Shown: piece by piece, positions 1 to 64,000 of the stretch
Numbering within the stretch: the stretch's first letter is position 1
Layout of the letters: the number at the start of each line of letters is the position of its first letter
Source: Streptomyces marispadix
Lineage (GTDB): Bacteria > Actinomycetota > Actinomycetes > Streptomycetales > Streptomycetaceae
Length of the DNA: 64,000 nucleotides
Assembly: GCF_022524345.1 (NCBI RefSeq)
Contig: NZ_JAKWJU010000002.1
Span: forward strand, 2,790,001 to 2,854,000
Direction of reading: 5' to 3'
Translations under genes and position numbers: made by a program
The notes under the pieces: model-generated
What the model saw: the letters and a program-made list of their open reading frames with translations, nothing else
Told to the model about the DNA's origin: nothing
Database searches by the model: none

Positions 1-99
1 CGACGGGCCGAGCGCACGAAGCGGCTGGCCGCGGCGGCGACGGCGACGCCACCGACGCGCTGGTTCCTCGACCAGCTCGCGGCGCTGCGGGAGGGTTGA
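1..99 (+). CDS. C-terminal fragment, possibly trehalose-6-phosphate synthase
   Basis: The frame is open from the window edge to a TGA at 97-99 and gives about 32 residues ending RWFLDQLAALREG. A basic helix followed by this kind of ending is plausible for a retaining trehalose-phosphate synthase (OtsA). The convergent neighbour encodes trehalose-phosphatase, the next enzyme in that pathway. Too little is visible to prove the family, so the call rests mostly on context. Confidence 0.4.
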   Translation, partial: RRAERTKRLAAAATATPPTRWFLDQLAALREG

Positions 100-153
100 C
101 GCCCGCCGGGCCGCCGGGCGCCGCACACTGACGCCGCGCGCTCGACCAGCCCG

Positions 154-999
154 TCACGCAAGCGAGTCGGCGAGCTGACCCAGCAGTCCCACGAGGCCCG
201 CGGGACCGTCGACGACGATGTCCGCGCGCTCGGCGATCTCCGGCACGGACTCGCCCGTGTCGCCTCCGCCGCTGCACACCAGCACTCCGGGCATGCCCTC
301 GCCGCGCAGCTTCTCCACGGCGGCGAACGCGGCGAGGTCCCCGAGGTCGTCGCCGCCGTAGAGCACCGCCTCCGCGCCGACTTCACGCAGGTGCGCGGTG
401 AGGGCGGCGCCCTTGTCGATGCCGGGTGCGCGCAACTCCAGGACCATGCGGCCCGGTTCGACCACGAGGCCGTGACGTTCGGCGAGGGCGTGCAGCGGGG
501 CGCGCAGCGCCTCGAAGGCGGCCTCGGGGTCTTCCGTACGCCGGGTGTGTACGGCCACGGCGCGGCCCTTGTCCTCGATCCACGTGCCGGGCATGGCGTT
601 CGACTCGTCCAGCAGGCGCGGGAGTTCGTCGCGTACGGCCGCTACGCCGGGAGGCGGCGGTGCCGCACTGAGCGTGCCCGTGGCGGCGTCCCAGCGCTCC
701 GCGCCGTAGGCACCGAGCACGGTGAGGTGTTCCAGGCCCTCGGCGCCCGCAAGCCCCCCGTAACGGACGGCGGCTTCGGCGGGCCGACCGGTGACCACTG
801 CCACCCCGCGAAGTCGTGGTGCGAGGCGGGAGAGGACGGGCACGGCTCCGGGGTGTGCGCGTGCGTCGGCCGGGTCGGCGACGATCGGGGCGAGGGTGCC
901 GTCGAAGTCGAGGGCCACGACGGCGAGTCGGGGCCGGGAGACGATCGCGGCGAGCCCTTCGCGGCCTTCGTCGGTACGGGGCGTCGGTAGCGAGGCCAT
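154..999 (-). CDS. otsB: trehalose-phosphatase
   Basis: A HAD-superfamily phosphatase of 281 aa that removes phosphate from trehalose-6-phosphate, the last step of OtsAB trehalose synthesis in the cytoplasm. Visible motifs: HAD motif I D31-F-D-G-T-L with nucleophile D31 and acid D33, motif II in VVTGRP near residue 70, and the C-terminal acidic motif GGDDLGDLAAF that binds Mg2+. Length fits the family. It converges with the partial gene at the window edge, which may be the partner synthase. The start at 999 is an ATG. Confidence 0.9.
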   Translation of the reverse strand: MASLPTPRTDEGREGLAAIVSRPRLAVVALDFDGTLAPIVADPADARAHPGAVPVLSRLAPRLRGVAVVTGRPAEAAVRYGGLAGAEGLEHLTVLGAYGAERWDAATGTLSAAPPPPGVAAVRDELPRLLDESNAMPGTWIEDKGRAVAVHTRRTEDPEAAFEALRAPLHALAERHGLVVEPGRMVLELRAPGIDKGAALTAHLREVGAEAVLYGGDDLGDLAAFAAVEKLRGEGMPGVLVCSGGGDTGESVPEIAERADIVVDGPAGLVGLLGQLADSLA

Positions 1000-1159
1000 G
1001 GCGCGACCTTACCCGCCCGGGGAGGGCGCTTCGCGTGGCTCCGTGCGCTCCTCGACGGCCGAGTCCTCCACGGCCGAGTCGCCGTCGGTAGACGAGGACC
1101 GCGCCGTCGTCGGTGCGGGCGGCGCTGCGGCTCGGGGACCGGGGCTGCGGGCCCCCGGG

Positions 1160-1456
1160 TCAGCGGCGGGCCCGCTGGGCGTCGCGGCGGCGGCGCAGCC
1201 GGTTGACGGTCACCGGGTCGTGCTCGATGGCGCGCGGATCGTCCAGGAGGGCGTTGAGCAGTTGGTAGTAGCGGGTGGGCGACATGTCCAACTGCTCGCG
1301 TATGGCGCGTTCTTTCATGCCGGGGCCCGGCCAGCCGCGCCGTTCCACGGCGAGTACGGACAGGTCGCGCTCGGAGAGCCCGGACGGCGACCGGTCCTGG
1401 TCCTCGGGAGCTTCGCTCTCCGGGGGCTGCTGCTCGCCCCCCTGCCCTTCGCTCAT
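1160..1456 (-). CDS. DUF3263 family small helix-turn-helix-like protein
   Basis: A 98-aa protein. After an acidic, disordered N-terminus of about 30 residues comes the conserved DUF3263 core (LSERDLSVLAVERRGWPG, then MKERAIREQLDMSPTRYYQLLN), which looks like a sigma-region-4-type helix-turn-helix. The C-terminus is a basic tail (LRRRRDAQRARR). The family is conserved in actinobacteria next to trehalose genes. A DNA-binding role is likely but inferred; no target is visible. Confidence 0.8.
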   Translation of the reverse strand: MSEGQGGEQQPPESEAPEDQDRSPSGLSERDLSVLAVERRGWPGPGMKERAIREQLDMSPTRYYQLLNALLDDPRAIEHDPVTVNRLRRRRDAQRARR

Positions 1457-1508
1457 GCCTCCAACCTAACGCCGTGCTCTCCCCCGGCACATCGTCCGGG
1501 CCTGCCGC

Positions 1509-2795
1509 TCAGCTCTCCCGTACGGCGTAGTCCTCCGCCTCCGCACGCCGCTGGAGGGCGCTGAGCACCTTCACCGGATCGGCGTCCGCGGCGACGGCCT
1601 TGCCGATGCCGCGCTTGATGTCGCCGCTCACCTTCGCCCACGAGACCTTGCCCACCGGGTAGAACTCGGCGCTCAGCAGCTCCTGTTGGAAGCGGCGCAG
1701 CGGCTTGTGCCCCGCGCGCTCGCGCATACGGTCGTTCGCGGAGGTCGTCACGGGGAGCAGGTCGTAGCGGTCGGCGAAGTCGTAGTGGTTCTCCTCGCTG
1801 AAGACGAAGTCCAGGAAGCGGCCCACGTCTTGGCGTCTGCCGTTCTCCTTGAACGCCATCACCCAGTCCGCGACGCCGAGCGTCGCGCCCGAGGGCCCTT
1901 CCGCGCCGGGCGGCACCGCCGTGCCGTACTTCACGCCCCGGCGCCTGGTCTCCCTCAGCAGCGTCGGATGGCCGTTGAGCATGCCGACCTCGCCGCGGGT
2001 GAAGGCGGCGAAGAGTTCACGGCGGTCGGTGCCGCCCGGGTCGGGGTTGGTGAGCTTCGGCCCTACGAGGCTGTCACGCAGCCAGTTGAAGGTCTTGATG
2101 TTCGCGGCGGCGTCGATCGTGTAGTTGCCGACCTTGTCGGTGAAGGCACCGCCGCCGCTGAGCATCCACATCATCGCCTCGGCGGGCGCCTCCTCGGCGC
2201 CGAGCGGCAGCCCGTACGGGATCTTCACGCCCGCCGCCTTCAACTTGGCGGCGGCTCGGGCGAGTTGGTTCCAGGTCCTGGGCGGCGAGTCCGGGTCGAG
2301 GCCGGCCTTCACAAAGAGGGTCCTGTTGTAGAAGAGCAGACGGGTGCTGGCGACGAACGGCATCCCGTACTGCACCCGGCGCACCTCGCCGGCCTCCGCG
2401 AGCGCGGGCAGGAAGTCGGCCTGCACGGGTATCGAGAGCACCTCGCCTGCGCTGTAGAGCCTGCGCTGCGCGGCGAAGTCGGCGTAGGCGCCTATCTGCG
2501 CGATGTCCGGCGGGCGGCCCGCCGCGACCATCGCGGCGACCCTCTTGTCGACGTCCTTCCAGCCGTGCACCTCGACTTCGACGGCGATGCCGGGATGCCG
2601 GTGGCGGAAACGGCGTACGAGGGCGTCCCAGTAGCCCTGCGAGCCGTCGCCCTGGCCTGGTTCGCCGTAGTCGGCCGCGACGACCTTGAGGGCACTGCTC
2701 TGCGTGCCCGCGTCGGAACCGCAGCCGGCGGTGAGGGCAGCACCGGCCGCCGCCCCTGTCGCCGCCGCCAGACCGAGGAACCTGCGACGTTCCAC
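1509..2795 (-). CDS. ABC transporter sugar-binding lipoprotein
   Basis: A 428-aa extracellular solute-binding protein (family 1). It begins MERRRFLGLAAATG, a short signal with a twin-arginine flavour, and ends in the lipobox LTAGC, so the mature protein should be a lipid-anchored receptor. The rest has the usual family 1 pattern (YWDALVRRFRHRHPGI, then PPDIAQIGAY). No permease or ATPase lies beside it, so it may rely on the shared ATPase MsiK encoded at 50.5 kb and on permeases elsewhere. It diverges from nagK, so an amino-sugar substrate is possible, but this is inference. The GTG start has a GAGGGG about 8 nt upstream. Confidence 0.85.
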   Translation of the reverse strand: MERRRFLGLAAATGAAAGAALTAGCGSDAGTQSSALKVVAADYGEPGQGDGSQGYWDALVRRFRHRHPGIAVEVEVHGWKDVDKRVAAMVAAGRPPDIAQIGAYADFAAQRRLYSAGEVLSIPVQADFLPALAEAGEVRRVQYGMPFVASTRLLFYNRTLFVKAGLDPDSPPRTWNQLARAAAKLKAAGVKIPYGLPLGAEEAPAEAMMWMLSGGGAFTDKVGNYTIDAAANIKTFNWLRDSLVGPKLTNPDPGGTDRRELFAAFTRGEVGMLNGHPTLLRETRRRGVKYGTAVPPGAEGPSGATLGVADWVMAFKENGRRQDVGRFLDFVFSEENHYDFADRYDLLPVTTSANDRMRERAGHKPLRRFQQELLSAEFYPVGKVSWAKVSGDIKRGIGKAVAADADPVKVLSALQRRAEAEDYAVRES

Positions 2796-3145
2796 AGCAA
2801 CTACCCCTCAACTGTGCACGGCGCATGGGCGTGCCGTGCTCCCTCCCACCCCCCGCATCCGGCACCCGGCCGGACGTGTACAGGACAGGAGTGTCCACGG
2901 ACACCCGCCGAAGGTCTACACCAGAAGCCATATCACTTTCGCAACAACCCCTCCCGTTTCATCCGGTACATGTGCCGAAGAGTGCGGACGCGGCAGATCT
3001 CCCCGACAGATACGGGCACTTCGGGCTTCCCGCGCCGCCGCGGCGCCCGCTCGCAGCCCGCCCGGCACAAGCCCGGCCTCGGGAAACTCGAAGAGATGGC
3101 CGAAGTGGACTAGACCTGTTGGGGGTCTCGCGGGAGACTGAGCAC
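2796..3145. promoter_or_regulatory. divergent promoter region, lipoprotein / nagK
   Basis: No gene fits in this 350-nt gap. It holds a 6+6 palindrome GTGTCC-AC-GGACAC at 2891-2904 and, at 2913-2922, GGTCTACACC, one base off the DasR core GGTCTAGACC but with poor flanks. A better DasR-like site lies at 3104-3119 and is listed separately. These are plausible operators for the divergent sugar-binding gene, but individually weak. Confidence 0.4.
3104..3119. promoter_or_regulatory. DasR-responsive element (dre) upstream of nagK
   Basis: AGTGGACTAGACCTGT matches the DasR palindrome AGTGGTCTAGACCACT at 13 of 16 positions, with the centre CTAGACC intact. It lies 26 nt before the nagK start. DasR is the GntR-family repressor of GlcNAc genes in Streptomyces, released by glucosamine-6-phosphate, and nagKA is a known target. 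Site and genes support each other. Confidence 0.75.
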
Positions 3146-4108
3146 GTGAGCACGAGTTCCCGGAAACCGGAGTACGTCGTCGCCCTCGACGTGGGCGGCA
3201 CCGGCATGAAGGCCGCGCTCGTCGGCGCCGACGGCGACGGCGATCTGCTCTACGAGGCGCGCCGCGAGACCCGCCGGGAGAGAGGGCCGGACGCCGTCGT
3301 CGCCCAAATCGCCGACTTCGCCGAGGAGTTGAGCACCCACGGGGCCGAACGGTTCGGCCGCGGGCCGCTCGCCGCCGGCATCGCCGTACCTGGCGTACTC
3401 GATCAGTCCTCCGGCACCGCCGTCTACTCCGCCAACCTCGGCTGGCGCGACGTACCGCTGCGTGCGCTGCTGGCCGAGCGCCTCGGCGGTGTACCCGTGG
3501 CGCTCGGGCACGACGTACGTACGGGCGGGCTCGCCGAGGGGCGCGTCGGCGCGGGCAGAGGGGTTGACCGGTTCTTCTTCGTCGCGCTGGGCACCGGGAT
3601 CGCGGGAGCCATCGGGATCGACGGCACGGTCGAGCCGGGGGCGCACGGCGGCGCGGGCGAGATCGGCCACATCGTGGTGCGGCCCGACGGGCCACGGTGC
3701 GGATGCGGGCAGCACGGCTGTCTTGAGGCACTCGCGTCGGCGTCCGCGGTGGGACGCGCGTGGGCCGCCGCGAGCGGCGACGCCTCGGCCACGGCCGCCG
3801 ATGCCGCGAGGGCCGTCGAATCCGGGGACGAGAGGGCGATCGCCGTGTGGCGCGACGCGGTCGACGCGCTCGCCGCGGGCCTCGTCACGGCCGTCACGCT
3901 TCTCGACCCGCGCACGGTGATCGTCGGCGGCGGCCTCGCCGAGGCCGGAGACATCCTCTTCGAACCGCTGCGGGAGGCGGTGCGCGCACGCGTCACCTTT
4001 CAGCAGCTCCCCACGATCGTCCCGGCGGCGCTGGGGGACGCCGCGGGCTGCCTGGGCGCGGGACTTCTCGCCCGGGACCTACTCTCCGCGGAGGTTGCGA
4101 GCCGATGA
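3146..4108 (+). CDS. nagK: ROK-family sugar kinase, probably N-acetylglucosamine kinase
   Basis: A 320-aa ROK kinase. The phosphate motif is D15-VGGT, and the ROK zinc motif reads CGCGQHGCLEAL near residue 190. HGGAGEIGH before it and the GGGLAEAG motif near the C-terminus also fit. The frame is open further upstream, but GTG at 3146 is chosen because the kinase fold starts right after it and GGGAGA precedes it. It overlaps nagA by ATGA, so the two are translationally coupled. The dre site and the nagA partner favour GlcNAc as substrate over glucose; this is inference from context. Confidence 0.85.
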   Translation: MSTSSRKPEYVVALDVGGTGMKAALVGADGDGDLLYEARRETRRERGPDAVVAQIADFAEELSTHGAERFGRGPLAAGIAVPGVLDQSSGTAVYSANLGWRDVPLRALLAERLGGVPVALGHDVRTGGLAEGRVGAGRGVDRFFFVALGTGIAGAIGIDGTVEPGAHGGAGEIGHIVVRPDGPRCGCGQHGCLEALASASAVGRAWAAASGDASATAADAARAVESGDERAIAVWRDAVDALAAGLVTAVTLLDPRTVIVGGGLAEAGDILFEPLREAVRARVTFQQLPTIVPAALGDAAGCLGAGLLARDLLSAEVASR

Positions 4109-5403
4109 TCCCGACGAGCCCGACTGCCCCGACCGCGTCGACCGGCCCGGAGCGCGGGCGCACCGTGCTGACCGGTGCCCGCGTCGTGCTGCCGGACGGC
4201 GTGGCGCAGAACGCCGTACTGACCGTCGAGGGAAAGCTGATCGCCGGGACCGTACGAGAGGGAAGCGACGGCAGCGACGGGCGCGACGGGAGCGGGGAGC
4301 CCGACGCGAGCGGTGAACGTACCGGCTCCCGCGAACACGCGCGGACCCAAGTGCCCACGTCCGCAGGCGCGGAGAGCGTCCTCGACCTGAGCGGCCACTG
4401 GATCGTCCCGGGGTTCGTGGACATGCATGTGCACGGCGGCGGCGGTGCCTCCTTCTCCGCGGGCACGGCCGAGGAGGCGCTGCGGGTCGTCGCCACCCAC
4501 AGGCGGCACGGCACGACCACCATGGTCGCCTCGACGGTCACGGGCGAACTGAGCGATCTGGCCCAACAGGCGGGCGCGCTCAGCGAGTTGGCCGAGCAGG
4601 GCGATCTGGCGGGCATTCACTTCGAGGGGCCGTTCATCTCGGCCGCGCGCTGCGGCGCACACGACCCCGCGCTGCTGCGCGACCCCGATCCGACGGAGGT
4701 GCGCAAGCTCGTCGACGCCGCACGCGGAACGGCGAGGATGATGACCCTCGCGCCCGAACTCCCGGGCGGCCTCGACTCGGTGAGGATGCTCGCGGACAGC
4801 GGCGTGATCGCCGCCGTCGGCCACACCGACTCGACGTACGAGGCGACGGCCGAGGCCGTGGAGGCGGGCGCGACCGTCGCCACCCATCTGTTCAACGCGA
4901 TGCCCGGCCTGGGCCACCGCGCTCCCGGGCCCGTGGCCGCGCTGCTGGAGGACGAGCGGATCACCGTCGAGCTGATCAACGACGGCGTCCATCTCCACCC
5001 CGCCGTGGTCGAGTTGGCCTTCCACCGCGCGGGCGCGGGGCGGGTCGCCTTCATCACCGACGCGATGGGCGCGGCGGGCATGGGCGACGGGCGCTATCCG
5101 CTGGGCCCGCTGGAGGTGGAGGTACGGGACGGCGTCGCCCGGCTGACCGAGGGCGGCTCGATCGCCGGCTCGACGCTCACGCTCGACGAGGCGTTCCGGC
5201 GCGCCGTCACCGTCGACGGCATCGCGGTGGAGGACGCCGTGCGCGCCCTTTCGGCCAATCCCGCGCGGCTGCTCGGAGTCTGCGACCGTACGGGCTCGCT
5301 GGAGCCGGGGAAGTACGCCGACCTGGTGGTGCTGGACGCGGCGTTCGAGGTGAAGGGCGTGATGCGGCGCGGCGCTTGGGAGGTACGGCCTGACGCGGGG
5401 TGA
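4105..5403 (+). CDS. nagA: N-acetylglucosamine-6-phosphate deacetylase
   Basis: A 432-aa amidohydrolase that converts GlcNAc-6-P to glucosamine-6-P plus acetate. Metal and catalytic motifs: VDMHVHGGGG (HxH) near residue 105, HFEGPFIS with the metal-ligand Glu, GHTDST, THLFNAMPG, and the catalytic Asp in FITDAMGAAG. The start is the ATG overlapping the nagK stop. An odd Gly/Ser/Asp/Arg-rich insert of about 35 residues lies near residues 52-88, between the N-terminal beta-sandwich strands; most NagA proteins lack it. The enzyme still looks complete. Confidence 0.92.
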   Translation: MIPTSPTAPTASTGPERGRTVLTGARVVLPDGVAQNAVLTVEGKLIAGTVREGSDGSDGRDGSGEPDASGERTGSREHARTQVPTSAGAESVLDLSGHWIVPGFVDMHVHGGGGASFSAGTAEEALRVVATHRRHGTTTMVASTVTGELSDLAQQAGALSELAEQGDLAGIHFEGPFISAARCGAHDPALLRDPDPTEVRKLVDAARGTARMMTLAPELPGGLDSVRMLADSGVIAAVGHTDSTYEATAEAVEAGATVATHLFNAMPGLGHRAPGPVAALLEDERITVELINDGVHLHPAVVELAFHRAGAGRVAFITDAMGAAGMGDGRYPLGPLEVEVRDGVARLTEGGSIAGSTLTLDEAFRRAVTVDGIAVEDAVRALSANPARLLGVCDRTGSLEPGKYADLVVLDAAFEVKGVMRRGAWEVRPDAG

Positions 5404-5573
5404 GCGGTGCGGTCTGACGTGGGGTGACCACCGGTACGTACGACGCGGCGTCACCCGGCGGCCGACCGGCCGGTAGGGGTCGCGACCTCGAAGATCAAAT
5501 GGCATGATCCCTCGGGCGGTTGTCCCCACACGCGTCTACGCGCGTCCGCCCCGTCCCCCTGGAGTGGTCCCCC

Positions 5574-6672
5574 GTGATCCTGACGGTCACGCTCAACACC
5601 GCCCTCGACCTGACCTATCGGGTGCCCCGCCTCGACGTGCACGGCTCGCACCAGGTGCGCGAGGTCGTGCAACGTCCGGGCGGCAAGGGACTCAACGTGG
5701 CACGCGTGCTCGCCGCGATCGGCCACGGCACGGTCGTGACGGGCTTCGCCGGCGGCCTTACGGGCAAGGAGCTTCGCGAACTGCTCGCCGGGGAACGGCA
5801 CATCACCGACGAACTCGTCCCTACGCAGGGCAGTACGAGGCGCACGATCGGCGTCGTCGACGAGGCAGGCGGAGGCGCCACGCTCTTCAACGAGCCGGGC
5901 CCGCACATCTCGCCGGAGGAGTGGGCCGCGTTTCAGGAGACGTACGCACGGCTGCTGCGCGAGGGCACGGGCGGCGGGGACGGCGACCGTGGACCCGACG
6001 GCGGCAGACGCGACGGCGACGGCAGACGCGGCGGCACGGGAGATTCGGGTCCGGGCGGCAACGGCACCGGCACCGGCAAGAGCGGCACGGGCAAGAGCGA
6101 CGGCGGCTCCCGCGGCACCGGCACCGTCGAGGCCGTGGCGCTCTGCGGGAGCCTCCCGCCCGGGGTGCCCGTCGGCGCGTACGCACAACTGACCCGTGAG
6201 GCGCACGCCGCCGGCGTGGCCCGTAGTGCTGGACACCAGCGGCGAACCGCTGCGCCGCGGCCTCGCCGCACGCCCCGACCTCGTCAAGCCCAACGCGGGG
6301 GAACTCGCGGGGATCACCGGCACCACCGAGCCGCTGCGTGCGGCCCGCGCCGCCCAGCGCCGCGGAGCACACGCGGTCGCCGCGTCGCTGGGACCGGACG
6401 GCATGCTGCTGGTGACCGAGGACGGCACATGGCAGGCGGGCCCGCCCCGCTCGCTCACGGGCAACCCCACGGGGGCGGGCGACTCCGCGGTCGCGGGGCT
6501 GCTGTCCGGACTGGTCGAGGGCCTGCCCTGGCCGGAACGGCTGGCGCGGGCGGTGGCGCTGTCGGCCGCGACCGTACGGGCGCCCACGGCCGGGGAGTTC
6601 GACGAGGAGGTCCACGCGGATCTGCTGTCGCGGGTGACCGTCGAGGAGGGCGGCGAGCCCGCCGTCGACTGA
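5574..6672 (+). pseudogene. frameshifted PfkB-family sugar kinase (1-phosphofructokinase-like)
   Basis: The first part starts at GTG 5574 after GGAG and gives VILTVTLNTALDLTYRV and RPGGKGLNVARVLAAIG, the N-terminus of 1-phosphofructokinase/tagatose-6-phosphate kinases. The second part, in the +1 frame, gives VVLDTSGEPL, KPNAGELAGITG and the catalytic NPTGAGDSAVAGLLSG to the stop at 6672. The frames join at GTGGCCC (6216-6222), where one extra G shifts the expected ...HAAGVPVVLD. A Gly/Asp/Arg/Ser-rich insert of about 55 residues (about 129-184) sits mid-domain. It may be a dead gene or a one-base sequencing error; apart from the shift all motifs survive. It lies downstream of nagKA. Confidence 0.8.
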
Positions 6673-6752
6673 GCCCGCGCCGCCCTCGCCGTCCCCGCTA
6701 CGGAAAGCGGGGGCTTGGACTCGGCCCGGAGCGGCGCCCGCCCCTCACGGCG

Positions 6753-7715
6753 TCAGCGGAGCTTGCCCGCCTTCAGCCAGACCTGGTCGAGGTTGAACTC
6801 GCACTTGTTGCCCTCTTCGCAGGAGATCTTGAAGGTGTTGGTCCCCTGCTTCAGATCGACATAGGCGTACGTCCGCGTCCAGCCCTTCTCCCAGTCGCCC
6901 TCCTCGGCATTGCCGAAGTTGGACATGTTCAGCGGCTGCGTCTGCGGCTGCCCGTTGACCGAGAGGGTCCCGTTCGCGTCCTTGCCAGGTACGCCGTAGC
7001 GCACGTAGAGGGTGTAGAGGCCCGCCTTCGGCACGTTGCCCGTCGTCCAAGTCGCGGACGCGCCGGTCGCGTTCATCGAGCCCACGTACGAGCCGTCGCT
7101 GCTCTCCGCCCCCGGGACGTCGCTCGCCGCCGCCGCGCCGCCCGCGAGCTGGAACTTGGCGGCGTCCTGCTTCTTGCCGATCTGCTTGCCCTTGGGCAGC
7201 TTGCCGCTGGGCTTCTGCTGCCCGCTCTTGCCGCCGTCGGCACCGGCAGCGGCGGCACCGCCGTTGTGGGCCTGATTCTTGCCGCCGGAGTTGAAGTAGA
7301 TCGCCGCGCCTATGCCGATGACGACGGCGGCCACCACGGCCAGCGCACCGATCAGCAGGCCGTTGCGGCTGCGCGGCCCGCCGTGTCCGCTGCCGCCGTG
7401 GCCGTGGCCGTGGCCGTTGCCGCCGGGAGGCGGCGGCGTGGCCGCGCGTCCGCCGGGCATCGTCTCCGGTGCGGCGTAGTGCGCGTTGGGCTGCTGCCCG
7501 TAGGCCGCGGTCTGCTGGGTGCCGGGCCCGCCTGAGTACTGCCCGCCGTAGCCGCCGTACTGGCGCTCACCGACGGCGCGGACCTGGTTGAACGAGCGCC
7601 TGGGGGTACCGGCCTGCGGCGCGGGAGAGCCGTCGCCGCCCTCCTGGCGGTAGAGGTAGCCGAAAGGGTCGTCGCCTTCCGGCGTCGCACCGGTGCCGTC
7701 GTTCTCGGCGGTCAT
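6753..7715 (-). CDS. membrane-anchored protein with C-terminal carbohydrate-binding (CBM35/6-like) domain
   Basis: A 320-aa protein. The first 120 residues are Gly/Pro/Gln-rich and disordered (cytoplasmic side). One membrane helix follows (GLLIGALAVVAAVVIGIGAA, about 133-155), then a Gly/Lys-rich linker. The last 130 residues have the jelly-roll pattern of CBM35/CBM6 modules (YTLYVRYGVPG, TYAYVDLKQGTNTFKI, FNLDQVWLKAG). It probably binds a polysaccharide outside the cell. No catalytic domain is present. Confidence 0.75.
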   Translation of the reverse strand: MTAENDGTGATPEGDDPFGYLYRQEGGDGSPAPQAGTPRRSFNQVRAVGERQYGGYGGQYSGGPGTQQTAAYGQQPNAHYAAPETMPGGRAATPPPPGGNGHGHGHGGSGHGGPRSRNGLLIGALAVVAAVVIGIGAAIYFNSGGKNQAHNGGAAAAGADGGKSGQQKPSGKLPKGKQIGKKQDAAKFQLAGGAAAASDVPGAESSDGSYVGSMNATGASATWTTGNVPKAGLYTLYVRYGVPGKDANGTLSVNGQPQTQPLNMSNFGNAEEGDWEKGWTRTYAYVDLKQGTNTFKISCEEGNKCEFNLDQVWLKAGKLR

Positions 7716-7878
7716 CCCCTGTCACTCCCAACTGCGTCACGTATCCGGCCGAGCCTACCTCTCCGGGGTGAGGGCTACGCCAACGCTGAATGATCGCGCA
7801 ATGACCGGCAGGGGTGCCGTGAGCGCCTCACGGCCCTCCCGTCCGCCGACGTCCCCGGCGTCTGCCGGCCCCCGTCGG

Positions 7879-9567
7879 CTAGCCCGCCCGTCGCTGGCTC
7901 TTCGAGCGGGAGCGCTTCTCCACGTACATCCGCTGGTCCGCCGACTGGAGAACCTCCTCGGCGGTCATTCCGCAGCCCGCCCAGCCGATGCCGAAGCTGG
8001 CGCCGACGCGCACCGCACGGCCGTCGACCCGGATCGGCGGGATGATCGCGTTCCGCAGCCGGACCGCCAGGTCCTGGGCCTCCGCGGGGCCGACCCCGTC
8101 GGTGAGCACCACGAACTCGTCGCCTCCCATGCGGGCCACGGTGTCGTTGTCGCGCACTCCGGCCGAGAGACGACGGGCGACCTCCACGAGCACCGCGTCG
8201 CCGCAGTTGTGCCCGAAGCGGTCGTTGATCGACTTGAAGCCGTCGAGGTCGCAGAAGAGTACGGCGAGACCTTTCTCACCCTGCACGGTGCCGGTGGGCG
8301 GCACCGCGTGGGTGTGATGCGGGTCGTAGATGCCGGTGGAGGCCAGGACGCCCGACCCGGCGTCCTCGAACTGGAGCCCTGAGACCAACTTGGCGCCTTC
8401 TCCGTCCAGTTCCTCGTCGCCTTCTCCGTAGCCGTCGCCGTAGGCGTAGCCGTTGAGGTCGGTGTGCATCACACCGGAGATCACCGGCGTCGGGCGGGCG
8501 CAGAGGCGGCTGTTGAGGCGGGCGCGCAGCTCGGCGCTGTTGGGCAGGCCGGTGAGGGAGTCGTGGCTGGCGCGGTGGGCGAGCTGGAGTTCGTGGCGCT
8601 TGCGGTCCTCGATGTCCTCGACGTGGGTGAGCAGGAAGCGCGGCCCGTCGGCGGTGTCGGCGACCACGGAGTTGCGCAGCGACACCCATACGTAGGAGCC
8701 GTCGCGGCGGGCCAGGCGCAGCTCCGCACGGCCGCCCTCGGCTGACGTACGCAGCAGGGTCCCGATGTCCTCGGGGTGGACGATGTCGGAGAAGGAATAG
8801 CGCCGCATCGCGGAGGCGGGCCTGCCCAGCAGCCTGCACAGGGCGTCGTTGATGCGGATGAGGCGGCCGTGCTGGTCGCCGCCCATCTCGGCGACGGCCA
8901 TGCCGCTCGGTGCGTACTCGAACGCCTGCCGGAAGCTCTCCTCGCTCGCGCGCAGCGCCGACTGCTCCCGCTCCAGCCGTACGAGAGCGCGCTGCATGTT
9001 GGAGCGCAGCCGGGCGTTGCTGAGGGCGATCGCGGCCTGGGAGGAGTAGAGCTGGAGGGCTTCGCGGCCCCAGGCGCCGGGGCGGCGGCCGTTGCGCGGC
9101 TTGTCCACGGACAGCACGCCCAGCAGCTCGTTGTCGGAGGCGTAGAGCGGGGCGAAGAGCCGGTCCATCGGGTGCCAGTCGTCGGGCGACTGGGGGGCGG
9201 GTCCTGCGGGATGCCACTGCGGTACGTCGTCGTCGTCGAGGACCCAGCCCTCGGTGTAGGGGATGAACCGCAGATTGCCCCACGCCTCGCCCATCGACAG
9301 TCGGCGCTCCCACGAGCTGCGCGAGCCGACCCGGCCGGCCATCATCGCCTCGGCGCCCTGGCTTCCGGCGACGGCGGCGACGACGAGGTCGCCCTCGGGA
9401 CGTACGAGATTGACGGCTGCGATCTCGAATCCCAGTCCCTCGACAACGCCGTCCGCGACGGTCTGAAGGGTGTCCGCGAGGCTGCGGGCGGTGCTCAACT
9501 GAGCCACGACGAGGTGCAGTTGACGCAGGCTGGCAAGGCGGACGTAGGGCTCCGACTCGGTTTCCAT
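7879..9567 (-). CDS. cdgB: GAF-PAS-GGDEF diguanylate cyclase CdgB
   Basis: A 562-aa cytoplasmic enzyme that makes cyclic di-GMP from two GTP, the signal that loads BldD and delays development in Streptomyces. Order: GAF (about 1-190), PAS/PAC (about 205-330, LTHVEDIEDRK at its end), then GGDEF. The active motif MGGDEF is intact, and the inhibitory I-site RDND lies exactly five residues before it. No EAL domain follows. An acidic, Gly/Tyr-rich insert of about 65 residues separates PAS from the first cyclase strand. RBS GGGGAGGG precedes the ATG. Domain order and neighbours match CdgB of S. coelicolor as I recall it. Confidence 0.88.
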   Translation of the reverse strand: METESEPYVRLASLRQLHLVVAQLSTARSLADTLQTVADGVVEGLGFEIAAVNLVRPEGDLVVAAVAGSQGAEAMMAGRVGSRSSWERRLSMGEAWGNLRFIPYTEGWVLDDDDVPQWHPAGPAPQSPDDWHPMDRLFAPLYASDNELLGVLSVDKPRNGRRPGAWGREALQLYSSQAAIALSNARLRSNMQRALVRLEREQSALRASEESFRQAFEYAPSGMAVAEMGGDQHGRLIRINDALCRLLGRPASAMRRYSFSDIVHPEDIGTLLRTSAEGGRAELRLARRDGSYVWVSLRNSVVADTADGPRFLLTHVEDIEDRKRHELQLAHRASHDSLTGLPNSAELRARLNSRLCARPTPVISGVMHTDLNGYAYGDGYGEGDEELDGEGAKLVSGLQFEDAGSGVLASTGIYDPHHTHAVPPTGTVQGEKGLAVLFCDLDGFKSINDRFGHNCGDAVLVEVARRLSAGVRDNDTVARMGGDEFVVLTDGVGPAEAQDLAVRLRNAIIPPIRVDGRAVRVGASFGIGWAGCGMTAEEVLQSADQRMYVEKRSRSKSQRRAG

Positions 9568-9692
9568 CGCCCTCCCCCTGAGCCTCGTTCGTCAACTCCA
9601 GGTGTTCGCGGGACGTCACTGTCCGACTGCCACGGCCACTGAATCACAGCGAGCTGTGCTCCAGGTACACAGGGTCAACAATTATTGCCCGC

Positions 9693-9708
9693 TGTGACTC
9701 AAGTCACA
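9693..9708. promoter_or_regulatory. palindrome upstream of cdgB, possible BldD-type operator
   Basis: TGTGACT-CA-AGTCACA has perfect 7-bp arms and lies 126 nt before the cdgB start in a 520-nt gene-free region. It resembles, but is one base shorter than, the BldD consensus TNACNC(A/T)GNGTNA. cdgB is a reported BldD target, which makes the link attractive but unproven. The rest of the region (9568-10090) shows no gene. Confidence 0.45.
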
Positions 9709-10090
9709 ACTGTGTGCAGCCCGTTGACTCCTCTCCGTATGAGACTGGCACACCCTCGGACATCGGACGTCGCTCTCGACCGAATGACCGGTCAAGAGAC
9801 AGTACGGCCTTACCAGAGCGTAGAGCGCCGAATGCGCCCCTTTTCGCGCCCCCGGACTGCGACTCGCGTGCGCCCCAACTCCGGTCATTGGACCGAGAGT
9901 TGAGAGTGAACCGCATTACGCCAGGTCATGGCCTCGCAACCCCGTGCACTTCACTTGTGCACACAAAAAGCACGATGTGGTCACAGAATCGGGCAGGGAG
10001 GCACACCCGCCATCACACCGGCCATGGGTCGGAAGTCCTGGTTCCGGGGGCCGATGTGTGGCTCGCACGCCACCGGTTAGCGTCTTTGAC

Positions 10091-10675
10091 GTGTCACACG
10101 CAGTGCAGCAGCAGACGAGCCCGGTGCCGGACGCCGCGATGCCCCATGCTGATGGGGTGAGCGAGGACGAGTTCCGTGCGGCCATGGCGAGACTGGCGGC
10201 CGGCGTGGTGCTGGTGACGGCGTACGACCCCGAGGACGGTCCCGAGGGCGCGGACGTCGGGATGACCGCCACCGCGTTCATGTCCGTCTCACTGGATCCT
10301 CCGCTGGCCATGGTCAGCGTCCGCGACGGTTCCCGTATGGACGAGGTGCTGGAGCGCCGCCCGCTGTGGGCCGCGTCCCTGCTCACCGAGAGCCAGCGCC
10401 AGACCGCGGGCCGTTTCGCGATGAAGGGCCGGCTGAGCGACCGGCTCCTCTTCCGTGACCTTCCTCATACGAGGGGCGAGACCTCGCAGGCGCCGCTGGT
10501 CGACGGGGCGCTGGCGACCGTCGAGTGCCGCACCGAGCAGCGGGTACGGGCAGGCGACCACACGCTCGTCATCGGGCGGGTGCTGGCGGTCGGGGTGCCG
10601 CACGCGCCGGACGGCGGCGGGCCGCTGACGTACTTCCGCGGGCGTTACCACTCGCTGTCGAAGGGCGGGTCCTGA
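10091..10675 (+). CDS. flavin reductase family protein
   Basis: A 194-aa FMN-binding flavin reductase-like protein. Fold markers: EFRAAMARLAAGVVLVTAY, TATAFMSVSLDPPLAMVSV and the C-terminal LTYFRGRYHSL. Such proteins supply reduced flavin to monooxygenases, but no partner is visible. The GTG at 10091 is chosen because TAGCGT at 10078-10083 lies 7 nt upstream, the geometry of a leaderless transcript. ATG at 10139 is an alternative and would remove 16 poorly conserved residues. Confidence 0.8.
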   Translation: MSHAVQQQTSPVPDAAMPHADGVSEDEFRAAMARLAAGVVLVTAYDPEDGPEGADVGMTATAFMSVSLDPPLAMVSVRDGSRMDEVLERRPLWAASLLTESQRQTAGRFAMKGRLSDRLLFRDLPHTRGETSQAPLVDGALATVECRTEQRVRAGDHTLVIGRVLAVGVPHAPDGGGPLTYFRGRYHSLSKGGS

Positions 10676-10798
10676 CGTACGCCGCAGGGCGGGTGGCGTA
10701 GCCGCCGAAGGGCGGGCACTGAGGGGCCCGGCGGGCGCTGAGAGGCCCGGGGCCCTATGTGACTGCCGGTGGCGCGGCGGGACCACGGCGGACCGGGC

Positions 10799-11236
10799 TC
10801 ACGTCCAGTCGCGGCCGGAGCGCCCGCGCTTGAGATCGCCCCGCTGCTTCTTCTGGCGAAGCCGCCGCTCGACCACTCCCCGGGGCACCTTCTTCTTGCG
10901 GCGGGCCGGGGGCGGCGGAGCGGTCGCCTCCGCGAGCAGCGCGGCCATGCGTGTGGCGGCGGCCTCGCGGTTGCGCCACTGGGAGCGGTGCTCGCTCGCC
11001 CGTACGACCACCACGCCCGCGACGATCCGGCCCGTGCCCTCCAGACGCTTGAGCGCACGCTCCTTCCACACCTGCGGCAGCGCCTGGGTCGCGGCGAGGT
11101 CGAAGCGCAGCTCGACCTGGGTGTCGCTGGTGTTGACGTGCTGGCCGCCCGGCCCCGAGGAGCGCGTGAACCGCCAGACCAGCTCTGCATCGGGCAGGCT
11201 GACCGATCCGCGGATGACATAAGGGGACGGGGACAT
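10799..11236 (-). CDS. arfB: alternative ribosome-rescue hydrolase ArfB
   Basis: A 145-aa class I release factor-like peptidyl-tRNA hydrolase that frees stalled ribosomes. The catalytic GGQ is in [18 protein letters not shown], followed by [14 protein letters not shown]. The C-terminal tail is the basic, mRNA-channel-binding type ([23 protein letters not shown]). Start choice is uncertain: ATG 11236 has GGAGG only 2 nt away, while ATG 11245 adds three residues. Length 145 aa fits actinobacterial homologues. It converges with the flavin reductase. Confidence 0.85.
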
Positions 11237-11443
11237 GTCCTCCATGGTCGCCGCACGGGCGCATCCGGTCATCGCCTTTTTCCACCGGAGACCAGGAACC
11301 CGGCCATGGACGGGTTGCGTTGTGCAGAGGTAGGAACGACCTCCACCGAGCGACTTCCACGTTCCACTCTCTGCAACCGACCGATTTCACCACCACCGAC
11401 AGAGCCGATCACGCATCGGACTTCACAACGGAAGGGCACCCCC

Positions 11444-12019
11444 ATGGCTGTAAGCCTGTCCAAAGGCGGCAACGTCTCCCTCACCAAGGAGGCACCGGGC
11501 CTGACCGCCGTCACGGTCGGCCTCGGCTGGGACGTCCGCACCACCACCGGCTCCGACTTCGACCTCGACGCGAGCGCCATCGCGGTGAACCCGACCGGCA
11601 AGGTCTACTCCGACCAGCACTTCGTCTTCTTCAACAACAAGGCGACGCCGGACCAGAGCATCGTGCACACCGGCGACAACCTCACCGGCGAGGGCGAGGG
11701 CGACGACGAACAGATCAAGGTCAACCTCGCAGGTCTGCCCGGCGACGTCGACAAGATCGTCTTCCCCGTCTCGATCTACGACGCCGAGAGCCGGAGCCAG
11801 AACTTCGGCCAGGTGCGGAACGCGTTCATCCGCATCGTCAACCAGGCCGACCAGTCCGAGATCGCCCGCTACGACCTGAGCGAGGACGCCGCCACCGAGA
11901 CCGCGATGGTCTTCGGCGAGCTCTACCGCAACGGCGCGGAGTGGAAGTTCCGTGCGGTCGGCCAGGGCTACGCGTCCGGACTCGTGGGCATCGCCCAGGA
12001 CTTCGGCGTCAACGTCTGA
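11444..12019 (+). CDS. terD: TerD-family stress protein
   Basis: A 191-aa TerD/CABP protein that binds Ca2+ through acidic loops (DFDLDASAI; the paired acidic residues in [10 protein letters not shown]). It begins [20 protein letters not shown], the family signature. TerD proteins go with tellurite and stress resistance and with differentiation in Streptomyces, which have many paralogues. GAAGGG precedes the ATG. It is alone here, with no other ter genes, and a hairpin terminator follows at 12148. Confidence 0.92.
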
Positions 12020-12116
12020 CGTACGCGGGTACGTACCGCGGCCCGTGCGCCGGTGACCGCAGGCCGGTACGCCATATCGCGGCAGCTCATGGCCGTGCGT
12101 CGTGAGCCGGTGCTCG

Positions 12117-12146
12117 TGAGCCGGTATGTCCTGAGCCGGTATGTCC
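12117..12146. repeat. two exact 15-bp tandem units downstream of terD
   Basis: TGAGCCGGTATGTCC occurs twice head to tail, with a degenerate third copy just upstream from 12103. It lies between the terD stop and its terminator, so it is probably transcribed but not translated. Confidence 0.8.
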
Positions 12147-12147
12147 T

Positions 12148-12183
12148 GAGGGCGGTGCTCGCCTCGGCGGGAGCACCGCCCTC
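12148..12183 (+). terminator. terD hairpin terminator
   Basis: GAGGGCGGTGCTC (12148-12160) pairs perfectly with GAGCACCGCCCTC (12171-12183) around a 10-nt loop. There is no U-tract, as is usual for Streptomyces. Confidence 0.75.
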
Positions 12184-12262
12184 GGCGTGCCACGGGCCGC
12201 TTCACCGCTCCTCGACGCGATCGGCCCGCTCGTCGCGATCAGCCCCGTGACACGATCGGCCC

Positions 12263-12760
12263 GTGCTCGACATCGGCTATTCGCTCTCGCGGCGCTTCCC
12301 CGACCCCCCGCAGACCGACTACCGCAACGCGGACGTACGGGCCCTGCGCCACGACCTCTTCAGCGGTGACGTCTATCTCGCGGACACCGAGACGGACCGC
12401 GAACTGTCCACATCCTGGGGATGGCTGCCCGTGCTCGACTTCGCGTGGGCACTGTGCGACACCGTCGAACTGCTCGACGCCGACGGGCGCGGCAACCGCT
12501 CCGCGGGACCCCACCGCGCCGAGGTCGACTTCACCGAGAGCACCGAACGCATGCGCTTCGAGCGGCGCTTCGGCTGGGTGGACATCACGGCCGACTGGTG
12601 CCCGAAAGACGAACCGCCGCTCACCTTCGGGCACGCGGTGCTGCGCCGCGAGGCCAGGGACTTCCTGCACGATCTCCTCGACGATCTGACCGACATGCAC
12701 GAGGGCCTCGCGGACAATCCCGCCGTATGGACGCTGCGGGCCCGCTTCCCCCGCGTCTGA
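12263..12760 (+). CDS. conserved hypothetical protein
   Basis: A 165-aa soluble acidic protein that I cannot assign. It contains a Trp/Asp-rich stretch (SWGWLPVLDFAWALCDTVELLDAD) and a repeated FTESTERMRFERRFGWVDITADW-type beta pattern (described in pieces), ending with a helix LHDLLDDLTDMHEGL. No signal peptide or membrane helix is seen. It starts at GTG 12263, downstream of the terD terminator. It is likely real because of strong GC3 coding bias and a family-like composition. Confidence 0.7.
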   Translation: MLDIGYSLSRRFPDPPQTDYRNADVRALRHDLFSGDVYLADTETDRELSTSWGWLPVLDFAWALCDTVELLDADGRGNRSAGPHRAEVDFTESTERMRFERRFGWVDITADWCPKDEPPLTFGHAVLRREARDFLHDLLDDLTDMHEGLADNPAVWTLRARFPRV

Positions 12761-12839
12761 GCCGCCACCGGGCGCCCCGGTATCCCCCGTGCGACCGGCC
12801 CCGAGTCCCCCCGACCGATCGCCTCCCGGCCACCTTGCG

Positions 12840-13553
12840 TCAGCCTTGGACTCGCACTCCGAGTTCTGCCGCGAACGCCGGTGCCAGGTCCATCAGTTGA
12901 GCCGAGCTGATCACAGCACCGCCCAACTGCCCCACGCCCGCCGTGACTTCCAGCTCCGCCGCGTCCCGCAGATCCACATCCGTAAGCGCCGCCCCGGAGA
13001 GGTCGACGCCGCGCAGCACACATCCGGGGAACGCGACCCGTTCGAGCGTGGCACCGCCGAAGTCCGGCTCCACCAGTACGCAGTTCTCGAAGGTGACGTC
13101 CAGCAGGCGGCCCTGACGCAGATTGAGAAAGTCGATCTTCCCTCCGCGCACCAGCACCCGGGACAGCCGCGCCCCATGGATCTGTACGCCGCCCAGTCGC
13201 GCGTCCAGCAGCTCCACGTCACGCAGCTCGGCACCGGCGAGATCCGTACCGGCGCCGGTCACGCCCTCCAGCACGCTGTCCAGCAGCCTCGCCCGCCCCC
13301 ATCTCGCCTCGTCCAGCGAGCAGTTGCGGATGCCGCACTCCAGGAAGCGCGCTCCCGAGGCGTCGCTGCCGCCCAGATCCGCGCCCTCGAAGCCCACACC
13401 GTCGTAGTCCCCGTCGGGCGAAGGGCCCGTCTCGTAAGGCCGCAGCTCCGGGAGATCCACCTCCGGGCGTCGCGGCGCCCGGACGGCTCCGCCCGCCTTC
13501 CGCGCAGTGGATCTCGCCCCGCCGACCGGGCCGTTCGCTCTTGTGCTCGCCAT
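12840..13553 (-). CDS. pentapeptide-repeat protein
   Basis: A 237-aa protein whose residues 45-225 form a right-handed quadrilateral helix of A(D/N)LxX units (for example VGFEGADLGGSDASGARFLEC; CVLRGVDLSGAALTDVDLRDAAEL). Function varies in this family, from gyrase protection to scaffolding. Here nothing indicates a target. ATG 13553 is chosen because repeats begin soon after and the sequence further upstream loses coding character; no good RBS is visible, so the start is uncertain. Confidence 0.8.
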   Translation of the reverse strand: MASTRANGPVGGARSTARKAGGAVRAPRRPEVDLPELRPYETGPSPDGDYDGVGFEGADLGGSDASGARFLECGIRNCSLDEARWGRARLLDSVLEGVTGAGTDLAGAELRDVELLDARLGGVQIHGARLSRVLVRGGKIDFLNLRQGRLLDVTFENCVLVEPDFGGATLERVAFPGCVLRGVDLSGAALTDVDLRDAAELEVTAGVGQLGGAVISSAQLMDLAPAFAAELGVRVQG

Positions 13554-13809
13554 GAGGACATCGTGCACCCGGGCGCTGACAGCCGACCCGCCCCGAGCCG
13601 CTTGCGCCGCATGCCCCATCGACGGGGCGGCCGCGGGCGGCGCCGATTTCCCGGCCTCGCGCCGCCCGCGGTCACGTCTCTTCGGCGCGCTCGATGTCAG
13701 GGCCGGATTCCGGGGCCGGATTTCCAGGGCCGGGATTCGCGGCGGCCTGATTCCAGTGCCGGACTCCCGTGCCCCTGGCGGCCGTTCGCGCCGATGGCCG
13801 TCCTCCGGG

Positions 13810-14169
13810 CTAGCCCTTCGCGTACTCGGTCGCCATCTGACCCGCGAAGTCGTAAAGGACGACGGGCTCGTCGCCGACGACCCAGGCGTCATGACCGGGC
13901 GGGCACACGAACACGTCGCCGGGCCCGACCTCCGTCTCCGTGCCGTCGTCGTCCATCCTGACGCGCATCCGCCCCTGCACCACGAATCCGTTGTGGTGCA
14001 CCTGGCAGGTCTCGGTCCCCGCGATCGGACGCAGTGATTCCGTCCAGCGCCAGCCGGGTTCGAATGTGGCTACGGCGAAATCCAGTCCGGAAAGGTGGAG
14101 GGCCTCGACGTGCCCGCGTGGGAAATCGCGCCGCTCGTCCGCCTTGTCGACCGTCTTGACCTCGATCAT
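13810..14169 (-). CDS. cupin-domain protein
   Basis: A 119-aa single-domain cupin. Metal-binding pattern: CQVHHNGFVVQGRMRV with the His pair in motif 1, and GPGDVFVCPPGHDAWVVGDE with the His in motif 2. ATG 14169 is chosen because GGAGGG sits 9 nt upstream; an upstream TTG would include that RBS in the protein. Likely a small-molecule-binding or stress protein; the substrate is not visible. Confidence 0.85.
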   Translation of the reverse strand: MIEVKTVDKADERRDFPRGHVEALHLSGLDFAVATFEPGWRWTESLRPIAGTETCQVHHNGFVVQGRMRVRMDDDGTETEVGPGDVFVCPPGHDAWVVGDEPVVLYDFAGQMATEYAKG

Positions 14170-14378
14170 GGGGTTTCCCTCCAATCACCCCCGCTCGTTC
14201 CATGGTGCGACGCGAGAGGCGCAAGCGGCGAATACCTCGGAAGCGAATTCACAGCCGCGAACAAGCGGACGCCGGAGTCCCGATCGGGATCTTCACCCGC
14301 CGCCGAGGTCCGCAGACGCGAGCGGCGGCCCCCCGGTGCGTTCCCGGAAGGCCGCCGCCCGGCGGTGGGTACGTGCGC

Positions 14379-15233
14379 TCAGCCGTTGGCGAGCGCCTTC
14401 AACCGCGCGTAGGAGCCGTTGAACCGGTCGTGGTCGCCGACCGTCTTCCCCGTCGACGTGTACTGCCAGAAGGTGTGGAACGGCCAGCGCCCCGGCAGCG
14501 GTCCCACCGACCTGCCCCAACTCGGAACCCACAGCGGATTCGTCCTGTTGAACCTCGTCGTGTTCCCGGTGCACGTCTTCCACCAGGTGGTCGAGGTGTA
14601 GATGACCGCGTCACGGCCGGTGCGCGCCTTGTACGTCCGTACGAAGTCGGCGATCCAGTCGCTCATCGCCTTCTTCGACTTGCCGTAGCAGGCCGAGCCG
14701 TAAGGGTTGTACTCGATGTCAAGCGCGCCCGGCAGCGTCTTCCCGTCCCGCGACCAACCGCCGCCGTGCGAGGCGAAGTAGTTCGCCTGCGCGGCGCCGC
14801 TGGAGTTCGCGGGCAGCGCGAAGTGGTAGGAGCCCCGGATCATGCCGCTGCGGTACGAGCCGTTGTACTGCTGGGCGAAGTTGGGATTGCGGTACGTCGT
14901 CCCTTCCGTGGCCTTGACGTATGCGAATCGAGTGCCGTTCCTCTTCAGGGTCGACCAGGCGACGTTGCCGTTGTGGCTGGAGACGTCCACGCCCTCGACG
15001 GACGCCGTGGCGGTCCGCGAGGACGCCGGGGCCGCCGGTGTGTGACCTTCGTTCGCGTCGAGGGTGGATCCCATCCAGTCCCTGTCCGGGTGTGCGGGCC
15101 GCTCGTCGTCGCCTTCCGCCTCGGCGATCCCGGGCAGTACGAGGAGCAGGGTGAGGGCGGTGAGGAGAACGGCGGGGGTCCTCACCGTGCCGGGGACGGC
15201 ACGGCGCGAAGGGCCGGACCTGGGCAGGGGCAT
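14379..15233 (-). CDS. secreted GH25 lysozyme (N-acetylmuramidase)
   Basis: A 284-aa secreted protein. The signal peptide is about residues 1-38 (RTPAVLLTALTLLLVLPGIAEA). Residues 75-284 form a GH25 barrel: GVDVSSHNGNVAW with the first catalytic Asp, FAYVKATEGTTYRN, SYHFALP, and PGALDIEYNPYG with the DxE catalytic pair. It hydrolyses the beta-1,4 bond between MurNAc and GlcNAc in peptidoglycan. RBS GGAGGC lies 5-6 nt before the ATG. There is no extra cell-wall-binding module. Confidence 0.92.
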   Translation of the reverse strand: MPLPRSGPSRRAVPGTVRTPAVLLTALTLLLVLPGIAEAEGDDERPAHPDRDWMGSTLDANEGHTPAAPASSRTATASVEGVDVSSHNGNVAWSTLKRNGTRFAYVKATEGTTYRNPNFAQQYNGSYRSGMIRGSYHFALPANSSGAAQANYFASHGGGWSRDGKTLPGALDIEYNPYGSACYGKSKKAMSDWIADFVRTYKARTGRDAVIYTSTTWWKTCTGNTTRFNRTNPLWVPSWGRSVGPLPGRWPFHTFWQYTSTGKTVGDHDRFNGSYARLKALANG

Positions 15234-15490
15234 GCGTGCCTCCGTGTGTGTCGATGAGTCGCGCAGCAGCACCCACGAATGTATCCGGACAAAAACGTAC
15301 TAATTGGTTGCCTCGCCGTACGGAGAGCGTGGACGGGGGCGGCCCTGCCCACGAGTGATCGCGGGGTGGACAGGGGCCGGAAGAGGGCCCGGTCGGGCCT
15401 GTGACGAGACGGAACGGGCGGGAGGGATGCGGAAGCGGACCCCTGGGACCAGGGACCGGCGCCGTGCCGTCGTCGCGTAGCTCGGGGAGT

Positions 15491-15515
15491 GCCGGGCCGG
15501 GCCGGGCCGGGCCGG
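15491..15515. repeat. GCCGG pentanucleotide repeat
   Basis: Five head-to-tail GCCGG units lie in the 390-nt gap (15234-15623) between the lysozyme and glycosylase genes. Apart from the lysozyme upstream region the gap holds no gene. Confidence 0.8.
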
Positions 15516-15623
15516 GCGGTCAACTCCTCTGTGCGCGGCGGGAGTCGGGCCTGTGCTCGATCGCCGTGCCGCGACGCAGACGAGGACCGGGGGATGTGAC
15601 GACCTCAGCGGCAGCGCACGGCG

Positions 15624-16514
15624 TCAGCGCCGTGGCAGTCCCGCCGTGGCAGCCGCCCGGCCCAGCACCTCGCGCAGCATGGCGGGAGTGAGCGTGCCCG
15701 TGAACATGTTGCGCTGGCTCGGGTGGTAGCCGCCGACGAGGCGCAGCTCGCGCCGCCCCGCTCCGCCGCGCACGTCCGTCAGCAGCACCTCCGCGCCGTG
15801 CCCGAACACCGGGCGTGGGCGCGGCAGTCGCCAGCCCGCGTCGGCAAGCACCGGCAGCAGCGCCTGCCACGCGAAGCCGCCGAGCACGACGATCGTGCGC
15901 AGCGTGGGTGCGAGCAGCTCCAGTTCGCGGGCGAGCCAGGGCCGGCAGGTGTCGCGTTCGGCGGTGGTGGGCCGGTTCGCCGGCGGCGCGCAGTGCACGG
16001 GCATCGTGATCCGCACGCCGTGCAGTTCCATGCCGTCGCCGCGGTGCGTGGCGGTGGGCTGCGAGGCGAGCCCGGTGTCGTACAGCGCGGCGAAGAGCGC
16101 GTCACCCGAGGGGTCGCCGGTGAAGACCCGGCCGGTGCGGTTGCCGCCGTGTGCGGCCGGTGCCAGTCCTACGACGGCGAGCGCGGCGTCCGCGGGGCCG
16201 AATCCGGGGACGGGCCGTGCCCAGTAGCTCCAGTCGAGGAACGCCTTCCGCTTCGTACGGGCCGCCTCCTCGCGCCAGGCGACCAGCCTGGGGCAGGCAC
16301 GGCAGACGGACACCGCCTCGTCGAGTCCGTCCAGTCCGGCGGCGGTGGCCACGCGGGGTGCGGTGGCGGCGGGGAAGCCGGGGTCGTCCGGGTCCGCCCG
16401 GCCTCCCGGGTCGTCCGGTACCGCCAAGTCGCCCGGATCTGCGCGGCCTTCCGGGTGGTCGCCGGTTGCGTCCCGGTCCTCCGGTCCGCCGTCCGGCGCG
16501 GTGGATGCTGACAC
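15624..16514 (-). CDS. family 5 uracil-DNA glycosylase (UdgB type)
   Basis: A 296-aa DNA-repair enzyme that removes uracil or deaminated bases. The first 60 residues are a disordered Asp/Gly/Pro run. The 4Fe-4S glycosylase core follows: VCRACPRL (first Cys pair), the active-site loop GLAPAAHGGNRTGRVFTGD, HCAPPANRP and TCRPW (other Cys ligands), and the DNA loop YHPSQRNMFTG. The A in GLAPA, where family 4 enzymes have GEAPG, marks family 5. RBS GGAGGG precedes the GTG. Confidence 0.9.
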   Translation of the reverse strand: MSASTAPDGGPEDRDATGDHPEGRADPGDLAVPDDPGGRADPDDPGFPAATAPRVATAAGLDGLDEAVSVCRACPRLVAWREEAARTKRKAFLDWSYWARPVPGFGPADAALAVVGLAPAAHGGNRTGRVFTGDPSGDALFAALYDTGLASQPTATHRGDGMELHGVRITMPVHCAPPANRPTTAERDTCRPWLARELELLAPTLRTIVVLGGFAWQALLPVLADAGWRLPRPRPVFGHGAEVLLTDVRGGAGRRELRLVGGYHPSQRNMFTGTLTPAMLREVLGRAAATAGLPRR

Positions 16515-16782
16515 CTGGGTGCCCTCCCTCGGGTCCGTCGGGCCCCCTCGGCGCGTGGCCCGCCGCCGTGCCGGGCGGCGGTCCTATGGGCGGCGTTCGT
16601 CTGCCCTCCGCCTCCCCTTGAGGCGGGGACCCGGGAACCGCTGGCAGACTCGGTGCCATGCGAATGCTCTCGTCCGATCCCCGGGTACGGGAACACCCCG
16701 AGCGTGCTCGTGCCGCCGCCGCGCCTTCGGCACCGGCGCCGTCCCCGGCACCGATCCCGCAGCCCGCCGCCGCCGGAAGCCG

Positions 16783-17319
16783 GTGAGCCCGGCACCCCCG
16801 CTGGTGACCTTCGGTCACGGCGTCGCGAACCGCGATCAGCTCGCGGATCTGCTGCGCGGCGCGGACGTCGCCGCCGTCGTGGACGTACGTACGGCACCCG
16901 GCAGCCGGCGCAATCCCGACGCGCGCCGTGAGGAGCTGGCGGCCTGGATGCCGGAGGCGGGCCTGGAGTACCGGTGGGAGAAGCGGCTGGGCGGCTTCCG
17001 CAGGGCGGCTGCCGACTCCCCCGATGTCTTCTGGGAGCACGCGCAGTTCCGCGGTTACGCCGGATACACGCGCGATCCCCGATTCCTCGACGCCATGGAC
17101 GAGTTGCTGCGTCAGGCGGCGCGAACGGAACGCACGGCCGTGATGTGCGCGGAGTCCCTGTGGTGGCGCTGCCACCGGCGCATCATCGCGGACTTCGCAC
17201 TGCTGGCACGCGATACGCCCGTACTGCACCTGGCACACGACGGACGGCTCACGGAGCACCCGGTCGCGCCCGGCGCGCGGCTGGGCGACGACGGTCTGCT
17301 CGTCTACGACCGGCTGTGA
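16783..17319 (+). CDS. DUF488 family protein
   Basis: A 178-aa protein with the DUF488 markers TFGHGVANRDQLADLL, VVDVRTAPGSRRNP, YRWEKRLGGFR and the Cys/His signature MCAESLWWRCHRRIIAD. The biochemical role is unknown. It diverges from the uracil-DNA glycosylase. GTG 16783 is chosen because homology starts here and CCGGAAG lies just upstream; longer in-frame extensions are low-complexity. Confidence 0.85.
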   Translation: MSPAPPLVTFGHGVANRDQLADLLRGADVAAVVDVRTAPGSRRNPDARREELAAWMPEAGLEYRWEKRLGGFRRAAADSPDVFWEHAQFRGYAGYTRDPRFLDAMDELLRQAARTERTAVMCAESLWWRCHRRIIADFALLARDTPVLHLAHDGRLTEHPVAPGARLGDDGLLVYDRL

Positions 17320-17326
17320 CGCAGCG

Positions 17327-17374
17327 CCGGGACGCGGGACCGGGACGCGGGACCGGGACGCGGGACCGGGACGC
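17327..17374. repeat. 13-bp tandem repeat after the DUF488 gene
   Basis: CCGGGACGCGGGA repeats three times plus a 9-nt partial copy. It starts 8 nt after the DUF488 stop. The remaining gap to 17743 shows no gene. Confidence 0.85.
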
Positions 17375-17742
17375 TTGGTCCGGACGCACGCAGAGCCGGG
17401 ACGTGGCCCCGTAACCTCCGGCCGGGACGAGGCGGCGACAGACGCAAGCACGGGCGACGGACGCAAGCGCGGCAGGCGGGGGACGGCGTGCGAGTGAGCG
17501 CGGCGCACCGCGCCCGCCCAACTCGCGTACCGCACCCGGCAATTGAGGAACGCAGACCCCCGGCACGGCCCCCGGATGTGCCCATTCCGGATCCGTGGAG
17601 GAAGTGTTTCGAAAACACTCACGGTCCTTCACCAAATCCGGTTACTGGGAGTTGCACCACGGTCGCCCGAACGGCATAGTTCCCCGGACCAACGCCCCGA
17701 CTGCCCCTGCTGTCCCCCTCGTCAGCCTGCGTCGGCGGCTCC

Positions 17743-18696
17743 ATGTCCCCTGGAAGGTTCCGCTACTTGATCATGCATGTCTTGGGCTCGCGGGCCCGTC
17801 GGTCCGCGCTTTTGGGCGCCGCCACCGTGATGGTCGGCGGCGCGATGTTCACAGCTCCCGCCCACGCGGCACCCGTGGACGGCGACTCCCAGTCGACCGG
17901 CAAGGCGACCGCGACCGCGGCCCGCGCCGACCTCGACGTATCCGTGGCCGACGCCGCCAAGGTTCCGGTCCGGGCCTCCCTCAACGCCGTCCGGGCGCCG
18001 CAGGACGCCGAGAAGAAGCTGCTCACCGCCGAGGTGAACGGCGCCAACAAGGGACAGCCCATCCGGCTCGTCCAGGCCGATGTCGCCCGCTCCCGCGCCA
18101 AGGCCGGGACCGAGCGTTCCGTGGGCAATGTGAAGCTCGTCGGGCTCAAGGCCTTCGCGCCCGGCCTGCCGGGAACGCCGCTGGTGAGCGCGGACCTGCT
18201 GACCGCGAGCGCTTCCTGCGCGGCCGGTGAGAAGCCCGTCGCCAACGCGGATCTGGAGAACGTCACCGTTCTCGGAAAGCCCGTCAAGATCAACGGAGTC
18301 GGCAGCCAGCAGATCAAGCTGCCGGGCCTGGGCAGCGTCGATGTCGGTGTCGAGCAGGAGACCACGAAGACGGCCTCCGGCGCGGCCACCGCGCTGAAGC
18401 TGTCGTACGAGCTGAACCCGGCCAAGCTGAACGTCGTGAAGGCCGCCGGTGAGATCGTGCTCTCCGAGGCGACCTGCGAGACGCCGAAGGGCGACGGCGG
18501 CGACGGCGGCAACGGCGGCGGGGGCAACGAGCCCGGCCCGCAGACCGGCGGCGGCGACGGCGGCAGCGACGACGGTCTCGCCGAGACGGGCGGCAACTCC
18601 GCCACCCCGATCATCGCCGGCGTGGGCGCGCTCCTCGTGGCCGGTGGCGGCGCGATGTACCTGATCCGGCGCCGCAGCGCCCGCAGCAACGGCTGA
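17743..18696 (+). CDS. secreted LAETG surface protein (SCO1860-like)
   Basis: A 317-aa secreted protein. Signal peptide about residues 1-43 (ALLGAATVMVGGAMFTAPAHA). The exported domain contains two Cys. A Gly/Asp-rich spacer is followed by LAETGG near residue 284, a membrane helix (ATPIIAGVGALLVAGGGAMYL) and a basic RRRSARSNG tail. This is the LAXTG sorting signal used by Streptomyces class E sortases, so the protein should be linked to peptidoglycan. The start is uncertain: ATG 17743, TTG 17767 after GGAAGG, or ATG 17773 are all possible. A hairpin terminator follows. Confidence 0.85.
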   Translation: MSPGRFRYLIMHVLGSRARRSALLGAATVMVGGAMFTAPAHAAPVDGDSQSTGKATATAARADLDVSVADAAKVPVRASLNAVRAPQDAEKKLLTAEVNGANKGQPIRLVQADVARSRAKAGTERSVGNVKLVGLKAFAPGLPGTPLVSADLLTASASCAAGEKPVANADLENVTVLGKPVKINGVGSQQIKLPGLGSVDVGVEQETTKTASGAATALKLSYELNPAKLNVVKAAGEIVLSEATCETPKGDGGDGGNGGGGNEPGPQTGGGDGGSDDGLAETGGNSATPIIAGVGALLVAGGGAMYLIRRRSARSNG

Positions 18697-18734
18697 GGTC
18701 CCACGAGGACCGGTCCTCACCGCCCTGACGGTGA

Positions 18735-18780
18735 CGAAGCCCGCCGCACTTCCCCGACGACGGGGATGCGGCGGGCTTCG
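18735..18780 (+). terminator. hairpin terminator of the LAETG protein gene
   Basis: CGAAGCCCGCCGCA (18735-18748) and TGCGGCGGGCTTCG (18767-18780) are perfect 14-bp arms. The loop contains an inner TCCCC/GGGGA stem. Confidence 0.9.
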
Positions 18781-18944
18781 CCGTGTCCGGCCCGGCGGAC
18801 CCCTGCTCCGGTCGCCGCCGCTGCCTTGGAGCCTTCGAGGCGTGAGGGCGGCAAGGGCCGCGCATGCGCAGCGGCATACACGAGGGCCGCAGGGGTCGTC
18901 GGGTTTCCCCGGGACGGACGGGCCGACCGTGGCAGGCTGTACGT

Positions 18945-19706
18945 ATGTGCGGCAGATATGCGTCGACCCGCAGCCCGGAGGACCTCGCCGAGCTCTTCGA
19001 CGTCGACCACTGGGAGCAGGAACAGGCACCGGCGCCCAACTACAACGTCGCCCCGACCGACGACGTTTGGGCCGTCCTGGAGGCGGTCGACCGGGAGACG
19101 GGAGTCGTCGAGCGCCAACTGCGCCCGCTGCGCTGGGGGTTGGTGCCGTTCTTCGCCAAGAGCCCGAAGACCGGCGCGAAGATGATCAACGCCCGGATGG
19201 AGACCGCACACGAAAAGCCCGCCTACCGCCGTGCGTTCGCAAAGCGCCGCTGTCTGCTCCCGGCCGACGGCTTCTACGAGTGGCAGACCGTACCGGCGAG
19301 CGGCAGCCGGAAGGCGTACAAGCAGCCGTACTTCATCAGCCCCGAGAACGGCGAGGTCATGGCGCTGGCCGGTCTCTACGAGATCTGGCGGGACCCGGAA
19401 CGCGACAAGGACGACCCGGAGGCATGGTGGAGGACCTGCACCATCCTCACCACCGAGGCCACGGACGCCGCGGGCAGGATCCACCCCCGCATGCCCCTGG
19501 CCATCGCCCCCGCCGACCAGTCGTCCTGGCTGGACCCGGCACACGAGGACCCGGACGAGCTACGCGAGCTGCTGACGTCCCCCGCGGGCGGCCACCTCGA
19601 CGCGCGCCCGGTCTCCACCGCGGTGAACAACGTACGCAACAACGGTCCTCATCTGCTGAAGCCCACGGAACCTCCCGAGGAAGCGCCCCCCGGGCCGACC
19701 GGGTGA
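18945..19706 (+). CDS. SRAP family protein (YedK/HMCES-like abasic-site shield)
   Basis: A 253-aa SOS-response-associated peptidase-like protein that crosslinks through Cys2 to abasic sites in single-stranded DNA. It begins MCGRYAS with the essential Cys2 after Met removal. Other key residues: NYNVAPT (Asn), WGLVPFFA, INARMET, DGFYEW (Glu) and HPRMPL (catalytic His). The start is fixed by Cys2. No SOS box is seen upstream. It stands alone after the preceding terminator. Confidence 0.93.
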   Translation: MCGRYASTRSPEDLAELFDVDHWEQEQAPAPNYNVAPTDDVWAVLEAVDRETGVVERQLRPLRWGLVPFFAKSPKTGAKMINARMETAHEKPAYRRAFAKRRCLLPADGFYEWQTVPASGSRKAYKQPYFISPENGEVMALAGLYEIWRDPERDKDDPEAWWRTCTILTTEATDAAGRIHPRMPLAIAPADQSSWLDPAHEDPDELRELLTSPAGGHLDARPVSTAVNNVRNNGPHLLKPTEPPEEAPPGPTG

Positions 19707-19889
19707 CTTCCCGGCGGCCGTCCTGATGGTGGCCTTCCCGATCGGCGGCCTGGCCGATCGGCCCCAAGTCCCGTGCGTAGGCCGGTAGTCGGGGCACTCC
19801 CACGTGTACGGATGCGAGCCCGGCTGGGGCTTCGGGTACGGGCCCGGCTACGGGCACGGGTACGAACCGGCGGGCCCCGGCGTACCGGT

Positions 19890-20753
19890 TCAGACGGCGC
19901 CGCCCCGGCGCGCGACGACGGCCACCGTCGCGTAACGCATCGTGAAACCGCCGCCCACCGCGTCGACCGCGGCGCCGACGCCCTCCAGGATTCCCGCCAG
20001 CCGGGCGGCAGGGAGCCTGGTGAAGAGCCCGAAGGTCGGCATCTGATCCAGCCAGGTGTCCCGCGTGTACGACCGTTCCCAGTCGAACCGCCACTGCTCC
20101 GCCGCCCCGAACCCGCCCGTCCCGCCGATGCCTTCCACGGCCTTGGCGATCAGCGGCGAGTAGGAGTCCAGGTCCTGGCTCATCGTGGACGCGAGGTCCA
20201 CGGGCGAGTCCGGCATCACCCGGCGGCAGGCCGCCGCGAAGGACTCCGCCAGCGCGGGCGGAAGCCGGAAGACGTTCCAGAACAGCGCCAGCAGGCCGTC
20301 CGGCCGCAGCACTCGGCACGCCTGCGCCGCTCCCGCCACCGGGTCGATCCAGTGCCATGCCTGCCCGGAGACGACGGCGTCGAATTGCCGTCCGGCGCGG
20401 TCCCATGTCTCGAACGCCGCCAGCTCGGTCTCCACCCCGGAGCGCCGCGCGGTGACGGCCATCCGCTCGTCGGGTTCCACGCCGAGCACCCGGCAGCCCG
20501 CCGCCTGGAACTGGCGTGCCGCAATCCCCGTACCGCACCCGGCGTCGAGCACTTCAGGACCGGGGCAGGCCGCGACGATCCGCTCGACCAGGGCCTCGGG
20601 GTAGCGGGGGCGTACACGGTCGTAGCGTTCGGCGTCGGTGCCGAAGGACTCGGCGGTCAGCCGGTGCCGATGGGGCTCGTTGCCGGACGGCGGCGAGGGT
20701 TCGGGGGCGGACGCGGATGAGGGAGCGGGTTCGGGTGCGGGTACGGTGGGCAT
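19890..20753 (-). CDS. class I SAM-dependent methyltransferase
   Basis: A 287-aa methyltransferase with a 30-residue Pro/Ala/Ser N-terminus. SAM motif I is VLDAGCGTGIAARQF, motif II VLGVEPDERM, followed by GQAWHWIDP and the post-motif VLRPDGLLALFWNVF. This is the methyltransferase_11 type that acts on small molecules. The ATG at 20753 lies inside the first of two palindromic operators and diverges from a TetR gene, so it is the probable main target of that repressor. The substrate is unknown. Confidence 0.85.
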   Translation of the reverse strand: MPTVPAPEPAPSSASAPEPSPPSGNEPHRHRLTAESFGTDAERYDRVRPRYPEALVERIVAACPGPEVLDAGCGTGIAARQFQAAGCRVLGVEPDERMAVTARRSGVETELAAFETWDRAGRQFDAVVSGQAWHWIDPVAGAAQACRVLRPDGLLALFWNVFRLPPALAESFAAACRRVMPDSPVDLASTMSQDLDSYSPLIAKAVEGIGGTGGFGAAEQWRFDWERSYTRDTWLDQMPTFGLFTRLPAARLAGILEGVGAAVDAVGGGFTMRYATVAVVARRGGAV

Positions 20754-20782
20754 GCGCCCACTATGGGTGGGCACACGCCCAC
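20746..20782. promoter_or_regulatory. twin palindromic operators for the TetR regulator
   Basis: GTGGGC-ATGC-GCCCAC (20746-20761) and GTGGGC-ACAC-GCCCAC (20767-20782) are two copies of the same 6+4+6 palindrome, centres 21 bp apart (two helical turns). The first covers the methyltransferase start codon; both lie 85-121 nt before the TetR gene. This is a typical layout for a TetR dimer pair on a divergent promoter. Confidence 0.8.
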
Positions 20783-20866
20783 TCGTCAACGTCCGGTCGC
20801 CGTGACCCGCCACAGCAGGGGCCGGGCTCCGTAGCAGCGAGGTCGAAGAGGAAGAAGAGGTACGAG

Positions 20867-21445
20867 GTGCCGACAGGTGTGGCCATCCGCGACGTACGCG
20901 AGCAGTTGCGCGCCGCCGCCGAACGCATCCTGCTCCGCGACGGGCCGAACGCGCTGACCAGCCGCGCCGTCACCACCGAGGCGGGCTGCGCCAAGGGCGT
21001 GCTGCACCGGCACTTCACCGACTTCGACGACTTCCTCGCCGAACTCGTCGAGGACCGCATCGCCCGACTCGACGACCGGTCCGACGCGCTGCACGACTCC
21101 GCCGGCACCGGCACCGTCACCGGCAATCTCACCGCGGCACTGACCGAGCTCTTCGAGTCGGTCGCCGTCGCGATCGTCGCGCTCATCACCTCAAGGGACG
21201 GGCTACGAACCAGACTTCGCCGTACCACACCGACCGGCGTGCCGCTGCTCACGGAGGCCGCGGCCATGCTCGCCTCGTATCTCACCGCCGAACGCGACCT
21301 CGGCCGCCTCCCGCCGGACGCCGACCCCGGCACGCTCGCACCCACCCTGATCGGCGCCGTGCATCTGCTCTTCGCCGACCGGGAAGACCCGCCGCCCACC
21401 GAGAAGGCCGTGGAGGACGTCGTGTCGACGGTCGTCAGGACGTGA
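20867..21445 (+). CDS. TetR-family transcriptional regulator
   Basis: A 192-aa repressor. The N-terminal HTH is LTSRAVTTEAGCAKGVLHRHFTDFDDFLAELVEDR (described by its TetR pattern, residues about 27-61). The C-terminal domain is all-helical and would bind a ligand. GTG 20867 has GAAGAGG 6 nt upstream. It probably represses itself and the divergent methyltransferase through the palindromes at 20746-20782. Confidence 0.88.
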   Translation: MPTGVAIRDVREQLRAAAERILLRDGPNALTSRAVTTEAGCAKGVLHRHFTDFDDFLAELVEDRIARLDDRSDALHDSAGTGTVTGNLTAALTELFESVAVAIVALITSRDGLRTRLRRTTPTGVPLLTEAAAMLASYLTAERDLGRLPPDADPGTLAPTLIGAVHLLFADREDPPPTEKAVEDVVSTVVRT

Positions 21446-21508
21446 GGCGACGGGTCAGCAGCGTCAACAGCCGTACGTGGCAAGGGAGATGGCCGCTCCG
21501 GTGGACCC

Positions 21509-22189
21509 CTAGTAGTCGAGCCCCGGGTACCACTCGCCCCGCCCCCGCGGAGTCAGGTCGAGCAGGTGCCACACCGGGCTGAACAGGTCGATGCCCCGCT
21601 CGCCGATGTCTTCAGCCATACGGGGGTGGACAGAGTAGAAGTGGCTTACTGCACCGGCCTCGTCGCGGGTGAAGACCGACAGCGTCGAGTCCTGGCCCCC
21701 CTCGGCGTCCTCGCTGCCCAGGTCGTACTTGAAGGTGCCGGAACCGGCGCTCAGCAGCCGCAGATTCCTCCACCCGCGATTGCGGGCGTGGGCGCGCAGC
21801 TCGGGCAGCCCGGCCGCGGCGACGACCGCGAAGTCGGCGTTCCGCGTGACGTGGCGGACCACTCCGTTGAGGCCGTCGAGCCACATCGTGCACATGGGGC
21901 ACGGCTCGGTCTGCCGCTTGCCGTACATCAGGTGGTAGACGATCAGGTCCCGTCCGGGCCGGGTGAACAGCTCGCTGAGCCGCACCTGGCGCACGGGCTC
22001 GTCACCGGCGTCCAGGCCGGACGGGCCCTCCTCGAAGACGTAGTCCTCTACGACGGGTCCCGGCGGCAGCTCCCGGCGCATGGCGGCGACGCGTTCCCGC
22101 TGCCGCATCAGCTCGATCTCGGCTTGCCGCAACTCCTCGCGGGCGCTGACGTATTCGGCCGACTCCGTGGCGAGATTGGTCTGGCGCAT
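21509..22189 (-). CDS. DUF899 thioredoxin-like protein
   Basis: A 226-aa DUF899 protein. After a coiled N-terminal helix (YVSAREELRQAEIELMRQRERV) comes a thioredoxin-like fold with DLIVYHLMYGKRQTEPCPMCTMWLDGLNG, where CPMC is the redox motif. Later blocks FTRDEAGAVSHFYSVHPR and the C-terminal WHLLDLTPRGRG fit. A cytoplasmic redox role is likely; the substrate is unknown. No partner genes lie beside it. Confidence 0.85.
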   Translation of the reverse strand: MRQTNLATESAEYVSAREELRQAEIELMRQRERVAAMRRELPPGPVVEDYVFEEGPSGLDAGDEPVRQVRLSELFTRPGRDLIVYHLMYGKRQTEPCPMCTMWLDGLNGVVRHVTRNADFAVVAAAGLPELRAHARNRGWRNLRLLSAGSGTFKYDLGSEDAEGGQDSTLSVFTRDEAGAVSHFYSVHPRMAEDIGERGIDLFSPVWHLLDLTPRGRGEWYPGLDY

Positions 22190-22407
22190 GGCTACCCCGC
22201 TGCCCCGACTCGATGTGCCCGTGGCCGCTCGGCTCCGGGCCTGGCCCGGCCACCGTAAGCGGTGAACCCCCCGGTCAGGGCGCCTTGCGGGGCGTGCGGG
22301 TCGCCGTGTCCTGCGGGGCGGCCGTCCGTGTCGCTGCGTGCCCGTCGTCCGGTGTGTGCGGGCGTCGGCGTCTCAGTGGTTCAGCCTTCCCCGCGGTCTG
22401 GGTCCGG

Positions 22408-24492
22408 TCAGCCGTTCCAGGCGTCCTCGTCCGCGAGCTTCCGGGCCTCCGCACCCGTGAGCGCTCTGGGGTACGCGCGCACCCCGGCGACGGTCCCCTC
22501 GAGTCCGCGGATGAACCCTTCGCCCAACTGGGCCCGGCCGACGGCGAATTCGCCCTCCGTGCTGCTGTCGCCGTCACGGCCGACGGAGTCCTCCAGCTCG
22601 CCGTCGACGTACAGGCGAATCCGTTCGTCGGACGCGTCCCACACCCCGGTCAGCGAGGTCCAGCGGCCGGCACGCGGTGCGGAGTCGGACTCCGCCTCGT
22701 CGGCGGGCGAGGTCCGGGAGTCCGCCTGGTGCATGCGCATCTCCCAGCGGTTCTCCACCGCGTCGTACTGGAGCTGGAAGGAGCTGATCTCGGTCCCGTC
22801 CTGGCTGGCGACGGTCTGGTACTCGTCCGTGTTGCTCAGCTTCACGCGAGCCGACACCGAGAAGCTGCGGTCGGTGTCGAGGACGGGCCCCCGCGATGTC
22901 ACCGACTGCTGCCCGAAGAAGGCCAGTCCGCCGTCCGCCAGCGGCTTCGGCAGCGGATCGCCCTTCGGCGTCCCGTTCTTGCCGTTGCCCGAACTGTCCG
23001 CCGCCACCGGCCCGTCGGCGTCCTTGTCGTCTCCGAAGAGCCACTCGAGGGCCGCGCCCTTCACGGCGGGCGAGGGGGTCGGGGAGGGGCGCCGGTCCCG
23101 GCCCTCGTCGCCCGGCGGGGCGAAGTCGCCGCCGCCCGACCTCGACGGGGACGGGGACGGTGAGTTCGAGGCGGACTTCGACGGCCCGGGGTCGCGGGGC
23201 TGGGAGGTGGACGGTGTCTCCTTCGACGGCACCACGCCTGCGAGTTCGGAGAGTTTCGTGCCGACACCCTGCGCGTAGGCGAACGCCACCGCCGCGGAGC
23301 ACACGCCCACGGCCGCCGCGACCTGGGTGACCCGGCGGCCACGCATACGGTCCCGGCCGCGTATCCGGTCCCGGCCGCCCGTGCGCTCCCGGCCGCGAGC
23401 CCTGGCGGGCGGAGCGAGGGGCGGTGCCGTCGGCGGAGGTCCCACCGGCGGCACAGGTCCGGCCTCCGGTGAAGGACCGGCCGTCGGCGAAAGTCCGGCC
23501 GTCGGCGAAGGACCGGCCGGTGCCGCGGACGACGCGGACGTGGCCGCCGCGGCTCCGCGGCGGTGGCGTTCCCGCCCGCCTCCGCGCCTGCCTCCGCGCC
23601 CGCCCTCACGCCCGCTCTCACGCCCGCTCTCACGCCCGCCCTCGCGTCCGATCACCGGGATCTCGATGGTCGTCGACGCCCACTCTCCGCGCCGTGACTC
23701 GGCGTACTGCGGCCCTCCCCAGGGCAGCAGCGCCTGTACGAGGAGGCCGCCGAAGTCGGAGTGCATACGCTCCAGATCGGCGACCGCGCGTGCGCAGTAG
23801 CCGCACTTTGCCAGGTGCTCGACCACGTCGCCCGTGTTGCCGCCGCGGCCGTCGGCGTAGGCCATGACCACGCGGTGGAAGCGGCGGCAGTCGTCCGCCA
23901 TCCCGTACTGGTGGATCTGCTCGTAGGCGTAGTAGAAGTCCCGGTGCGCACGCCTGATCAGTACGGAGACCTCCTGGGACTCCGACGAGCCGGAGCCCAG
24001 CAGTGGGGCGATGGCGTCACTGTCGGCACGCTCCACGAGGTGGTGCCACAGCACCGTCTGAAGGTTGGGCGGCAGCGAGTTGAAGGCGCGGGCGGTGACG
24101 GAGCCCTGGTGCAGGAAGGCGGCACCGCCCTGTCCGTCGGGTTCCTCGTAGGACGTCTGCGGCTGCGGTCGCGCGGCCAGCCATACCGCCAAGTCGGCCT
24201 CGAGAACGGCACGATGGCCGGTCTCCGCGACTCCGGCCGCGGCCCACAGCACCAGCGCCAGGGCCTGCGGACGCACCGCGCCCGCGGTGATCCCGCCCTC
24301 GGCCGCCGCCGACTGCCATGCGCGCCGCGCCAGTTCTTCCACGGCGGAAACGTCGTTCAGACAAATGGCCGCAAACGCCCGAACGGCGTCGAAATGCCGC
24401 CGTTCCAGCTCCGCCAGCGCGGCCCCGGCCGACTCCCCGCCGCCGCGGACGAGTTCGACGAGCCCAGCGTCAGAGACACACTCGGTTTCCAT
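22408..24492 (-). CDS. sigma-like / zinc-finger anti-sigma / transmembrane / LamG multidomain protein
   Basis: A 694-aa protein. Residues 1-70 resemble ECF sigma region 2 (LVELVRGGGESAGAALAELERRHFDAVRAF), and about 150-180 resembles region 4 (FNSLPPNLQTVLWHH), but both look degenerate. Residues about 238-252 carry a ZAS anti-sigma zinc motif, HLAKCGYCARAV (HxxxCxxC). Then come Arg/Gly/Glu repeats, Pro-rich repeats (SPTAGPSPEAG), a membrane helix (VTQVAAAVGVCSAAVAFAYAQG) and an extracellular C-terminal LamG/concanavalin fold (FSVSARVKL, RIRLYVDGELEDSV). It looks like a surface-sensing regulator. ATG 24492 is chosen over an upstream start because the sigma-like part begins there. Confidence 0.8.
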   Translation of the reverse strand: METECVSDAGLVELVRGGGESAGAALAELERRHFDAVRAFAAICLNDVSAVEELARRAWQSAAAEGGITAGAVRPQALALVLWAAAGVAETGHRAVLEADLAVWLAARPQPQTSYEEPDGQGGAAFLHQGSVTARAFNSLPPNLQTVLWHHLVERADSDAIAPLLGSGSSESQEVSVLIRRAHRDFYYAYEQIHQYGMADDCRRFHRVVMAYADGRGGNTGDVVEHLAKCGYCARAVADLERMHSDFGGLLVQALLPWGGPQYAESRRGEWASTTIEIPVIGREGGRESGRESGREGGRGGRRGGGRERHRRGAAAATSASSAAPAGPSPTAGLSPTAGPSPEAGPVPPVGPPPTAPPLAPPARARGRERTGGRDRIRGRDRMRGRRVTQVAAAVGVCSAAVAFAYAQGVGTKLSELAGVVPSKETPSTSQPRDPGPSKSASNSPSPSPSRSGGGDFAPPGDEGRDRRPSPTPSPAVKGAALEWLFGDDKDADGPVAADSSGNGKNGTPKGDPLPKPLADGGLAFFGQQSVTSRGPVLDTDRSFSVSARVKLSNTDEYQTVASQDGTEISSFQLQYDAVENRWEMRMHQADSRTSPADEAESDSAPRAGRWTSLTGVWDASDERIRLYVDGELEDSVGRDGDSSTEGEFAVGRAQLGEGFIRGLEGTVAGVRAYPRALTGAEARKLADEDAWNG

Positions 24493-24973
24493 GCCTTCGA
24501 ATTCCCGTCGGCCAAGGCGCCCCTCACCGGCGGAAGCGCGTGGCCTCACGCAGACGGCTGGGTGACGCTCAGGTCCACTGTGACCAGCCCGGCGAACTGC
24601 CCTGCCGGGCCGGCGGACCGCATCGTCCGCACGCTGCCCTCACCACGCTACCGCCGGCCTGCGCCGACGGCCCGTCCCCGCCGAAGATTTGGCACAGATC
24701 GACAAGTCCCCTTGGCCCGAAGGGGCGTTGCGCGTGACATTCACGGACACCCCGGCTGTTCTGCGCCAGCACACCTACGCGGCAGATGGAGGTCTTGTCC
24801 GGGGAAGTGGCGTTATCGACACGCATTCATGCGGCGCGCAGAACCGGTCGTCCCGTAAGCGCCGGTGACGCTGATCCACACTACGGACCCCCCGCACCCG
24901 CCGCCCGCGCACCCGCACTCCCGCGTCCGGATTCCGCCAGCGGACCGGGCGCGGGCGGCCGACGCTGGAGCGC
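24493..24973. other. gene-free divergent region
   Basis: 480 nt between the sigma-like gene (leftward) and the DUF1203 gene (rightward). I see no convincing gene, RNA or strong palindrome. It must hold promoters for both sides. Confidence 0.5.
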
Positions 24974-25492
24974 ATGACGGCATACACACCGCTTCCCATC
25001 CCTCCCACCACGCTCAAGGAACTCCGCGACACCGACGACTCCGGGCGGCCCTTCCGGCCGTACACGGCACGTGCGGACGGCGTCCCCCTCAACTGCGTGG
25101 GCAGTCCGCTGCGTTGCTGCCTGCGGGCTATCGAGCCGGGCGAACGGGTCGCGCTCGTCTCCTACGCGCCGCTGCGCCGCTGGGCGGCGGCGACCGGGGC
25201 GGACCCGGGTGCGTACGACGAGTCGGGGCCTGTGTTCATCCATGCCGCGGAGTGCGGGGGCCCGCAGGACCCTGGCGGCTACCCCTTCGCCCGTCCGGGC
25301 GCGCTGCGCACCGTCCGCCGCTACGACGCCGACGGCCGTATCGCCGGAGGCCGCCTCGTCGAGATCCCCGAGGACGTGGAGGCGGGGTTCGACCAGGCGT
25401 TCAGGGAAGCCTTCAGCCGTCCGGAGGTAGCACTCGTACATGTGCGGGCAGTCGAATACGGCTGCTTCCAATTCGAGGTACGACGGCCGTAG
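24974..25492 (+). CDS. DUF1203 family protein
   Basis: A 172-aa protein with the DUF1203 pattern: PLRCCLRAIEPGERVALVSYAPLRRW, GPVFIHAAECGG, GYPFARPGALRTVRRYDADGRIAGG and VHVRAVEYGCFQFEV. The paired Cys and the HAAEC segment suggest metal or small-molecule binding. Function is unknown. It converges with the two-component regulator. Confidence 0.85.
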   Translation: MTAYTPLPIPPTTLKELRDTDDSGRPFRPYTARADGVPLNCVGSPLRCCLRAIEPGERVALVSYAPLRRWAAATGADPGAYDESGPVFIHAAECGGPQDPGGYPFARPGALRTVRRYDADGRIAGGRLVEIPEDVEAGFDQAFREAFSRPEVALVHVRAVEYGCFQFEVRRP

Positions 25493-25535
25493 TTCAGCCC
25501 TGCGGCGGCCGGAGGGGCGACATGTGGAAGCAGGG

Positions 25536-26185
25536 TCAGTCGGTGAGCCCGGCGTCTCGTGCCAGCAGGGCGGCCTGGACGCGGTTGGAGACTTCGAGCG
25601 TGGTCAGTATCCGGCTGACGTGTGCCTTGACGGTGCTCTCACGCATGCCGAGCCTGGCGGCGATGTCGGCGTTGGTGTCGCCCCTGCTGAGCAGGGCCAG
25701 CACCTCGTGTTCGCGGGGCGTGAGCTGTTCGAGCCGGGTACGGGCGGCAGCCGCACGGAGCGGGCTGGTCGCGTGGTAGCGGTCGATGAGGCGGCGGGCC
25801 GCGACGGGATGGAGCATGGCCGATCCGGCGGCGACGAGATGCACCGCCCGCAGGATCTCCTTCGGTTCCACGTCCTTGAGCAGGAAGCCGTCGGCCCCGG
25901 CGGCAAGGGAGTTGTAGACGTACTCGTCGACGTCGAAGGTGGTCAGCGTGATCACCTTCGGGGGTGGGGCAGTGCGCGCAGCCGGCGGGTGGCGGCGATG
26001 CCGTCCAGGCGCGGCATGCGGACGTCGACCAGCGCCACGTCGACGCGGTGTGCCCTCGCCAGTTCGACGGCTTGCAGCCCGTCGGACGCCTGGCCGGCGA
26101 CCTCGATGCCGTCGTCGCCGTCGAGGAGGTCGGTCAGCCCCAGGCGGACGAGGGCGTCGTCGTCGACGATCATGGCGCGGATCAT
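25536..26185 (-). pseudogene. frameshifted NarL/LuxR-type response regulator
   Basis: The first part from ATG 26185 is a receiver domain with acidic pocket D8-D9 and phosphoacceptor D54 in VALVDVRMPR, then runs to a stop just after RRLRALPHPRR. The rest of the receiver (KVITLTTFDVDEYVYNSLAAG) and the LuxR HTH (LTPREHEVLALLSRGDTNADIA) continue in the next frame to 25536. Adding one C to the run of five at 25960-25964 (G on the + strand) restores LPHPPKVITL. Either a real mutation or a sequencing error in a homopolymer. It is coupled by ATGA to the upstream kinase. Confidence 0.85.
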
Positions 26186-27354
26186 GTACGGATGCCGTTC
26201 TGCTCGGCGTCTGCGGGACAGGGTATGCGCGCGGCGAGACGCCAGGAACCGTCATCGCCCGGCCCGGCGCGCAGACGTCCGCCGAGGCTGGTGACGCGCT
26301 CGCGCAGGCCGACCAGACCGTAGCCGGACGGGGGCGTCTCCATGGCCGTACTGCCGGGTCCGTTGCACACCTCGACCTCGGTGACGGGCGGCCCGTAGTC
26401 GACGCGTACGGTCACCGGCGCGCCCTCGGCGTGCTTGCGGGCGTTCGTCAGCGCCTCCTGAACGAGACGGTGAACGGCCAGGCGGTGAACGGTGGGAGCC
26501 TTGTCCGGCTGCCCGCCGACGGTCATCCCGACCTGCTGCCCCACCGTTTCGGCTTCCTCGACCAGCTCGCGCACGTCGCGCAGCACGGGCGCTGAAGCGG
26601 CGTCCCCGTCCCCGTCCCCGCCTCCGCCGGTGTCCGCGTCCGCCGTGGCGCCGCGGCCGTGCAGGGCGCCGAGGATGTCCCGCAGATCGCCGAGGGCCTC
26701 GGTGGAGGCCGTACGCAGCAGAGCGAGACGCTCCGCGACCACCTGGGGCAGCGTGCCGGTCGTGGCGGCGAGCACGCCGGTGTGCAGGGCGATGAGGCTC
26801 AACCGGTGGGCGAGCACGTCGTGCATCTCGGCGGCGATACGGGAACGCTCGGCGGCACGTGCCGCCTCCTCCCTCAACTCCCGCTCGATACGCAGATGTT
26901 CGACCTCGGCGTTGAGCATTCTCACCCGGCGGCCCCGGCCCGCCCAGTGCCCGCACCCGACGACGACCAGCAGCAGCACGCCGAAGCGCACGGTGAACGA
27001 CGACGTCGCCGAGGCCAGCAGGGACTCGGCGACCAGTACGGCGGCGCCGCAGCCCAGGGCCACCGCGATCCGGCTGTGGGAGGCCAGTTCGAACAGGGCG
27101 ACCAGCAGCAGCGGCAGCAGCGGCCACCCCCAAAGGCCCGTCGCCACGGTGGCCAGCAGAGGTGCGAGCAGCCAGTGGGGGCGGCGCACCAGCAGGGCCA
27201 GGCCGCAGAGCACCGCCGCCGCGCTCACCGGCGTCAGATACCGCCCGTCCGCCGACACGGCGCCGTACTGCACGGCGCCGAAGGTGACCGGCACCACCAG
27301 GCCGAAGCGCCCGTATGCGGCCCACGAGGGGTGCCCTATCCAGCTCCAGCCCAC
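26182..27354 (-). CDS. sensor histidine kinase (HisKA_3, NarL partner)
   Basis: A 390-aa membrane kinase. The N-terminal 150 residues hold about four or five membrane helices (GLALLVRR, LLPLLLVALFELA, FGVLLLVVVGCGHW). The dimerisation/phosphoacceptor box is AAEMHDVLAHRLSLIALHTG with the catalytic His. The ATPase domain has VQEALTNARKHA (N box) and GYGLVGLRERVTSLGG (G box). A Gly/Asp insert (DADTGGGGDGDGDAAS) separates them. Stop and start overlap the regulator gene by 4 nt. It probably senses a membrane or envelope state; this is inference. Confidence 0.9.
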   Translation of the reverse strand: MGWSWIGHPSWAAYGRFGLVVPVTFGAVQYGAVSADGRYLTPVSAAAVLCGLALLVRRPHWLLAPLLATVATGLWGWPLLPLLLVALFELASHSRIAVALGCGAAVLVAESLLASATSSFTVRFGVLLLVVVGCGHWAGRGRRVRMLNAEVEHLRIERELREEAARAAERSRIAAEMHDVLAHRLSLIALHTGVLAATTGTLPQVVAERLALLRTASTEALGDLRDILGALHGRGATADADTGGGGDGDGDAASAPVLRDVRELVEEAETVGQQVGMTVGGQPDKAPTVHRLAVHRLVQEALTNARKHAEGAPVTVRVDYGPPVTEVEVCNGPGSTAMETPPSGYGLVGLRERVTSLGGRLRAGPGDDGSWRLAARIPCPADAEQNGIRT

Positions 27355-27408
27355 CCCGCGATCCTAAGCACGGGACGGGAGGCCGCCCTCCGGCGATCTT
27401 CCACGCCC

Positions 27409-27430
27409 GACCCCTACTTTCGTAGGGGTC
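27409..27430. promoter_or_regulatory. perfect 9+4+9 palindrome in the kinase/methyltransferase promoter
   Basis: GACCCCTAC-TTTC-GTAGGGGTC has perfect arms. It lies midway in the 132-nt divergent region between the histidine kinase (start 27354) and the methyltransferase (start 27487). It is the best operator candidate for the NarL-type regulator of this locus, which would tie the methyltransferase-DedA pair to the two-component system. Confidence 0.8.
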
Positions 27431-27486
27431 CGTCGTCGTACAACGGCGGAGTCGCGGGCGCCCGGCCGCTTTCTAGCGTCGGGGCC

Positions 27487-28269
27487 ATGAGCCACTCCCC
27501 CGCGCCGCGCCGCCGAATCCCTGCCCCACGCCCCGCCGACGGCTTCATGTTACTCCTCGAAGCCGCCCGCGATCTGCGCACCGTCGGAGCCGTCGCACCC
27601 AGCGGCAAGGCACTCGCCCGTGCACTGACCGAGCCCGTACGCGCACAGGCCGGACAGCCGCTGGACATCCTGGAGGCCGGGGCGGGAACCGGAGCCGTCA
27701 CCCGGACCCTGATCCCGCAACTGGCCCCCGGCAGCCGCCTGGACGTCGCCGAGGCCAACCCGCGCTTCGCCCACCGCCTGAGTGAACTCGTCCGCGCACA
27801 CCCGCACTTGGCCGGACGGCCCCCCGAGCAGGTACGCGTACACGACGTCCACGTCGAGCGCCTGGAGACCGGCCGCCGCTACGACGTGATCGTCTCCGGG
27901 CTGCCGTTCACCAACTTCTCCCCCCACCACGTCGAAGCGATCATGGACCGGTATCTTGAACTCCTCCGTCCCGGAGGCACTTTGACCTACTTCGCATACC
28001 GAGGCACCGGGCGCGCCCGCGCCCTGCTCGCCTCCCCTGCGCAGGCGCACCGCCACCGGGCCGTGGAGCGGCTTCTCGCCGCCTACCGTGACCGCTGCGC
28101 CACCGGCCGCCGCACGGCGTGGGCGAACCTTCCCCCGGCAACGGTCTGGCAACTGCGGCGCCCCGCATACGCGGTCGAGCACTCGGGCACGCGGGCTGCG
28201 ACGGCGGAAGGGGCCGGCGGTGCGGGCGGTGTGCCCGGCCCGGCGGGCGTGCCCCGGACGGGTCTATGA
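27487..28269 (+). CDS. SAM-dependent methyltransferase, phospholipid N-methyltransferase-like
   Basis: A 260-aa methyltransferase. The N-terminal block FMLLLEAARDLRTVGAVAPSGKALARAL and motif I ILEAGAGTGAVTRTLI resemble PmtA-type phospholipid N-methyltransferases and KsgA-like enzymes. Motif IV is VSGLPFTNFSP, followed by LLRPGGTLTYFAYR. The last 35 residues are Gly/Ala-rich. It overlaps the DedA gene by ATGA. A lipid substrate is suggested by the family and by the membrane-protein partner, but is not proven. Confidence 0.8.
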   Translation: MSHSPAPRRRIPAPRPADGFMLLLEAARDLRTVGAVAPSGKALARALTEPVRAQAGQPLDILEAGAGTGAVTRTLIPQLAPGSRLDVAEANPRFAHRLSELVRAHPHLAGRPPEQVRVHDVHVERLETGRRYDVIVSGLPFTNFSPHHVEAIMDRYLELLRPGGTLTYFAYRGTGRARALLASPAQAHRHRAVERLLAAYRDRCATGRRTAWANLPPATVWQLRRPAYAVEHSGTRAATAEGAGGAGGVPGPAGVPRTGL

Positions 28270-28991
28270 CCGCCCTCTCCGGCATGTCCGCCGCCCTCGG
28301 CCACGTGCCCCCGGGCGCCGCCTACGGGATCGTGACTTCGGCCGTGCTCGCCGAATCCGTGCTGCTGATAGGCGCGTTCGTACCCACGCTCACGTTGTTG
28401 CTGACGGCGGGCGCACTGGCACGTACGACGTCACTCGACCTTTCGCTGGTGATCGCAGCCGCCGCGTGCGCCGTAGTGGCGGGCGACTTCCTCGCGCACC
28501 GCACCGGAGGGCTGCTCGGCGAGCGCCTGCGCAACGGACGCCTCGCCTGCCGCATCCCGGCCACCGCATGGCGTCGCGCCGAGTCGCTGACGGCACGCTA
28601 CGGCGGCCAGGCCGTGTTCCTCTCCCGCTTCCTCCCCGTCATCCGCACACTCACCCCCCACCTCACCGGCGCCACCCGCCTCCCGTACCACCGCATCGCC
28701 CCGTACAGCGTCACGGCCGCCTCGCTGTGGGCCACCGGAGAGACCACCCTCGGCTACGCGGCGGCGACATCCCTCCAACAGGCCCTCGCCCTGGGCCCGT
28801 TACTCGCAGCGCTCGCGGTAACGGCGGCGGCCGGCGCGCTGGCATGGGGGAAGCTGCGGCGTGGGACGAGTCGACGGGCAGGGCGAGGGGCAGGACGACG
28901 GTCAGAGCGAGGGGCAGGGCGCGCGAGACGAGCGGCCGAGGCCACCCGCCTTCGGCCCGATGACGAGCCGGTCCGTCAGACGATGTCGTAG
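28266..28991 (+). CDS. DedA-family membrane protein
   Basis: A 241-aa DedA (SNARE-associated domain) protein. Several hydrophobic segments (YGIVTSAVLAESVLLIGAFVP, LVIAAAACAVVAGDFLAH) enclose the family core with FLSRFLPVIRTLTPHLTG and GDFLAHRTGG. DedA proteins are phospholipid scramblases or transporters such as the undecaprenyl-phosphate flippases. The C-terminal 50 residues are Arg/Gly-rich and disordered. It is translationally coupled to the methyltransferase, and its 3' end overlaps the convergent oxidoreductase gene by 16 nt. Confidence 0.88.
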   Translation: MTALSGMSAALGHVPPGAAYGIVTSAVLAESVLLIGAFVPTLTLLLTAGALARTTSLDLSLVIAAAACAVVAGDFLAHRTGGLLGERLRNGRLACRIPATAWRRAESLTARYGGQAVFLSRFLPVIRTLTPHLTGATRLPYHRIAPYSVTAASLWATGETTLGYAAATSLQQALALGPLLAALAVTAAAGALAWGKLRRGTSRRAGRGAGRRSERGAGRARRAAEATRLRPDDEPVRQTMS

Positions 28992-30445
28992 GAGACGCCG
29001 AGCAGGTCCTCGTCGGCGAGGCGCTTCTTGAACGAAGTGAGTTGCGGCCCCTGGGGGTTGAGGCTCTCCGCGACTCTCAGCCCCGAGTACAGGGCGGTCT
29101 CCTGCAAGTCGGTGATCGTGGTGAAGCTGCCCGCGAAGTACAGGTTCCGCTCGCCCTGGAAGGCCATCATGTCGCGCGCCGCCGCGAGGGAGCGCGGGGT
29201 GGACAGCGGGTGGGAGAACCGGCGTTCGGCGAGGAGTTCGCCCGGGTCGTCGGCACGGTGCGCGGCCCAGCTCTTGAAGATGCCCGGCTTGGTCGCGGGG
29301 TCCGAGGTGCCGTAGTAGGCGCCGACCCAGATCGACGTCTCGCAGTGCCCGCCTCCCACGGCCGCGTTCTGGACGGCCCAGTAGTCCTTGTCGGCGGGCA
29401 TGTAGTGGGGATCGCGGTGGATGACGAGGCGCGAGGGATGGTATTCGTGCGCCCCGAGATGCTCCGCGATATGCCCCAAGTCCGGGACGTCGCCGAAGAA
29501 TTCCTTCGACACGGGCGGCGGAGCAGTGACGACGACCGCGTCGTACGGCCCGTGCCGCCGGCCGGAGGCGGTACGGACATGCCAGGTCCCCGACTGCTCC
29601 TCCAGGCTCTCCACAGCGGCCCGGGTGAGCACGGTGGTGTTCTCGCACGCGTCGAGAAGCATCCGCAGATACCCCTCCAGACCCACCGTCGAGTTGTAGG
29701 TGTGTACGGGCTCGAAGATGCTCCGGGGAAAGGTCTTCGCGAACGACGACAGATGGGCACGTGCCGACTGAGTACGGACGAGCTCGACGTCACCGCAGGT
29801 CAGGGACGACAGCCACGGGGTGAGGACGTCGCGCTTATAGCCGTCGTCGATGTCCAGCCCGTCGAGCCACCCGCCCATGGTGGTCTCCCAGGGCGCGTCG
29901 GGCTCGGTCATCTTCCGCGCCTCCCCGGTGAAGGTGAGGAAGCGCAGGGCCCCCGGGATGTCCTCCAGGACGTGCTCCGACCCGAAACGGGCCTCGCCGG
30001 TGCCGCCGTCGAAGACGGTGAGACTCGCAGGCCCTTCGATGACCAGGCTCTCCTCGGGATCGTCGCTACGAGCCCCGATCTCCGCGAGGAACGACCAGTA
30101 CAGCGGGTGCGTATCGGGATGGAAGAACTCGGCGCCGATGTCGACCGCGTAGCGCTCGTCCCCCTCGGTGACGTTCAACGTGTCGGCGTGACCGCCGATC
30201 TTGTCGCGCGACTCGAAGAGGTCGACGCTCCACGCCGAGTCACAGAAGTACGCCGAGGCGATTCCCGCGGCCCCCGCCCCGACGACCGCGAGCCGCTTCC
30301 CCGGCCCGGCCTTTCCCCCACGCCGTTCCCGCTTCGCCTGATTCGCCGGAATCGCCCGGGAGTTGAGCAGCCCCAGCGAGGCGACCCCCAGAACTCCGCC
30401 CTGCAACACCGACCGCCGCCTCAAGGGATTCACCGAGCCCAGCAT
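28976..30445 (-). CDS. FAD-dependent amine-oxidase-type oxidoreductase, Tat-exported
   Basis: A 489-aa flavoprotein. It starts with a twin-arginine signal (PLRRRSVLQGGVLGVASLGLL). The dinucleotide fold is RLAVVGAGAAGIASAYF with the Glu of SVDLFESRDKIGG. DIGAEFFHPDTHPLY follows, and the C-terminal FAD motif is NLYFAGSFTTI. This is the NAD(P)-binding/amine oxidase superfamily that includes desaturase-like enzymes. The substrate is unknown. A Tat signal is unusual in that group, so it probably folds with FAD inside and acts outside. Promoter sequence should lie in the 260 nt upstream. Confidence 0.85.
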   Translation of the reverse strand: MLGSVNPLRRRSVLQGGVLGVASLGLLNSRAIPANQAKRERRGGKAGPGKRLAVVGAGAAGIASAYFCDSAWSVDLFESRDKIGGHADTLNVTEGDERYAVDIGAEFFHPDTHPLYWSFLAEIGARSDDPEESLVIEGPASLTVFDGGTGEARFGSEHVLEDIPGALRFLTFTGEARKMTEPDAPWETTMGGWLDGLDIDDGYKRDVLTPWLSSLTCGDVELVRTQSARAHLSSFAKTFPRSIFEPVHTYNSTVGLEGYLRMLLDACENTTVLTRAAVESLEEQSGTWHVRTASGRRHGPYDAVVVTAPPPVSKEFFGDVPDLGHIAEHLGAHEYHPSRLVIHRDPHYMPADKDYWAVQNAAVGGGHCETSIWVGAYYGTSDPATKPGIFKSWAAHRADDPGELLAERRFSHPLSTPRSLAAARDMMAFQGERNLYFAGSFTTITDLQETALYSGLRVAESLNPQGPQLTSFKKRLADEDLLGVSYDIV

Positions 30446-30708
30446 TCCGCCTCCGCCGCATTGGTCTGAACCTTTAGGGAGGGCTCATCGTAGCCCCGGG
30501 GTACGGGCCGTGACACGGGCGGTACGAGTCGGGCGCAGCGGGGCGGGGGCGAGCACGGGGCGCGGGCACGGGCGCGGGGCACGGCGGAAGGTCATGGCGC
30601 CCACCGGGGCTGCGCTCGGCCGGAATGTATCCGCTTTGTATGTCCACTCACTTCAATCGCGAGTCTTGATCACGACCTGTGCGTGCGGAACTGCGGGGGA
30701 AGGAAACC

Positions 30709-31833
30709 ATGAGGAACAAGAGAGCCAAGCTCGTCTCGGCGGCCATAGTGGCCGTGTTCGCCGCCACTTCGGCGGTGGCGGCCGGAGCCACGACTTCGGG
30801 GACGACGGACGCTGCCGACGGGGGCGTGGCGAGCAGCGATTCCTCGTCCACGCGCAGCGCGTCGGAATTCAAGCTCGCCGACCCTGACACGGTGCCGACC
30901 GGCCAGGGCGACTACATCACCTACGGCACCAGCAGCGCGGGCACCAAGTGCGGCGGCACGAAGCACGGCTTCAAGGTGCCGATGCTGCGGCACGGCTCCG
31001 GCGACGACGTCGGAATCGCCGACTGCGCCGTGGGTGACGCACTGCCGAAGAAGAACATCGGCGAATGGGCGGACAAGTCCGGCGGAGTGTGGGCGCCCGG
31101 CGTCGTCGAGCACAAGGGCAAGTACCTGATGTACTACACGATGTCCAAGAAGGGCTCGAAGCAGAAATGCATCGGCTTGGCGAGGTCGGCCGATGCGAAC
31201 GGCCCGTTCAAGGACGACGGCGACCGCCCGTGGGTCTGCCCGGCGAGCGGCAGGTGGGCGATCGACGCCAACCCATACGTCGCGGGCGGCAAGTTGTATG
31301 TCGCGTACCGCGACGATCAGGTCACGCGAGGCATCGAAACCGGTGTCTCCGTTGTCGGCGCCGGCGACGACGGATGGGCGGACAAGAACTTCTCCTCGCG
31401 CCGTACCGCGATCACGAGCAAGGACATCGCGTGGGACAGCGCCCGGAACAAGGGCAACAACCACATCGTCGAGAACCCGTCGATGTTCAAGGCGGGCGAG
31501 AGCTGGTATCTCGCCTACTCGGCGAACGCCTGGGACAGCGCGCGCTACGCGACCGGTATCGCCAAGTGCGGCACCAAGCCGATTCCGCGCAGCAAGTGCG
31601 CCCCGTTGCGCAGCGGCGTCAAGCGGCCGTACTTCGGATTCAAGGGAAAGGCCGGCCTCGGACCGTGGCGGGGGCTGCCCGGCAACCACACCGGCCCCGG
31701 CGGCATGGACGTTTTCCAGGCTGAGAACGGAAGCCACCGAGCCGTCTACCACTGGTTCCAGCGTTCGGACAAGAAGCGATACCCGATCACCGGCACCTTC
31801 GTATGGCACGACGGCGGATTCGCGGTGAAGTGA
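30709..31833 (+). CDS. secreted GH43-like five-bladed beta-propeller protein
   Basis: A 374-aa secreted protein. Signal peptide about residues 1-32 (LVSAAIVAVFAATSAVAAGA). The mature part shows GH43/32 propeller blades: GGVWAPGVVEHKGKYLMYYT, CIGLARSADANGPFKDDG, IDANPYVAGGKLYVAYRDD and NHIVENPSMFKAGESWYLAY. These match arabinanase-like enzymes, with candidate catalytic Asp and Glu in IDAN and VENPS. Six or more Cys suggest disulfides. ATG 30709 has GGGGGAAGG upstream. The substrate is unknown. Confidence 0.78.
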   Translation: MRNKRAKLVSAAIVAVFAATSAVAAGATTSGTTDAADGGVASSDSSSTRSASEFKLADPDTVPTGQGDYITYGTSSAGTKCGGTKHGFKVPMLRHGSGDDVGIADCAVGDALPKKNIGEWADKSGGVWAPGVVEHKGKYLMYYTMSKKGSKQKCIGLARSADANGPFKDDGDRPWVCPASGRWAIDANPYVAGGKLYVAYRDDQVTRGIETGVSVVGAGDDGWADKNFSSRRTAITSKDIAWDSARNKGNNHIVENPSMFKAGESWYLAYSANAWDSARYATGIAKCGTKPIPRSKCAPLRSGVKRPYFGFKGKAGLGPWRGLPGNHTGPGGMDVFQAENGSHRAVYHWFQRSDKKRYPITGTFVWHDGGFAVK

Positions 31834-31925
31834 CGGCCCCAACCTGGCCGTCGGCCGAGAACTCAGAACTCGCAACACGCAGACACACGTAGACACACGC
31901 AGACGCACGTGTGGAAGGGAAACCC

Positions 31926-32774
31926 GTGGAATCGATCAGCGGAAGAATCAGCAGAAGACGCACTCTCGTTCTGGGAGGCGGCGCCGTTCTCGGAGCTGCC
32001 GCGGCACTCACCGCAACGAGCGGCGCCGGCGCGGCCACCGACTGGAAGCGCCTCGTCGTCGTCACCGCCAACATCGGACGCAAGCACCTCGATCAACGAG
32101 AAAGAGCCATCCGCGACGTCCGTCACGCGGCGACGACAGGCGGCCGGCTCGCCAAGCCACTGGTGGGCTGGCAGGAGATCGGCGAGGGAGACGACGACGG
32201 CCGGGAACCGCGCTGGATCAACGAGCACTTCGGCAAGGGCTTCCGGAACATCTTCGAGACCGACAAAGCAGCCCACCGGGTGCCGATGTCGATTCCCACG
32301 GAGTTCAACATCGTCGACCGCAGGAGCACCCCCGTCCACGGCGGCATGGACGGCGTATCGCCGAACCGCGTCATCAACCAGGCCGTACTGGAGCTGGCGA
32401 GCGACCCGCAGTTGAGGTTCGTGTTCGTCAACACCCACTACGTGGCCGGAGCGTGGAACGGCAAGAACGACTCCCACGAGGCCTGGCGCCGCCGCATGTG
32501 GGCCCGGCACTTCCGCAGCCACCGCGACGATGTGCTCGACCACTGGCACTCTCAGGGCTACCCGGTGATCTGGACCGGCGACGTGAACCGCAGCCCCATG
32601 CCGCTGCTCCTGCCCAAACGCGAAAAGCGCGCGTTCCGCCGCGGCATCGACCAGATCGCCTGGATCCCCGGCACCAACGGCACCGAAATCCGCCTGACCG
32701 GCACCAAGTCCGTCCCCATGCACGTGGACGACCACCACGCAAGGGTCGCCATGATGCAGATCCGCCGCGCGTGA
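31926..32774 (+). CDS. secreted endonuclease/exonuclease/phosphatase-like protein
   Basis: A 282-aa Tat-exported protein (SRRRTLVLGGGAVLGAAAAL). EEP-fold catalytic blocks are visible: VVTANIG, GWQEIGEGDDD with the metal-binding Glu, RFVFVNTHYVAGAW, VIWTGDVNRSPMP with the Asp-Asn pair, and VDDHHARVAMM with the final Asp-His. It could hydrolyse nucleic acid or phosphoesters outside the cell. GTG 31926 is chosen because GGAAGGGAA precedes it. Short degenerate copies of AGACACACG lie just upstream (31878-31905). It follows the GH43-like gene and may share its transcript. Confidence 0.8.
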   Translation: MESISGRISRRRTLVLGGGAVLGAAAALTATSGAGAATDWKRLVVVTANIGRKHLDQRERAIRDVRHAATTGGRLAKPLVGWQEIGEGDDDGREPRWINEHFGKGFRNIFETDKAAHRVPMSIPTEFNIVDRRSTPVHGGMDGVSPNRVINQAVLELASDPQLRFVFVNTHYVAGAWNGKNDSHEAWRRRMWARHFRSHRDDVLDHWHSQGYPVIWTGDVNRSPMPLLLPKREKRAFRRGIDQIAWIPGTNGTEIRLTGTKSVPMHVDDHHARVAMMQIRRA

Positions 32775-32924
32775 GGCCGCCCGCGACCGCTCGGACGCCA
32801 CGCAACGCAGAGCCCAGCGCCCAGCCGTCGTGAGCGACCGGCGCCGGCACTTCCTCCCGCACACGAACTGCGCCCGCCCCCGCACGTGAATCTGCCGGGA
32901 CAGCGCAGGAGAACCCCCGCGTGA

Positions 32925-32958
32925 AGAGGCCCCGTTCCGATCATGGAACGGGGCCTCT
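32925..32958. terminator. hairpin left of the outer att copy
   Basis: AGAGGCCCCGTTCC and GGAACGGGGCCTCT are perfect 14-bp arms around GATCAT. The hairpin at 50178-50211, next to the intact tRNA-Thr, differs by a single base. This left copy is probably the original tRNA terminator, displaced by integration. Confidence 0.85.
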
Positions 32959-32975
32959 GACCTTGTTACTTCTCC

Positions 32976-33017
32976 GGAGCCGCCTGCCGGATTCGAACCG
33001 ACGACCCTGTTTACAAG
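32976..33017. repeat. outer att copy (tRNA-Thr 3' half)
   Basis: 42 nt equal to the 3' half of tRNA-Thr with one substitution (T to C in CCTGCCGG) and a 2-nt deletion before CTGTTTACAAG. It ends in the anticodon loop, as att cores of tRNA-targeting integrases usually do. Its drift shows it is the oldest of the three copies. Confidence 0.85.
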
Positions 33018-33339
33018 CATTGGGCGAACGCGCCGAGGCGACCCCGGGGTTGGGCCCTGCCATAGGGAACTGCTTGCTGATGGCAGTCCTCGTGTGCCGC
33101 CGTTGCTGTCAACGTTGCCGTCACCCACGTCACGAGCATGAGGCGGCGTGCTCCGGATCTGGCGGGCTCGCCTGCCGGCCTGCTTCTCGATGGCTTTCCG
33201 TGCGGCGTTGAAAACCAGGCCCCACGGGAAACCGCGCGTATCGCCCTGCTTCGGCGGGTGCGGCTCGCCCGGTCCGAACAGGACGTCGACGCCCCGGTCA
33301 GCTTCCAACAGCGAGGTAGTGGCGTGGTCTTACCGCCGC

Positions 33340-33883
33340 TCGTCGTCCCTGCACGGGACTTCTGGTCCGGCGTCCTGGTCCAACTGACCGTGCAGGACGA
33401 CGGCACCGGTATCGGCCACATCTGCGGCGGCGCCTCCTACATGCCGATGAAATCCCACCGCCCGCCGACTCCCGCACCGGTCGAGGAACACTCGGCACGC
33501 CCGTACGAAAGCGCCCTCGACCCGCGGGAGTCGCTGCCGCTCGGCTTCGCCCTCTACGGCGGGACGCGCCTGCCCGGAATGAAACTCGTCCACGCCCTCC
33601 AAGGGGAGAGACGAGACACCACCGCGTGTGGCTCCGCGACCTGCACGGTTCCGGCGCCGCCGCCGACGTAGGCGAACCCGTCGCACAGTACGGGCCACGC
33701 GACCTGTGGGCCGAAGTCGAGGCAGCGTACGCGGAGTATGCCGACCTCGGCAGACCAGAGCCCGAGACGTTCGGCATAACCGTCTCCCCGCATGGCGAAC
33801 AGATGTGGATCGGCGACCCGAGTCGCGTGATCGGCCCGTCCTCGTCGGCCGCCGCTCCACGCCCGGCGCCGTTGACGTCCTGA
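33340..33883 (+). pseudogene. C-terminal remnant of a protein-L-isoaspartate methyltransferase-like RiPP enzyme
   Basis: The first part gives LVQLTVQDDGTGIGHICGGASYMPMKSH and GFALYGGTRLPGMKL. After a frameshift near 33620 the next frame gives VWLRDLHGSG, QYGPRDLWAEVEAAYAEY and FGITVSPHGEQMWIGDP. These match the C-terminal domain of protein-L-isoaspartate O-methyltransferases found with ATP-grasp and FxLD peptide systems. The catalytic N-terminal half is absent. The last 160 nt recur at 36857. Confidence 0.65.
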
Positions 33884-33889
33884 CCGGCT
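33729..33889. repeat. left 160-bp direct repeat flanking the lasso cluster
   Basis: It aligns with 36857-37016 over the whole length with one indel and scattered substitutions; GACCTCGGCAGACCAGAGCC is identical in both. Both copies encode the same methyltransferase C-terminus ending MWIGDP(S/T)RVI. From here to 34113 there is no gene, only the lasso promoter region. Confidence 0.85.
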
Positions 33890-34113
33890 TCCCGTGCCTT
33901 CCTCGTCACGGCTAACTGAGCCTTCCGCAGTACCGGTCGCCCTTCAACCCGAGGCTGGCATCGAGGGGTTGAGCGCTGACTGCCACCGGAAGGTGTGGTT
34001 TGCGGACCCGAAGTGCCAGTGATCTATAGCGCAGTTGGCGGTGATCACCATGTAATGCCCTTAGAGCCCCGAATGGTTCGGGTCTGTTCCGACTGAGAGG
34101 AGATGTCGTAAAC

Positions 34114-34254
34114 GTGAACACCAGTGAGTTCCTTACGAGTGAGGGGGTCGCCGAGTATGAGGCGCCCGTGATCACCGACATCGGCGAGTTCGCCGAACAG
34201 ACCAGGGGTGAATTCGGTGACTGGCCCGACTACCCGGTCGGTCTTTGGCTCTGA
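34114..34254 (+). CDS. lasso peptide precursor
   Basis: 46 aa from GTG 34114 (GAGAGGAG upstream) to TGA 34252. The leader is residues 1-31, with the recognition motif Y15-E-A-P18 and the penultimate Thr30 that lasso proteases need. The predicted core is GEFGDWPDYPVGLWL: Gly1 can close onto Asp8 to give an 8-residue ring and a 7-residue tail YPVGLWL, with Trp14 or Tyr9 as likely steric locks. There is no Cys, so class II. The architecture resembles sungsanpin and chaxapeptin (15 residues, Gly1-Asp8, GL near the end), but I do not recognise this sequence. The three genes after it supply all needed enzymes. Confidence 0.92.
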   Translation: MNTSEFLTSEGVAEYEAPVITDIGEFAEQTRGEFGDWPDYPVGLWL

Positions 34255-34273
34255 ACGAGGTTGATCGACGATC

Positions 34274-36094
34274 GTGAGTAGCAGCAGCGGTTGGCCCGTG
34301 TCGTGGTTCGTCGTGCTGGCGGACCGTGACGAGCAGCGGGATGTGGTGGAGCGGGTGCCGGCATCCGCGCGGCGGGTTGCCTCGTACGCCTCTGGCCGTC
34401 CGTGGCTGGTGGGGCAGGTGCCGCAGTGGCAATGCACGATCGTGGAGGTCGGATTGAACCGACTGGTGGTGCTCGGGGTCTGCCCGAGCACCACCGACGA
34501 CCTGTCGCAGCGCCTGTCCCGCGTTGGCGGTGTGGAGGACCTCGACGGTCTGGCTGCGGCGTTGCCGGGCAGTTGCCACCTGGCGCTGGCGGTCGAGGAC
34601 CGGACCCGGGTGCAGGGCACGGCCTCCGGGCTTCGGCGTGTGTTCCAGGCCCGGCACGGTCGCGGCACCATCGCGGCAGACCGGGCCGATGTGCTGGCGG
34701 CGCTGACCGGCGCTCCGTTGGATGAGGACTGGCTCGCGCTGGGGATGCTCCGGTACCTGCCGCATCCACTGGGGGACCGGACACCGTGGCGTGGCATCGA
34801 CGGCGTGCCCGCAGGCTCCGCCCTGCAATGGGAGGCCGATGGGTCGGCGCGGGTGCGCCGTTGGTGGACACCACCGGAACCGGCGGCGTCGGTAGCCGAA
34901 GGTGCGCCGGTGCTGCGCGAGGAGCTTTCCCGCGCGGTGGCACTACGCGTGGAGCAAACGTCATCAGACGCTCCGCTGGGGTGCGATCTGTCCGGCGGGA
35001 TGGACTCGACCTCGTTGTGTCTGCTTGCCCACCACCACGGCGCCGACATGGTCGCCCTCACCACCCACCACACCGACGCCTCCAGTGCCGACTCCCGCTG
35101 GGCCGACCTCGCCGCGACCGTGATGCCCGGACTGGACCGGATGCACCTGGGCCCGGACGACCTCCCCCGCTACTTCGCCGGCATCGACGAGGTCCACCCG
35201 CCGACCGACGCGCCCTCGCCGTTGCCGCGCGGTCGGGCGGTGTTCAGCCGCAGCGCGCGGCTGTACTCCCGTCGCGGGGTGCAGGTTCACTTGGCGGGGC
35301 ACGGTGGTGACGAGGTCGTCGCCGCCCCGGACGCCTACGTACACGACCTGTTCCGCCGCGATCCCCGGACAGCGCTGAAGCACCTGCGCGGCCACCGCGC
35401 TCGGCGCCGCTGGACGAAAGCGCACATCGTCCGAGGACTCGCGGACCGCAGTGGCTATTCCGGATGGCTGGCCACCGAGGCCGACCGTCTCACCGACCCC
35501 GAGCACACCAGCGCGTTGTTCGGCTGGGGTGCGCCGCTGCGGCTGCCGCCGTGGGCCAGCCGCCGTGCGGTGCGCGTCGTGTCCGAGGCGTTGGCCGAGG
35601 CCGCCGCCGGTGCGCACTCCCTCGCACCGTCCCGCGGCCAGCACACCGCGCTGCAACGCATCCAAGAAGCGGGGAACTACTACCGGTTGTTCTGCCAGGA
35701 AACCGACGCCCCCTGCATCGAACTGCCCTATCTGGACGACCGCGTCATCGAGGCGTGCCTGTCGGTGCGACTGGCCGAGCGAGGCGATCCCTGGCAGTTC
35801 AAACCGCTCCTCACCCGCGCGATGCACGGCATCGCACCCGCTGAGTTCCTGACCCGCACCACCAAGGACACCCCCGCCCTGGACTGCTACCAGGGGCTAC
35901 GCGCCCATCGAGCCCAAGTACTCGATGTAGTGGCCGCCTCGCCGCTGGTCCACCACGGCCTGGTCGACCCAGCCGCGCTCCGCGCCGCCGTGCTCTCCCC
36001 GCAACCCCGGCAGTGGGCCGCGCTGGAGCACTCCCTGTCCTGCGCCACTTGGCAACCCCGCACCCCGATCATCACTTCAGGAGCAACGGCATGA
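34274..36094 (+). CDS. lasso peptide cyclase (asparagine synthetase-like, C protein)
   Basis: A 606-aa ATP-dependent macrolactam synthetase that adenylates the ring Asp of the precursor and closes it onto Gly1. The N-terminal glutaminase-like domain lacks the catalytic Cys2, as in all lasso cyclases. The synthetase domain has the PPi loop DLSGGMDSTS (about 236-245), HLAGHGGDEV, and the C-terminal ELPYLDDRVIEACLSV. It starts at GTG 34274, 20 nt after the precursor stop, and overlaps the next gene by ATGA. Confidence 0.92.
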   Translation: MSSSSGWPVSWFVVLADRDEQRDVVERVPASARRVASYASGRPWLVGQVPQWQCTIVEVGLNRLVVLGVCPSTTDDLSQRLSRVGGVEDLDGLAAALPGSCHLALAVEDRTRVQGTASGLRRVFQARHGRGTIAADRADVLAALTGAPLDEDWLALGMLRYLPHPLGDRTPWRGIDGVPAGSALQWEADGSARVRRWWTPPEPAASVAEGAPVLREELSRAVALRVEQTSSDAPLGCDLSGGMDSTSLCLLAHHHGADMVALTTHHTDASSADSRWADLAATVMPGLDRMHLGPDDLPRYFAGIDEVHPPTDAPSPLPRGRAVFSRSARLYSRRGVQVHLAGHGGDEVVAAPDAYVHDLFRRDPRTALKHLRGHRARRRWTKAHIVRGLADRSGYSGWLATEADRLTDPEHTSALFGWGAPLRLPPWASRRAVRVVSEALAEAAAGAHSLAPSRGQHTALQRIQEAGNYYRLFCQETDAPCIELPYLDDRVIEACLSVRLAERGDPWQFKPLLTRAMHGIAPAEFLTRTTKDTPALDCYQGLRAHRAQVLDVVAASPLVHHGLVDPAALRAAVLSPQPRQWAALEHSLSCATWQPRTPIITSGATA

Positions 36095-36342
36095 CACTGC
36101 GACTCCATCCGAAAGTCGCCGCCACCACGACCGACAGCGGCATGGTGCTACTGGACCAGAACGCGGGGCGCTACTTCGAACTCAACGCGACCGGCGCGAC
36201 CGTCGTCCGAGCCCTCACCGATGGTGCGGACCCAGTGCAGCAACTGATGCAGCGAGCCTCCGTCCCCAAGGACCAAGCGGCCCAAGACGTCGCCGAGTTC
36301 CTGGAGACGCTGCGCTCCCGCGGTCTGGCGGTGGACCAGTGA
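36091..36342 (+). CDS. lasso peptide RRE protein (PqqD-like, B1)
   Basis: An 83-aa PqqD-family protein that binds the leader peptide and delivers it to the protease. The winged-helix pattern is LRLHPKVAATTTDSGMVLLDQNAGRYFELN, where the GRYFELN strand is typical, then a helix pair ending RSRGLAVDQ. It overlaps the cyclase stop by ATGA and the protease start by GTGA, so all three enzymes should be made in fixed ratio. Confidence 0.92.
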   Translation: MTLRLHPKVAATTTDSGMVLLDQNAGRYFELNATGATVVRALTDGADPVQQLMQRASVPKDQAAQDVAEFLETLRSRGLAVDQ

Positions 36343-36752
36343 GCATGCCCGCCTCGGTCAACGCGTTGCCACCGTTGGCCTGGTGGCGGCGACCGCCAGT
36401 GTTGCTGGCGGTGGCCGGCGCGTGGTGGCTGGCGCGACAATCACCGGCCCGCATCCAGGCAGTGCTCAAGGTCCTCCGGCGAGGCGCCCGGCCCGCCACC
36501 TACGCCCAGGCTCAGCAAGCGCGCAACGACGTCCTGGCGACCAGCGTGCAATGCAACGGCGAAGGCTGCCTCCAGCGCTCCTTGGCCACCACGCTGCTCT
36601 GCCGGCTGCGAGGGACCTGGCCAACCTGGTGCACTGGCGTACGCACCATGCCCTTCACCGCGCACGCCTGGGTCCAAGTAGACGACCGCATCGTCGACGA
36701 GCCATACCCCGACGACTACTACCGACCCATGCTCGTCGTGACGCCACGGTAG
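36339..36752 (+). CDS. lasso peptide leader protease (B2)
   Basis: A 137-aa transglutaminase-like cysteine protease. Catalytic residues: C77 in GEGCLQRSL, H109 in PFTAHAWVQVD and D120 in RIVDEPY. An N-terminal hydrophobic stretch (PVLLAVAGAWWLA) is common in this group. It cuts after the leader, between Arg31 and Gly32 of the precursor. It starts at GTG 36339. No exporter gene follows, unlike many lasso clusters, so export and self-protection must come from elsewhere or are lost. Confidence 0.92.
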   Translation: MSMPASVNALPPLAWWRRPPVLLAVAGAWWLARQSPARIQAVLKVLRRGARPATYAQAQQARNDVLATSVQCNGEGCLQRSLATTLLCRLRGTWPTWCTGVRTMPFTAHAWVQVDDRIVDEPYPDDYYRPMLVVTPR

Positions 36753-36856
36753 AAACCGGTGGCTTCGGCAGTTCTGAAGGTGAACGTCCGGGTCGTATCG
36801 GATGAAAAGACTGGAACGGGGCGCTGCTACACCAAGCTCGGCCCGACATCGACGCC

Positions 36857-37016
36857 ACGCGGAGTACGTCGACCTCGGCAGACCAGAGCCCGAGGCATTC
36901 GGCATGACCGCCACCCCGCACGGCGAAGAGATGTGGATCGGCGACCCCACCCGCGTGATCGATCCGTCTTCTTCAGATCCGGCGCCGCACCCTGCCCGTT
37001 GAGGTTCTGACCGGCT
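36857..37016. repeat. right 160-bp direct repeat, second methyltransferase C-terminal fragment
   Basis: Translates in the frame ending at 37002 as YVDLGRPEPEAFG and EEMWIGDPTRVID, the same C-terminus as at 33729-33889. No coding sequence for the rest of the enzyme is present. Recombination between the two copies would delete the lasso genes as a 3.1-kb circle. Confidence 0.85.
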
Positions 37017-37115
37017 CCGGCCGTCACTCCGTGGCGGCTCCGGGCCGAGGCCCCCGGCCCGGATGTCCGTCGATCCCCGGCGGGGACAGCCGGTCCGTCG
37101 TCCAAGCAGCCGAGG

Positions 37116-37565
37116 ATGTATCCCTGCCGCGTCGCCCTGCCTTCGGAATGCGTGACTGCTATGCGGGCGCGACGCAGCCAGCAGCTTGCCGACCAGCGCG
37201 CGGCTGGCGCGGGCTGGAAGGGGGCGGCTCACGGGTTGATCTTCACGACGAAGAACGGCACTCCCATCGAGCCCCGCAACCTCAACCGCTCGTTCGAAGC
37301 CTTGTGCAGGCGGGCGGAGATCCGAAGGGTCCGCTTCCACGATCTGCGGCACACGTGCGCGTCACTGCTCCACGAGCAGGGTGCGGACGCTCGCATGATC
37401 ATGGAAGTTCTCGGGCACAGCTCGATTCGCGTCACGATGGACATCTACACGTTCGTGCGCCTCGACGCCCAGCGCTCAGCCTTCGACCGCGTCGGCGATG
37501 CGCTGAACGACGGCCCGGACGAGGGCCAGGACGACGATCCCGGCGCGGCCCCAAAAGAGGACTGA
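37116..37565 (+). pseudogene. truncated tyrosine integrase (C-terminal catalytic part)
   Basis: About 150 residues from VALPSECVTAMRARRSQQ onward: GLIFTTKNGTPIEPRNLNRSF, the HxxR box VRFHDLRHTCASLLHEQGAD, the following His in MEVLGHSSI, and the nucleophile Tyr in MDIYTFV. The N-terminal arm-binding and core-binding domains and the first catalytic Arg are missing. It lies 87 nt before the middle att copy, the normal place for the integrase of the left element. Confidence 0.85.
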
Positions 37566-37613
37566 GGTGCTCGCTGGCGGTTGCCGTCAACCGTCGCTGT
37601 CTGCGGCATGAAA

Positions 37614-37644
37614 GAGGCCCCTTGAACGATTCCAAGAGGCCTCT
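37614..37644. terminator. hairpin next to the middle att copy
   Basis: AGAGGCC-CTTG pairs with CAAG-A-GGCCTCT with one bulged A. It sits in the same place relative to att as the hairpins at 32925 and 50178, but its inner stem and loop differ. Confidence 0.75.
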
Positions 37645-37651
37645 GACCTGC

Positions 37652-37694
37652 GAGCCGCCTGTCGGATTCGAACCGACGACCTTCTGTTTACAAG
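37652..37694. repeat. middle att copy (left end of the complete element)
   Basis: 43 nt identical to 50218-50260 in the tRNA-Thr gene, running from its 3' end to the anticodon loop. With the copy at 50218 it bounds the complete conjugative element. Confidence 0.95.
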
Positions 37695-37776
37695 CTGTGG
37701 ACAGCTCGGACATCTGCGGTCGCAGCGGTCAGGCAAGCGACGTCAGCAGGGGCCTGCGGCCACCAACGGTCAGCGA

Positions 37777-37800
37777 GGTTGCTGTACTTCGCTGCTGTAC
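37777..37800. repeat. 24-bp terminal direct repeat, left copy (possible integrase arm site)
   Basis: The 24 nt here recur exactly at 50147-50170 in the same orientation, near the other end of the element. Each contains two copies of G(T/C)TGCTGTAC 13 bp apart. Here the next bases AGCAACC add an inverted half-site. Position and structure suit arm-type binding sites for the integrase or excisionase. Confidence 0.65.
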
Positions 37801-37838
37801 AGCAACCTCAAGCGAGCCACAGAATGGGGGACGGCGGG

Positions 37839-39357
37839 TCAGTCGATATCGTCGCCCGCTGTGGAGTCATCTTCCCCGGGATCCTCCTCGCTGCCACCGC
37901 GTTCATGAAGCTCATCAGACAGTTCAGGGTTTCGGGCTCGCGACGCCGATTCTTTTCGTCGCGCATCGATGAGGATCGATGTAATGTTTGCTCCACTGGC
38001 CTTCGAAGCTACAGCCGCCGCCTTCTTCACTTTCTCACGAAACTCTGGGACGAGCTCGTCATCCGTGTACGCGATTGCCACATAGATGCCCCGCTTTACT
38101 TCTTCTGCAACTTGATATCTGGGTAGCTGAGCTAAGACCCCATCCCAAAACCTGCTGCTTCGCGCAAGCTTGATCTCAACGAGTGCACGAGCTGACCAAC
38201 CACGCGAGAACTTGAAGTCTACCGGGCCCCCTGCCGGCGTCTGCTTCTCCACTTAGGTCGATGTCATTTGCTCGACAGTAGTGAATCACAGAGCTTCGAA
38301 AAAGGGCTTGCGATATTCGCTCTTCGCGCCCTCTCTTTTCCCCCCAGAGAATCTGCCATCCATCTTGATCCTCTATGCTATGCCTGAAGCAATCGACTAC
38401 CACTTCGACAAACTTGCCGAAATCAGCTTCGCGTTCAGGGACGAAGCTGAGGGGTGAATTTTCAGCTAGCTCTGCTCCGGCTTCGTACCAATGCACGAGC
38501 ATGTCGGGATCGTCGTGAATCGGATATGGATTCTTAGGTTCTTCTTCCAGGGCCTTCAGGTAGAGTGCGGCCACATCGGGGTTCTCCCGAGCCAGCTTTG
38601 CCTTCTCCCGGCGCTCGACATTTCTGGCGATATCAAATGCCAAATCGCCTCTCAGCTCTTCCGACATGTTCGACCAAGCCCAGGACCAGAACCCATCCGG
38701 TGTTGCGACTGGGATCCTTCGCAGGAAGCTGGCTGGTGTCAGAATGAGTGGTCTATTTATAGCCGGATTGACAGGCAGTTCACATTTTTTTGAAACCCAG
38801 CGACAATAGTCCTTGTTCCATTCTGCATTGGTCACATCGAATTCCCGCATAGGGACGTGATGACGACGGCAGACTTCCTGCGTGTACGCAATGAAGTAGC
38901 TTTTTAGAATATTGCAAGTCATGTCACTGAGGCGGTCAACTCCCATACCACCTTGGAAGAGGTTGAGCATTTCCATATGCGCAACCCGGCTCATCCCCAA
39001 GCCTGTGGCAACCTTTACTCCTTCGAGCATATCTCGTTGGAGGCAGGCACCTGACCCGATGCCCATCGGGGAACTTTCCGCAACGCCAAGGCAGAATTCG
39101 AACGGTTCAGGGAATAGGAGGAGCTTCTTCGATTGCCGCCATGACACGGAGGATGTATTGCCACCTGACTTCTTGACCAGATCAAATACCATCTCGAAGA
39201 AATCGATCAAGTGATCGTGAGCTGATGCCCACTGCCCTTCTGTTCGCTCCCAGATCAGAAAAGGGTCGACGAATAACTTCGTGTCAGCTGGCATGAAGGT
39301 GTCGAACCAGTCGTCCTCGGGCGTGGTAGGGATGTTGTAGTACTCGCTGAAACGCAT
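37839..39357 (-). pseudogene. predicted PD-(D/E)XK nuclease-type protein, interrupted by a frameshift
   Basis: From ATG 39357 (GAGGGGG upstream) the first 390 residues start RFSEYYNIPTTPEDDWFD and LFVDPFLIWE. They reach SGEADAGRG and then leave frame at a run of five G/C near 38226-38230. The other frame continues GPVDFKFSRGWSARALVEIKLARSS to 37839. Removing one base joins them as ADAGRGPVDFKFS, with D...ExK as the nuclease core. From memory, intact relatives of about 530 aa have exactly this join. Third positions are often A/T, unlike its neighbours, so it came from a lower-GC host. It is perhaps a defence or restriction-type cargo gene. A short overlapping second gene from GTG 38252 is an alternative reading. 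Confidence 0.7.
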
Positions 39358-39574
39358 GTCGCCCCCTCGTTGTCGTCTCAACGATTGTGGCAGTGCAACC
39401 GGACGGCGAACAGGGTGCTTCAGGATGCTTTCGAACGGGCGCATCCTCAAGCATCACGGCCCCCAACCAGCCGAGTGGTCAGGGGCCGTTACGCCGAAGG
39501 ACGATTGCACCGCGATGCCCGTGCCTGTCGTTACCGATGGGGTGTGGCACATGAATGGCATGGGACGGCAGTGA

Positions 39575-39778
39575 CTACAGAGGCCGTTGACGCCCCTTGC
39601 GCTTTAGCGCTGAACCGTAGTAGGCGATGAAACACGCGAGGAAGGCAGCAGCGTCTGCATAGGCGCTGATGACTTCTGCGCCAACACGCCAGAATGTCAC
39701 AACTACGACGATTACTGTTACAACCCATAGTTGAACACGAGGGTTTGACAGTCCTGGCAGCAACGGGTGCACACTCAT
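39575..39778 (-). CDS. small membrane protein
   Basis: A 67-aa protein with two membrane helices (LWVVTVIVVVVTFWRVGAEV and AAAFLACFIAYYGSAL) and a basic KRKGRQRPL tail. ATG 39778 has GGAGG 7 nt upstream. Function unknown; small proteins of this kind are common in conjugative elements. Confidence 0.6.
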   Translation of the reverse strand: MSVHPLLPGLSNPRVQLWVVTVIVVVVTFWRVGAEVISAYADAAAFLACFIAYYGSALKRKGRQRPL

Positions 39779-40122
39779 CTGTGAGCCTCCAAGGCTTGTG
39801 CCCCGTCCCAGTCGCTCGTGCCGGCAAGCGTGCGCGACTGGGGCGGGGTTCTCTCTGTGATGTCCAAGCGACCGTAGCAACGTCTCAGCCATAGATCCTC
39901 ACACGCAGCATCACCGACGATCACTCTCGGATGTAAAGTGGCTTGACAGTTCAACTCTCCGTAGTCATGAACGTGTTCTGGGGGACACGTTTCACGGAAA
40001 GAATCAACTGCACGTTGATTTTCCAAGAGCGAGATGACCCTATGTGGCCACGCAAGTTGGCTGAATACACTCGGTCGGAACCTACAAAGCGCGGTCGGTG
40101 GAACGGCTTTGGGCTGGAGCTG

Positions 40123-40232
40123 CCTTGGGGCGAGAGATCAGGGGCTCGTAAGCTTCCCGCGACTCGGGCAGTCTCCTGACCTGCCCGCAACAGCCCGAAG
40201 TGAGCCCCTGATCTTCGAGGCTCGCCCCAAGG
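40123..40232. repeat. large two-step inverted repeat, candidate clt or replication origin
   Basis: Outer arms CCTTGGGGCGAG (40123-40134) and CTCGCCCCAAGG (40221-40232) and inner arms GATCAGGGGCTC (40136-40147) and GAGCCCCTGATC (40202-40213) are both perfect 12-bp pairs. They give a 110-nt cruciform or hairpin with a 54-nt loop. It encodes nothing convincing. Confidence 0.75.
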
Positions 40233-40346
40233 TGGCTGCCTAAAGCAGTGGAGCCGACCGACCCCCGGCAGCGCCCTTCTTCTCTTCTGGGTCGCGTCCG
40301 CGCGCGGAACGGCGGCCGGGCCGGAGCGGGGCGAAGACAGGAGCGT

Positions 40347-40367
40347 GGCCCGGCGGCAAGCCGGGCC
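40347..40367 (-). terminator. hairpin terminator of the ATPase gene
   Basis: GGCCCGGC and GCCGGGCC (8-bp arms, 5-nt loop) lie 44 nt past the stop of the leftward ATP-binding protein gene. Confidence 0.6.
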
Positions 40368-40410
40368 GCGCAGCGAGCGGAGCGAGCCCTTGAAGTAGTA
40401 GAGAAAGTTG

Positions 40411-41199
40411 TTACTCACCGCGGAGGCTGGTGAGTTGGGCTGTCGAGTGCATCTGCGTGCATGCAGGCAAGATCCTGCCTTGGCGGTGTGCCATCGGTAG
40501 GAAGGTGACCGGTCGGGCGGTCCAAGTGATGTGCGTGGTGCGGTGTTTGAGGGTGAGGTGCTGGGGCTCGCCCTTGCGGAGCGCTTCGAGGGCCTGCGGC
40601 TGCTCGTGGTTCTTCCAGTGCTGGGCCTGGCGGTAGGGCTCCTCGTCCAGGGCCATGGCGATCGTCATGAGGCTGATGCGGACCCAACGGATTGCCTGTT
40701 CGGGGCTGGTGGCGTCGAAGGAGCCGAGCTTGCCACCGTTGACGAGGCATTCGCACCAGTAGCCGTGTGTCAGCGGGGTGTTGGGCGTCTCCGGGGCGGT
40801 GGAGAGTTCGGCTGTGACGGTGTGGCCGTGCTTGTCGTCGCCGTTGATGTGGAGGCGCTGAGCGAGGGTGGAGACCAGGGCCAGGCCGCGGCCGTGGGTG
40901 TCGTTCTCGTCGGGGTGAGCCACGTGTGGCGTGGTGCGGGTGCCGCCGGCGTCGGTGACGGAGATCAGCACGGTCTCTGGTGCGCGGGAGATCGTGAGGT
41001 TGAAGGCTTCGCCCTGGTTGCCGCTGGCGCTGTGGAGTAAAGCGTTCGTGCCCAGCTCGGTGACGATCAGCGCCGCGTCGTCGGCGTGGTCGCTGTCGCT
41101 GAGGATGTCGCGCGTCCATCGGCGGGCGCGGCCGACCTCTTCCAAATAGCCAGGGCAGGTGAGTTCCCAGATCCGCAGAGTGCTCGTATACTCGTGCAT
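40411..41199 (-). CDS. HATPase-fold ATP-binding regulatory protein
   Basis: A 262-aa protein. The first 140 residues are a RsbW/SpoIIAB-like kinase domain: ALIVTELGTNALLHS (N box), SVTDAGGTRTTPH and HGRGLALVSTLAQRL (G boxes). The last 120 residues are a separate helical domain (IRWVRISLMTIAMALDEEPYRQ). Such proteins act as anti-sigma-like switches and recur in conjugative elements. The ATG at 41199 overlaps a candidate GntR half-site, so the element repressor may control it. Confidence 0.8.
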   Translation of the reverse strand: MHEYTSTLRIWELTCPGYLEEVGRARRWTRDILSDSDHADDAALIVTELGTNALLHSASGNQGEAFNLTISRAPETVLISVTDAGGTRTTPHVAHPDENDTHGRGLALVSTLAQRLHINGDDKHGHTVTAELSTAPETPNTPLTHGYWCECLVNGGKLGSFDATSPEQAIRWVRISLMTIAMALDEEPYRQAQHWKNHEQPQALEALRKGEPQHLTLKHRTTHITWTARPVTFLPMAHRQGRILPACTQMHSTAQLTSLRGE

Positions 41200-41200
41200 A
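41183..41200. promoter_or_regulatory. GntR-type half-sites at the ATPase start
   Basis: CTCGTATA CTCGTGCATA is a direct repeat of the CTCGTAT half-site seen as a full palindrome at 42620-42635. It covers the ATPase start codon, so binding would block the promoter or translation start. Confidence 0.5.
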
Positions 41201-41244
41201 CAAGTTCCTTCATGCTGGTGGCCGCTATGGACAGTGGATTAGAG

Positions 41245-41679
41245 CTAGACGAGTTTGACGCCGTCGTGCGCACGCACAGCCGGCGGGGATGTCGCGTCGA
41301 GTGCGTCCAGGACTCGAATTGCGTATGCCTCGTCGGCCAGTTCGGAGACTTCTTCGCGGGTCGCCCAACGAAGCGCGTAGGTCTCGTCCCCGGTCGTCGG
41401 GGCGCCGCTGACCGCTTCGCAGCGGAAGACGAGCGAGACGATCAGGCCGGACATGTTCTTGTAGACGCCGGTGAGGGTCGCGGGAAGCGCGATCTTGATG
41501 CCGGTCTCTTCGAGGACTTCGCGCTGAAGCGCATCAGGGATGGTCTCCCCCGGCTCCAGCACGCCGCCAGGCGGTTCCCATCGGCCGTTGTCCCTGCGCT
41601 GGATCAGGAGAGCCCGGGCGCGGTCGTCGACGATGACCCCGGCGACGCTTACCGAGTGGGGGCGCTCTACTGGACTCAC
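41245..41679 (-). CDS. Nudix hydrolase, Pif-like
   Basis: A 144-aa Nudix protein. The Nudix box is complete: GGVLEPGETIPDALQREVLEETGI (residues about 38-61, GX5EX7REUXEEXGU). It would hydrolyse a nucleoside-diphosphate derivative. In pSAM2 the transfer-immunity protein Pif carries a Nudix motif and sits in the same region, so this is a plausible Pif counterpart. It diverges from the GntR gene. Confidence 0.85.
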   Translation of the reverse strand: MSPVERPHSVSVAGVIVDDRARALLIQRRDNGRWEPPGGVLEPGETIPDALQREVLEETGIKIALPATLTGVYKNMSGLIVSLVFRCEAVSGAPTTGDETYALRWATREEVSELADEAYAIRVLDALDATSPPAVRAHDGVKLV

Positions 41680-41737
41680 GGCTTTCCGGCTTCCTTCGTC
41701 TGGCTAGGCTCTCCACCGTAACAACGACACTCGACCT

Positions 41738-41750
41738 CTCGTCTAGATAT
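41738..41750. promoter_or_regulatory. GntR autoregulatory site
   Basis: CTCGTCTAGATAT lies 15-27 nt before the GntR start codon and shares CTCGTnTAGA with the sites at 42620 and 42696. Probably autorepression, and perhaps control of the divergent Nudix gene. Confidence 0.55.
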
Positions 41751-41764
41751 CTGAAGGAGTACAC

Positions 41765-42553
41765 ATGGCGGCTCTTCCCTCCGGCATCCTGGGAACGCTG
41801 GACCCGACGAGTGATCGCGCAGTTTTCCGGCAAATCGCCGATCAACTGCGCGAAGCCATCGACAAGGGCCGCTTCAAGGAGGGAGCAAAACTCCCCTCCG
41901 AGGCCGAGTTGACTGAACACTTCGGGGTCTCCCGAATGACCGTGCGCAACTCCCTCTCCGTATTGCAGAGCGAAGGACTGGTCTCCTCCGAGCACGGCCG
42001 CGGCGTCTTCGTCCGCCCGCGTCCGCCTGTGCGGCGGCTGGCGTCCGACCGCTTCGCCCGGCGTCACCGCGATCAGGGCAAGTCCGCGTTCGTGGTGGAG
42101 GCGGAAGCCGCGGGGAGCCGTCCCGAGGTGGACAGCCTGGAAGTGCGGGAAGAGCGCTCGACTCCGGATATCTCCGCGCGGCTCGGCTCGGCTCGGAAGG
42201 TGCTCGCTCGCCGGCGCCGCTACCTGCTGGACGGGAAGCCGGTCGAGACGGCCGTCTCGTACCTGCCGCTCGACATCGCCCGCAATACGCCCATCGCCGA
42301 ACCGAACCCCGGGCCCGGTGGCATCTACGCCCGGCTTGAGGAACTGGGCCACCAGCTCGACCACTTCGAGGAAGAGGTACGGGCTCGGATGCCGGCACCG
42401 GATGAGGTGAAGACGCTCCGGCTGGCCTCCGGTGTACCGGTGATCCACCTGGTGCGGACCGCCTACGACACAGATGGCCGTGCGGTGGAGGTCTGCGACA
42501 CCGTGATGTCCGCTGACGCCTACGTCCTCGCCTACCAACTTCCTGCTAGCTGA
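41765..42553 (+). CDS. GntR/HutC-family repressor, KorSA-like
   Basis: A 262-aa regulator. The N-terminal wHTH starts at IADQLREAIDKGRFKEGAKLPSEAEL and continues HFGVSRMTVRNSLSVLQSEGLV (residues about 20-72). The C-terminal UTRA ligand-binding domain includes RRRYLLDGKPVETAVSYLP and HFEEEVRARMP. GAAGGAG precedes ATG 41765. In pSAM2 the matching protein KorSA represses the element's replication and transfer activator. Related sites flank this gene on both sides. Confidence 0.9.
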   Translation: MAALPSGILGTLDPTSDRAVFRQIADQLREAIDKGRFKEGAKLPSEAELTEHFGVSRMTVRNSLSVLQSEGLVSSEHGRGVFVRPRPPVRRLASDRFARRHRDQGKSAFVVEAEAAGSRPEVDSLEVREERSTPDISARLGSARKVLARRRRYLLDGKPVETAVSYLPLDIARNTPIAEPNPGPGGIYARLEELGHQLDHFEEEVRARMPAPDEVKTLRLASGVPVIHLVRTAYDTDGRAVEVCDTVMSADAYVLAYQLPAS

Positions 42554-42619
42554 TGGACGTTGAGGGTCGGTGTGGTGCAAGGGGCTTCTTCCCCGGAACT
42601 TGTACGCACCCAGAAGCAT

Positions 42620-42635
42620 ACTCGTATAGACGAGT
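42620..42635. promoter_or_regulatory. GntR operator palindrome
   Basis: ACTCGT-ATAG-ACGAGT, perfect 6-bp arms, 118 nt before the SCO3933-type gene that opens the transfer operon. It is the clearest copy of the motif shared by four intergenic sites of the element. Confidence 0.75.
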
Positions 42636-42695
42636 GGGCAAGTGTTGTGGCACAGTGGTCCGCGTTCCAATCGAACCGGTGCTGTCACGACGCAT

Positions 42696-42712
42696 CTTGT
42701 CTAGACGACTAG
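42696..42712. promoter_or_regulatory. second GntR-type site before the transfer operon
   Basis: CTTGTCTAGACGACTAG contains the palindrome GTCTAGAC and, with one change, TCGTCTAGACGA. It lies 41 nt before the first gene of the transfer operon, where a repressor would block the promoter. Confidence 0.6.
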
Positions 42713-42752
42713 GCGTGACTGGCTCCGGGTGACTGAAGGAGAAGAGAGAACC

Positions 42753-43103
42753 TTGAAGACCATCCGAGTTGAGACCGAGAACGCCACGATCCTGCTGACC
42801 GAGCTGCCTGAGCCCAAGGTGCGGGACCGGCAGACCGGTGAGATCGCCAAGGACGCCGTCAGCGGTGAGGCGTTGATGAAGGTCGGCGTCGTCTACATCG
42901 ACGAGGGGGAGTCCTCGCTCCTCCACGTGACCGTTCCCGAGAGCGGGGTCTCCGAAGGGCTGACGCTCGGGGCCCCGGTCTCGCTGCCGGGCCTGTTCGC
43001 CCGGCCGTGGGAGTCGGTGTTCAACGGGCAGCAGCGTCACGGGATCGCCTTCCGCGCGGCGGCAGTTGCTCCGGGTGCCGTCCCGGCCGGTGTGGGGGCC
43101 TGA
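42753..43103 (+). CDS. SCO3933-family regulatory protein
   Basis: A 116-aa soluble protein. It reads MKTIRVETENATILLTELPEPKV, DRQTGEIAKDAVSGEALMKVGVVYIDEGES and VTVPESGVSEGL, and is found next to the transfer gene in many Streptomyces elements (SCO3933 type). The exact function is unknown. The TTG start at 42753 is chosen because AAGGAGAAGAGAG lies just upstream and homology starts there. It begins the transfer-replication-integration operon. Confidence 0.82.
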   Translation: MKTIRVETENATILLTELPEPKVRDRQTGEIAKDAVSGEALMKVGVVYIDEGESSLLHVTVPESGVSEGLTLGAPVSLPGLFARPWESVFNGQQRHGIAFRAAAVAPGAVPAGVGA

Positions 43104-43107
43104 CCTG

Positions 43108-44484
43108 ATGTCGGAACTGATGACGCTGATGGAAGTGGGTGGTCCTCTCGCCGCCGCTGGTGGTGGGGCCGCCTACCTCCGGGCCCGGCATCCGGCCGCG
43201 TACTGGTCCACGGTGGGCCTGCCGGTTTCGGTGGCACGGCTGTTGGGCTCGTACGGGTCGGTCATGGACTCGTGCGGGCTGACGGTTCCGCCGTCACGGC
43301 TGCGGGTGTTCGCCACGCGTGCGACGACTCGTCGCGAGGTGCGGCCGGTGCCTCCTCGCCGTGGACTGCTGCGGCCGACGTCGACCGGGATGCGGCTGCG
43401 TCTGCGGTTGGCTCCGGGTCAGGAGCCGGCGGACGTGGCGGCTTCGGCTGAACGTCTGCGGCATTCCTGGGGTGTTCACGCCGTCTGCGTGGACGAGGTC
43501 AAGCCCGGCGTGGTCGAGCTGCGGCTTGTCGGCTTCGACGTGCTGGACCGGGTGCGGATGCCGCGCAAAGCCGGTGGCGGCTTCCTGCGGGTGCCGTTGG
43601 CGCTGCGGGAGGACGCGACCGCGTTCGTACGGGACTACCGCGCGATACCCCACCAGCTCACGCTCGGCGCGACGCTGTCGGGGAAGTCGATGTACTTGCG
43701 GAACCTCGTTACGGGGCTGGCGGGTCAGCGGGTGGCGCTCGCCGGGATCGACTGCAAGCGAGGTGTGGAGCTGGCGCCGTTCGCTTCGCGGTTGTCGGCT
43801 CTGGCGACGGAGCCGGGGGAGGCGGCTGAGTTGTTGCCGATGCTGGTGCGGCTGATGGAGGAGCGCTACGACCTCATCAAGGCCCGGCAGGGCATTGCCC
43901 CGAACACGCCGGATGAGGAGATCACCTCGGACGTGTGGGGGTTGCCCGAGCATCAACGGCCGGTGCCGGTGGTGCTGTTCGTCGACGAGGTCGCCGAACT
44001 CTTCCTCGTCGCGACGCGGAAGGACGAGGAGAGGCGGGACGAGATGGTCACCCAGCTCATCCGCCTCGCCCAGCTGGGCCGAGCCGCCGGCATCTACCTG
44101 GAGGTGTGCGGACAGCGCTTCGGCGCCGAACTGGGCAAGGGCGCCACCATGCTCCGCGCTCAGCTCTCCGGCCGCGTCTGCCACCGCGTGAATGACGAGC
44201 CCTCGGCCAAGATGGCGCTCGGCGACATCGCCCCGGAAGCGGTCGAGGCCGCCTGTGCCATCGCTCCGGAACGGCCCGGCCTGGCCGTTGCCGGTGACAC
44301 CTCCGGTGGCTGGTCCCGCATCCGTACGCCGTACCTGTCGCTGGCCGACGCTGCGGCCGTCTGCCAGGAAGCCGCGCACATGGTGCCGGACGTGCCCGCG
44401 CTGGACCCATTCCGGCCTGCTCCTCTGGTCCCGCCCGTTGACCGGCCGGTCTCGCTGGTGAAGCCCCGCCCGGTCCTGGACTGA
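43108..44484 (+). CDS. FtsK/SpoIIIE-type conjugal transfer protein (TraSA/TraB-like)
   Basis: A 458-aa DNA translocase. It starts with a short hydrophobic/Ala-Gly segment, then has the ATPase core: Walker A LGATLSGKSMYL (about residues 189-200), Walker B VPVVLFVDEVAELF, and RLAQLGRAAGIYLEVCGQRF. This family alone moves double-stranded DNA between mycelia in Streptomyces conjugation. ATG 43108 comes 5 nt after the previous stop. Confidence 0.92.
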   Translation: MSELMTLMEVGGPLAAAGGGAAYLRARHPAAYWSTVGLPVSVARLLGSYGSVMDSCGLTVPPSRLRVFATRATTRREVRPVPPRRGLLRPTSTGMRLRLRLAPGQEPADVAASAERLRHSWGVHAVCVDEVKPGVVELRLVGFDVLDRVRMPRKAGGGFLRVPLALREDATAFVRDYRAIPHQLTLGATLSGKSMYLRNLVTGLAGQRVALAGIDCKRGVELAPFASRLSALATEPGEAAELLPMLVRLMEERYDLIKARQGIAPNTPDEEITSDVWGLPEHQRPVPVVLFVDEVAELFLVATRKDEERRDEMVTQLIRLAQLGRAAGIYLEVCGQRFGAELGKGATMLRAQLSGRVCHRVNDEPSAKMALGDIAPEAVEAACAIAPERPGLAVAGDTSGGWSRIRTPYLSLADAAAVCQEAAHMVPDVPALDPFRPAPLVPPVDRPVSLVKPRPVLD

Positions 44485-44566
44485 CCCACATCCCAATCCG
44501 GTTGGCGTGACCGCCTCGCGCCACGTCCCTACCCCTCCCTTGCCTGAAACAGAAAGGAGGTGCCTC

Positions 44567-45202
44567 GTGCGCGCTCAACTGGCCCGCGTTGATGCGGTGC
44601 TCGTCCAGGCGGTCATCGCCGCTGCGCTGTCTTTCGCGCATCTGCACGACCTGGCCTCGGCTGCCGGACAGGACGGCTGGAAGGCGTGGGCCTATCCGGT
44701 CTCCGTCGACCTGCTGTTGGTCGCTGCCTGGAGGCGGCTGAGGTCCGGACGGGACAAGGCCGCGGGCTGGTGCTGGTTCCTCGTCGCCCTGGCCGCGTCG
44801 CTCGGCGCGAACATCTCCACCGCCGGCCTCCTCGACCTGGACGACGTGCCCGCCTGGCTCCGCATTCTCGTCGCCGGATGGCCCGCACTGGCCTTCCTCG
44901 GCGGAACCCTCCTCGCACACGGATCGAACGGGCCTGCTGCGGCAGAGAGTTCGCAGCCCGTCGTGACCGCAGAGCAAGAGTCTGCGGCTCCGATCGAGCC
45001 CGTGACTGATGAGCCTGTGCCTTCGCTCGCGAAGCCCGAGAGCGCTGAGTCGCCAGTCCCCGCTGCGCTCGTCGCGCACGCACGCAAGGTCGCCGACGCC
45101 CATCAGGCCCGTACCGGCGCCCCGATCGACACCGCCACACTCCGCGCCCGCCTCGGCGTCCCCACGCCGCTGGCCGAACAGATCGCAGCCCAACTCACCT
45201 GA
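44567..45202 (+). CDS. DUF2637 membrane protein (spread-type)
   Basis: A 211-aa protein with four hydrophobic segments typical of DUF2637 (VDAVLVQAVIAAALSFAHL, WAYPVSVDLLLVAAW, CWFLVALAASLGANIS, ILVAGWPALAFLGGTLLA). The C-terminal third is soluble and resembles a small HTH (LRARLGVPTPLAEQIAAQL). GTG 44567 follows a perfect AGAAAGGAGGTG. It sits after the transfer ATPase and probably helps plasmid spread along the mycelium. Confidence 0.85.
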   Translation: MRAQLARVDAVLVQAVIAAALSFAHLHDLASAAGQDGWKAWAYPVSVDLLLVAAWRRLRSGRDKAAGWCWFLVALAASLGANISTAGLLDLDDVPAWLRILVAGWPALAFLGGTLLAHGSNGPAAAESSQPVVTAEQESAAPIEPVTDEPVPSLAKPESAESPVPAALVAHARKVADAHQARTGAPIDTATLRARLGVPTPLAEQIAAQLT

Positions 45203-45221
45203 CCAGACAGGAGAACTCGCC

Positions 45222-45413
45222 ATGCCCTTAAACCGCCGCTTCCGCCGCGTGACCCGCGTCGGCCCCGTCCAGGTCGGCACCGCCTACGACAACCGCGGCC
45301 GCGAGAAGCACACCGCCGCCTGCACCGCCCCGCGCTGCGGCTTCTCCGCCGACTACGACTCCCGCGCCGCCGCCGAACTCGCCGCCCGCACACACCGCTG
45401 CCCCGTCCGCTGA
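45222..45413 (+). CDS. mobile element transfer protein, small
   Basis: A 63-aa basic protein (RRFRRVTRVGPVQVGTAYDN, CTAPRCGFSADYDSRAAAELAARTH) with a C-x4-C pair and His-Cys at the end, likely a zinc knuckle. Found at this place in many pSAM2-like elements. ATG 45222 has AGGAG upstream. Confidence 0.85.
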   Translation: MPLNRRFRRVTRVGPVQVGTAYDNRGREKHTAACTAPRCGFSADYDSRAAAELAARTHRCPVR

Positions 45414-45427
45414 AAGGAGCCCGCCCC

Positions 45428-45622
45428 GTGACCGTCAGCCTGCCCCTGGTCGTCGTCCTCGGCCTCATCGCCTGGGGAGCCGTGAAGTTCCTCGGCGTCC
45501 GTATGTGGCTCGTCGTCGTGATCGCCCTCTTCGGCTTCTACCTCGCCGACACCTTCCTCGCCCCCGCCATCGACTCCGGCGCCCGCAACGGCGTCCAGGT
45601 CATCAACGGCACCAACGACTGA
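45428..45622 (+). CDS. small membrane protein (SpdA-like)
   Basis: A 64-aa protein with two membrane helices (LPLVVVLGLIAWGAVKFL, MWLVVVIALFGFYLADTFL). GTG 45428 follows GAAAGGAG. Belongs to the spread gene cluster. Confidence 0.8.
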   Translation: MTVSLPLVVVLGLIAWGAVKFLGVRMWLVVVIALFGFYLADTFLAPAIDSGARNGVQVINGTND

Positions 45623-45636
45623 GAGGAGAACCCGCC

Positions 45637-45918
45637 ATGCTCTTCCGCCCTCAACTCCCCGAGGCTCCGCAGCTTCCGGCCTCGCCTGGGACGCCCGTGG
45701 GGCGGGCCTCGGTCGTCACGCAGCATCACGCACCGCCGCCGGCCGCGCCCGCTCCGCGTCGGTCCCTGCCGAACGTCAGCACCGGCGCCATCGGCCTCGT
45801 GCTCCTGGGCGGCGTCGTCCTCACCGCGCTCCTGACAGCCGTCGCCGTCTCCGCCATCTCCGTGGCCGTCGCTGCCGTCGTCCTGCGCTCGCTCCTGAAC
45901 TCACAGCACCGCCGCTGA
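45637..45918 (+). CDS. membrane protein (SpdB-like)
   Basis: A 93-aa protein with a Pro/Ala-rich N-terminal half (LPASPGTPVG, APPPAAPAPRRS) and one long hydrophobic region (TGAIGLVLLGGVVLTALLTA and on to VLRSLL). ATG 45637 with GAGAGGAG. Spread gene cluster; no enzymatic motif. Confidence 0.8.
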   Translation: MLFRPQLPEAPQLPASPGTPVGRASVVTQHHAPPPAAPAPRRSLPNVSTGAIGLVLLGGVVLTALLTAVAVSAISVAVAAVVLRSLLNSQHRR

Positions 45919-46005
45919 GCGGCTACCGGGGCGGTCTCGATACCGCCAAGCATCCACCGCCCCGGCAGCCCAACCCCTCCCAGCCGAAGCCGAAAGGAGA
46001 AGACC

Positions 46006-47409
46006 ATCATCACCCGCCACAGCCCGACGCCACTCAAGGAACTCGGGACACTCGCCTCAAACGGGGACCTTTCCGGTATCCTCCGCCAGCTCTCCACGCT
46101 CGGCGGCTGCACCAACCCCGTACGGCTCGCCGGACAGCGGACCGAACACCGCGTCGACACCGCCACGGGTGAGATCGGCGCCCAGCTGCACCGCCTCAAC
46201 TCCCAGGACATGCCCGCCGGTCACCTCCTGGTGCGGTGCGGCAACCGCCGTACGACCCGCTGTGCGGCCTGTGCCGAGACCTACCGCCGCGACACCTTCC
46301 ACCTGATCACCGCCGGACTCCGCGGCGGCAAGGGCACACCCGAGACGGTCACTTCGCATCCGCGAGTCTTCGCCACGTTCACCGCGCCGAGCTTTGGCCC
46401 TGTCCACAACCGGCCCACCGGCCCCGGTGGTTCGGTACGGCCCTGCCGGTGTGGCAAGCGCCACCACCAGGACGATGCCGCCCTCGGAACGCCACTCGAC
46501 CCCGACTCCTACGACTACGGAGCGGCAGTGCTGTGGAACGCGCACGCCGGGATGCTCTGGCGGCGCTTCACCATTTACCTACGCCGTGAGATCGCCAAGC
46601 GGGCCGGGCTCTCTCAGCGCGCCTTCCGGCACTTCGCCCGTGTCTCCTTCGCCAAGGTCGCCGAATACCAGAAGCGCGGCGCCGTCCACTTCCACGCCGT
46701 CATCCGCCTCGACGGCCCGACCGGCGGGGACAGTTCGCCTCCGGCGTGGGCAACCGCCGAGCTGCTGGCCGACGCCATCAAGGCGGCTGCGGGGAAAGCC
46801 AGAGTGGCCGGCCCCGTCGTCGACGAGCGCGCGCACTCCTTCACCTTCGGCCGCCAGCTCGACGTACGCACCATCCACGGACCCGACTTCGACGGCGGCC
46901 AGGAACTCACTGACCGCGCGGTGGCCGCGTACATCGCCAAGTACGCGACCAAGGGAGCCGAGACAGCCACGGGAACGCTAGACCGTCGTCTGAGGTTCGT
47001 CGCGGAGCTGGCCCAGCTCGACATCAGCCCGCACGCCGAGCGGATGATCCGCACCGCCTGGGCTCTCGGTGCCCGTAAGGACCTGGCTCACCTGCGGCTA
47101 CGGGCCTGGGCTCACATGCTCGGCTTCCGCGGCCACTTCTCGACCAAGACCCGCCGCTACTCCACCACCCTCGGCGCACTCCGCAACGCTCGCGCCGAAT
47201 GGCGCCGACTCCAAGCCGCCATCGCACGCGGCGAGAACCGTCCACAGCCTGCGGACAACAACGGCTCCGGCGAAGAGACGACGCTCGTCCTCGCCCACTG
47301 GTCCTTCGTCGGCACTGGCCTCGACCCGGTCGAGCAATGGCTGTCTGCCTCGCTCGCCGAACCCAGCACACCGGCCACCACCAGCGCGGAGGGAGAGGAC
47401 GGTCTATGA
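46006..47409 (+). CDS. repSA: RepSA-like replication initiator with an apparent ATC start
   Basis: About 467 aa if translation starts at ATC 46006. Features: zinc-type Cys pairs CGNRRTTRCAACAETYRRDTF and CRCGKRHH, then the rolling-circle block AEYQKRGAVHFHAVIRLDG with the HUH His pair, and AVAAYIAKYATKGAE with the nucleophile Tyr. The frame is open from 45919, and the coding-like sequence continues upstream of the only ATG (46210). AAAGGAG lies exactly 6 nt before ATC 46006, where ATG is expected. If ATG 46210 were used, 68 residues would be lost. It overlaps the excisionase by ATGA. Confidence 0.85.
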   Translation: MITRHSPTPLKELGTLASNGDLSGILRQLSTLGGCTNPVRLAGQRTEHRVDTATGEIGAQLHRLNSQDMPAGHLLVRCGNRRTTRCAACAETYRRDTFHLITAGLRGGKGTPETVTSHPRVFATFTAPSFGPVHNRPTGPGGSVRPCRCGKRHHQDDAALGTPLDPDSYDYGAAVLWNAHAGMLWRRFTIYLRREIAKRAGLSQRAFRHFARVSFAKVAEYQKRGAVHFHAVIRLDGPTGGDSSPPAWATAELLADAIKAAAGKARVAGPVVDERAHSFTFGRQLDVRTIHGPDFDGGQELTDRAVAAYIAKYATKGAETATGTLDRRLRFVAELAQLDISPHAERMIRTAWALGARKDLAHLRLRAWAHMLGFRGHFSTKTRRYSTTLGALRNARAEWRRLQAAIARGENRPQPADNNGSGEETTLVLAHWSFVGTGLDPVEQWLSASLAEPSTPATTSAEGEDGL

Positions 47410-47618
47410 GTACTTCCCGCGTCGACCGCAAGTGGCACACCACAGCCGAGGTCGCCGACATGCTGGGCTTCGGCCTATCCAAGACGAAGATGCTCGTGCT
47501 GACCGGCGAGATCCGCTCCGTCAAGGTCGGCCGCAACCGCCGCATCCTTCCGGCCTGGGTCGACGAATATGTCGAACGCTGCGCCGCTGAAGCCGAGGAC
47601 ATGAGGTGGTCGGCATGA
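47406..47618 (+). CDS. xis: excisionase, MerR-like helix-turn-helix
   Basis: A 70-aa DNA-binding protein: WHTTAEVADMLGFGLSKTKMLVLTGEIRSVKVGRNRRIL is the excisionase/AlpA wHTH (described by pattern, residues about 10-48). Its length and its place between repSA and int, overlapping both by ATGA, are as in pSAM2. It steers the integrase toward excision. Confidence 0.9.
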   Translation: MSTSRVDRKWHTTAEVADMLGFGLSKTKMLVLTGEIRSVKVGRNRRILPAWVDEYVERCAAEAEDMRWSA

Positions 47619-49015
47619 GCGGCAAGCGTGGCAACGGCGAGGGCTCCATCTACCCGTACCGCAACGGCTTCGCCGCGTACGTCTGGGTCTCCACCCCGGA
47701 CGGCAAGCGCAAGCGCAAATACGTGTACGGCAAGACGAGAGCCGAGGTGCACGAGAAGTGGGTCAAGCTCCACGCCGAGGCGAAGAAGGGGCCGGTCGCC
47801 ACTCGGCACCGCACAGTGGCCGGCTTCCTCGACTACTGGCTGACCGCTGTCGTGAAGCCGAACCTCGCTCCCCTGACGTACGTCGCGTACGAGGGTGCCG
47901 CGCGCCTCTACATCGCGCCGCACTTGGGCACTAAGCGCCTGGACAAGCTGACCGTACGGGACGTGCGTGAGTGGCTGACGAAGCTGGCCGACACCTGCCA
48001 GTGCTGTGCGCAGCGCAAGGACAAGAAGCGCCGCACTGAGCGGCGGCGGTGCTGCGCCCTTGGGAAGTGCTGCGAGCAGTACCCGAGCGGGCGCGTGGTC
48101 CAGATCGCCAGGGACACACTCCGTGCGGCACTGAGTCAGGCGATGATCGAAGAGGAGGTCTCGCGCAACGTCGCCAAGCTCGTACGCGTTCCGAAGCCGC
48201 GGCGTCGGAAGGTCAAGGCGTGGTCCGTCGCCGAAGCGAGCAGCTTCCTGGAGCACGCTGTCAGAGCCGACGATTCGCTCTACGCCGCGTGGGTCCTGGC
48301 GCTGACGCTCGGCCTGCGACGCGGAGAGATACTGGGGCTGACGTGGGAGTCGATCGACTTCGAGGCCGGAGAGCTGTACATCGATCACCAGCTCCAGCGG
48401 GCCGGCCGTGAAGTCCTGCACCGCGAGACGAAGACCGAGGACTCGGAGGACTTCCTGCCCCTCCCCGATCTCTGTCTCGCGGCACTGAAGCATCGCCGTC
48501 AGCAGCAGGAAGCTGACCGGAAAGCGGCCGGGGATCGCTGGCAGGACTCGTACGGGCTGATCTTCACCACCCGACACGGCACCCCGATCGAGCCCGGCAA
48601 CCTCACCCGGGCCTTCTCCGTCCGCATCCGCCAGGCCGGCGTCCGAGCGATCCCGCTCCGGAACACCCGGCACACCACGGGCTCACTGCTCGTAGCCATG
48701 AAGGTGCACCCCAAGGTGGCACAGCGGATCTTGCGACACTCCAAGTTCACGATGACCTTCGACGTGTACTCGGAGGCCAGCGACGAGGAGATCCGCGACG
48801 CGCTGCAACGGCTGTCGCGAGGGATTGGGACGGGCGGCTCCAGCCACAAGGCACCCATAGACGCAGGTATCCTGGCGGCAAATGGTCGCCGTAGAGGGGG
48901 GATGTGCTGCCTTGAGTATCAACTCAGCTTGCGCATCGCCTCTTTGGCCTTCCGGTGGCGCCCCTTCCGATCCCACCTTCCGCGGGACGCGACGCCTCGC
49001 CTTCCTGTTCAGTGA
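47615..49015 (+). CDS. int: tyrosine-type site-specific integrase
   Basis: A 466-aa recombinase. It has an AP2-like N-terminus (GNGEGSIYPYRNGFAAYVWV), a SAM-like core domain (YWLTAVVKPNLAPLTYVAYEG) and a catalytic domain: Arg in LTLGLRRGEILGLTW, the RxxR-type box LRNTRHTTGSLLVAMK, His in RILRHSKF and Tyr in TFDVYSE. A Cys-rich insert (CQCCAQRKDK, CCALGKCCEQY) lies mid-protein. About 60 residues after the usual end (HKAPIDAGILAANG onward) look like read-through of an adjacent sequence. It is coupled to xis and acts on the tRNA-Thr att. Confidence 0.92.
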   Translation: MSGKRGNGEGSIYPYRNGFAAYVWVSTPDGKRKRKYVYGKTRAEVHEKWVKLHAEAKKGPVATRHRTVAGFLDYWLTAVVKPNLAPLTYVAYEGAARLYIAPHLGTKRLDKLTVRDVREWLTKLADTCQCCAQRKDKKRRTERRRCCALGKCCEQYPSGRVVQIARDTLRAALSQAMIEEEVSRNVAKLVRVPKPRRRKVKAWSVAEASSFLEHAVRADDSLYAAWVLALTLGLRRGEILGLTWESIDFEAGELYIDHQLQRAGREVLHRETKTEDSEDFLPLPDLCLAALKHRRQQQEADRKAAGDRWQDSYGLIFTTRHGTPIEPGNLTRAFSVRIRQAGVRAIPLRNTRHTTGSLLVAMKVHPKVAQRILRHSKFTMTFDVYSEASDEEIRDALQRLSRGIGTGGSSHKAPIDAGILAANGRRRGGMCCLEYQLSLRIASLAFRWRPFRSHLPRDATPRLPVQ

Positions 49016-49028
49016 CAGAGCAGGCCGG

Positions 49029-49763
49029 GTGATCCAAGCCAGGTCACTGCAGCGCCAGTTGAACAGGCCATACGAGGACGTGTCGCTGTCCTTGGGGCTC
49101 GGCGTAGCAACGGCGACGTGGACTGCTCCTCATACGGGGTTCGGCGCAGGCTTCGACCTCGTCTACCAACAGGACGACCGCACGACGGTCGTAGAGTTGA
49201 AGTCGACGGTCCGAGCCGCGGTAGCTCTTCACGACCTCGGTAAGGTTTCCGCCCAGTTCCAAATGCTTCAGCGGGCTGGCCGTTGCAATCGCGGCAGCCA
49301 TCAAATGATCCAGGCCTCCACGGGGGCAGGGAAGACGCACGCACTGGTCAGTCTCGTATCGCACTTCACCCGAGCCTTGAGGCCATCGGCGGCGCCCTCG
49401 TACAGCGACGCCCAACGCATCGCCGCCAGCATCGATGAATCGATGGAAGCCGAAGCCACCAGCTCGAACAGGGTCAGGTTCTTGTGGCGGCGGACTGTCT
49501 ACCTGTTGGGGATCGCTGCTGGGCTCACGCGTGCCGAAGCACGCAACGTTCGGTCACTGCTTCTCACGCTCGTAAGCGTCCGAAGCGCAGCCCTTGCCAG
49601 ACGCCACGACGAGCTCAATGCCAGCGGATCAAGGGGCCGAGTGTATCTCCGCACAGCGCTCCGGGGCTCGAGTACTCGTAATGCTCCGCCAGTCTCTGCC
49701 AATGCGCGGACGCTCCGGAGGACCGGGTTCCCGAGCCTGCCGCCCATGTCTCTTGCAGCGTGA
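49029..49763 (+). CDS. hypothetical protein with nuclease-like and P-loop-like motifs
   Basis: About 244 aa, start uncertain (GTG 49029 or earlier, overlapping int). Two segments stand out: GFDLVYQQDDRTTVVELKST, spaced like a D...ExK nuclease core, and IQASTGAGKTHALVSLV, which looks like a Walker A loop. The rest matches nothing I know, and helicase motifs after the loop are absent. It may be a truncated remnant or chance similarity. Third-position GC favours this strand over the other frames. Confidence 0.4.
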   Translation: MIQARSLQRQLNRPYEDVSLSLGLGVATATWTAPHTGFGAGFDLVYQQDDRTTVVELKSTVRAAVALHDLGKVSAQFQMLQRAGRCNRGSHQMIQASTGAGKTHALVSLVSHFTRALRPSAAPSYSDAQRIAASIDESMEAEATSSNRVRFLWRRTVYLLGIAAGLTRAEARNVRSLLLTLVSVRSAALARRHDELNASGSRGRVYLRTALRGSSTRNAPPVSANARTLRRTGFPSLPPMSLAA

Positions 49764-49814
49764 CTCGTCTGATCACCTGAGCTCGCGCCCGGTCCGTGAG
49801 CGGAGACCTGGATC

Positions 49815-50012
49815 ATGTTCACTGCTTTGCTTGCTCTGCTGCGTGGTGACGCGGCGGCGTGGGTGGGGGGAGCAATCTTCCTGTTCGTTTTGACGCTTTT
49901 CGTGACGGTCGTAATCGCGCTGTGCCGGGCGGACAGGCAGGACATCGTTGACGTAGTAGAGGCGGGGGCCAACTGGCTCCCTTGGCGTCCGCGACGCCGC
50001 AACCGCCGGTAG
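49815..50012 (+). CDS. small membrane protein at the right end of the element
   Basis: A 65-aa protein with one strong membrane helix (WVGGAIFLFVLTLFVTVVIAL) and a basic PRRRNRR tail. ATG 49815 has GGAGACC upstream. Function unknown. Confidence 0.5.
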   Translation: MFTALLALLRGDAAAWVGGAIFLFVLTLFVTVVIALCRADRQDIVDVVEAGANWLPWRPRRRNRR

Positions 50013-50146
50013 CGCTGCCCCGTTCGTCTGCACCATATGCACCGCACAGCCGTCAGGCGACTCGACCCAAGAGCAGCGCTCCCCCGCACGCAACCTCGCC
50101 GGAGTGAAGGCCCACCGCTCGGAGCACAGTCATTAGCGATCACCCC

Positions 50147-50170
50147 GGTTGCTGTACTTCGCTGCTGTAC
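50147..50170. repeat. 24-bp terminal direct repeat, right copy
   Basis: Identical to 37777-37800 and in the same orientation; it lies 48 nt inside the right att core, against 82 nt at the left end. See the left copy for structure. Confidence 0.65.
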
Positions 50171-50177
50171 GCACGAC

Positions 50178-50211
50178 AGAGGCCCCGTTCCGATCATGGA
50201 ACGGGGCGTCT
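50178..50211 (-). terminator. tRNA-Thr terminator hairpin
   Basis: AGAGGCCCCGTTCC pairs with GGAACGGGGCGTCT with one mismatch; loop GATCAT. It is 5 nt past the 3' end of the leftward tRNA gene. It differs by one base from the hairpin at 32925-32958. Confidence 0.85.
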
Positions 50212-50215
50212 GACC

Positions 50216-50292
50216 TGGAGCCGCCTGTCGGATTCGAACCGACGACCTTCTGTTTACAAGACAGATGCTCTAACCAGCTGAGCTAAGGCGGC
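50216..50292 (-). tRNA. tRNA-Thr (anticodon TGT)
   Basis: The reverse strand folds fully: acceptor GCCGCCT/AGGCGGC, D arm GCTC...GAGC, anticodon stem TCTGT/ACAGA with loop CTTGTAA (anticodon TGT), T arm GTCGG-TTCGAAT-CCGAC, discriminator T and encoded CCA. 74 nt without CCA. Its 3' half is the attachment site of the two tandem elements to its left; integration restores the full gene. Confidence 0.97.
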
Positions 50293-50364
50293 GGGCTGCG
50301 CGCCCGTGCAGTCTACCCATCGGCCGCGGGCGGTCCGCGATGCGGTTTCGTTGCGGTCGTAGTG

Positions 50365-50394
50365 CTGACAAGACACGCACGCCCGGGTTAGCGT
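50365..50394 (+). promoter_or_regulatory. msiK promoter
   Basis: CTGACA (50365-50370) and TAGCGT (50389-50394) with an 18-nt spacer form a good vegetative promoter. Just downstream, ACGTTCAC-AGCG-GTGAAACGT (50401-50421) is a near-palindrome that could be an operator. Confidence 0.65.
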
Positions 50395-50476
50395 CACCGC
50401 ACGTTCACAGCGGTGAAACGTACTCCCTTTACGACGGATCGTCCGGCACGTACCTGCCGGTGAAGGAGACAACAAC

Positions 50477-51601
<1,125 letters not shown>

Positions 51602-51679
51602 CCTCCCTGCGTCGCACGTCGAACGTCGAACACAACGCTTCGAACGCCTCACGTCGAACGCCACGCGACGAACGTCGCG

Positions 51680-51725
51680 AAGGGGCCGTACGTCCGGATC
51701 AACTCCGGGGCGTACGGCCCCTTTT
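51680..51725 (+). terminator. msiK terminator
   Basis: AAGGGGCCGTACG (51680-51692) pairs perfectly with CGTACGGCCCCTT (51711-51723), followed by TT. Confidence 0.9.
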
Positions 51726-51869
51726 CGTCGCCTCCCACGGCCTTCTCGGCGGCCCGCGTCCCGCTGCCGGGCCCGGGGCGTCAACTCCGGTTCGGAACAC
51801 CCCCGTGCGCCGTCGCTCAGCAGGGTGACCGAATGTCGCCAAATCGCCACTCTTCGCTACGATCGCGGC

Positions 51870-52295
51870 GTGAACCACGTAGCACGGCGAATCGGCCGAT
51901 CTCTCGCTCTAGTTCTCCCCGTCGTACTCGTCCTCTCCGGGACGCTCGCCGTAGCGAGCGTGCCGTGGAGTTCGTCTTCGTCGGGGACGCAGATGCTCAC
52001 GGCGTCCGAGCACAAGGCGTCGAGTCCCGCGACGGGCGCCGCCCCTCGTGCCCCGCAGGAAGTACTGCGTGACCGTCTCGTCGCCGAGTTGCAGGAGAAG
52101 AATCCGGGTGTGGCGCTGACCCGGCTCCAGGGGGAGATGGCACGGCGGCCCTCGCTGGCCGGGCACTGCGCGTCGCTCGCGCGTGCGCTGGGGCGTGCCG
52201 CCGTGCAGAAGTACGGCAGTGTGCAGCGCGCCGGGCACTGGGCGCGTCCCGTGTGCGACACCTCGTACGCCACCGGCGTCTCGCGGATGGGCTGA
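51870..52295 (+). CDS. secreted hypothetical protein
   Basis: A 141-aa protein with an N-terminal signal or anchor (LALVLPVVLVLSGTLAVASVP) and a small exported domain with two Cys and a helical pattern (GHCASLARALGRAAVQKYG, WARPVCDTSYATGV). Unknown function. The GTG at 51870 lies 6 nt after TACGAT (51858-51863 region), the spacing of a leaderless transcript. Confidence 0.7.
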   Translation: MNHVARRIGRSLALVLPVVLVLSGTLAVASVPWSSSSSGTQMLTASEHKASSPATGAAPRAPQEVLRDRLVAELQEKNPGVALTRLQGEMARRPSLAGHCASLARALGRAAVQKYGSVQRAGHWARPVCDTSYATGVSRMG

Positions 52296-52366
52296 GCCGG
52301 GGCCTGGGCCGGGCCCGCCCGCGTCCACCACCGGCAGCCCCGCGCCCTGCGCATAGGGTGCGCTGC

Positions 52367-53128
52367 ATGATGCGACTCCCCACCCAAGCCGTGATCCTCG
52401 CCGGTGGCCAGGGGTCACGGCTGCGGCCGTACACCGACGACCGTCCGAAGCCGATGGTCGAGATCCCCGGCACCGGAACGCCCATCATCGGGCACCAGTT
52501 GGCCTGGCTGGCCGCCGAGGGCGTCACCGATGTCGTCGTCTCCTGCGGGCACTTGGCCGACGTGCTCGGCAACTGGCTCGCGACGGCGGAACTTCCGGAC
52601 GCGCCGGACGGAAGTCCGTTGCGCACCAAGGTGGTTGTGGAGGAGAAGCCGCTCGGCAGGGGCGGGGGTCTCAAGTACGCCGCTGCCTCGCTGCCCCGGC
52701 CGGACGAGCCCTGGTACGCCACCAACGGCGACATCTGGACGCGCTTCGCGCTGCGCGAGATGGCCGCCTTCCACGGGGAGCGCGACGCGGTCGCCACGCT
52801 CGCGCTCGCCCGGCCGCGCATCCCGTGGGGGGCGGTGGAGACCGATCCGTTCGGTCACGTCCTCGACTTCATCGAGGCTCCGCCGTCCCCGTACCTGGTC
52901 AACGCCGGTGTGTACGTGTTCTCTTCGGTGTTCGCCGGGATGCTGCCGGACCAAGGCGACCACGAGCGTACGACGTTCCCCCGGCTCGCCCGTGAACGTA
53001 CGCTCGCGGGCTTCCAGTTGCCGCAGGGCGCGTACTGGCGGGCCATCGACACCGCCAAGGACCTGGAGGAGGCGGCGAAGGAACTACGCGCGGCGCAGGG
53101 CGAGTTGGGCAGAACGGCAGCCGAGTAG
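52367..53128 (+). CDS. NDP-sugar nucleotidyltransferase
   Basis: A 253-aa nucleotidyltransferase (GalU/RfbA/HddC type). Nucleotide motif AVILAGGQGSRLRPYTDDRPKPMVEI, then IGHQLAWLAAEGVTDVVVSCG, EEKPLGRGGGLKYA and TNGDIWTRF with the metal-binding Asp; the end WRAIDTAKDLEEA fits. It makes an NDP-sugar of unknown identity. ATG 52367 lies 7 nt after TAGGGT, suggesting a leaderless mRNA; a second ATG follows directly. Confidence 0.85.
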   Translation: MMRLPTQAVILAGGQGSRLRPYTDDRPKPMVEIPGTGTPIIGHQLAWLAAEGVTDVVVSCGHLADVLGNWLATAELPDAPDGSPLRTKVVVEEKPLGRGGGLKYAAASLPRPDEPWYATNGDIWTRFALREMAAFHGERDAVATLALARPRIPWGAVETDPFGHVLDFIEAPPSPYLVNAGVYVFSSVFAGMLPDQGDHERTTFPRLARERTLAGFQLPQGAYWRAIDTAKDLEEAAKELRAAQGELGRTAAE

Positions 53129-53237
53129 ATCCCCGGCCCTGGTTCCCAGACCGAGACTTGAAGGGGCCGGGGCCGGGTACCTGAGCTGCGCTGCGCCCGC
53201 CCTTCCGCTGTCCTGCCTGCGTCCGGTCGAGCACCCC

Positions 53238-55091
53238 TCAGCCGAGCAGACCGCCCAGTCCGCCCCCGCTGCCGCCCGAGGACGAGCCACCGCTGCTGCC
53301 GCCGCCCGAGGCCGAACTCCCGCTTCCGGGGCCGTAGTCGGCGCCGCCGCCCCCGCCGCCGTCGCTGCCGCCCGTGGTGGTGCCGCGGCTCTGAGCCGAC
53401 CCCGTACCCGGCGCCGACTGCTGCGGCGGCTGTGCACCGGGGGCGGACTCCCTCGGCACCTGTACGGTCTCCCGCTGGCTGGGCCGCGACGTATCTCCGT
53501 GGTGCCGCTCGTCCGGTGAGGCCGAGGACGAGGGGCCTCCGGACCGGCGGCCGTCCGTACCGGCACTGGCCTGGGCATGTCCGCCCGCGGGGCGCCCGCT
53601 GTCCGTACGGGCCCCGGGCTCCTTCGGCAGGGGCGAGCCGGGAAGCTGATTGGCCGGGGGCTCGCCGGGCTCGGGCACCTTGGCGGTGTGCGAGGCACGC
53701 ACGGCGCCGCCCAGCATGGAGCCGGTCAGCATCGCGAGCCCGGTGATGAGCGTCGCGATCATCGCGCCGCGGCGGAGCACCCGGCGCCGCAGCTCGCGTA
53801 GTTCGGCACGGGGCCCCAGCTTGCGCCAGGCGTCGGCGGCGAGCCGGCCGTCGACGGAGTAGACGGGTGCGCCGGCGAGGATCAGCGGGCTCCAGGCGGC
53901 GAGATAGATGATGTCGGGCGCCTCGTAGACCGGGCCGGAACTCCAGCTCACCGTCATCAGCAGGGCCGCCGACAGCAGCGCGCCGATGGATGCCGCGAGC
54001 CGCTGCCAGAGACCGCAGACCGTCAGCACGCCGATGATGATCTGGAGGAACGCCACGGTCAGCCCGGAACCCACGGGATGCGCCAGCGCGAACTCACGCA
54101 GCGGGGACGCCACGGCCCACGGTTCGAGGGAACGCAGCCAGGTCACCATCGAGCCCCGTGCGTCGCCGTCGAAGTAGACCGGGTCGCACAGCTTGCCCAT
54201 CCCGGCGTAGACCGAGATGAAGCCGAGGAAGATCCGCATGGGGAGCAGTACGACACCGAGGTTCATCCGGCGGCCGGGGTAGTACGCCTGGCGCCGTGCG
54301 GTCTCGGCGGTCTCGCCCCGCGCGCCGTGGCGGGCGGCCGGGTCCTCGAACTCCCGGTGCGGGAGCGGCTGTTCGCCGTACGGCGGAAGGTCGCCGTGGG
54401 CGCCGTGTCCGCCGTGTCCGCCGTCGGGGCCGTCCGTCCATTCGCCCTCGTCGAAGGCTCCGCGCGCCGGGCGCACCCCGTAGAGCAGGGACCCCGGATG
54501 CCGGGGCTGCGGCTGCGTCGTCTCGGGCGAACGCGGTCCTCGCGGGCCGACGACCGTGTGCGGTGGTACTGCGTCCTCGTCGATCCGCGGCAGCACCTGC
54601 GTGGTGGAGCCCGCTGGTTCCGCGGGCTCGCGGCCCGGCTCCCGGCTCCGTTCCCAGCCCGCCTCACGGTTGCCGGAGCGAGCGTGCGGCAGGCGGGTCG
54701 CTCCGGTGTCGTCGGGGCTGGTGGTGTACACGACGCCCTCGGCCGTGTGCACGATGCCGTCGGTACGTACGACCCGGGCCCGGTCCGCCTGTCCGCCCCA
54801 GGCGACGGGCGTACCGGACACGACACCGGCTTGGGCGGACTGCGCGGAGGGAGCGGGCACACCGGGCACAGCAGGGGTCTGTCCGGTGGCTGCGGCGACG
54901 GATTCGGCGGCGCGCGGCGCGAGTTGAACCCGGAAACTCGCGTGGGTGACGACTACCTCGGCGGGGTCGGAGGGGACCTTGACCGAACTCAGCACCGGTT
55001 CGTCGTCGTAGAAACCGCTCGGGCCGCCCTGTCGGGTGTCCCCAGGACGCCGGCCCGAGGGGTCGGGCGTGCGGGGTGTTCTGGTGTCCAC
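53238..55091 (-). CDS. DoxX-family membrane protein with long disordered arms
   Basis: A 617-aa protein. Residues 1-285 are Pro/Gly/Arg-rich and disordered. Residues 286-440 are a DoxX four-helix domain (LLPMRIFLGFISVYAGMGKL, VAFLQIIIGVLTVCGLW, LSAALLMTVSW, YLAAWSPLILAGAPVYSVDGRL). A further membrane helix (AMIATLITGLAMLTGSMLGG) is followed by 145 residues of Ser/Gly/Pro repeats. DoxX proteins relate to quinone or thiosulfate redox and membrane oxidoreductase complexes. The role here is unknown; the arms probably lie on opposite membrane faces. Confidence 0.8.
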   Translation of the reverse strand: MDTRTPRTPDPSGRRPGDTRQGGPSGFYDDEPVLSSVKVPSDPAEVVVTHASFRVQLAPRAAESVAAATGQTPAVPGVPAPSAQSAQAGVVSGTPVAWGGQADRARVVRTDGIVHTAEGVVYTTSPDDTGATRLPHARSGNREAGWERSREPGREPAEPAGSTTQVLPRIDEDAVPPHTVVGPRGPRSPETTQPQPRHPGSLLYGVRPARGAFDEGEWTDGPDGGHGGHGAHGDLPPYGEQPLPHREFEDPAARHGARGETAETARRQAYYPGRRMNLGVVLLPMRIFLGFISVYAGMGKLCDPVYFDGDARGSMVTWLRSLEPWAVASPLREFALAHPVGSGLTVAFLQIIIGVLTVCGLWQRLAASIGALLSAALLMTVSWSSGPVYEAPDIIYLAAWSPLILAGAPVYSVDGRLAADAWRKLGPRAELRELRRRVLRRGAMIATLITGLAMLTGSMLGGAVRASHTAKVPEPGEPPANQLPGSPLPKEPGARTDSGRPAGGHAQASAGTDGRRSGGPSSSASPDERHHGDTSRPSQRETVQVPRESAPGAQPPQQSAPGTGSAQSRGTTTGGSDGGGGGGADYGPGSGSSASGGGSSGGSSSGGSGGGLGGLLG

Positions 55092-55385
55092 ACTGATCTA
55101 ACCGAGTGACGGACGCTTAAGACACTGCCTTGACCGCCCCGATCTGTCGGAGGTCCGTCAAGGGAGGTCCGGGCGGGTCCGCCAATGCGTCGAGCCGGAA
55201 TCCGGGGGCGGCTCAACTACGGCCCGGACCCGGCCACTTGCGGCACCCCGCAGGCTCAACTCCGTGCAGTCCCCTCTGGCCGGGCTCGGTCCAGGCCCCG
55301 GCCCCCGAGTGCGACTACGGCCCAGGCCCGGCGCTTCCGGCCCGCCCCGGCTCGACTGCCGTACAGGCCCGGTCACTTCAGCGCC

Positions 55386-55450
55386 GCCACGCCTCAACTC
55401 CGGCGCCGCGCAGTCCCATAGAGCGCCACGCCTCAACTCCGGCGCCGCGC
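55386..55450. repeat. 26-bp direct repeat at the rlmB 3' end
   Basis: GCCACGCCTCAACTCCGGCG and the following CGCGC recur 39 bp apart (55386-55411 and 55425-55450). The second copy contains the rlmB stop and last codons, so the gene end was duplicated downstream. The gap 55130-55432 is otherwise gene-free and made of short degenerate GC repeats. Confidence 0.75.
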
Positions 55451-56386
55451 CGCCTCGTAGAGCACCACGCCCGCCGCGACTCCGGCGTTCAGCGACTCCG
55501 CGCCGCCGGGCATCGGGATCCGTACCCGTACGTCGCAGGTCTCGCCCACCAGCCGGGACAGGCCCTTGCCCTCGCTTCCGACGACGATCACGACCGGGCC
55601 GTCCAGCGCCTCCAGCTCCGGCAGCTCCACGTCGCCGTCCGCCGCGAGGCCGACGACCATCATCCCGGCCTTCTGATAACTCTCCAGCGCACGCGTGAGG
55701 TTGGCGGCGCGGGCGACCGGTGTGCGCGCTGCCGCGCCCGCCGAGGTCTTCCAGGCGCCCGCGGTCATGCCCGCGGCCCTGCGCTCCGGTACGACGACGC
55801 CGTGCCCGCCGAACGCCGAGACGGAGCGTACGACCGCGCCCAGATTTCGCGGGTCGGTGATCCCGTCCAGCGCGACGATCAGCGGGTCCTCGCCCTCGTC
55901 GAGGGCCGCCTCCGAGAGGTCGTCCGGGTGCGCGTACTCGTACTCCGGGACCTGGAGCACCACGCCCTGGTGGTGCAGGCCCCTGGTCATACGGTCCAGC
56001 TCGGGCTTGGGCGCCTCCATGAGATGGATGTCGCCGTACTCGCCGGCGAGGCGCACCGCCTCACGCACCCTGTCGTCGTTGTCGATGAACTGCTGTACGT
56101 AGAGCGTCGTCGCCGGTACCTGCTCGCGCAGCGCCTCCACGACCGAGTTGCGGCCGACGACCAGTTCGGCCGTGCTCCTGCCGCTGCCCTTGCCGCGCTG
56201 CGGACGGCCCTGTGCACGGCGGGCCTTGGCCTGCGCGGCGCGCTGCTTGGCGTGGCCCTTGCGCATCTCGGCGGGCGGCGTGGGGCCCTTGCCCTCAAGG
56301 CCGCGGCGCCGCTTGCCGCCGCTGCCGACCTGCGCGCCCTTCTTGTTGGACGTACGCCGGTTGGGGCGCTGGCTGTTCCCGGCCAT
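55433..56386 (-). CDS. rlmB: 23S rRNA (guanosine-2'-O-)-methyltransferase RlmB
   Basis: A 317-aa SPOUT methyltransferase for G2251 of 23S rRNA. The N-terminal 75 residues are basic ([20 protein letters not shown]). The substrate-binding domain starts at [15 protein letters not shown], and the knotted SAM domain has [20 protein letters not shown] (motif 1), [18 protein letters not shown] (motif 2) and [22 protein letters not shown] (motif 3). It is close upstream of cysS in reverse order, as in other Streptomyces. Confidence 0.95.
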
Positions 56387-56556
56387 CGGGCACCTGTTCC
56401 TCTGCTGGTCTTCGCTGGTCTCGCGCCTGGTTTCCGGGCGGCTGCGGCCATTATTCCGGAGGGCAGGGCCTACCGAAGAAGTGGATCATCGAGCGGGGGC
56501 GGACGGCCCGCCCGTCCCCTCGATCCGGCCCGTCCGGGCGCCCGGTCCGCCACGGC

Positions 56557-57972
56557 TCAGTGGCCGCCGCTGCCGCCCAGCTCCCAGCGCGGCCCCGACG
56601 GGGTGTCCTCGATCACCAGCCCCGCCTGCTTCAGCTCGTCGCGGATGGCGTCCGCCGTGGCGTAGTCCTTGCGCTGGCGCGCGGCCTGCCGCTGGTCGAG
56701 TACGAGACGCACCAACGAGTCCACCACGTCGCGCAGTTCGCCGCCCCGCCCGGCGTCGGTCGCGCTGGACTGCCACCGCGAGTCGAGCGGGTCGAGGCCG
56801 AGGATGCCCAGCATCGCCCTCACGTCCGCGAACTTCTGCGCAGTCGCGTCCTTGTCGTCCTCGCTCATGGCGGCGTTGCCTTGCCGAACGGTGTTGTGCA
56901 CCACGGCCAGCGCCTGCGGCACCGCGAAGTCGTCGTCCATCGCCTCGGCGAACGCAGCCGGTACCTCGTCGGCCGGACGTACGTCGCCCACCGTCTCCCC
57001 CGCACGCTGGAGGAAGCCCTCGATGCGGCCGAAGGCGGCGTCCGCCTCGCGCAGCGACTCGTCGCTGTACTCGATCGTGGAGCGGTAGTGCGGCGAGGCC
57101 AGGTAGTAGCGCAGCACGATGGGGCGCCAGTGCTTGACCATCTCGCTGACGAGCACGGAGTTGCCGAGCGACTTGCTCATCTTCTCGCCGCTCATGGTGA
57201 CCCAGGCGTTGTGCGCCCAGTAGCGCGCGAATCCGTCGCCGTACGCCTTCGACTGCGCGATCTCGTTCTCGTGATGGGGGAAGACCAGGTCGACGCCGCC
57301 GCCGTGCAGGTCGAAGGAGGCACCGAGATACTTGTGCGCCATGGCAGAGCACTCCAGGTGCCAGCCGGGGCGCCCGCGCCCCCAGGGCGTCTCCCAGCTC
57401 GGCTCGCCGGGCTTGGCGGCCTTCCACATGGCGAAGTCGCGGGGGTCGCGCTTGCCGGTCTCGCCCTCGCCCTCGGGCTGGAGGAGGTTGTCCAACTCCT
57501 GGTTGGAGAGCTGGAGATAGCCGTCGTAGGAGCGGACGTCGAAGTAGACGTTCCCGTCGGCGGCATATGCGTGACCGTCGTCGATGAGCTTCCGCATCAT
57601 CTCGATCATCTCGGGAATGTGGCCGGTCGCCCGGGGCTCGTACGTGGGCGGCAGGCAGCCGAGTGCTTCGTACGCGGCGGTGAAGGCACGCTCGTTGTCG
57701 TAACCGATGGACCACCAGGGCCTGTTCTGCTCCTCGGCCTTGACGATGATCTTGTCGTCGATGTCCGTCACGTTCCGCACGAACGTGACCTCGAAGCCGC
57801 GGTGGGCGAACCAGCGGCGCATGATGTCGAAGTTGAGGCCGGACCTGATGTGCCCGATGTGCGGGGCGGCCTGCACTGTGGCGCCACACAGGTAGATCGA
57901 GACATGGCCCGGCGTCTGCGGGACGAAGTCGCGGATCTGCCGGCTGCTGGTGTCGTACAGGCGAATGCTCAC
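56557..57972 (-). CDS. cysS: cysteinyl-tRNA synthetase
   Basis: A 471-aa class Ia synthetase. Zinc ligand C29 in YLCGATVQ, H38-I-G-H41, the Cys/His zinc set in [14 protein letters not shown], and the KMSKS loop [10 protein letters not shown]. The C-terminal anticodon domain ends [20 protein letters not shown]. Length is normal. The GTG start lies 6 nt after TACCCT, so the transcript may be leaderless. Confidence 0.97.
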
Positions 57973-58189
57973 GCGACCAGGGTAGTGGGCCGGTGAGGCG
58001 TGATGCTTCGCACACCCGGCATCGTGCGTCGGATCGGTGACAGACGTCAGAGCGGCGGACGTGGGGACACGGATCAGTGCAGCGCGGTGGATACGGGGAC
58101 GGATGCGGATACGTGCACGGATTGCACGGAGGGCCCGCCCGGGCCCTCCGTGGTGGGCTGTGCGTGCCCGATAGACGTGCGGGCGCCGG

Positions 58190-58597
58190 TCAGAGGCGTC
58201 CGACGACCTTGCGGGGGCTGACCCTTACGACGACCCGCTCGGCGTCCTGCCCCGAATACGGGTTGAAGTCCGCGTACTTCTTGCCCACGTACTTCTGTGC
58301 CAGCTCGTCGATCAGCTCCTGGCCGCCCTCGGTGGTCAGGCTGGCCGTACCACGGATCTCCGCGTACGTGTACGGGGCGTCGGCGGGCTGCACCATGACC
58401 GTCACCCGCGGATCGCGCTGGAGATTGAGCGTCTTGCGGCGGTCGACGGTGGTGGAGATCAACAGCTCGTCGCCGTCACGCTTCACCCACACCGGCGATA
58501 CCTGCGGACTTCCGTCGGGCTGGATCGTCGCGATGCTGACGAAGATCGGGGTGTCCAGAACCTGCTTGAGGCTGTCGGAGAGCTGTGCTGCTGCCAC
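58190..58597 (-). CDS. PPOX-class F420-dependent oxidoreductase
   Basis: A 135-aa split-barrel flavin/F420 protein: [63 protein letters not shown] and [11 protein letters not shown]420-dependent reductases of this size are common in actinobacteria. Substrate unknown. GTG 58597 has GAGAAGG upstream. Confidence 0.9.
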
Positions 58598-58719
58598 GGG
58601 GGTCGCCTTCTCTCGGGGCGTCGGGTCTCTTGCGGTCGGTCGTCGGTGTACGCGGCGGGCGGCGCCGCATCACCTCCAACACCGTTGCGGCGCAAGGTGT
58701 TCCGCTCCGCGGCCCGCGC

Positions 58720-59301
58720 TCACGCGGACGGTGGACCCTGAGCCCCCGACGGCAGCAGCAGCGCCGTGGCCATCGCCGCCAGGCCCTCGCCGCGGCCGGT
58801 CAGCCCCAACCCGTCGGTCGTCGTGCCCGATACGGAGACGGGAGCGGCGACCGCCGCGGACAGGGCCCGCTGTGCCTCCTCGCGGCGCTTGCCGATCTTC
58901 GGCCGTACGCCGATCACCTGGACGGCGACGTTGCCGATCACGAAGCCCGCAGAACGCACGATCCGCGCGGCCTCGGTGAGCAGCGCCACGCCCGGCGCAC
59001 CGGCCCACTCGGGGCGGTCCGTGCCGAAGTGAGCGCCCAGATCGCCGAGTTGAGCGGCGGAGAACAGCGCGTCGCAGGCGGCGTGCGCGGCGACGTCGCC
59101 GTCGGAGTGCCCGGCGAGGCCATAGCGCTCGCCCTCCCACAGCAGCCCCGCGCACCACAGTTCGCGGCCCTCCTCGAAGGCGTGCACATCGGTGCCGATG
59201 CCGACCAGCGGGACCGCCGCCGGGCCCGCCGTCCGGGAGCCCGTCCCGGAGTCAGCCCCTCGCCGGGGCCCCGTACGGGAGCCGGACTCTTCAGAAGCCA
59301 T
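58720..59301 (-). CDS. ispF: 2-C-methyl-D-erythritol 2,4-cyclodiphosphate synthase
   Basis: A 193-aa MEP-pathway enzyme that forms MEcPP. Zinc site GIGTDVHAF (DxH) and [39 protein letters not shown]-terminal [21 protein letters not shown]. The first 30 residues are a disordered extension not seen in most IspF proteins. The start overlaps the ispD 3' end by 11 nt, so the two are coupled. Confidence 0.96.
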
Positions 59302-60136
59302 CGGTCGCGCGCCTCCTCGCCAGTACCGCCTCGGCCAGCACGAGATCGAGCGGCCGCGTCACCTTGAACGCCTCGTCATGCCCCGGTACGACCACGACCT
59401 CCACGCCGAGCCGCTCCACCATGCCCGCGTCGTCCGTGGCGCCGTCGCCCTCCCGCGCCACCTGGGCGTGCGCGGCGGCCAGCACCTTCAACTCGAAGCC
59501 CTGCGGCGTCTGTACGGCACGCAGCCGCGAACGCTCCGGCGTCCCGGTCACGGGCTCCGGGCCACCGTCGTCCCGTACCCGTACCTCCTTGACGGTGTCC
59601 GCCACCGGCAGGGCCGGCACCACCGCGGGCGCGCCCTCCCGTACGGCCGCCGCCACCGCGTCCACGGTCTCGACCGGCACCAGGGGACGTGCGGCGTCGT
59701 GTACGAGCACGGAGTCCACGTCGTCCGGGAGCGCGGCGAGCCCCAGACGTACCGAGTCCTGCCGGGTCTCACCGCCGGGCACGACCAGGACGTCCGACGT
59801 CTCGGAGGGAGCGGTGTGCTCGTCGAGCAGCCGCCGCACCTCGTCGGCGCCGTCCGGCGGTGCCACCACGACGACGAGGGAGACGGAACGTGAGCGGGTC
59901 ATGGCGCGCACGGCATGGACCAGCATCGGCGTACCGCTCAGCGCGCGCAGCGCTTTGGGAGCGCCGGGGCCGAGCCGCAGGCCACGGCCGGCAGCGGGAA
60001 TGACGGCGGCCGTGCGGTGCCCGGAAGAGGCGGATCGCGACGCGACGGGACCGGTCGCGGTGTCGTCCACCGGACCCGCTCCGCCTGGTCCTTGCGGGTG
60101 GTCGTGGGGCGACTCGCCTGCGGATTGGATTGACAT
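59291..60136 (-). CDS. ispD: 2-C-methyl-D-erythritol 4-phosphate cytidylyltransferase
   Basis: A 281-aa MEP-pathway enzyme joining CTP and MEP. CTP loop [21 protein letters not shown], then [36 protein letters not shown] and [11 protein letters not shown] disordered N-terminus of about 42 residues precedes the fold. ATG 60136 is chosen; a more upstream in-frame start would only lengthen this tail. Followed by ispF with overlap. Confidence 0.95.
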
Positions 60137-60647
60137 GGGTCGCACGTTCAGGTTTGTGTCCTCAGCCGTTATGGGTATGGCCTGGGGGTACCCCCGGCCG
60201 CAGGTTGGGGGCGTGCCGGGCGCGAGCCTGACCGGCCCTTCCGTGATTTCCGGTCCAGGCGGTTGCCCGGGCCCGGCACGCTTCTGGCAGTCGTGGGCGA
60301 CCGTGTGGGAGCGCCACACGACAAGCAGTGACGAGATTACTGAACGCTGCCGGGGGGCCGCTCACCGAGCGTCGAAGACAGCCGTGCGAGCAGCACGGCG
60401 TCATGGGCGTTCCGCTGCGCCGACCGCAGCGTGCTGCACACATGTCGCAGCGCTGGCCTGGACATGCCGCAGCGCTGCACACATGCCGCAGCGCCCGGCG
60501 ACGGACGATGTCACTCGGGCACTGCGGCACAGCCTTGCTCGGTACTGCTTTCAGCTACTGCGTACTGCCTTGAAGCTACGGCCTTGCTCGTCTCTACGAC
60601 GTCTTGACCGGACGGTCAGGGGACGCACGACAGCGCGTCAACTCCCG
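60137..60647. other. gene-free region between ispD and carD with short repeats
   Basis: 510 nt without a convincing gene. At 60440-60494 the motif ACATG(C/T)CGCAGCGC occurs three times (starts at 60440, 60462 and 60481). The region holds the carD 3' flank and the ispD promoter; no clear terminator is seen. Confidence 0.55.
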
Positions 60648-61130
60648 TCAGGACGCGAGGACTTCGTCGAGCAGCGCCTCGGCCTTGTCTTCGTTCGTGT
60701 TCTCCGCGAGAGCCAGCTCGCTCACCAGGATCTGGCGGGCCTTCGCGAGCATCCTCTTCTCACCGGCGGAGAGCCCTCGTTCACGCTCGCGGCGCCACAG
60801 GTCGCGAACGACCTCCGCCACCTTGATCACGTCGCCGGACGCGAGCTTCTCGAGATTCGCCTTGTAGCGCCGGGACCAGTTGGTCGGCTCCTCGGCGTAC
60901 GGTGCACGAAGCACCTCGAAGACCCTGTCCAGCCCGTCCGAACCGACCACATCTCGTACGCCGACGAACTCCGCATTGTCCGCTGGCACACGAACCGTCA
61001 AGTCGCCCTGCGCAACCTTCAGAACCAAGTAGGTCTTGTCCACGCCTTTGATCTGGCGGGTTTCGATAGCCTCGATCAGCGCGGCCCCGTGATGGGGATA
61101 GACCACGGTGTCGCCAACCTTGAACGTCAT
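60648..61130 (-). CDS. carD: CarD-family RNA polymerase-binding regulator
   Basis: A 160-aa essential global regulator that stabilises open promoter complexes. The N-terminal RNAP-binding Tudor-like domain is [21 protein letters not shown]; the C-terminal DNA-binding helices include [16 protein letters not shown] and REVRDLW-type helices with [32 protein letters not shown] precedes ATG 61130. In actinobacteria carD usually precedes ispD-ispF, as here. Confidence 0.97.
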
Positions 61131-61417
61131 GTGTCAGGTACCCCTTCCGTGGCTATCCAGAGTAACACGGAATCGGGCTCTTCTGAATGGCGTTTTCGCA
61201 GGTCAGACCGCATCTCGGGGCTTGACAAGCGGCCCTGTTACGTGCTGCGGACGGCGACTTGTGAAGGGTATTCGCAGGTCGGGGCACTTCTGCGCGCTCG
61301 TCGAAACACAACCGACACGTCCGAAGAAGGTGCTTCAGAAAGCATCTGCTGTCCGTTTTGTCCGGCTGTAAGTCGTCGCCCGTTCGGCCCTCTTCGGCTC
61401 TTCACGGACTTTCCCAA

Positions 61418-61447
61418 GAATTGATCAGCAGTTCCGCTGATCAATTC
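61418..61447. repeat. AT-rich 30-nt perfect inverted repeat upstream of the lipoprotein gene
   Basis: GAATTGATCAGC and GCTGATCAATTC are perfect 12-bp arms around AGTTCC. It is far richer in A/T than its surroundings. It lies 262 nt before the lipoprotein gene and 288 nt before carD, in a 580-nt divergent gap with no gene. Could be an operator or an RNA hairpin. Confidence 0.85.
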
Positions 61448-61708
61448 ACAAGCCGTTCGCATTCTTTACCCCGGAAACGTCCCGGCTGTTGCCCGGTGAG
61501 CATGCTCCCCGCTCTCCCCGCGTACGCGCTTGCCCGGGCGGCGCGCGGCGGGAGGGCCGGGTGCGGGGGCCCCGAAGGCGCTCGGTAATCTGAGCCGAGC
61601 CAGAGATCCACCGTGATCCCGGACCGCCCGTGACCGGTGATCAACCGTATCCGCCCGCGACCGGCTCGTAGTTCGGCCGCCAGAGCACGCCCAGGAGTTG
61701 CCGCCGCC

Positions 61709-62437
61709 GTGAGCAGCAGCATTCGACGCGGCACCCTCGCCGCCACAGTCCTCGCGCTCGCCGTCGTCACACTGTCCGCCTGTGCCGCCGGTCACGATGC
61801 TCAGACGCTGGAGGTCAAGCCGGACAACGCCGCGACCTCCGTCGGCTCCGTAAAGGTCCAGAATGTCGCCATCGTCACACCCGACTCCGGAGAGGGTCCC
61901 GCCGCCGTGACGGGACGGATCTTCAACCAGGGGTCCAAGGACGAGACCCTGACCGCGATCAAGGTCAAGGGCACCGGTGAGCGTGTGAAGCTCCGGCCCG
62001 CGAAGGGCGAGAAGGAGCTGACGGTCCCGGCGGGCGGTTCGCTCGCGCTCGGCGGCCAGGGCAACGCCTCGGCCGAGATTCCGCAGACCGCCGGCATGAA
62101 GGCAGTGCGGAACGGCAACGCCCAGCCGGTGTCGTTCGACCTGAGCCGTACGGGACTGGTGACGCTGCGGGCGACCGTGGTGCCCGCGCACGGGGACTTC
62201 CGTAAGTTCGGCCCGACGGTCGAGCCTTCGCCGAGCACGTCCTCCGGTACGCCGTCCGGCACGCCCTCGGGCGCGGCGTCCGAGTCGCCGTCGGGCAGCC
62301 CGTCCCCGGAGGGGTCGGAGGAGAAGGCGTCGGAGGCGCCGGGCGGCTCAGAGGAGGCGGAGGGCGCCGACGAGGCCGAGGGTGCCGAGGAGGCGGACGA
62401 CGCCCACGAGGCGGACGACGCGGCCGGGGCGCACTGA
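61709..62437 (+). CDS. lipoprotein with acidic repetitive tail
   Basis: A 242-aa lipoprotein: signal AATVLALAVVTLSAC with lipobox LSAC. The next 140 residues are a beta-sandwich-like domain (VGSVKVQNVAIVTPDSGEG, VTGRIFNQGSKDETLTAIKV, LVTLRATVVPAHG) of the type encoded upstream of phoP in Streptomyces, possibly a copper-chaperone-like fold. The last 60 residues are Ser/Pro then Glu/Asp/Ala repeats (EGADEAEGAEEADDAHEADD). Convergent to phoP. Confidence 0.85.
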   Translation: MSSSIRRGTLAATVLALAVVTLSACAAGHDAQTLEVKPDNAATSVGSVKVQNVAIVTPDSGEGPAAVTGRIFNQGSKDETLTAIKVKGTGERVKLRPAKGEKELTVPAGGSLALGGQGNASAEIPQTAGMKAVRNGNAQPVSFDLSRTGLVTLRATVVPAHGDFRKFGPTVEPSPSTSSGTPSGTPSGAASESPSGSPSPEGSEEKASEAPGGSEEAEGADEAEGAEEADDAHEADDAAGAH

Positions 62438-62487
62438 GCCACCCGGCCCGCGCTTGCTGCGGCGCCCCGGGCACCGCACACGGACGC

Positions 62488-62532
62488 AGAAGGCCCCGCC
62501 CGTACGGTACGTATCCGCACGGGCGGGGCCTT
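62488..62532. terminator. bidirectional terminator between the lipoprotein gene and phoP
   Basis: GAAGGCCCCGCCCGT (62488-62502) and ACGGGCGGGGCCTTC (62518-62532), perfect 15-bp arms, followed by GGTTTGTT. It can serve both convergent genes. Confidence 0.93.
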
Positions 62533-62655
62533 CGGTTTGTTCCCTCGATCTGTCTCGCGCGGACCGAGGTCGGCGATTGGCAGTCCCCAGGCGGCAGTTC
62601 GGGCCTGTGGCGGGTCTGCCGGGCCTGTGAGCGGTCTGCCGGGCCCGTGAGCGGT

Positions 62656-63336
62656 CTACGGCTCGAACTTGTAGCCGAGGCCGCGCACCGTCACCAGGAA
62701 GCGGGGAGCGCCCGGGTCCGGCTCGATCTTGGCGCGCAGGCGCTTGACGTGGACGTCGAGGGTCTTGGTGTCCCCGACGTAGTCCGCGCCCCAGACGCGG
62801 TCGATGAGCTGCATGCGCGTCAGCACCCTGCCCGCGTTGCGCAGCAGCATCTCCAGCAGGTCGAACTCCTTCAACGGCAGGTCGATCTTGCTGCCCGCGA
62901 CCGTGACGACGTGCCGGTCGACGTCCATACGGACCGGGCCCGCCTCCAACGCCGCCGGAGTGACCTCCTCCGGCTCGCCCTGGCGGCGCAGCACCGCCCT
63001 TACCCGCGCGACGAGTTCGCGCGACGAGAAGGGCTTGGTCACGTAGTCGTCGGCCCCTATCTCCAGGCCGACGACCTTGTCGATCTCGCTGTCCTTCGCG
63101 GTGACCATGATGACGGGGACGTTGGACCGGCCGCGAAGCTGACGGCAGACCTCGGTGCCGGGCAGGCCCGGCAGCATCAGATCGAGCAGGACCAGGTCGG
63201 CGCCGTTGCGTTCGAACTCGTCCAGCCCGTCGGGGCCTGTGGACGCGACGGCTACCTCGAAGCCTTCCTTGCGCAGCATGTACGACAGTGCGTCGCTGAA
63301 CGATTCCTCATCCTCGACGACGAGCACTCGGGTCAC
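62656..63336 (-). CDS. phoP: response regulator PhoP
   Basis: A 226-aa OmpR-type regulator of phosphate starvation and of antibiotic production. Receiver: E8-D9, phosphoacceptor D52 in LVLLDLMLPG, K in VTAKDSE. Winged helix: LPLKEFDLLEMLLRNAGRVL and DTKTLDVHVKRLRAKIE, ending VRGLGYKFEP. Its start overlaps the phoR stop (ATGA), so kinase and regulator are coupled. Confidence 0.96.
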   Translation of the reverse strand: MTRVLVVEDEESFSDALSYMLRKEGFEVAVASTGPDGLDEFERNGADLVLLDLMLPGLPGTEVCRQLRGRSNVPVIMVTAKDSEIDKVVGLEIGADDYVTKPFSSRELVARVRAVLRRQGEPEEVTPAALEAGPVRMDVDRHVVTVAGSKIDLPLKEFDLLEMLLRNAGRVLTRMQLIDRVWGADYVGDTKTLDVHVKRLRAKIEPDPGAPRFLVTVRGLGYKFEP

Positions 63337-64000
63337 GGGAGGACCTCCGGGGCGGTTTCAGGGGCGCGCGGCATTCCACGCGGCGGTGAGAACGGGGAAG
63401 TTGAGGAACGGGGAGAGGGAGAGCTGGAGCGAGAGGGAGCGAGGGAGGCGGAAGCGGAGGGGGCGGCCGTCGTCGGATCGCAGTACGCGCCCGCGGCCTC
63501 GGGCCCAGGCCCGGAGCCGGAACCCGAACCGAAGTCGGAGCCGGAACCCGAACCGGAGCCGGGACGGCGACCGGGGCCCCCCGGGGGCTCGACATCGTCG
63601 GCGGACCCGTCGAGCTCTGCGGCAGGTGAGGCGGAGGGAGTTCGGGACTCCCCGGAAGGGGAGGCGGCTTGGGAAGGGGAGGTGCCTGGGCCCGGCGTCC
63701 TTGCCGTGCCCGTGGCTTCTGCGCGCACACCGGCGCCGCCGCGCGCCCGCGCGTTCGCGTCGTTCACGTCGTTCACGTCGTTCACGTCGTTCACGTCGTT
63801 CGCGCGGTTCGCCTCGTGTGCGTAGTTCGGTTCGACCGCGTCGTCAGTTTCGTCGACGTCGTCCACGTCGTCCACGTCGTCCACGTCGTCGAGCTCCGCC
63901 GCGTCCAGATCCACGGCGTCCTCGGCGGCCTCCGCGGCTTCGTCTTCGTAGTCCGCCGGTCCTTCGAGGAACCCCTGCGGACGGCCGTCGCGGCCCTCCG
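63333..64000 (-). CDS. phoR: C-terminal part of sensor kinase PhoR with a repetitive tail
   Basis: Open from the window edge to the stop at 63333. Only the tail is visible: GRPQGFLEGPADYEDEAAEA, then DVDDVDDVDDVDE, NDVNDVNDVNDVND, a Pro/Ser stretch, and SGSGSGSDFGSGSGSG before MPRAPETAPEVLP. No kinase motif is inside the window. The call comes from position and the ATGA overlap with phoP. As I recall, PhoR proteins end soon after the ATPase domain, so this tail of 220 or more low-complexity residues is unusual and built from 9-bp DNA repeats. Confidence 0.7.
   Translation of the reverse strand, partial: EGRDGRPQGFLEGPADYEDEAAEAAEDAVDLDAAELDDVDDVDDVDDVDETDDAVEPNYAHEANRANDVNDVNDVNDVNDANARARGGAGVRAEATGTARTPGPGTSPSQAASPSGESRTPSASPAAELDGSADDVEPPGGPGRRPGSGSGSGSDFGSGSGSGPGPEAAGAYCDPTTAAPSASASLAPSRSSSPSPRSSTSPFSPPRGMPRAPETAPEVLP

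What the first reader, a model, noticed from the sequence alone, without database searches (positions are those of the whole stretch)
34114..36752. Compact lasso peptide cluster with a core sequence I do not recognise
The precursor has the leader motif YEAP, penultimate Thr, and core GEFGDWPDYPVGLWL with Gly1 and Asp8 placed for an 8-residue ring. Cyclase, RRE and protease follow with ATGA/GTGA overlaps and intact catalytic residues (C77/H109/D120 in the protease, SGGMDS in the cyclase). The core is acidic and aromatic, with tail YPVGLWL. It has the general plan of sungsanpin/chaxapeptin but a different sequence. No exporter or immunity gene is present.
Basis: partly seen in the sequence, partly recalled or inferred. 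Interest (0 to 1): 0.88.

Follow-up and report, generated by a model that had tools for sequence, protein, structure and literature searches.

The report
Lasso peptide cluster, recurring core
This Streptomyces DNA holds four genes predicted to make a small knotted (lasso) peptide; the genes are of a known kind, and the peptide belongs to a group, for which I found no publication, that can be identical even between enzymes that have changed a great deal.

Summary
Window 34114-36752 carries a four-gene lasso cluster in order A-C-B1-B2 (precursor, cyclase, RRE, leader protease) with the quoted motifs and residues. "Unrecognised" needs qualifying: the exact core also occurs in Nonomuraea basaltis and another Streptomyces, and I recovered 21 related precursors with 11 distinct cores, mostly GxxGDWPDxPVGxWL. 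The strings searched occur in no paper of the library. The lack of an exporter is shared with chaxapeptin, which is secreted without one. Two further features. (1) The core is 15/15 identical to one made with a cyclase only 40% identical; core-bearing cyclases are not one clade, and core codons are no more alike than independent draws. Purifying selection on the product is my preferred reading; old recombination or convergence are open, since closer cyclases (63-81%) carry cores of only 11-14/15. (2) The cluster lies between copies of the tRNA-Thr 3' half, beside a pSAM2-type integrative and conjugative element, with an integrase fragment and methyltransferase remnants around it. Verdict: new member of a known kind with notable core conservation. 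Product and activity are untested.

The parts
34114..34254 (+). lasso precursor A, 46 aa; leader part YEAPVITDIGEFAEQTR, core GEFGDWPDYPVGLWL
   Evidence: NF033521 27.2 bits
34207..34251 (+). 15-residue core; predicted Gly1-Asp8 ring, tail Y9-L15
34274..36094 (+). lasso cyclase C (asparagine-synthetase-like), 606 aa, SGGMDS from residue 240
   Evidence: PF00733 2.7e-34
36091..36342 (+). B1 / RRE (PqqD-like), 83 aa, ATGA overlap with C
   Evidence: NF033530 84.6 bits; TfuB1 6jx3 1.7e-12
36339..36752 (+). B2 leader peptidase (transglutaminase-like), C77/H109/D120, GTGA overlap with B1
   Evidence: NF033537 115.4 bits
32977..33006 (.). far copy of the tRNA-Thr 3' half (degenerate att-like site); 97% identical to the middle copy over 30 nt
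37652..37694 (.). middle copy of the tRNA-Thr 3' half, 43 nt identical to the intact tRNA region
50216..50292 (-). intact tRNA-Thr(TGT), presumed attB of the island
37116..37565 (+). integrase C-terminal fragment (profile positions 88-166 of 172 only)
   Evidence: PF00589 1.3e-18
33306..33867 (+). broken graspetide-type methyltransferase remnant, left of the lasso genes
   Evidence: TIGR04188 positions 194-252 and 296-362
36857..36995 (+). second copy of the methyltransferase 3' end, right of the lasso genes, 82% identical to the left copy
37695..50215 (.). neighbouring pSAM2-type element: GntR 41765-42553, FtsK/Tra 43066-44484, DUF2637 44507-45202, RepSA 46210-47409, HTH 47418-47618, integrase 47606-49015

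Best explanation
It is a class II lasso peptide cluster without its own exporter. Inferred pathway: B1 binds the YEAPVITDIG leader, B2 cuts after Thr-Arg, and the ATP-dependent cyclase activates Asp8 and joins it to the Gly1 amine around the threaded tail YPVGLWL, giving a 15-residue peptide of predicted [M+H]+ 1732.80. Export would use a general Streptomyces route, as proposed for chaxapeptin. The product belongs to a recurring core family that looks to be under purifying selection, so it most likely acts on a specific, conserved partner outside the cell. The cluster probably reached this Streptomyces by horizontal transfer from a Pseudonocardiales-like source into a tRNA-Thr integration hotspot. 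Shown: genes, motifs, core family, enzyme/core discordance, island anatomy. Inferred: cyclisation, threading, secretion, activity, selection as the cause, direction of transfer.
For: Lasso models pass cut-off for leader, RRE and protease. All four genes recur in Saccharopolyspora indica: A 70%, C 73%, B1 68%, B2 85%. Identical core in N. basaltis (P0004) and in G032, where C is 40%, B1 39% and B2 59% identical. In 21 precursor rows, Gly12, Trp14 and Leu15 are 21/21 and Pro10, Val11 20/21, positions the selecting pattern left free. Five core-bearing cyclases are not one clade in a 31-row tree: log-likelihood 332.85 lower when held together, p-AU 3.5e-54. Window versus G032: 0 of 15 core but 10 of 17 leader residues differ, and 10 of 15 core codons are identical, 8.74 expected from independent draws. 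Hotspot: backbone at about 13.5 kb lies 4.5 to 18.4 kb from tRNA-Thr in 6 of 9 relatives against 36.7 kb here.
Against: No product has been measured. The cyclase is below cut-off for both NCBIfam lasso-type cyclase models. D5 and D8 are both constant in the counted rows, and the counting pattern allowed only D/T and D/E there, so only the paralogue points to D8. Core constancy is not uniform: against the window, cyclases 81, 74, 73 and 63% identical go with cores of 13, 14, 13 and 11 of 15. G032's closest tree neighbours P0095 and P0109 have unknown cores. The codon test already sits at the independent level for window versus S. indica (8 of 13, 7.73 expected), so it cannot date events. Two of three other same-genus copies have broken cyclases. 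Leepeptin needed its own ABC transporters for secretion, and the same paper says most lasso clusters encode one. No transfer donor was identified. No sigma-70-type promoter match, though that scan covers one promoter type only.
Confidence: 0.88

Rival explanations
1. The cluster is a decaying passenger of the remnant element and makes nothing.
For: It sits among an integrase fragment, a broken methyltransferase and a degenerate att-like copy. Copies in G709 and G627 have broken or truncated cyclases. No promoter match.
Against: All four window genes are open, with catalytic residues and start-stop overlaps, and the core equals that of distant relatives.
Confidence: 0.2
2. The shared core in two distant cyclase lineages arose by old recombination of the core segment or by convergence, not by retention from a common ancestor.
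For: Core-bearing cyclases are not one clade. The only other cyclase at E <= 1e-140 to G032's in 120 genomes (54%, L035) carries an unrelated core. Leaders differ at 10 of 17 positions while the core differs at none. Closer cyclases (63-81%) have cores less alike, 11-14 of 15.
Against: Core codons are no more alike than independent draws, so recent exchange is unlikely. An intermediate core exists on the window's side (Amycolatopsis P0140, GWFGDWPDHDSGLWL).
Confidence: 0.4
3. The enzymes make a branched head-to-side-chain ring without threading.
For: Nothing here tests threading; sequence cannot show it. No call supports this directly.
Against: Leader, RRE and protease models are lasso types, and 15-residue cores with Gly1 and Asp8 are known lassos (sungsanpin and chaxapeptin, table of PMC12427821).
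Confidence: 0.04

Closest known systems
Chaxapeptin (GFGSKPLDSFGLNFF) and its cluster
   Same: 15 residues, Gly1 and Asp8 (table of PMC12427821); cluster without a transporter, on plasmid pSLE2, product detected after expression in S. coelicolor (passages of PMC6856326)
   Different: Core shares little beyond G1 and D8; here the setting is a chromosomal tRNA-Thr island
Sungsanpin (GFGSKPIDSFGLSWL)
   Same: 15 residues, Gly1, Asp8, Trp14-Leu15 end
   Different: Ring F-G-S-K-P-I versus E-F-G-D-W-P; this one is acidic
Second lasso locus of the same genome (L002, core GRIGTWPEGPVLFWA)
   Same: Template GxxGxWP[DE]xPVxxW
   Different: 7 of 15 core residues identical, Glu8, cyclase 42% identical
pSAM2-type actinomycete integrative and conjugative elements
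   Same: Neighbouring element has RepSA, FtsK-type Tra, DUF2637, HTH and integrase genes next to tRNA-Thr
   Different: The stretch holding the lasso genes keeps only an integrase fragment and att-like copies

Membership tests
Lasso peptide (class II) cluster | Precursor leader YxxPxLxxxGxxxxxTx with penultimate Thr | tested here: met
   YEAPVITDIGEFAEQTR: Y, P, G and Thr at -2 present, Ile in place of the Leu; NF033521 27.2 bits against cut-off 19; motif as quoted in PMC6856326
Lasso peptide (class II) cluster | Asn-synthetase-like macrolactam cyclase | tested here: inconclusive
   PF00733 2.7e-34; NF033561 250.5 bits against cut-off 300, NF033535 44.6 against 525. Some homologues at about 40-43% identity carry the name lasso peptide cyclase; the nearest named ones are called asparagine synthase-related
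Lasso peptide (class II) cluster | RRE (B1) and leader peptidase (B2) with Cys-His-Asp | tested here: met
   NF033530 84.6/70 and NF033537 115.4/33 bits; C77, H109, D120
Lasso peptide (class II) cluster | Asp or Glu at core position 7-9 | tested here: met
   Asp8; acid at 8 kept in paralogue L002 while position 5 is Thr; rule as quoted in PMC6856326
Lasso peptide (class II) cluster | Threaded macrolactam product | not testable with these tools
   needs expression, MS and NMR
Lasso peptide (class II) cluster | Dedicated exporter (usual, not required) | tested here: not met
   none among ORFs scanned; chaxapeptin precedent
GEFGDW core family (grouping made here) | GxxGDWPDxPVGxWL | tested here: met
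   18 of 21 counted rows fit it exactly
Cargo of an integrative element at tRNA-Thr | Flanking copies of the tRNA 3' end and an integrase | tested here: inconclusive
   two copies and an integrase fragment; no excision or empty site shown

The most novel reading that the evidence does not exclude
GxxGDWPDxPVGxWL is a target-constrained lasso pharmacophore kept nearly unchanged, and sometimes identical, in at least two enzyme lineages that have diverged to about 40% identity, with its clusters moving between actinomycete families in tRNA-targeted elements. The product, not the enzymes, would be the unit under selection, pointing to one conserved molecular target.
Probability: 0.35. Interest if true: 0.6.

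Novelty: new member of a known kind. Interest (0 to 1): 0.36.

Why it matters
A core that is identical across 40%-identical cyclases marks a product worth making early, because such conservation suggests a defined target. In the one control family examined here, six citrulassin-type loci with cyclases 68-95% identical differ at 1-4 of 15 core positions; that control has no pair near 40%, so it is only a rough yardstick. The 11 distinct natural cores, varying mainly at positions 2, 3, 9 and 13, are a ready-made structure-activity series, and the distant cyclases give matched pairs for testing how cyclases recognise a core.

Tried and rejected
Rejected: that the core is unique (identical in two other genomes). 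Rejected: a whole tRNA at the two flanking repeats; ARAGORN finds only the tRNA-Thr at 50216, so the repeats are 3'-half copies. Led nowhere: PDB search with precursor, cyclase and B2 (0 hits); Rfam over 32.5-38.5 kb (0 hits); promoter/terminator scan (0 hits); cyclase search in family f91, 0 of 250 genomes, a family I only guessed to be Pseudonocardiaceae and with 5 candidates scored per listed genome, so that empty result shows little; core pattern in genus g294, guessed to be Nonomuraea, 0 of 8; template pattern, 1 of 199 same-genus genomes, namely G032, the window's genome not being in that sample. A tRNA or integrase link for the other complete clusters is weak and not claimed: L030 has a tRNA-Arg near by, but the fragment I took for an integrase had no Pfam match and its neighbour only a sub-cut-off rve match; L005 has tRNA-Leu about 2 kb away without clear element ends. 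The first tree had a very long row, L009; I dropped it and 20 further rows of my choice before the tree (52 to 31 rows), and added P0008 to the labelled group after the first tree, when its precursor was found. Not read: Trends Genet. review PMC11537843 (not held); no supplementary files could be read.

Full report
What is there. The window lies in a 6.7-Mb genome, G000. Its genus is Streptomyces by inference: same-genus genome G709 has a contig of 131339 bases, the length given for the contig of a Streptomyces monashensis precursor (P0126). At 34114-36752 four co-directional genes encode a 46-aa precursor, a 606-aa cyclase, an 83-aa RRE and a 137-aa leader peptidase. Curated lasso models recognise leader, RRE and peptidase above cut-off; the cyclase hits PF00733 and, below cut-off, the albusnodin/ikarugamycin-type cyclase model. 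The stated catalytic residues and overlaps are correct. The RRE's solved relatives by sequence are TfuB1 (1.7e-12) and TbiB1 (1.2e-3).

How it would work. By analogy with characterised lasso pathways (general knowledge plus passages of PMC6856326), the RRE binds the leader, the peptidase cuts after Thr-Arg, and the cyclase activates an acid in the core and joins it to Gly1. Position 8 is the best candidate: the second lasso locus in this genome has the core GRIGTWPEGPVLFWA, with acid at 8 and Thr at 5. The predicted lasso has [M+H]+ 1732.80. None of these steps was measured. No transporter gene was found among the ORFs scanned. The chaxapeptin cluster likewise has none, lies on a plasmid, and its product was detected after expression in S. 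coelicolor; the authors suggest a nonspecific secretion system. Against this, the same paper says most lasso clusters encode transporters, that leepeptin needed its own, and that one chaxapeptin-like cluster has one (passages).

Is the core new? The strings GEFGDWPDYPVGLWL, GEFGDW, DYPVGLW, DFPVGLW, GDWPDY and GDWPDF occur in none of the 5.39 million papers held, and the core is not in the table of known cores of PMC12427821, which I read in full. Supplements and most subscription papers were not searchable. In sequence data it is not new: the precursor search gave 5 proteins, one of them the window's own and two (P0004, P0005) versions of one Nonomuraea basaltis precursor with an identical core. 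A profile search gave 61 proteins at E <= 1. From these I counted 19, from four named genera (Streptomyces, Saccharopolyspora, Nonomuraea, Amycolatopsis) and unnamed sources, plus G032 and G627, which may also be members of the 90% clusters that the database rows stand for: 21 rows with 11 distinct cores, 18 rows fitting GxxGDWPDxPVGxWL exactly. The selecting pattern fixed positions 1 and 4 and limited 5-8, so their constancy is partly by construction. Of the free positions, 12, 14 and 15 are 21/21 and 10 and 11 are 20/21, while 2, 3, 9 and 13 vary. Left out: P0005 (as above), P0132 (the paralogue) and the 40 rows P0142-P0181, which have other cores or none assigned. By exact pattern the core is rare: 1 of 396 phylum genomes, 4 of 392 same-genus genomes and, with a looser pattern, 1 of 394 class genomes. 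The samples overlap, and each hit list includes the window itself.

Core and enzymes disagree. The G032 cluster has all four genes, with C 40%, B1 39% and B2 59% identical to the window's, yet the core is 15/15. The only other cyclase at E <= 1e-140 to G032's in 120 genomes, 54% identical, has the core GWSGRDRELYSLFWNRWSSS; two closer ones in the tree, P0095 and P0109, have unknown cores. In a 31-row tree the five core-bearing cyclases need two changes of label, and holding them together costs 332.85 log units (p-AU 3.5e-54); a 52-row tree with four labelled rows also needed two changes. P0008 counts as core-bearing because its contig length, 3028, equals that of precursor P0136; P0007 and P0009 were matched to P0003 and P0002 the same way. 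Window and G032 share 10 of 15 core codons, against 8.74 expected if each drew codons independently from its own cluster's usage (P = 0.32). Recent exchange of core DNA is therefore unlikely; but window and S. indica, with 73% identical cyclases, are also at that level (8 of 13, 7.73 expected), so the test cannot tell old exchange from retention. As a rough control, six citrulassin-type loci (named by likeness to the citrulassin core) with cyclases 68-95% identical have cores of 11-14/15. Telling against a simple picture of constancy, the window's closer relatives with cyclases 81, 74, 73 and 63% identical have cores of 13, 14, 13 and 11 of 15. And of the three other same-genus copies, G709's cyclase lacks about residues 250-515 and G627's stops matching at 438 with no B1 or B2 match.

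Surroundings. The intact tRNA-Thr(TGT) is at 50216-50292. Two copies of its 3' half lie at 37652 and 32977: the first matches the tRNA region over 43 nt, while the longest exact stretch shared with the second is 19 nt, and the two copies are 97% identical over 30 nt. Between the tRNA and the first copy is a pSAM2-type element with RepSA (5.2e-142), FtsK/Tra, DUF2637, HTH, GntR and integrase genes. Between the two copies are the lasso genes, an integrase C-terminal fragment and methyltransferase remnants on both sides: TIGR04188 pieces to the left and an 82%-identical 139-nt repeat of the 3' end to the right. Fuller TIGR04188 genes exist elsewhere in the genome. The flank beyond the tRNA is conserved: 41 of 41 genomes, the window's own included, matched the 800-base query, many of them only over the ABC gene. 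Nine relatives were read further. Six show a match near window 13.3-13.5 kb on the island side of tRNA-Thr, at about 4.5 (L069), 7.2 (L064), 7.4 (L072), 11.8 (L065), 13.3 (L068) and 18.4 kb (L067, a 166-base match) against 36.7 kb here; three (L066, L070, L071) show none in the stretch read. No match of 80 bases or more to the lasso region was seen in the nine. The lasso genes are therefore in a variable hotspot. That they arrived as element cargo, probably from a Pseudonocardiales-like source because the closest named cyclase relatives are in Saccharopolyspora and Amycolatopsis, is inference.

Verdict. A real, intact, ordinary-in-kind lasso cluster whose core belongs to a conserved group that I did not find in print. 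Interest 0.36.

Noticed in passing
L002 (G000:C2:435247-440022): Second lasso locus in the same genome, core GRIGTWPEGPVLFWA, sharing the template GxxGxWP[DE]xPVxxW.
   Followed up: partly
L003 (G000:C2:6322856-6327640): Third lasso-type cyclase locus, candidate core GSAVGFTLDGGQYPYHVYFGGPPHT.
   Followed up: no
P0168, P0175, P0176: Precursors with cores such as GRNFGDWPDGLDKWIFAP: the motif FGDWPD again, but shifted so that the acid is at position 9, implying a 9-residue ring.
   Followed up: no
33306-33867 and 36857-36995: Remnants of a graspetide-type methyltransferase on both sides of the lasso genes, the 3' end duplicated at 82% identity; origin unexplained.
   Followed up: partly
37695-50215: pSAM2-type integrative and conjugative element at tRNA-Thr, which also holds a weak Cas3-HD-like ORF at 48882-49763.
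   Followed up: partly
L031 and L032: Same-core-family clusters in G709 and G627 with broken or truncated cyclases.
   Followed up: partly
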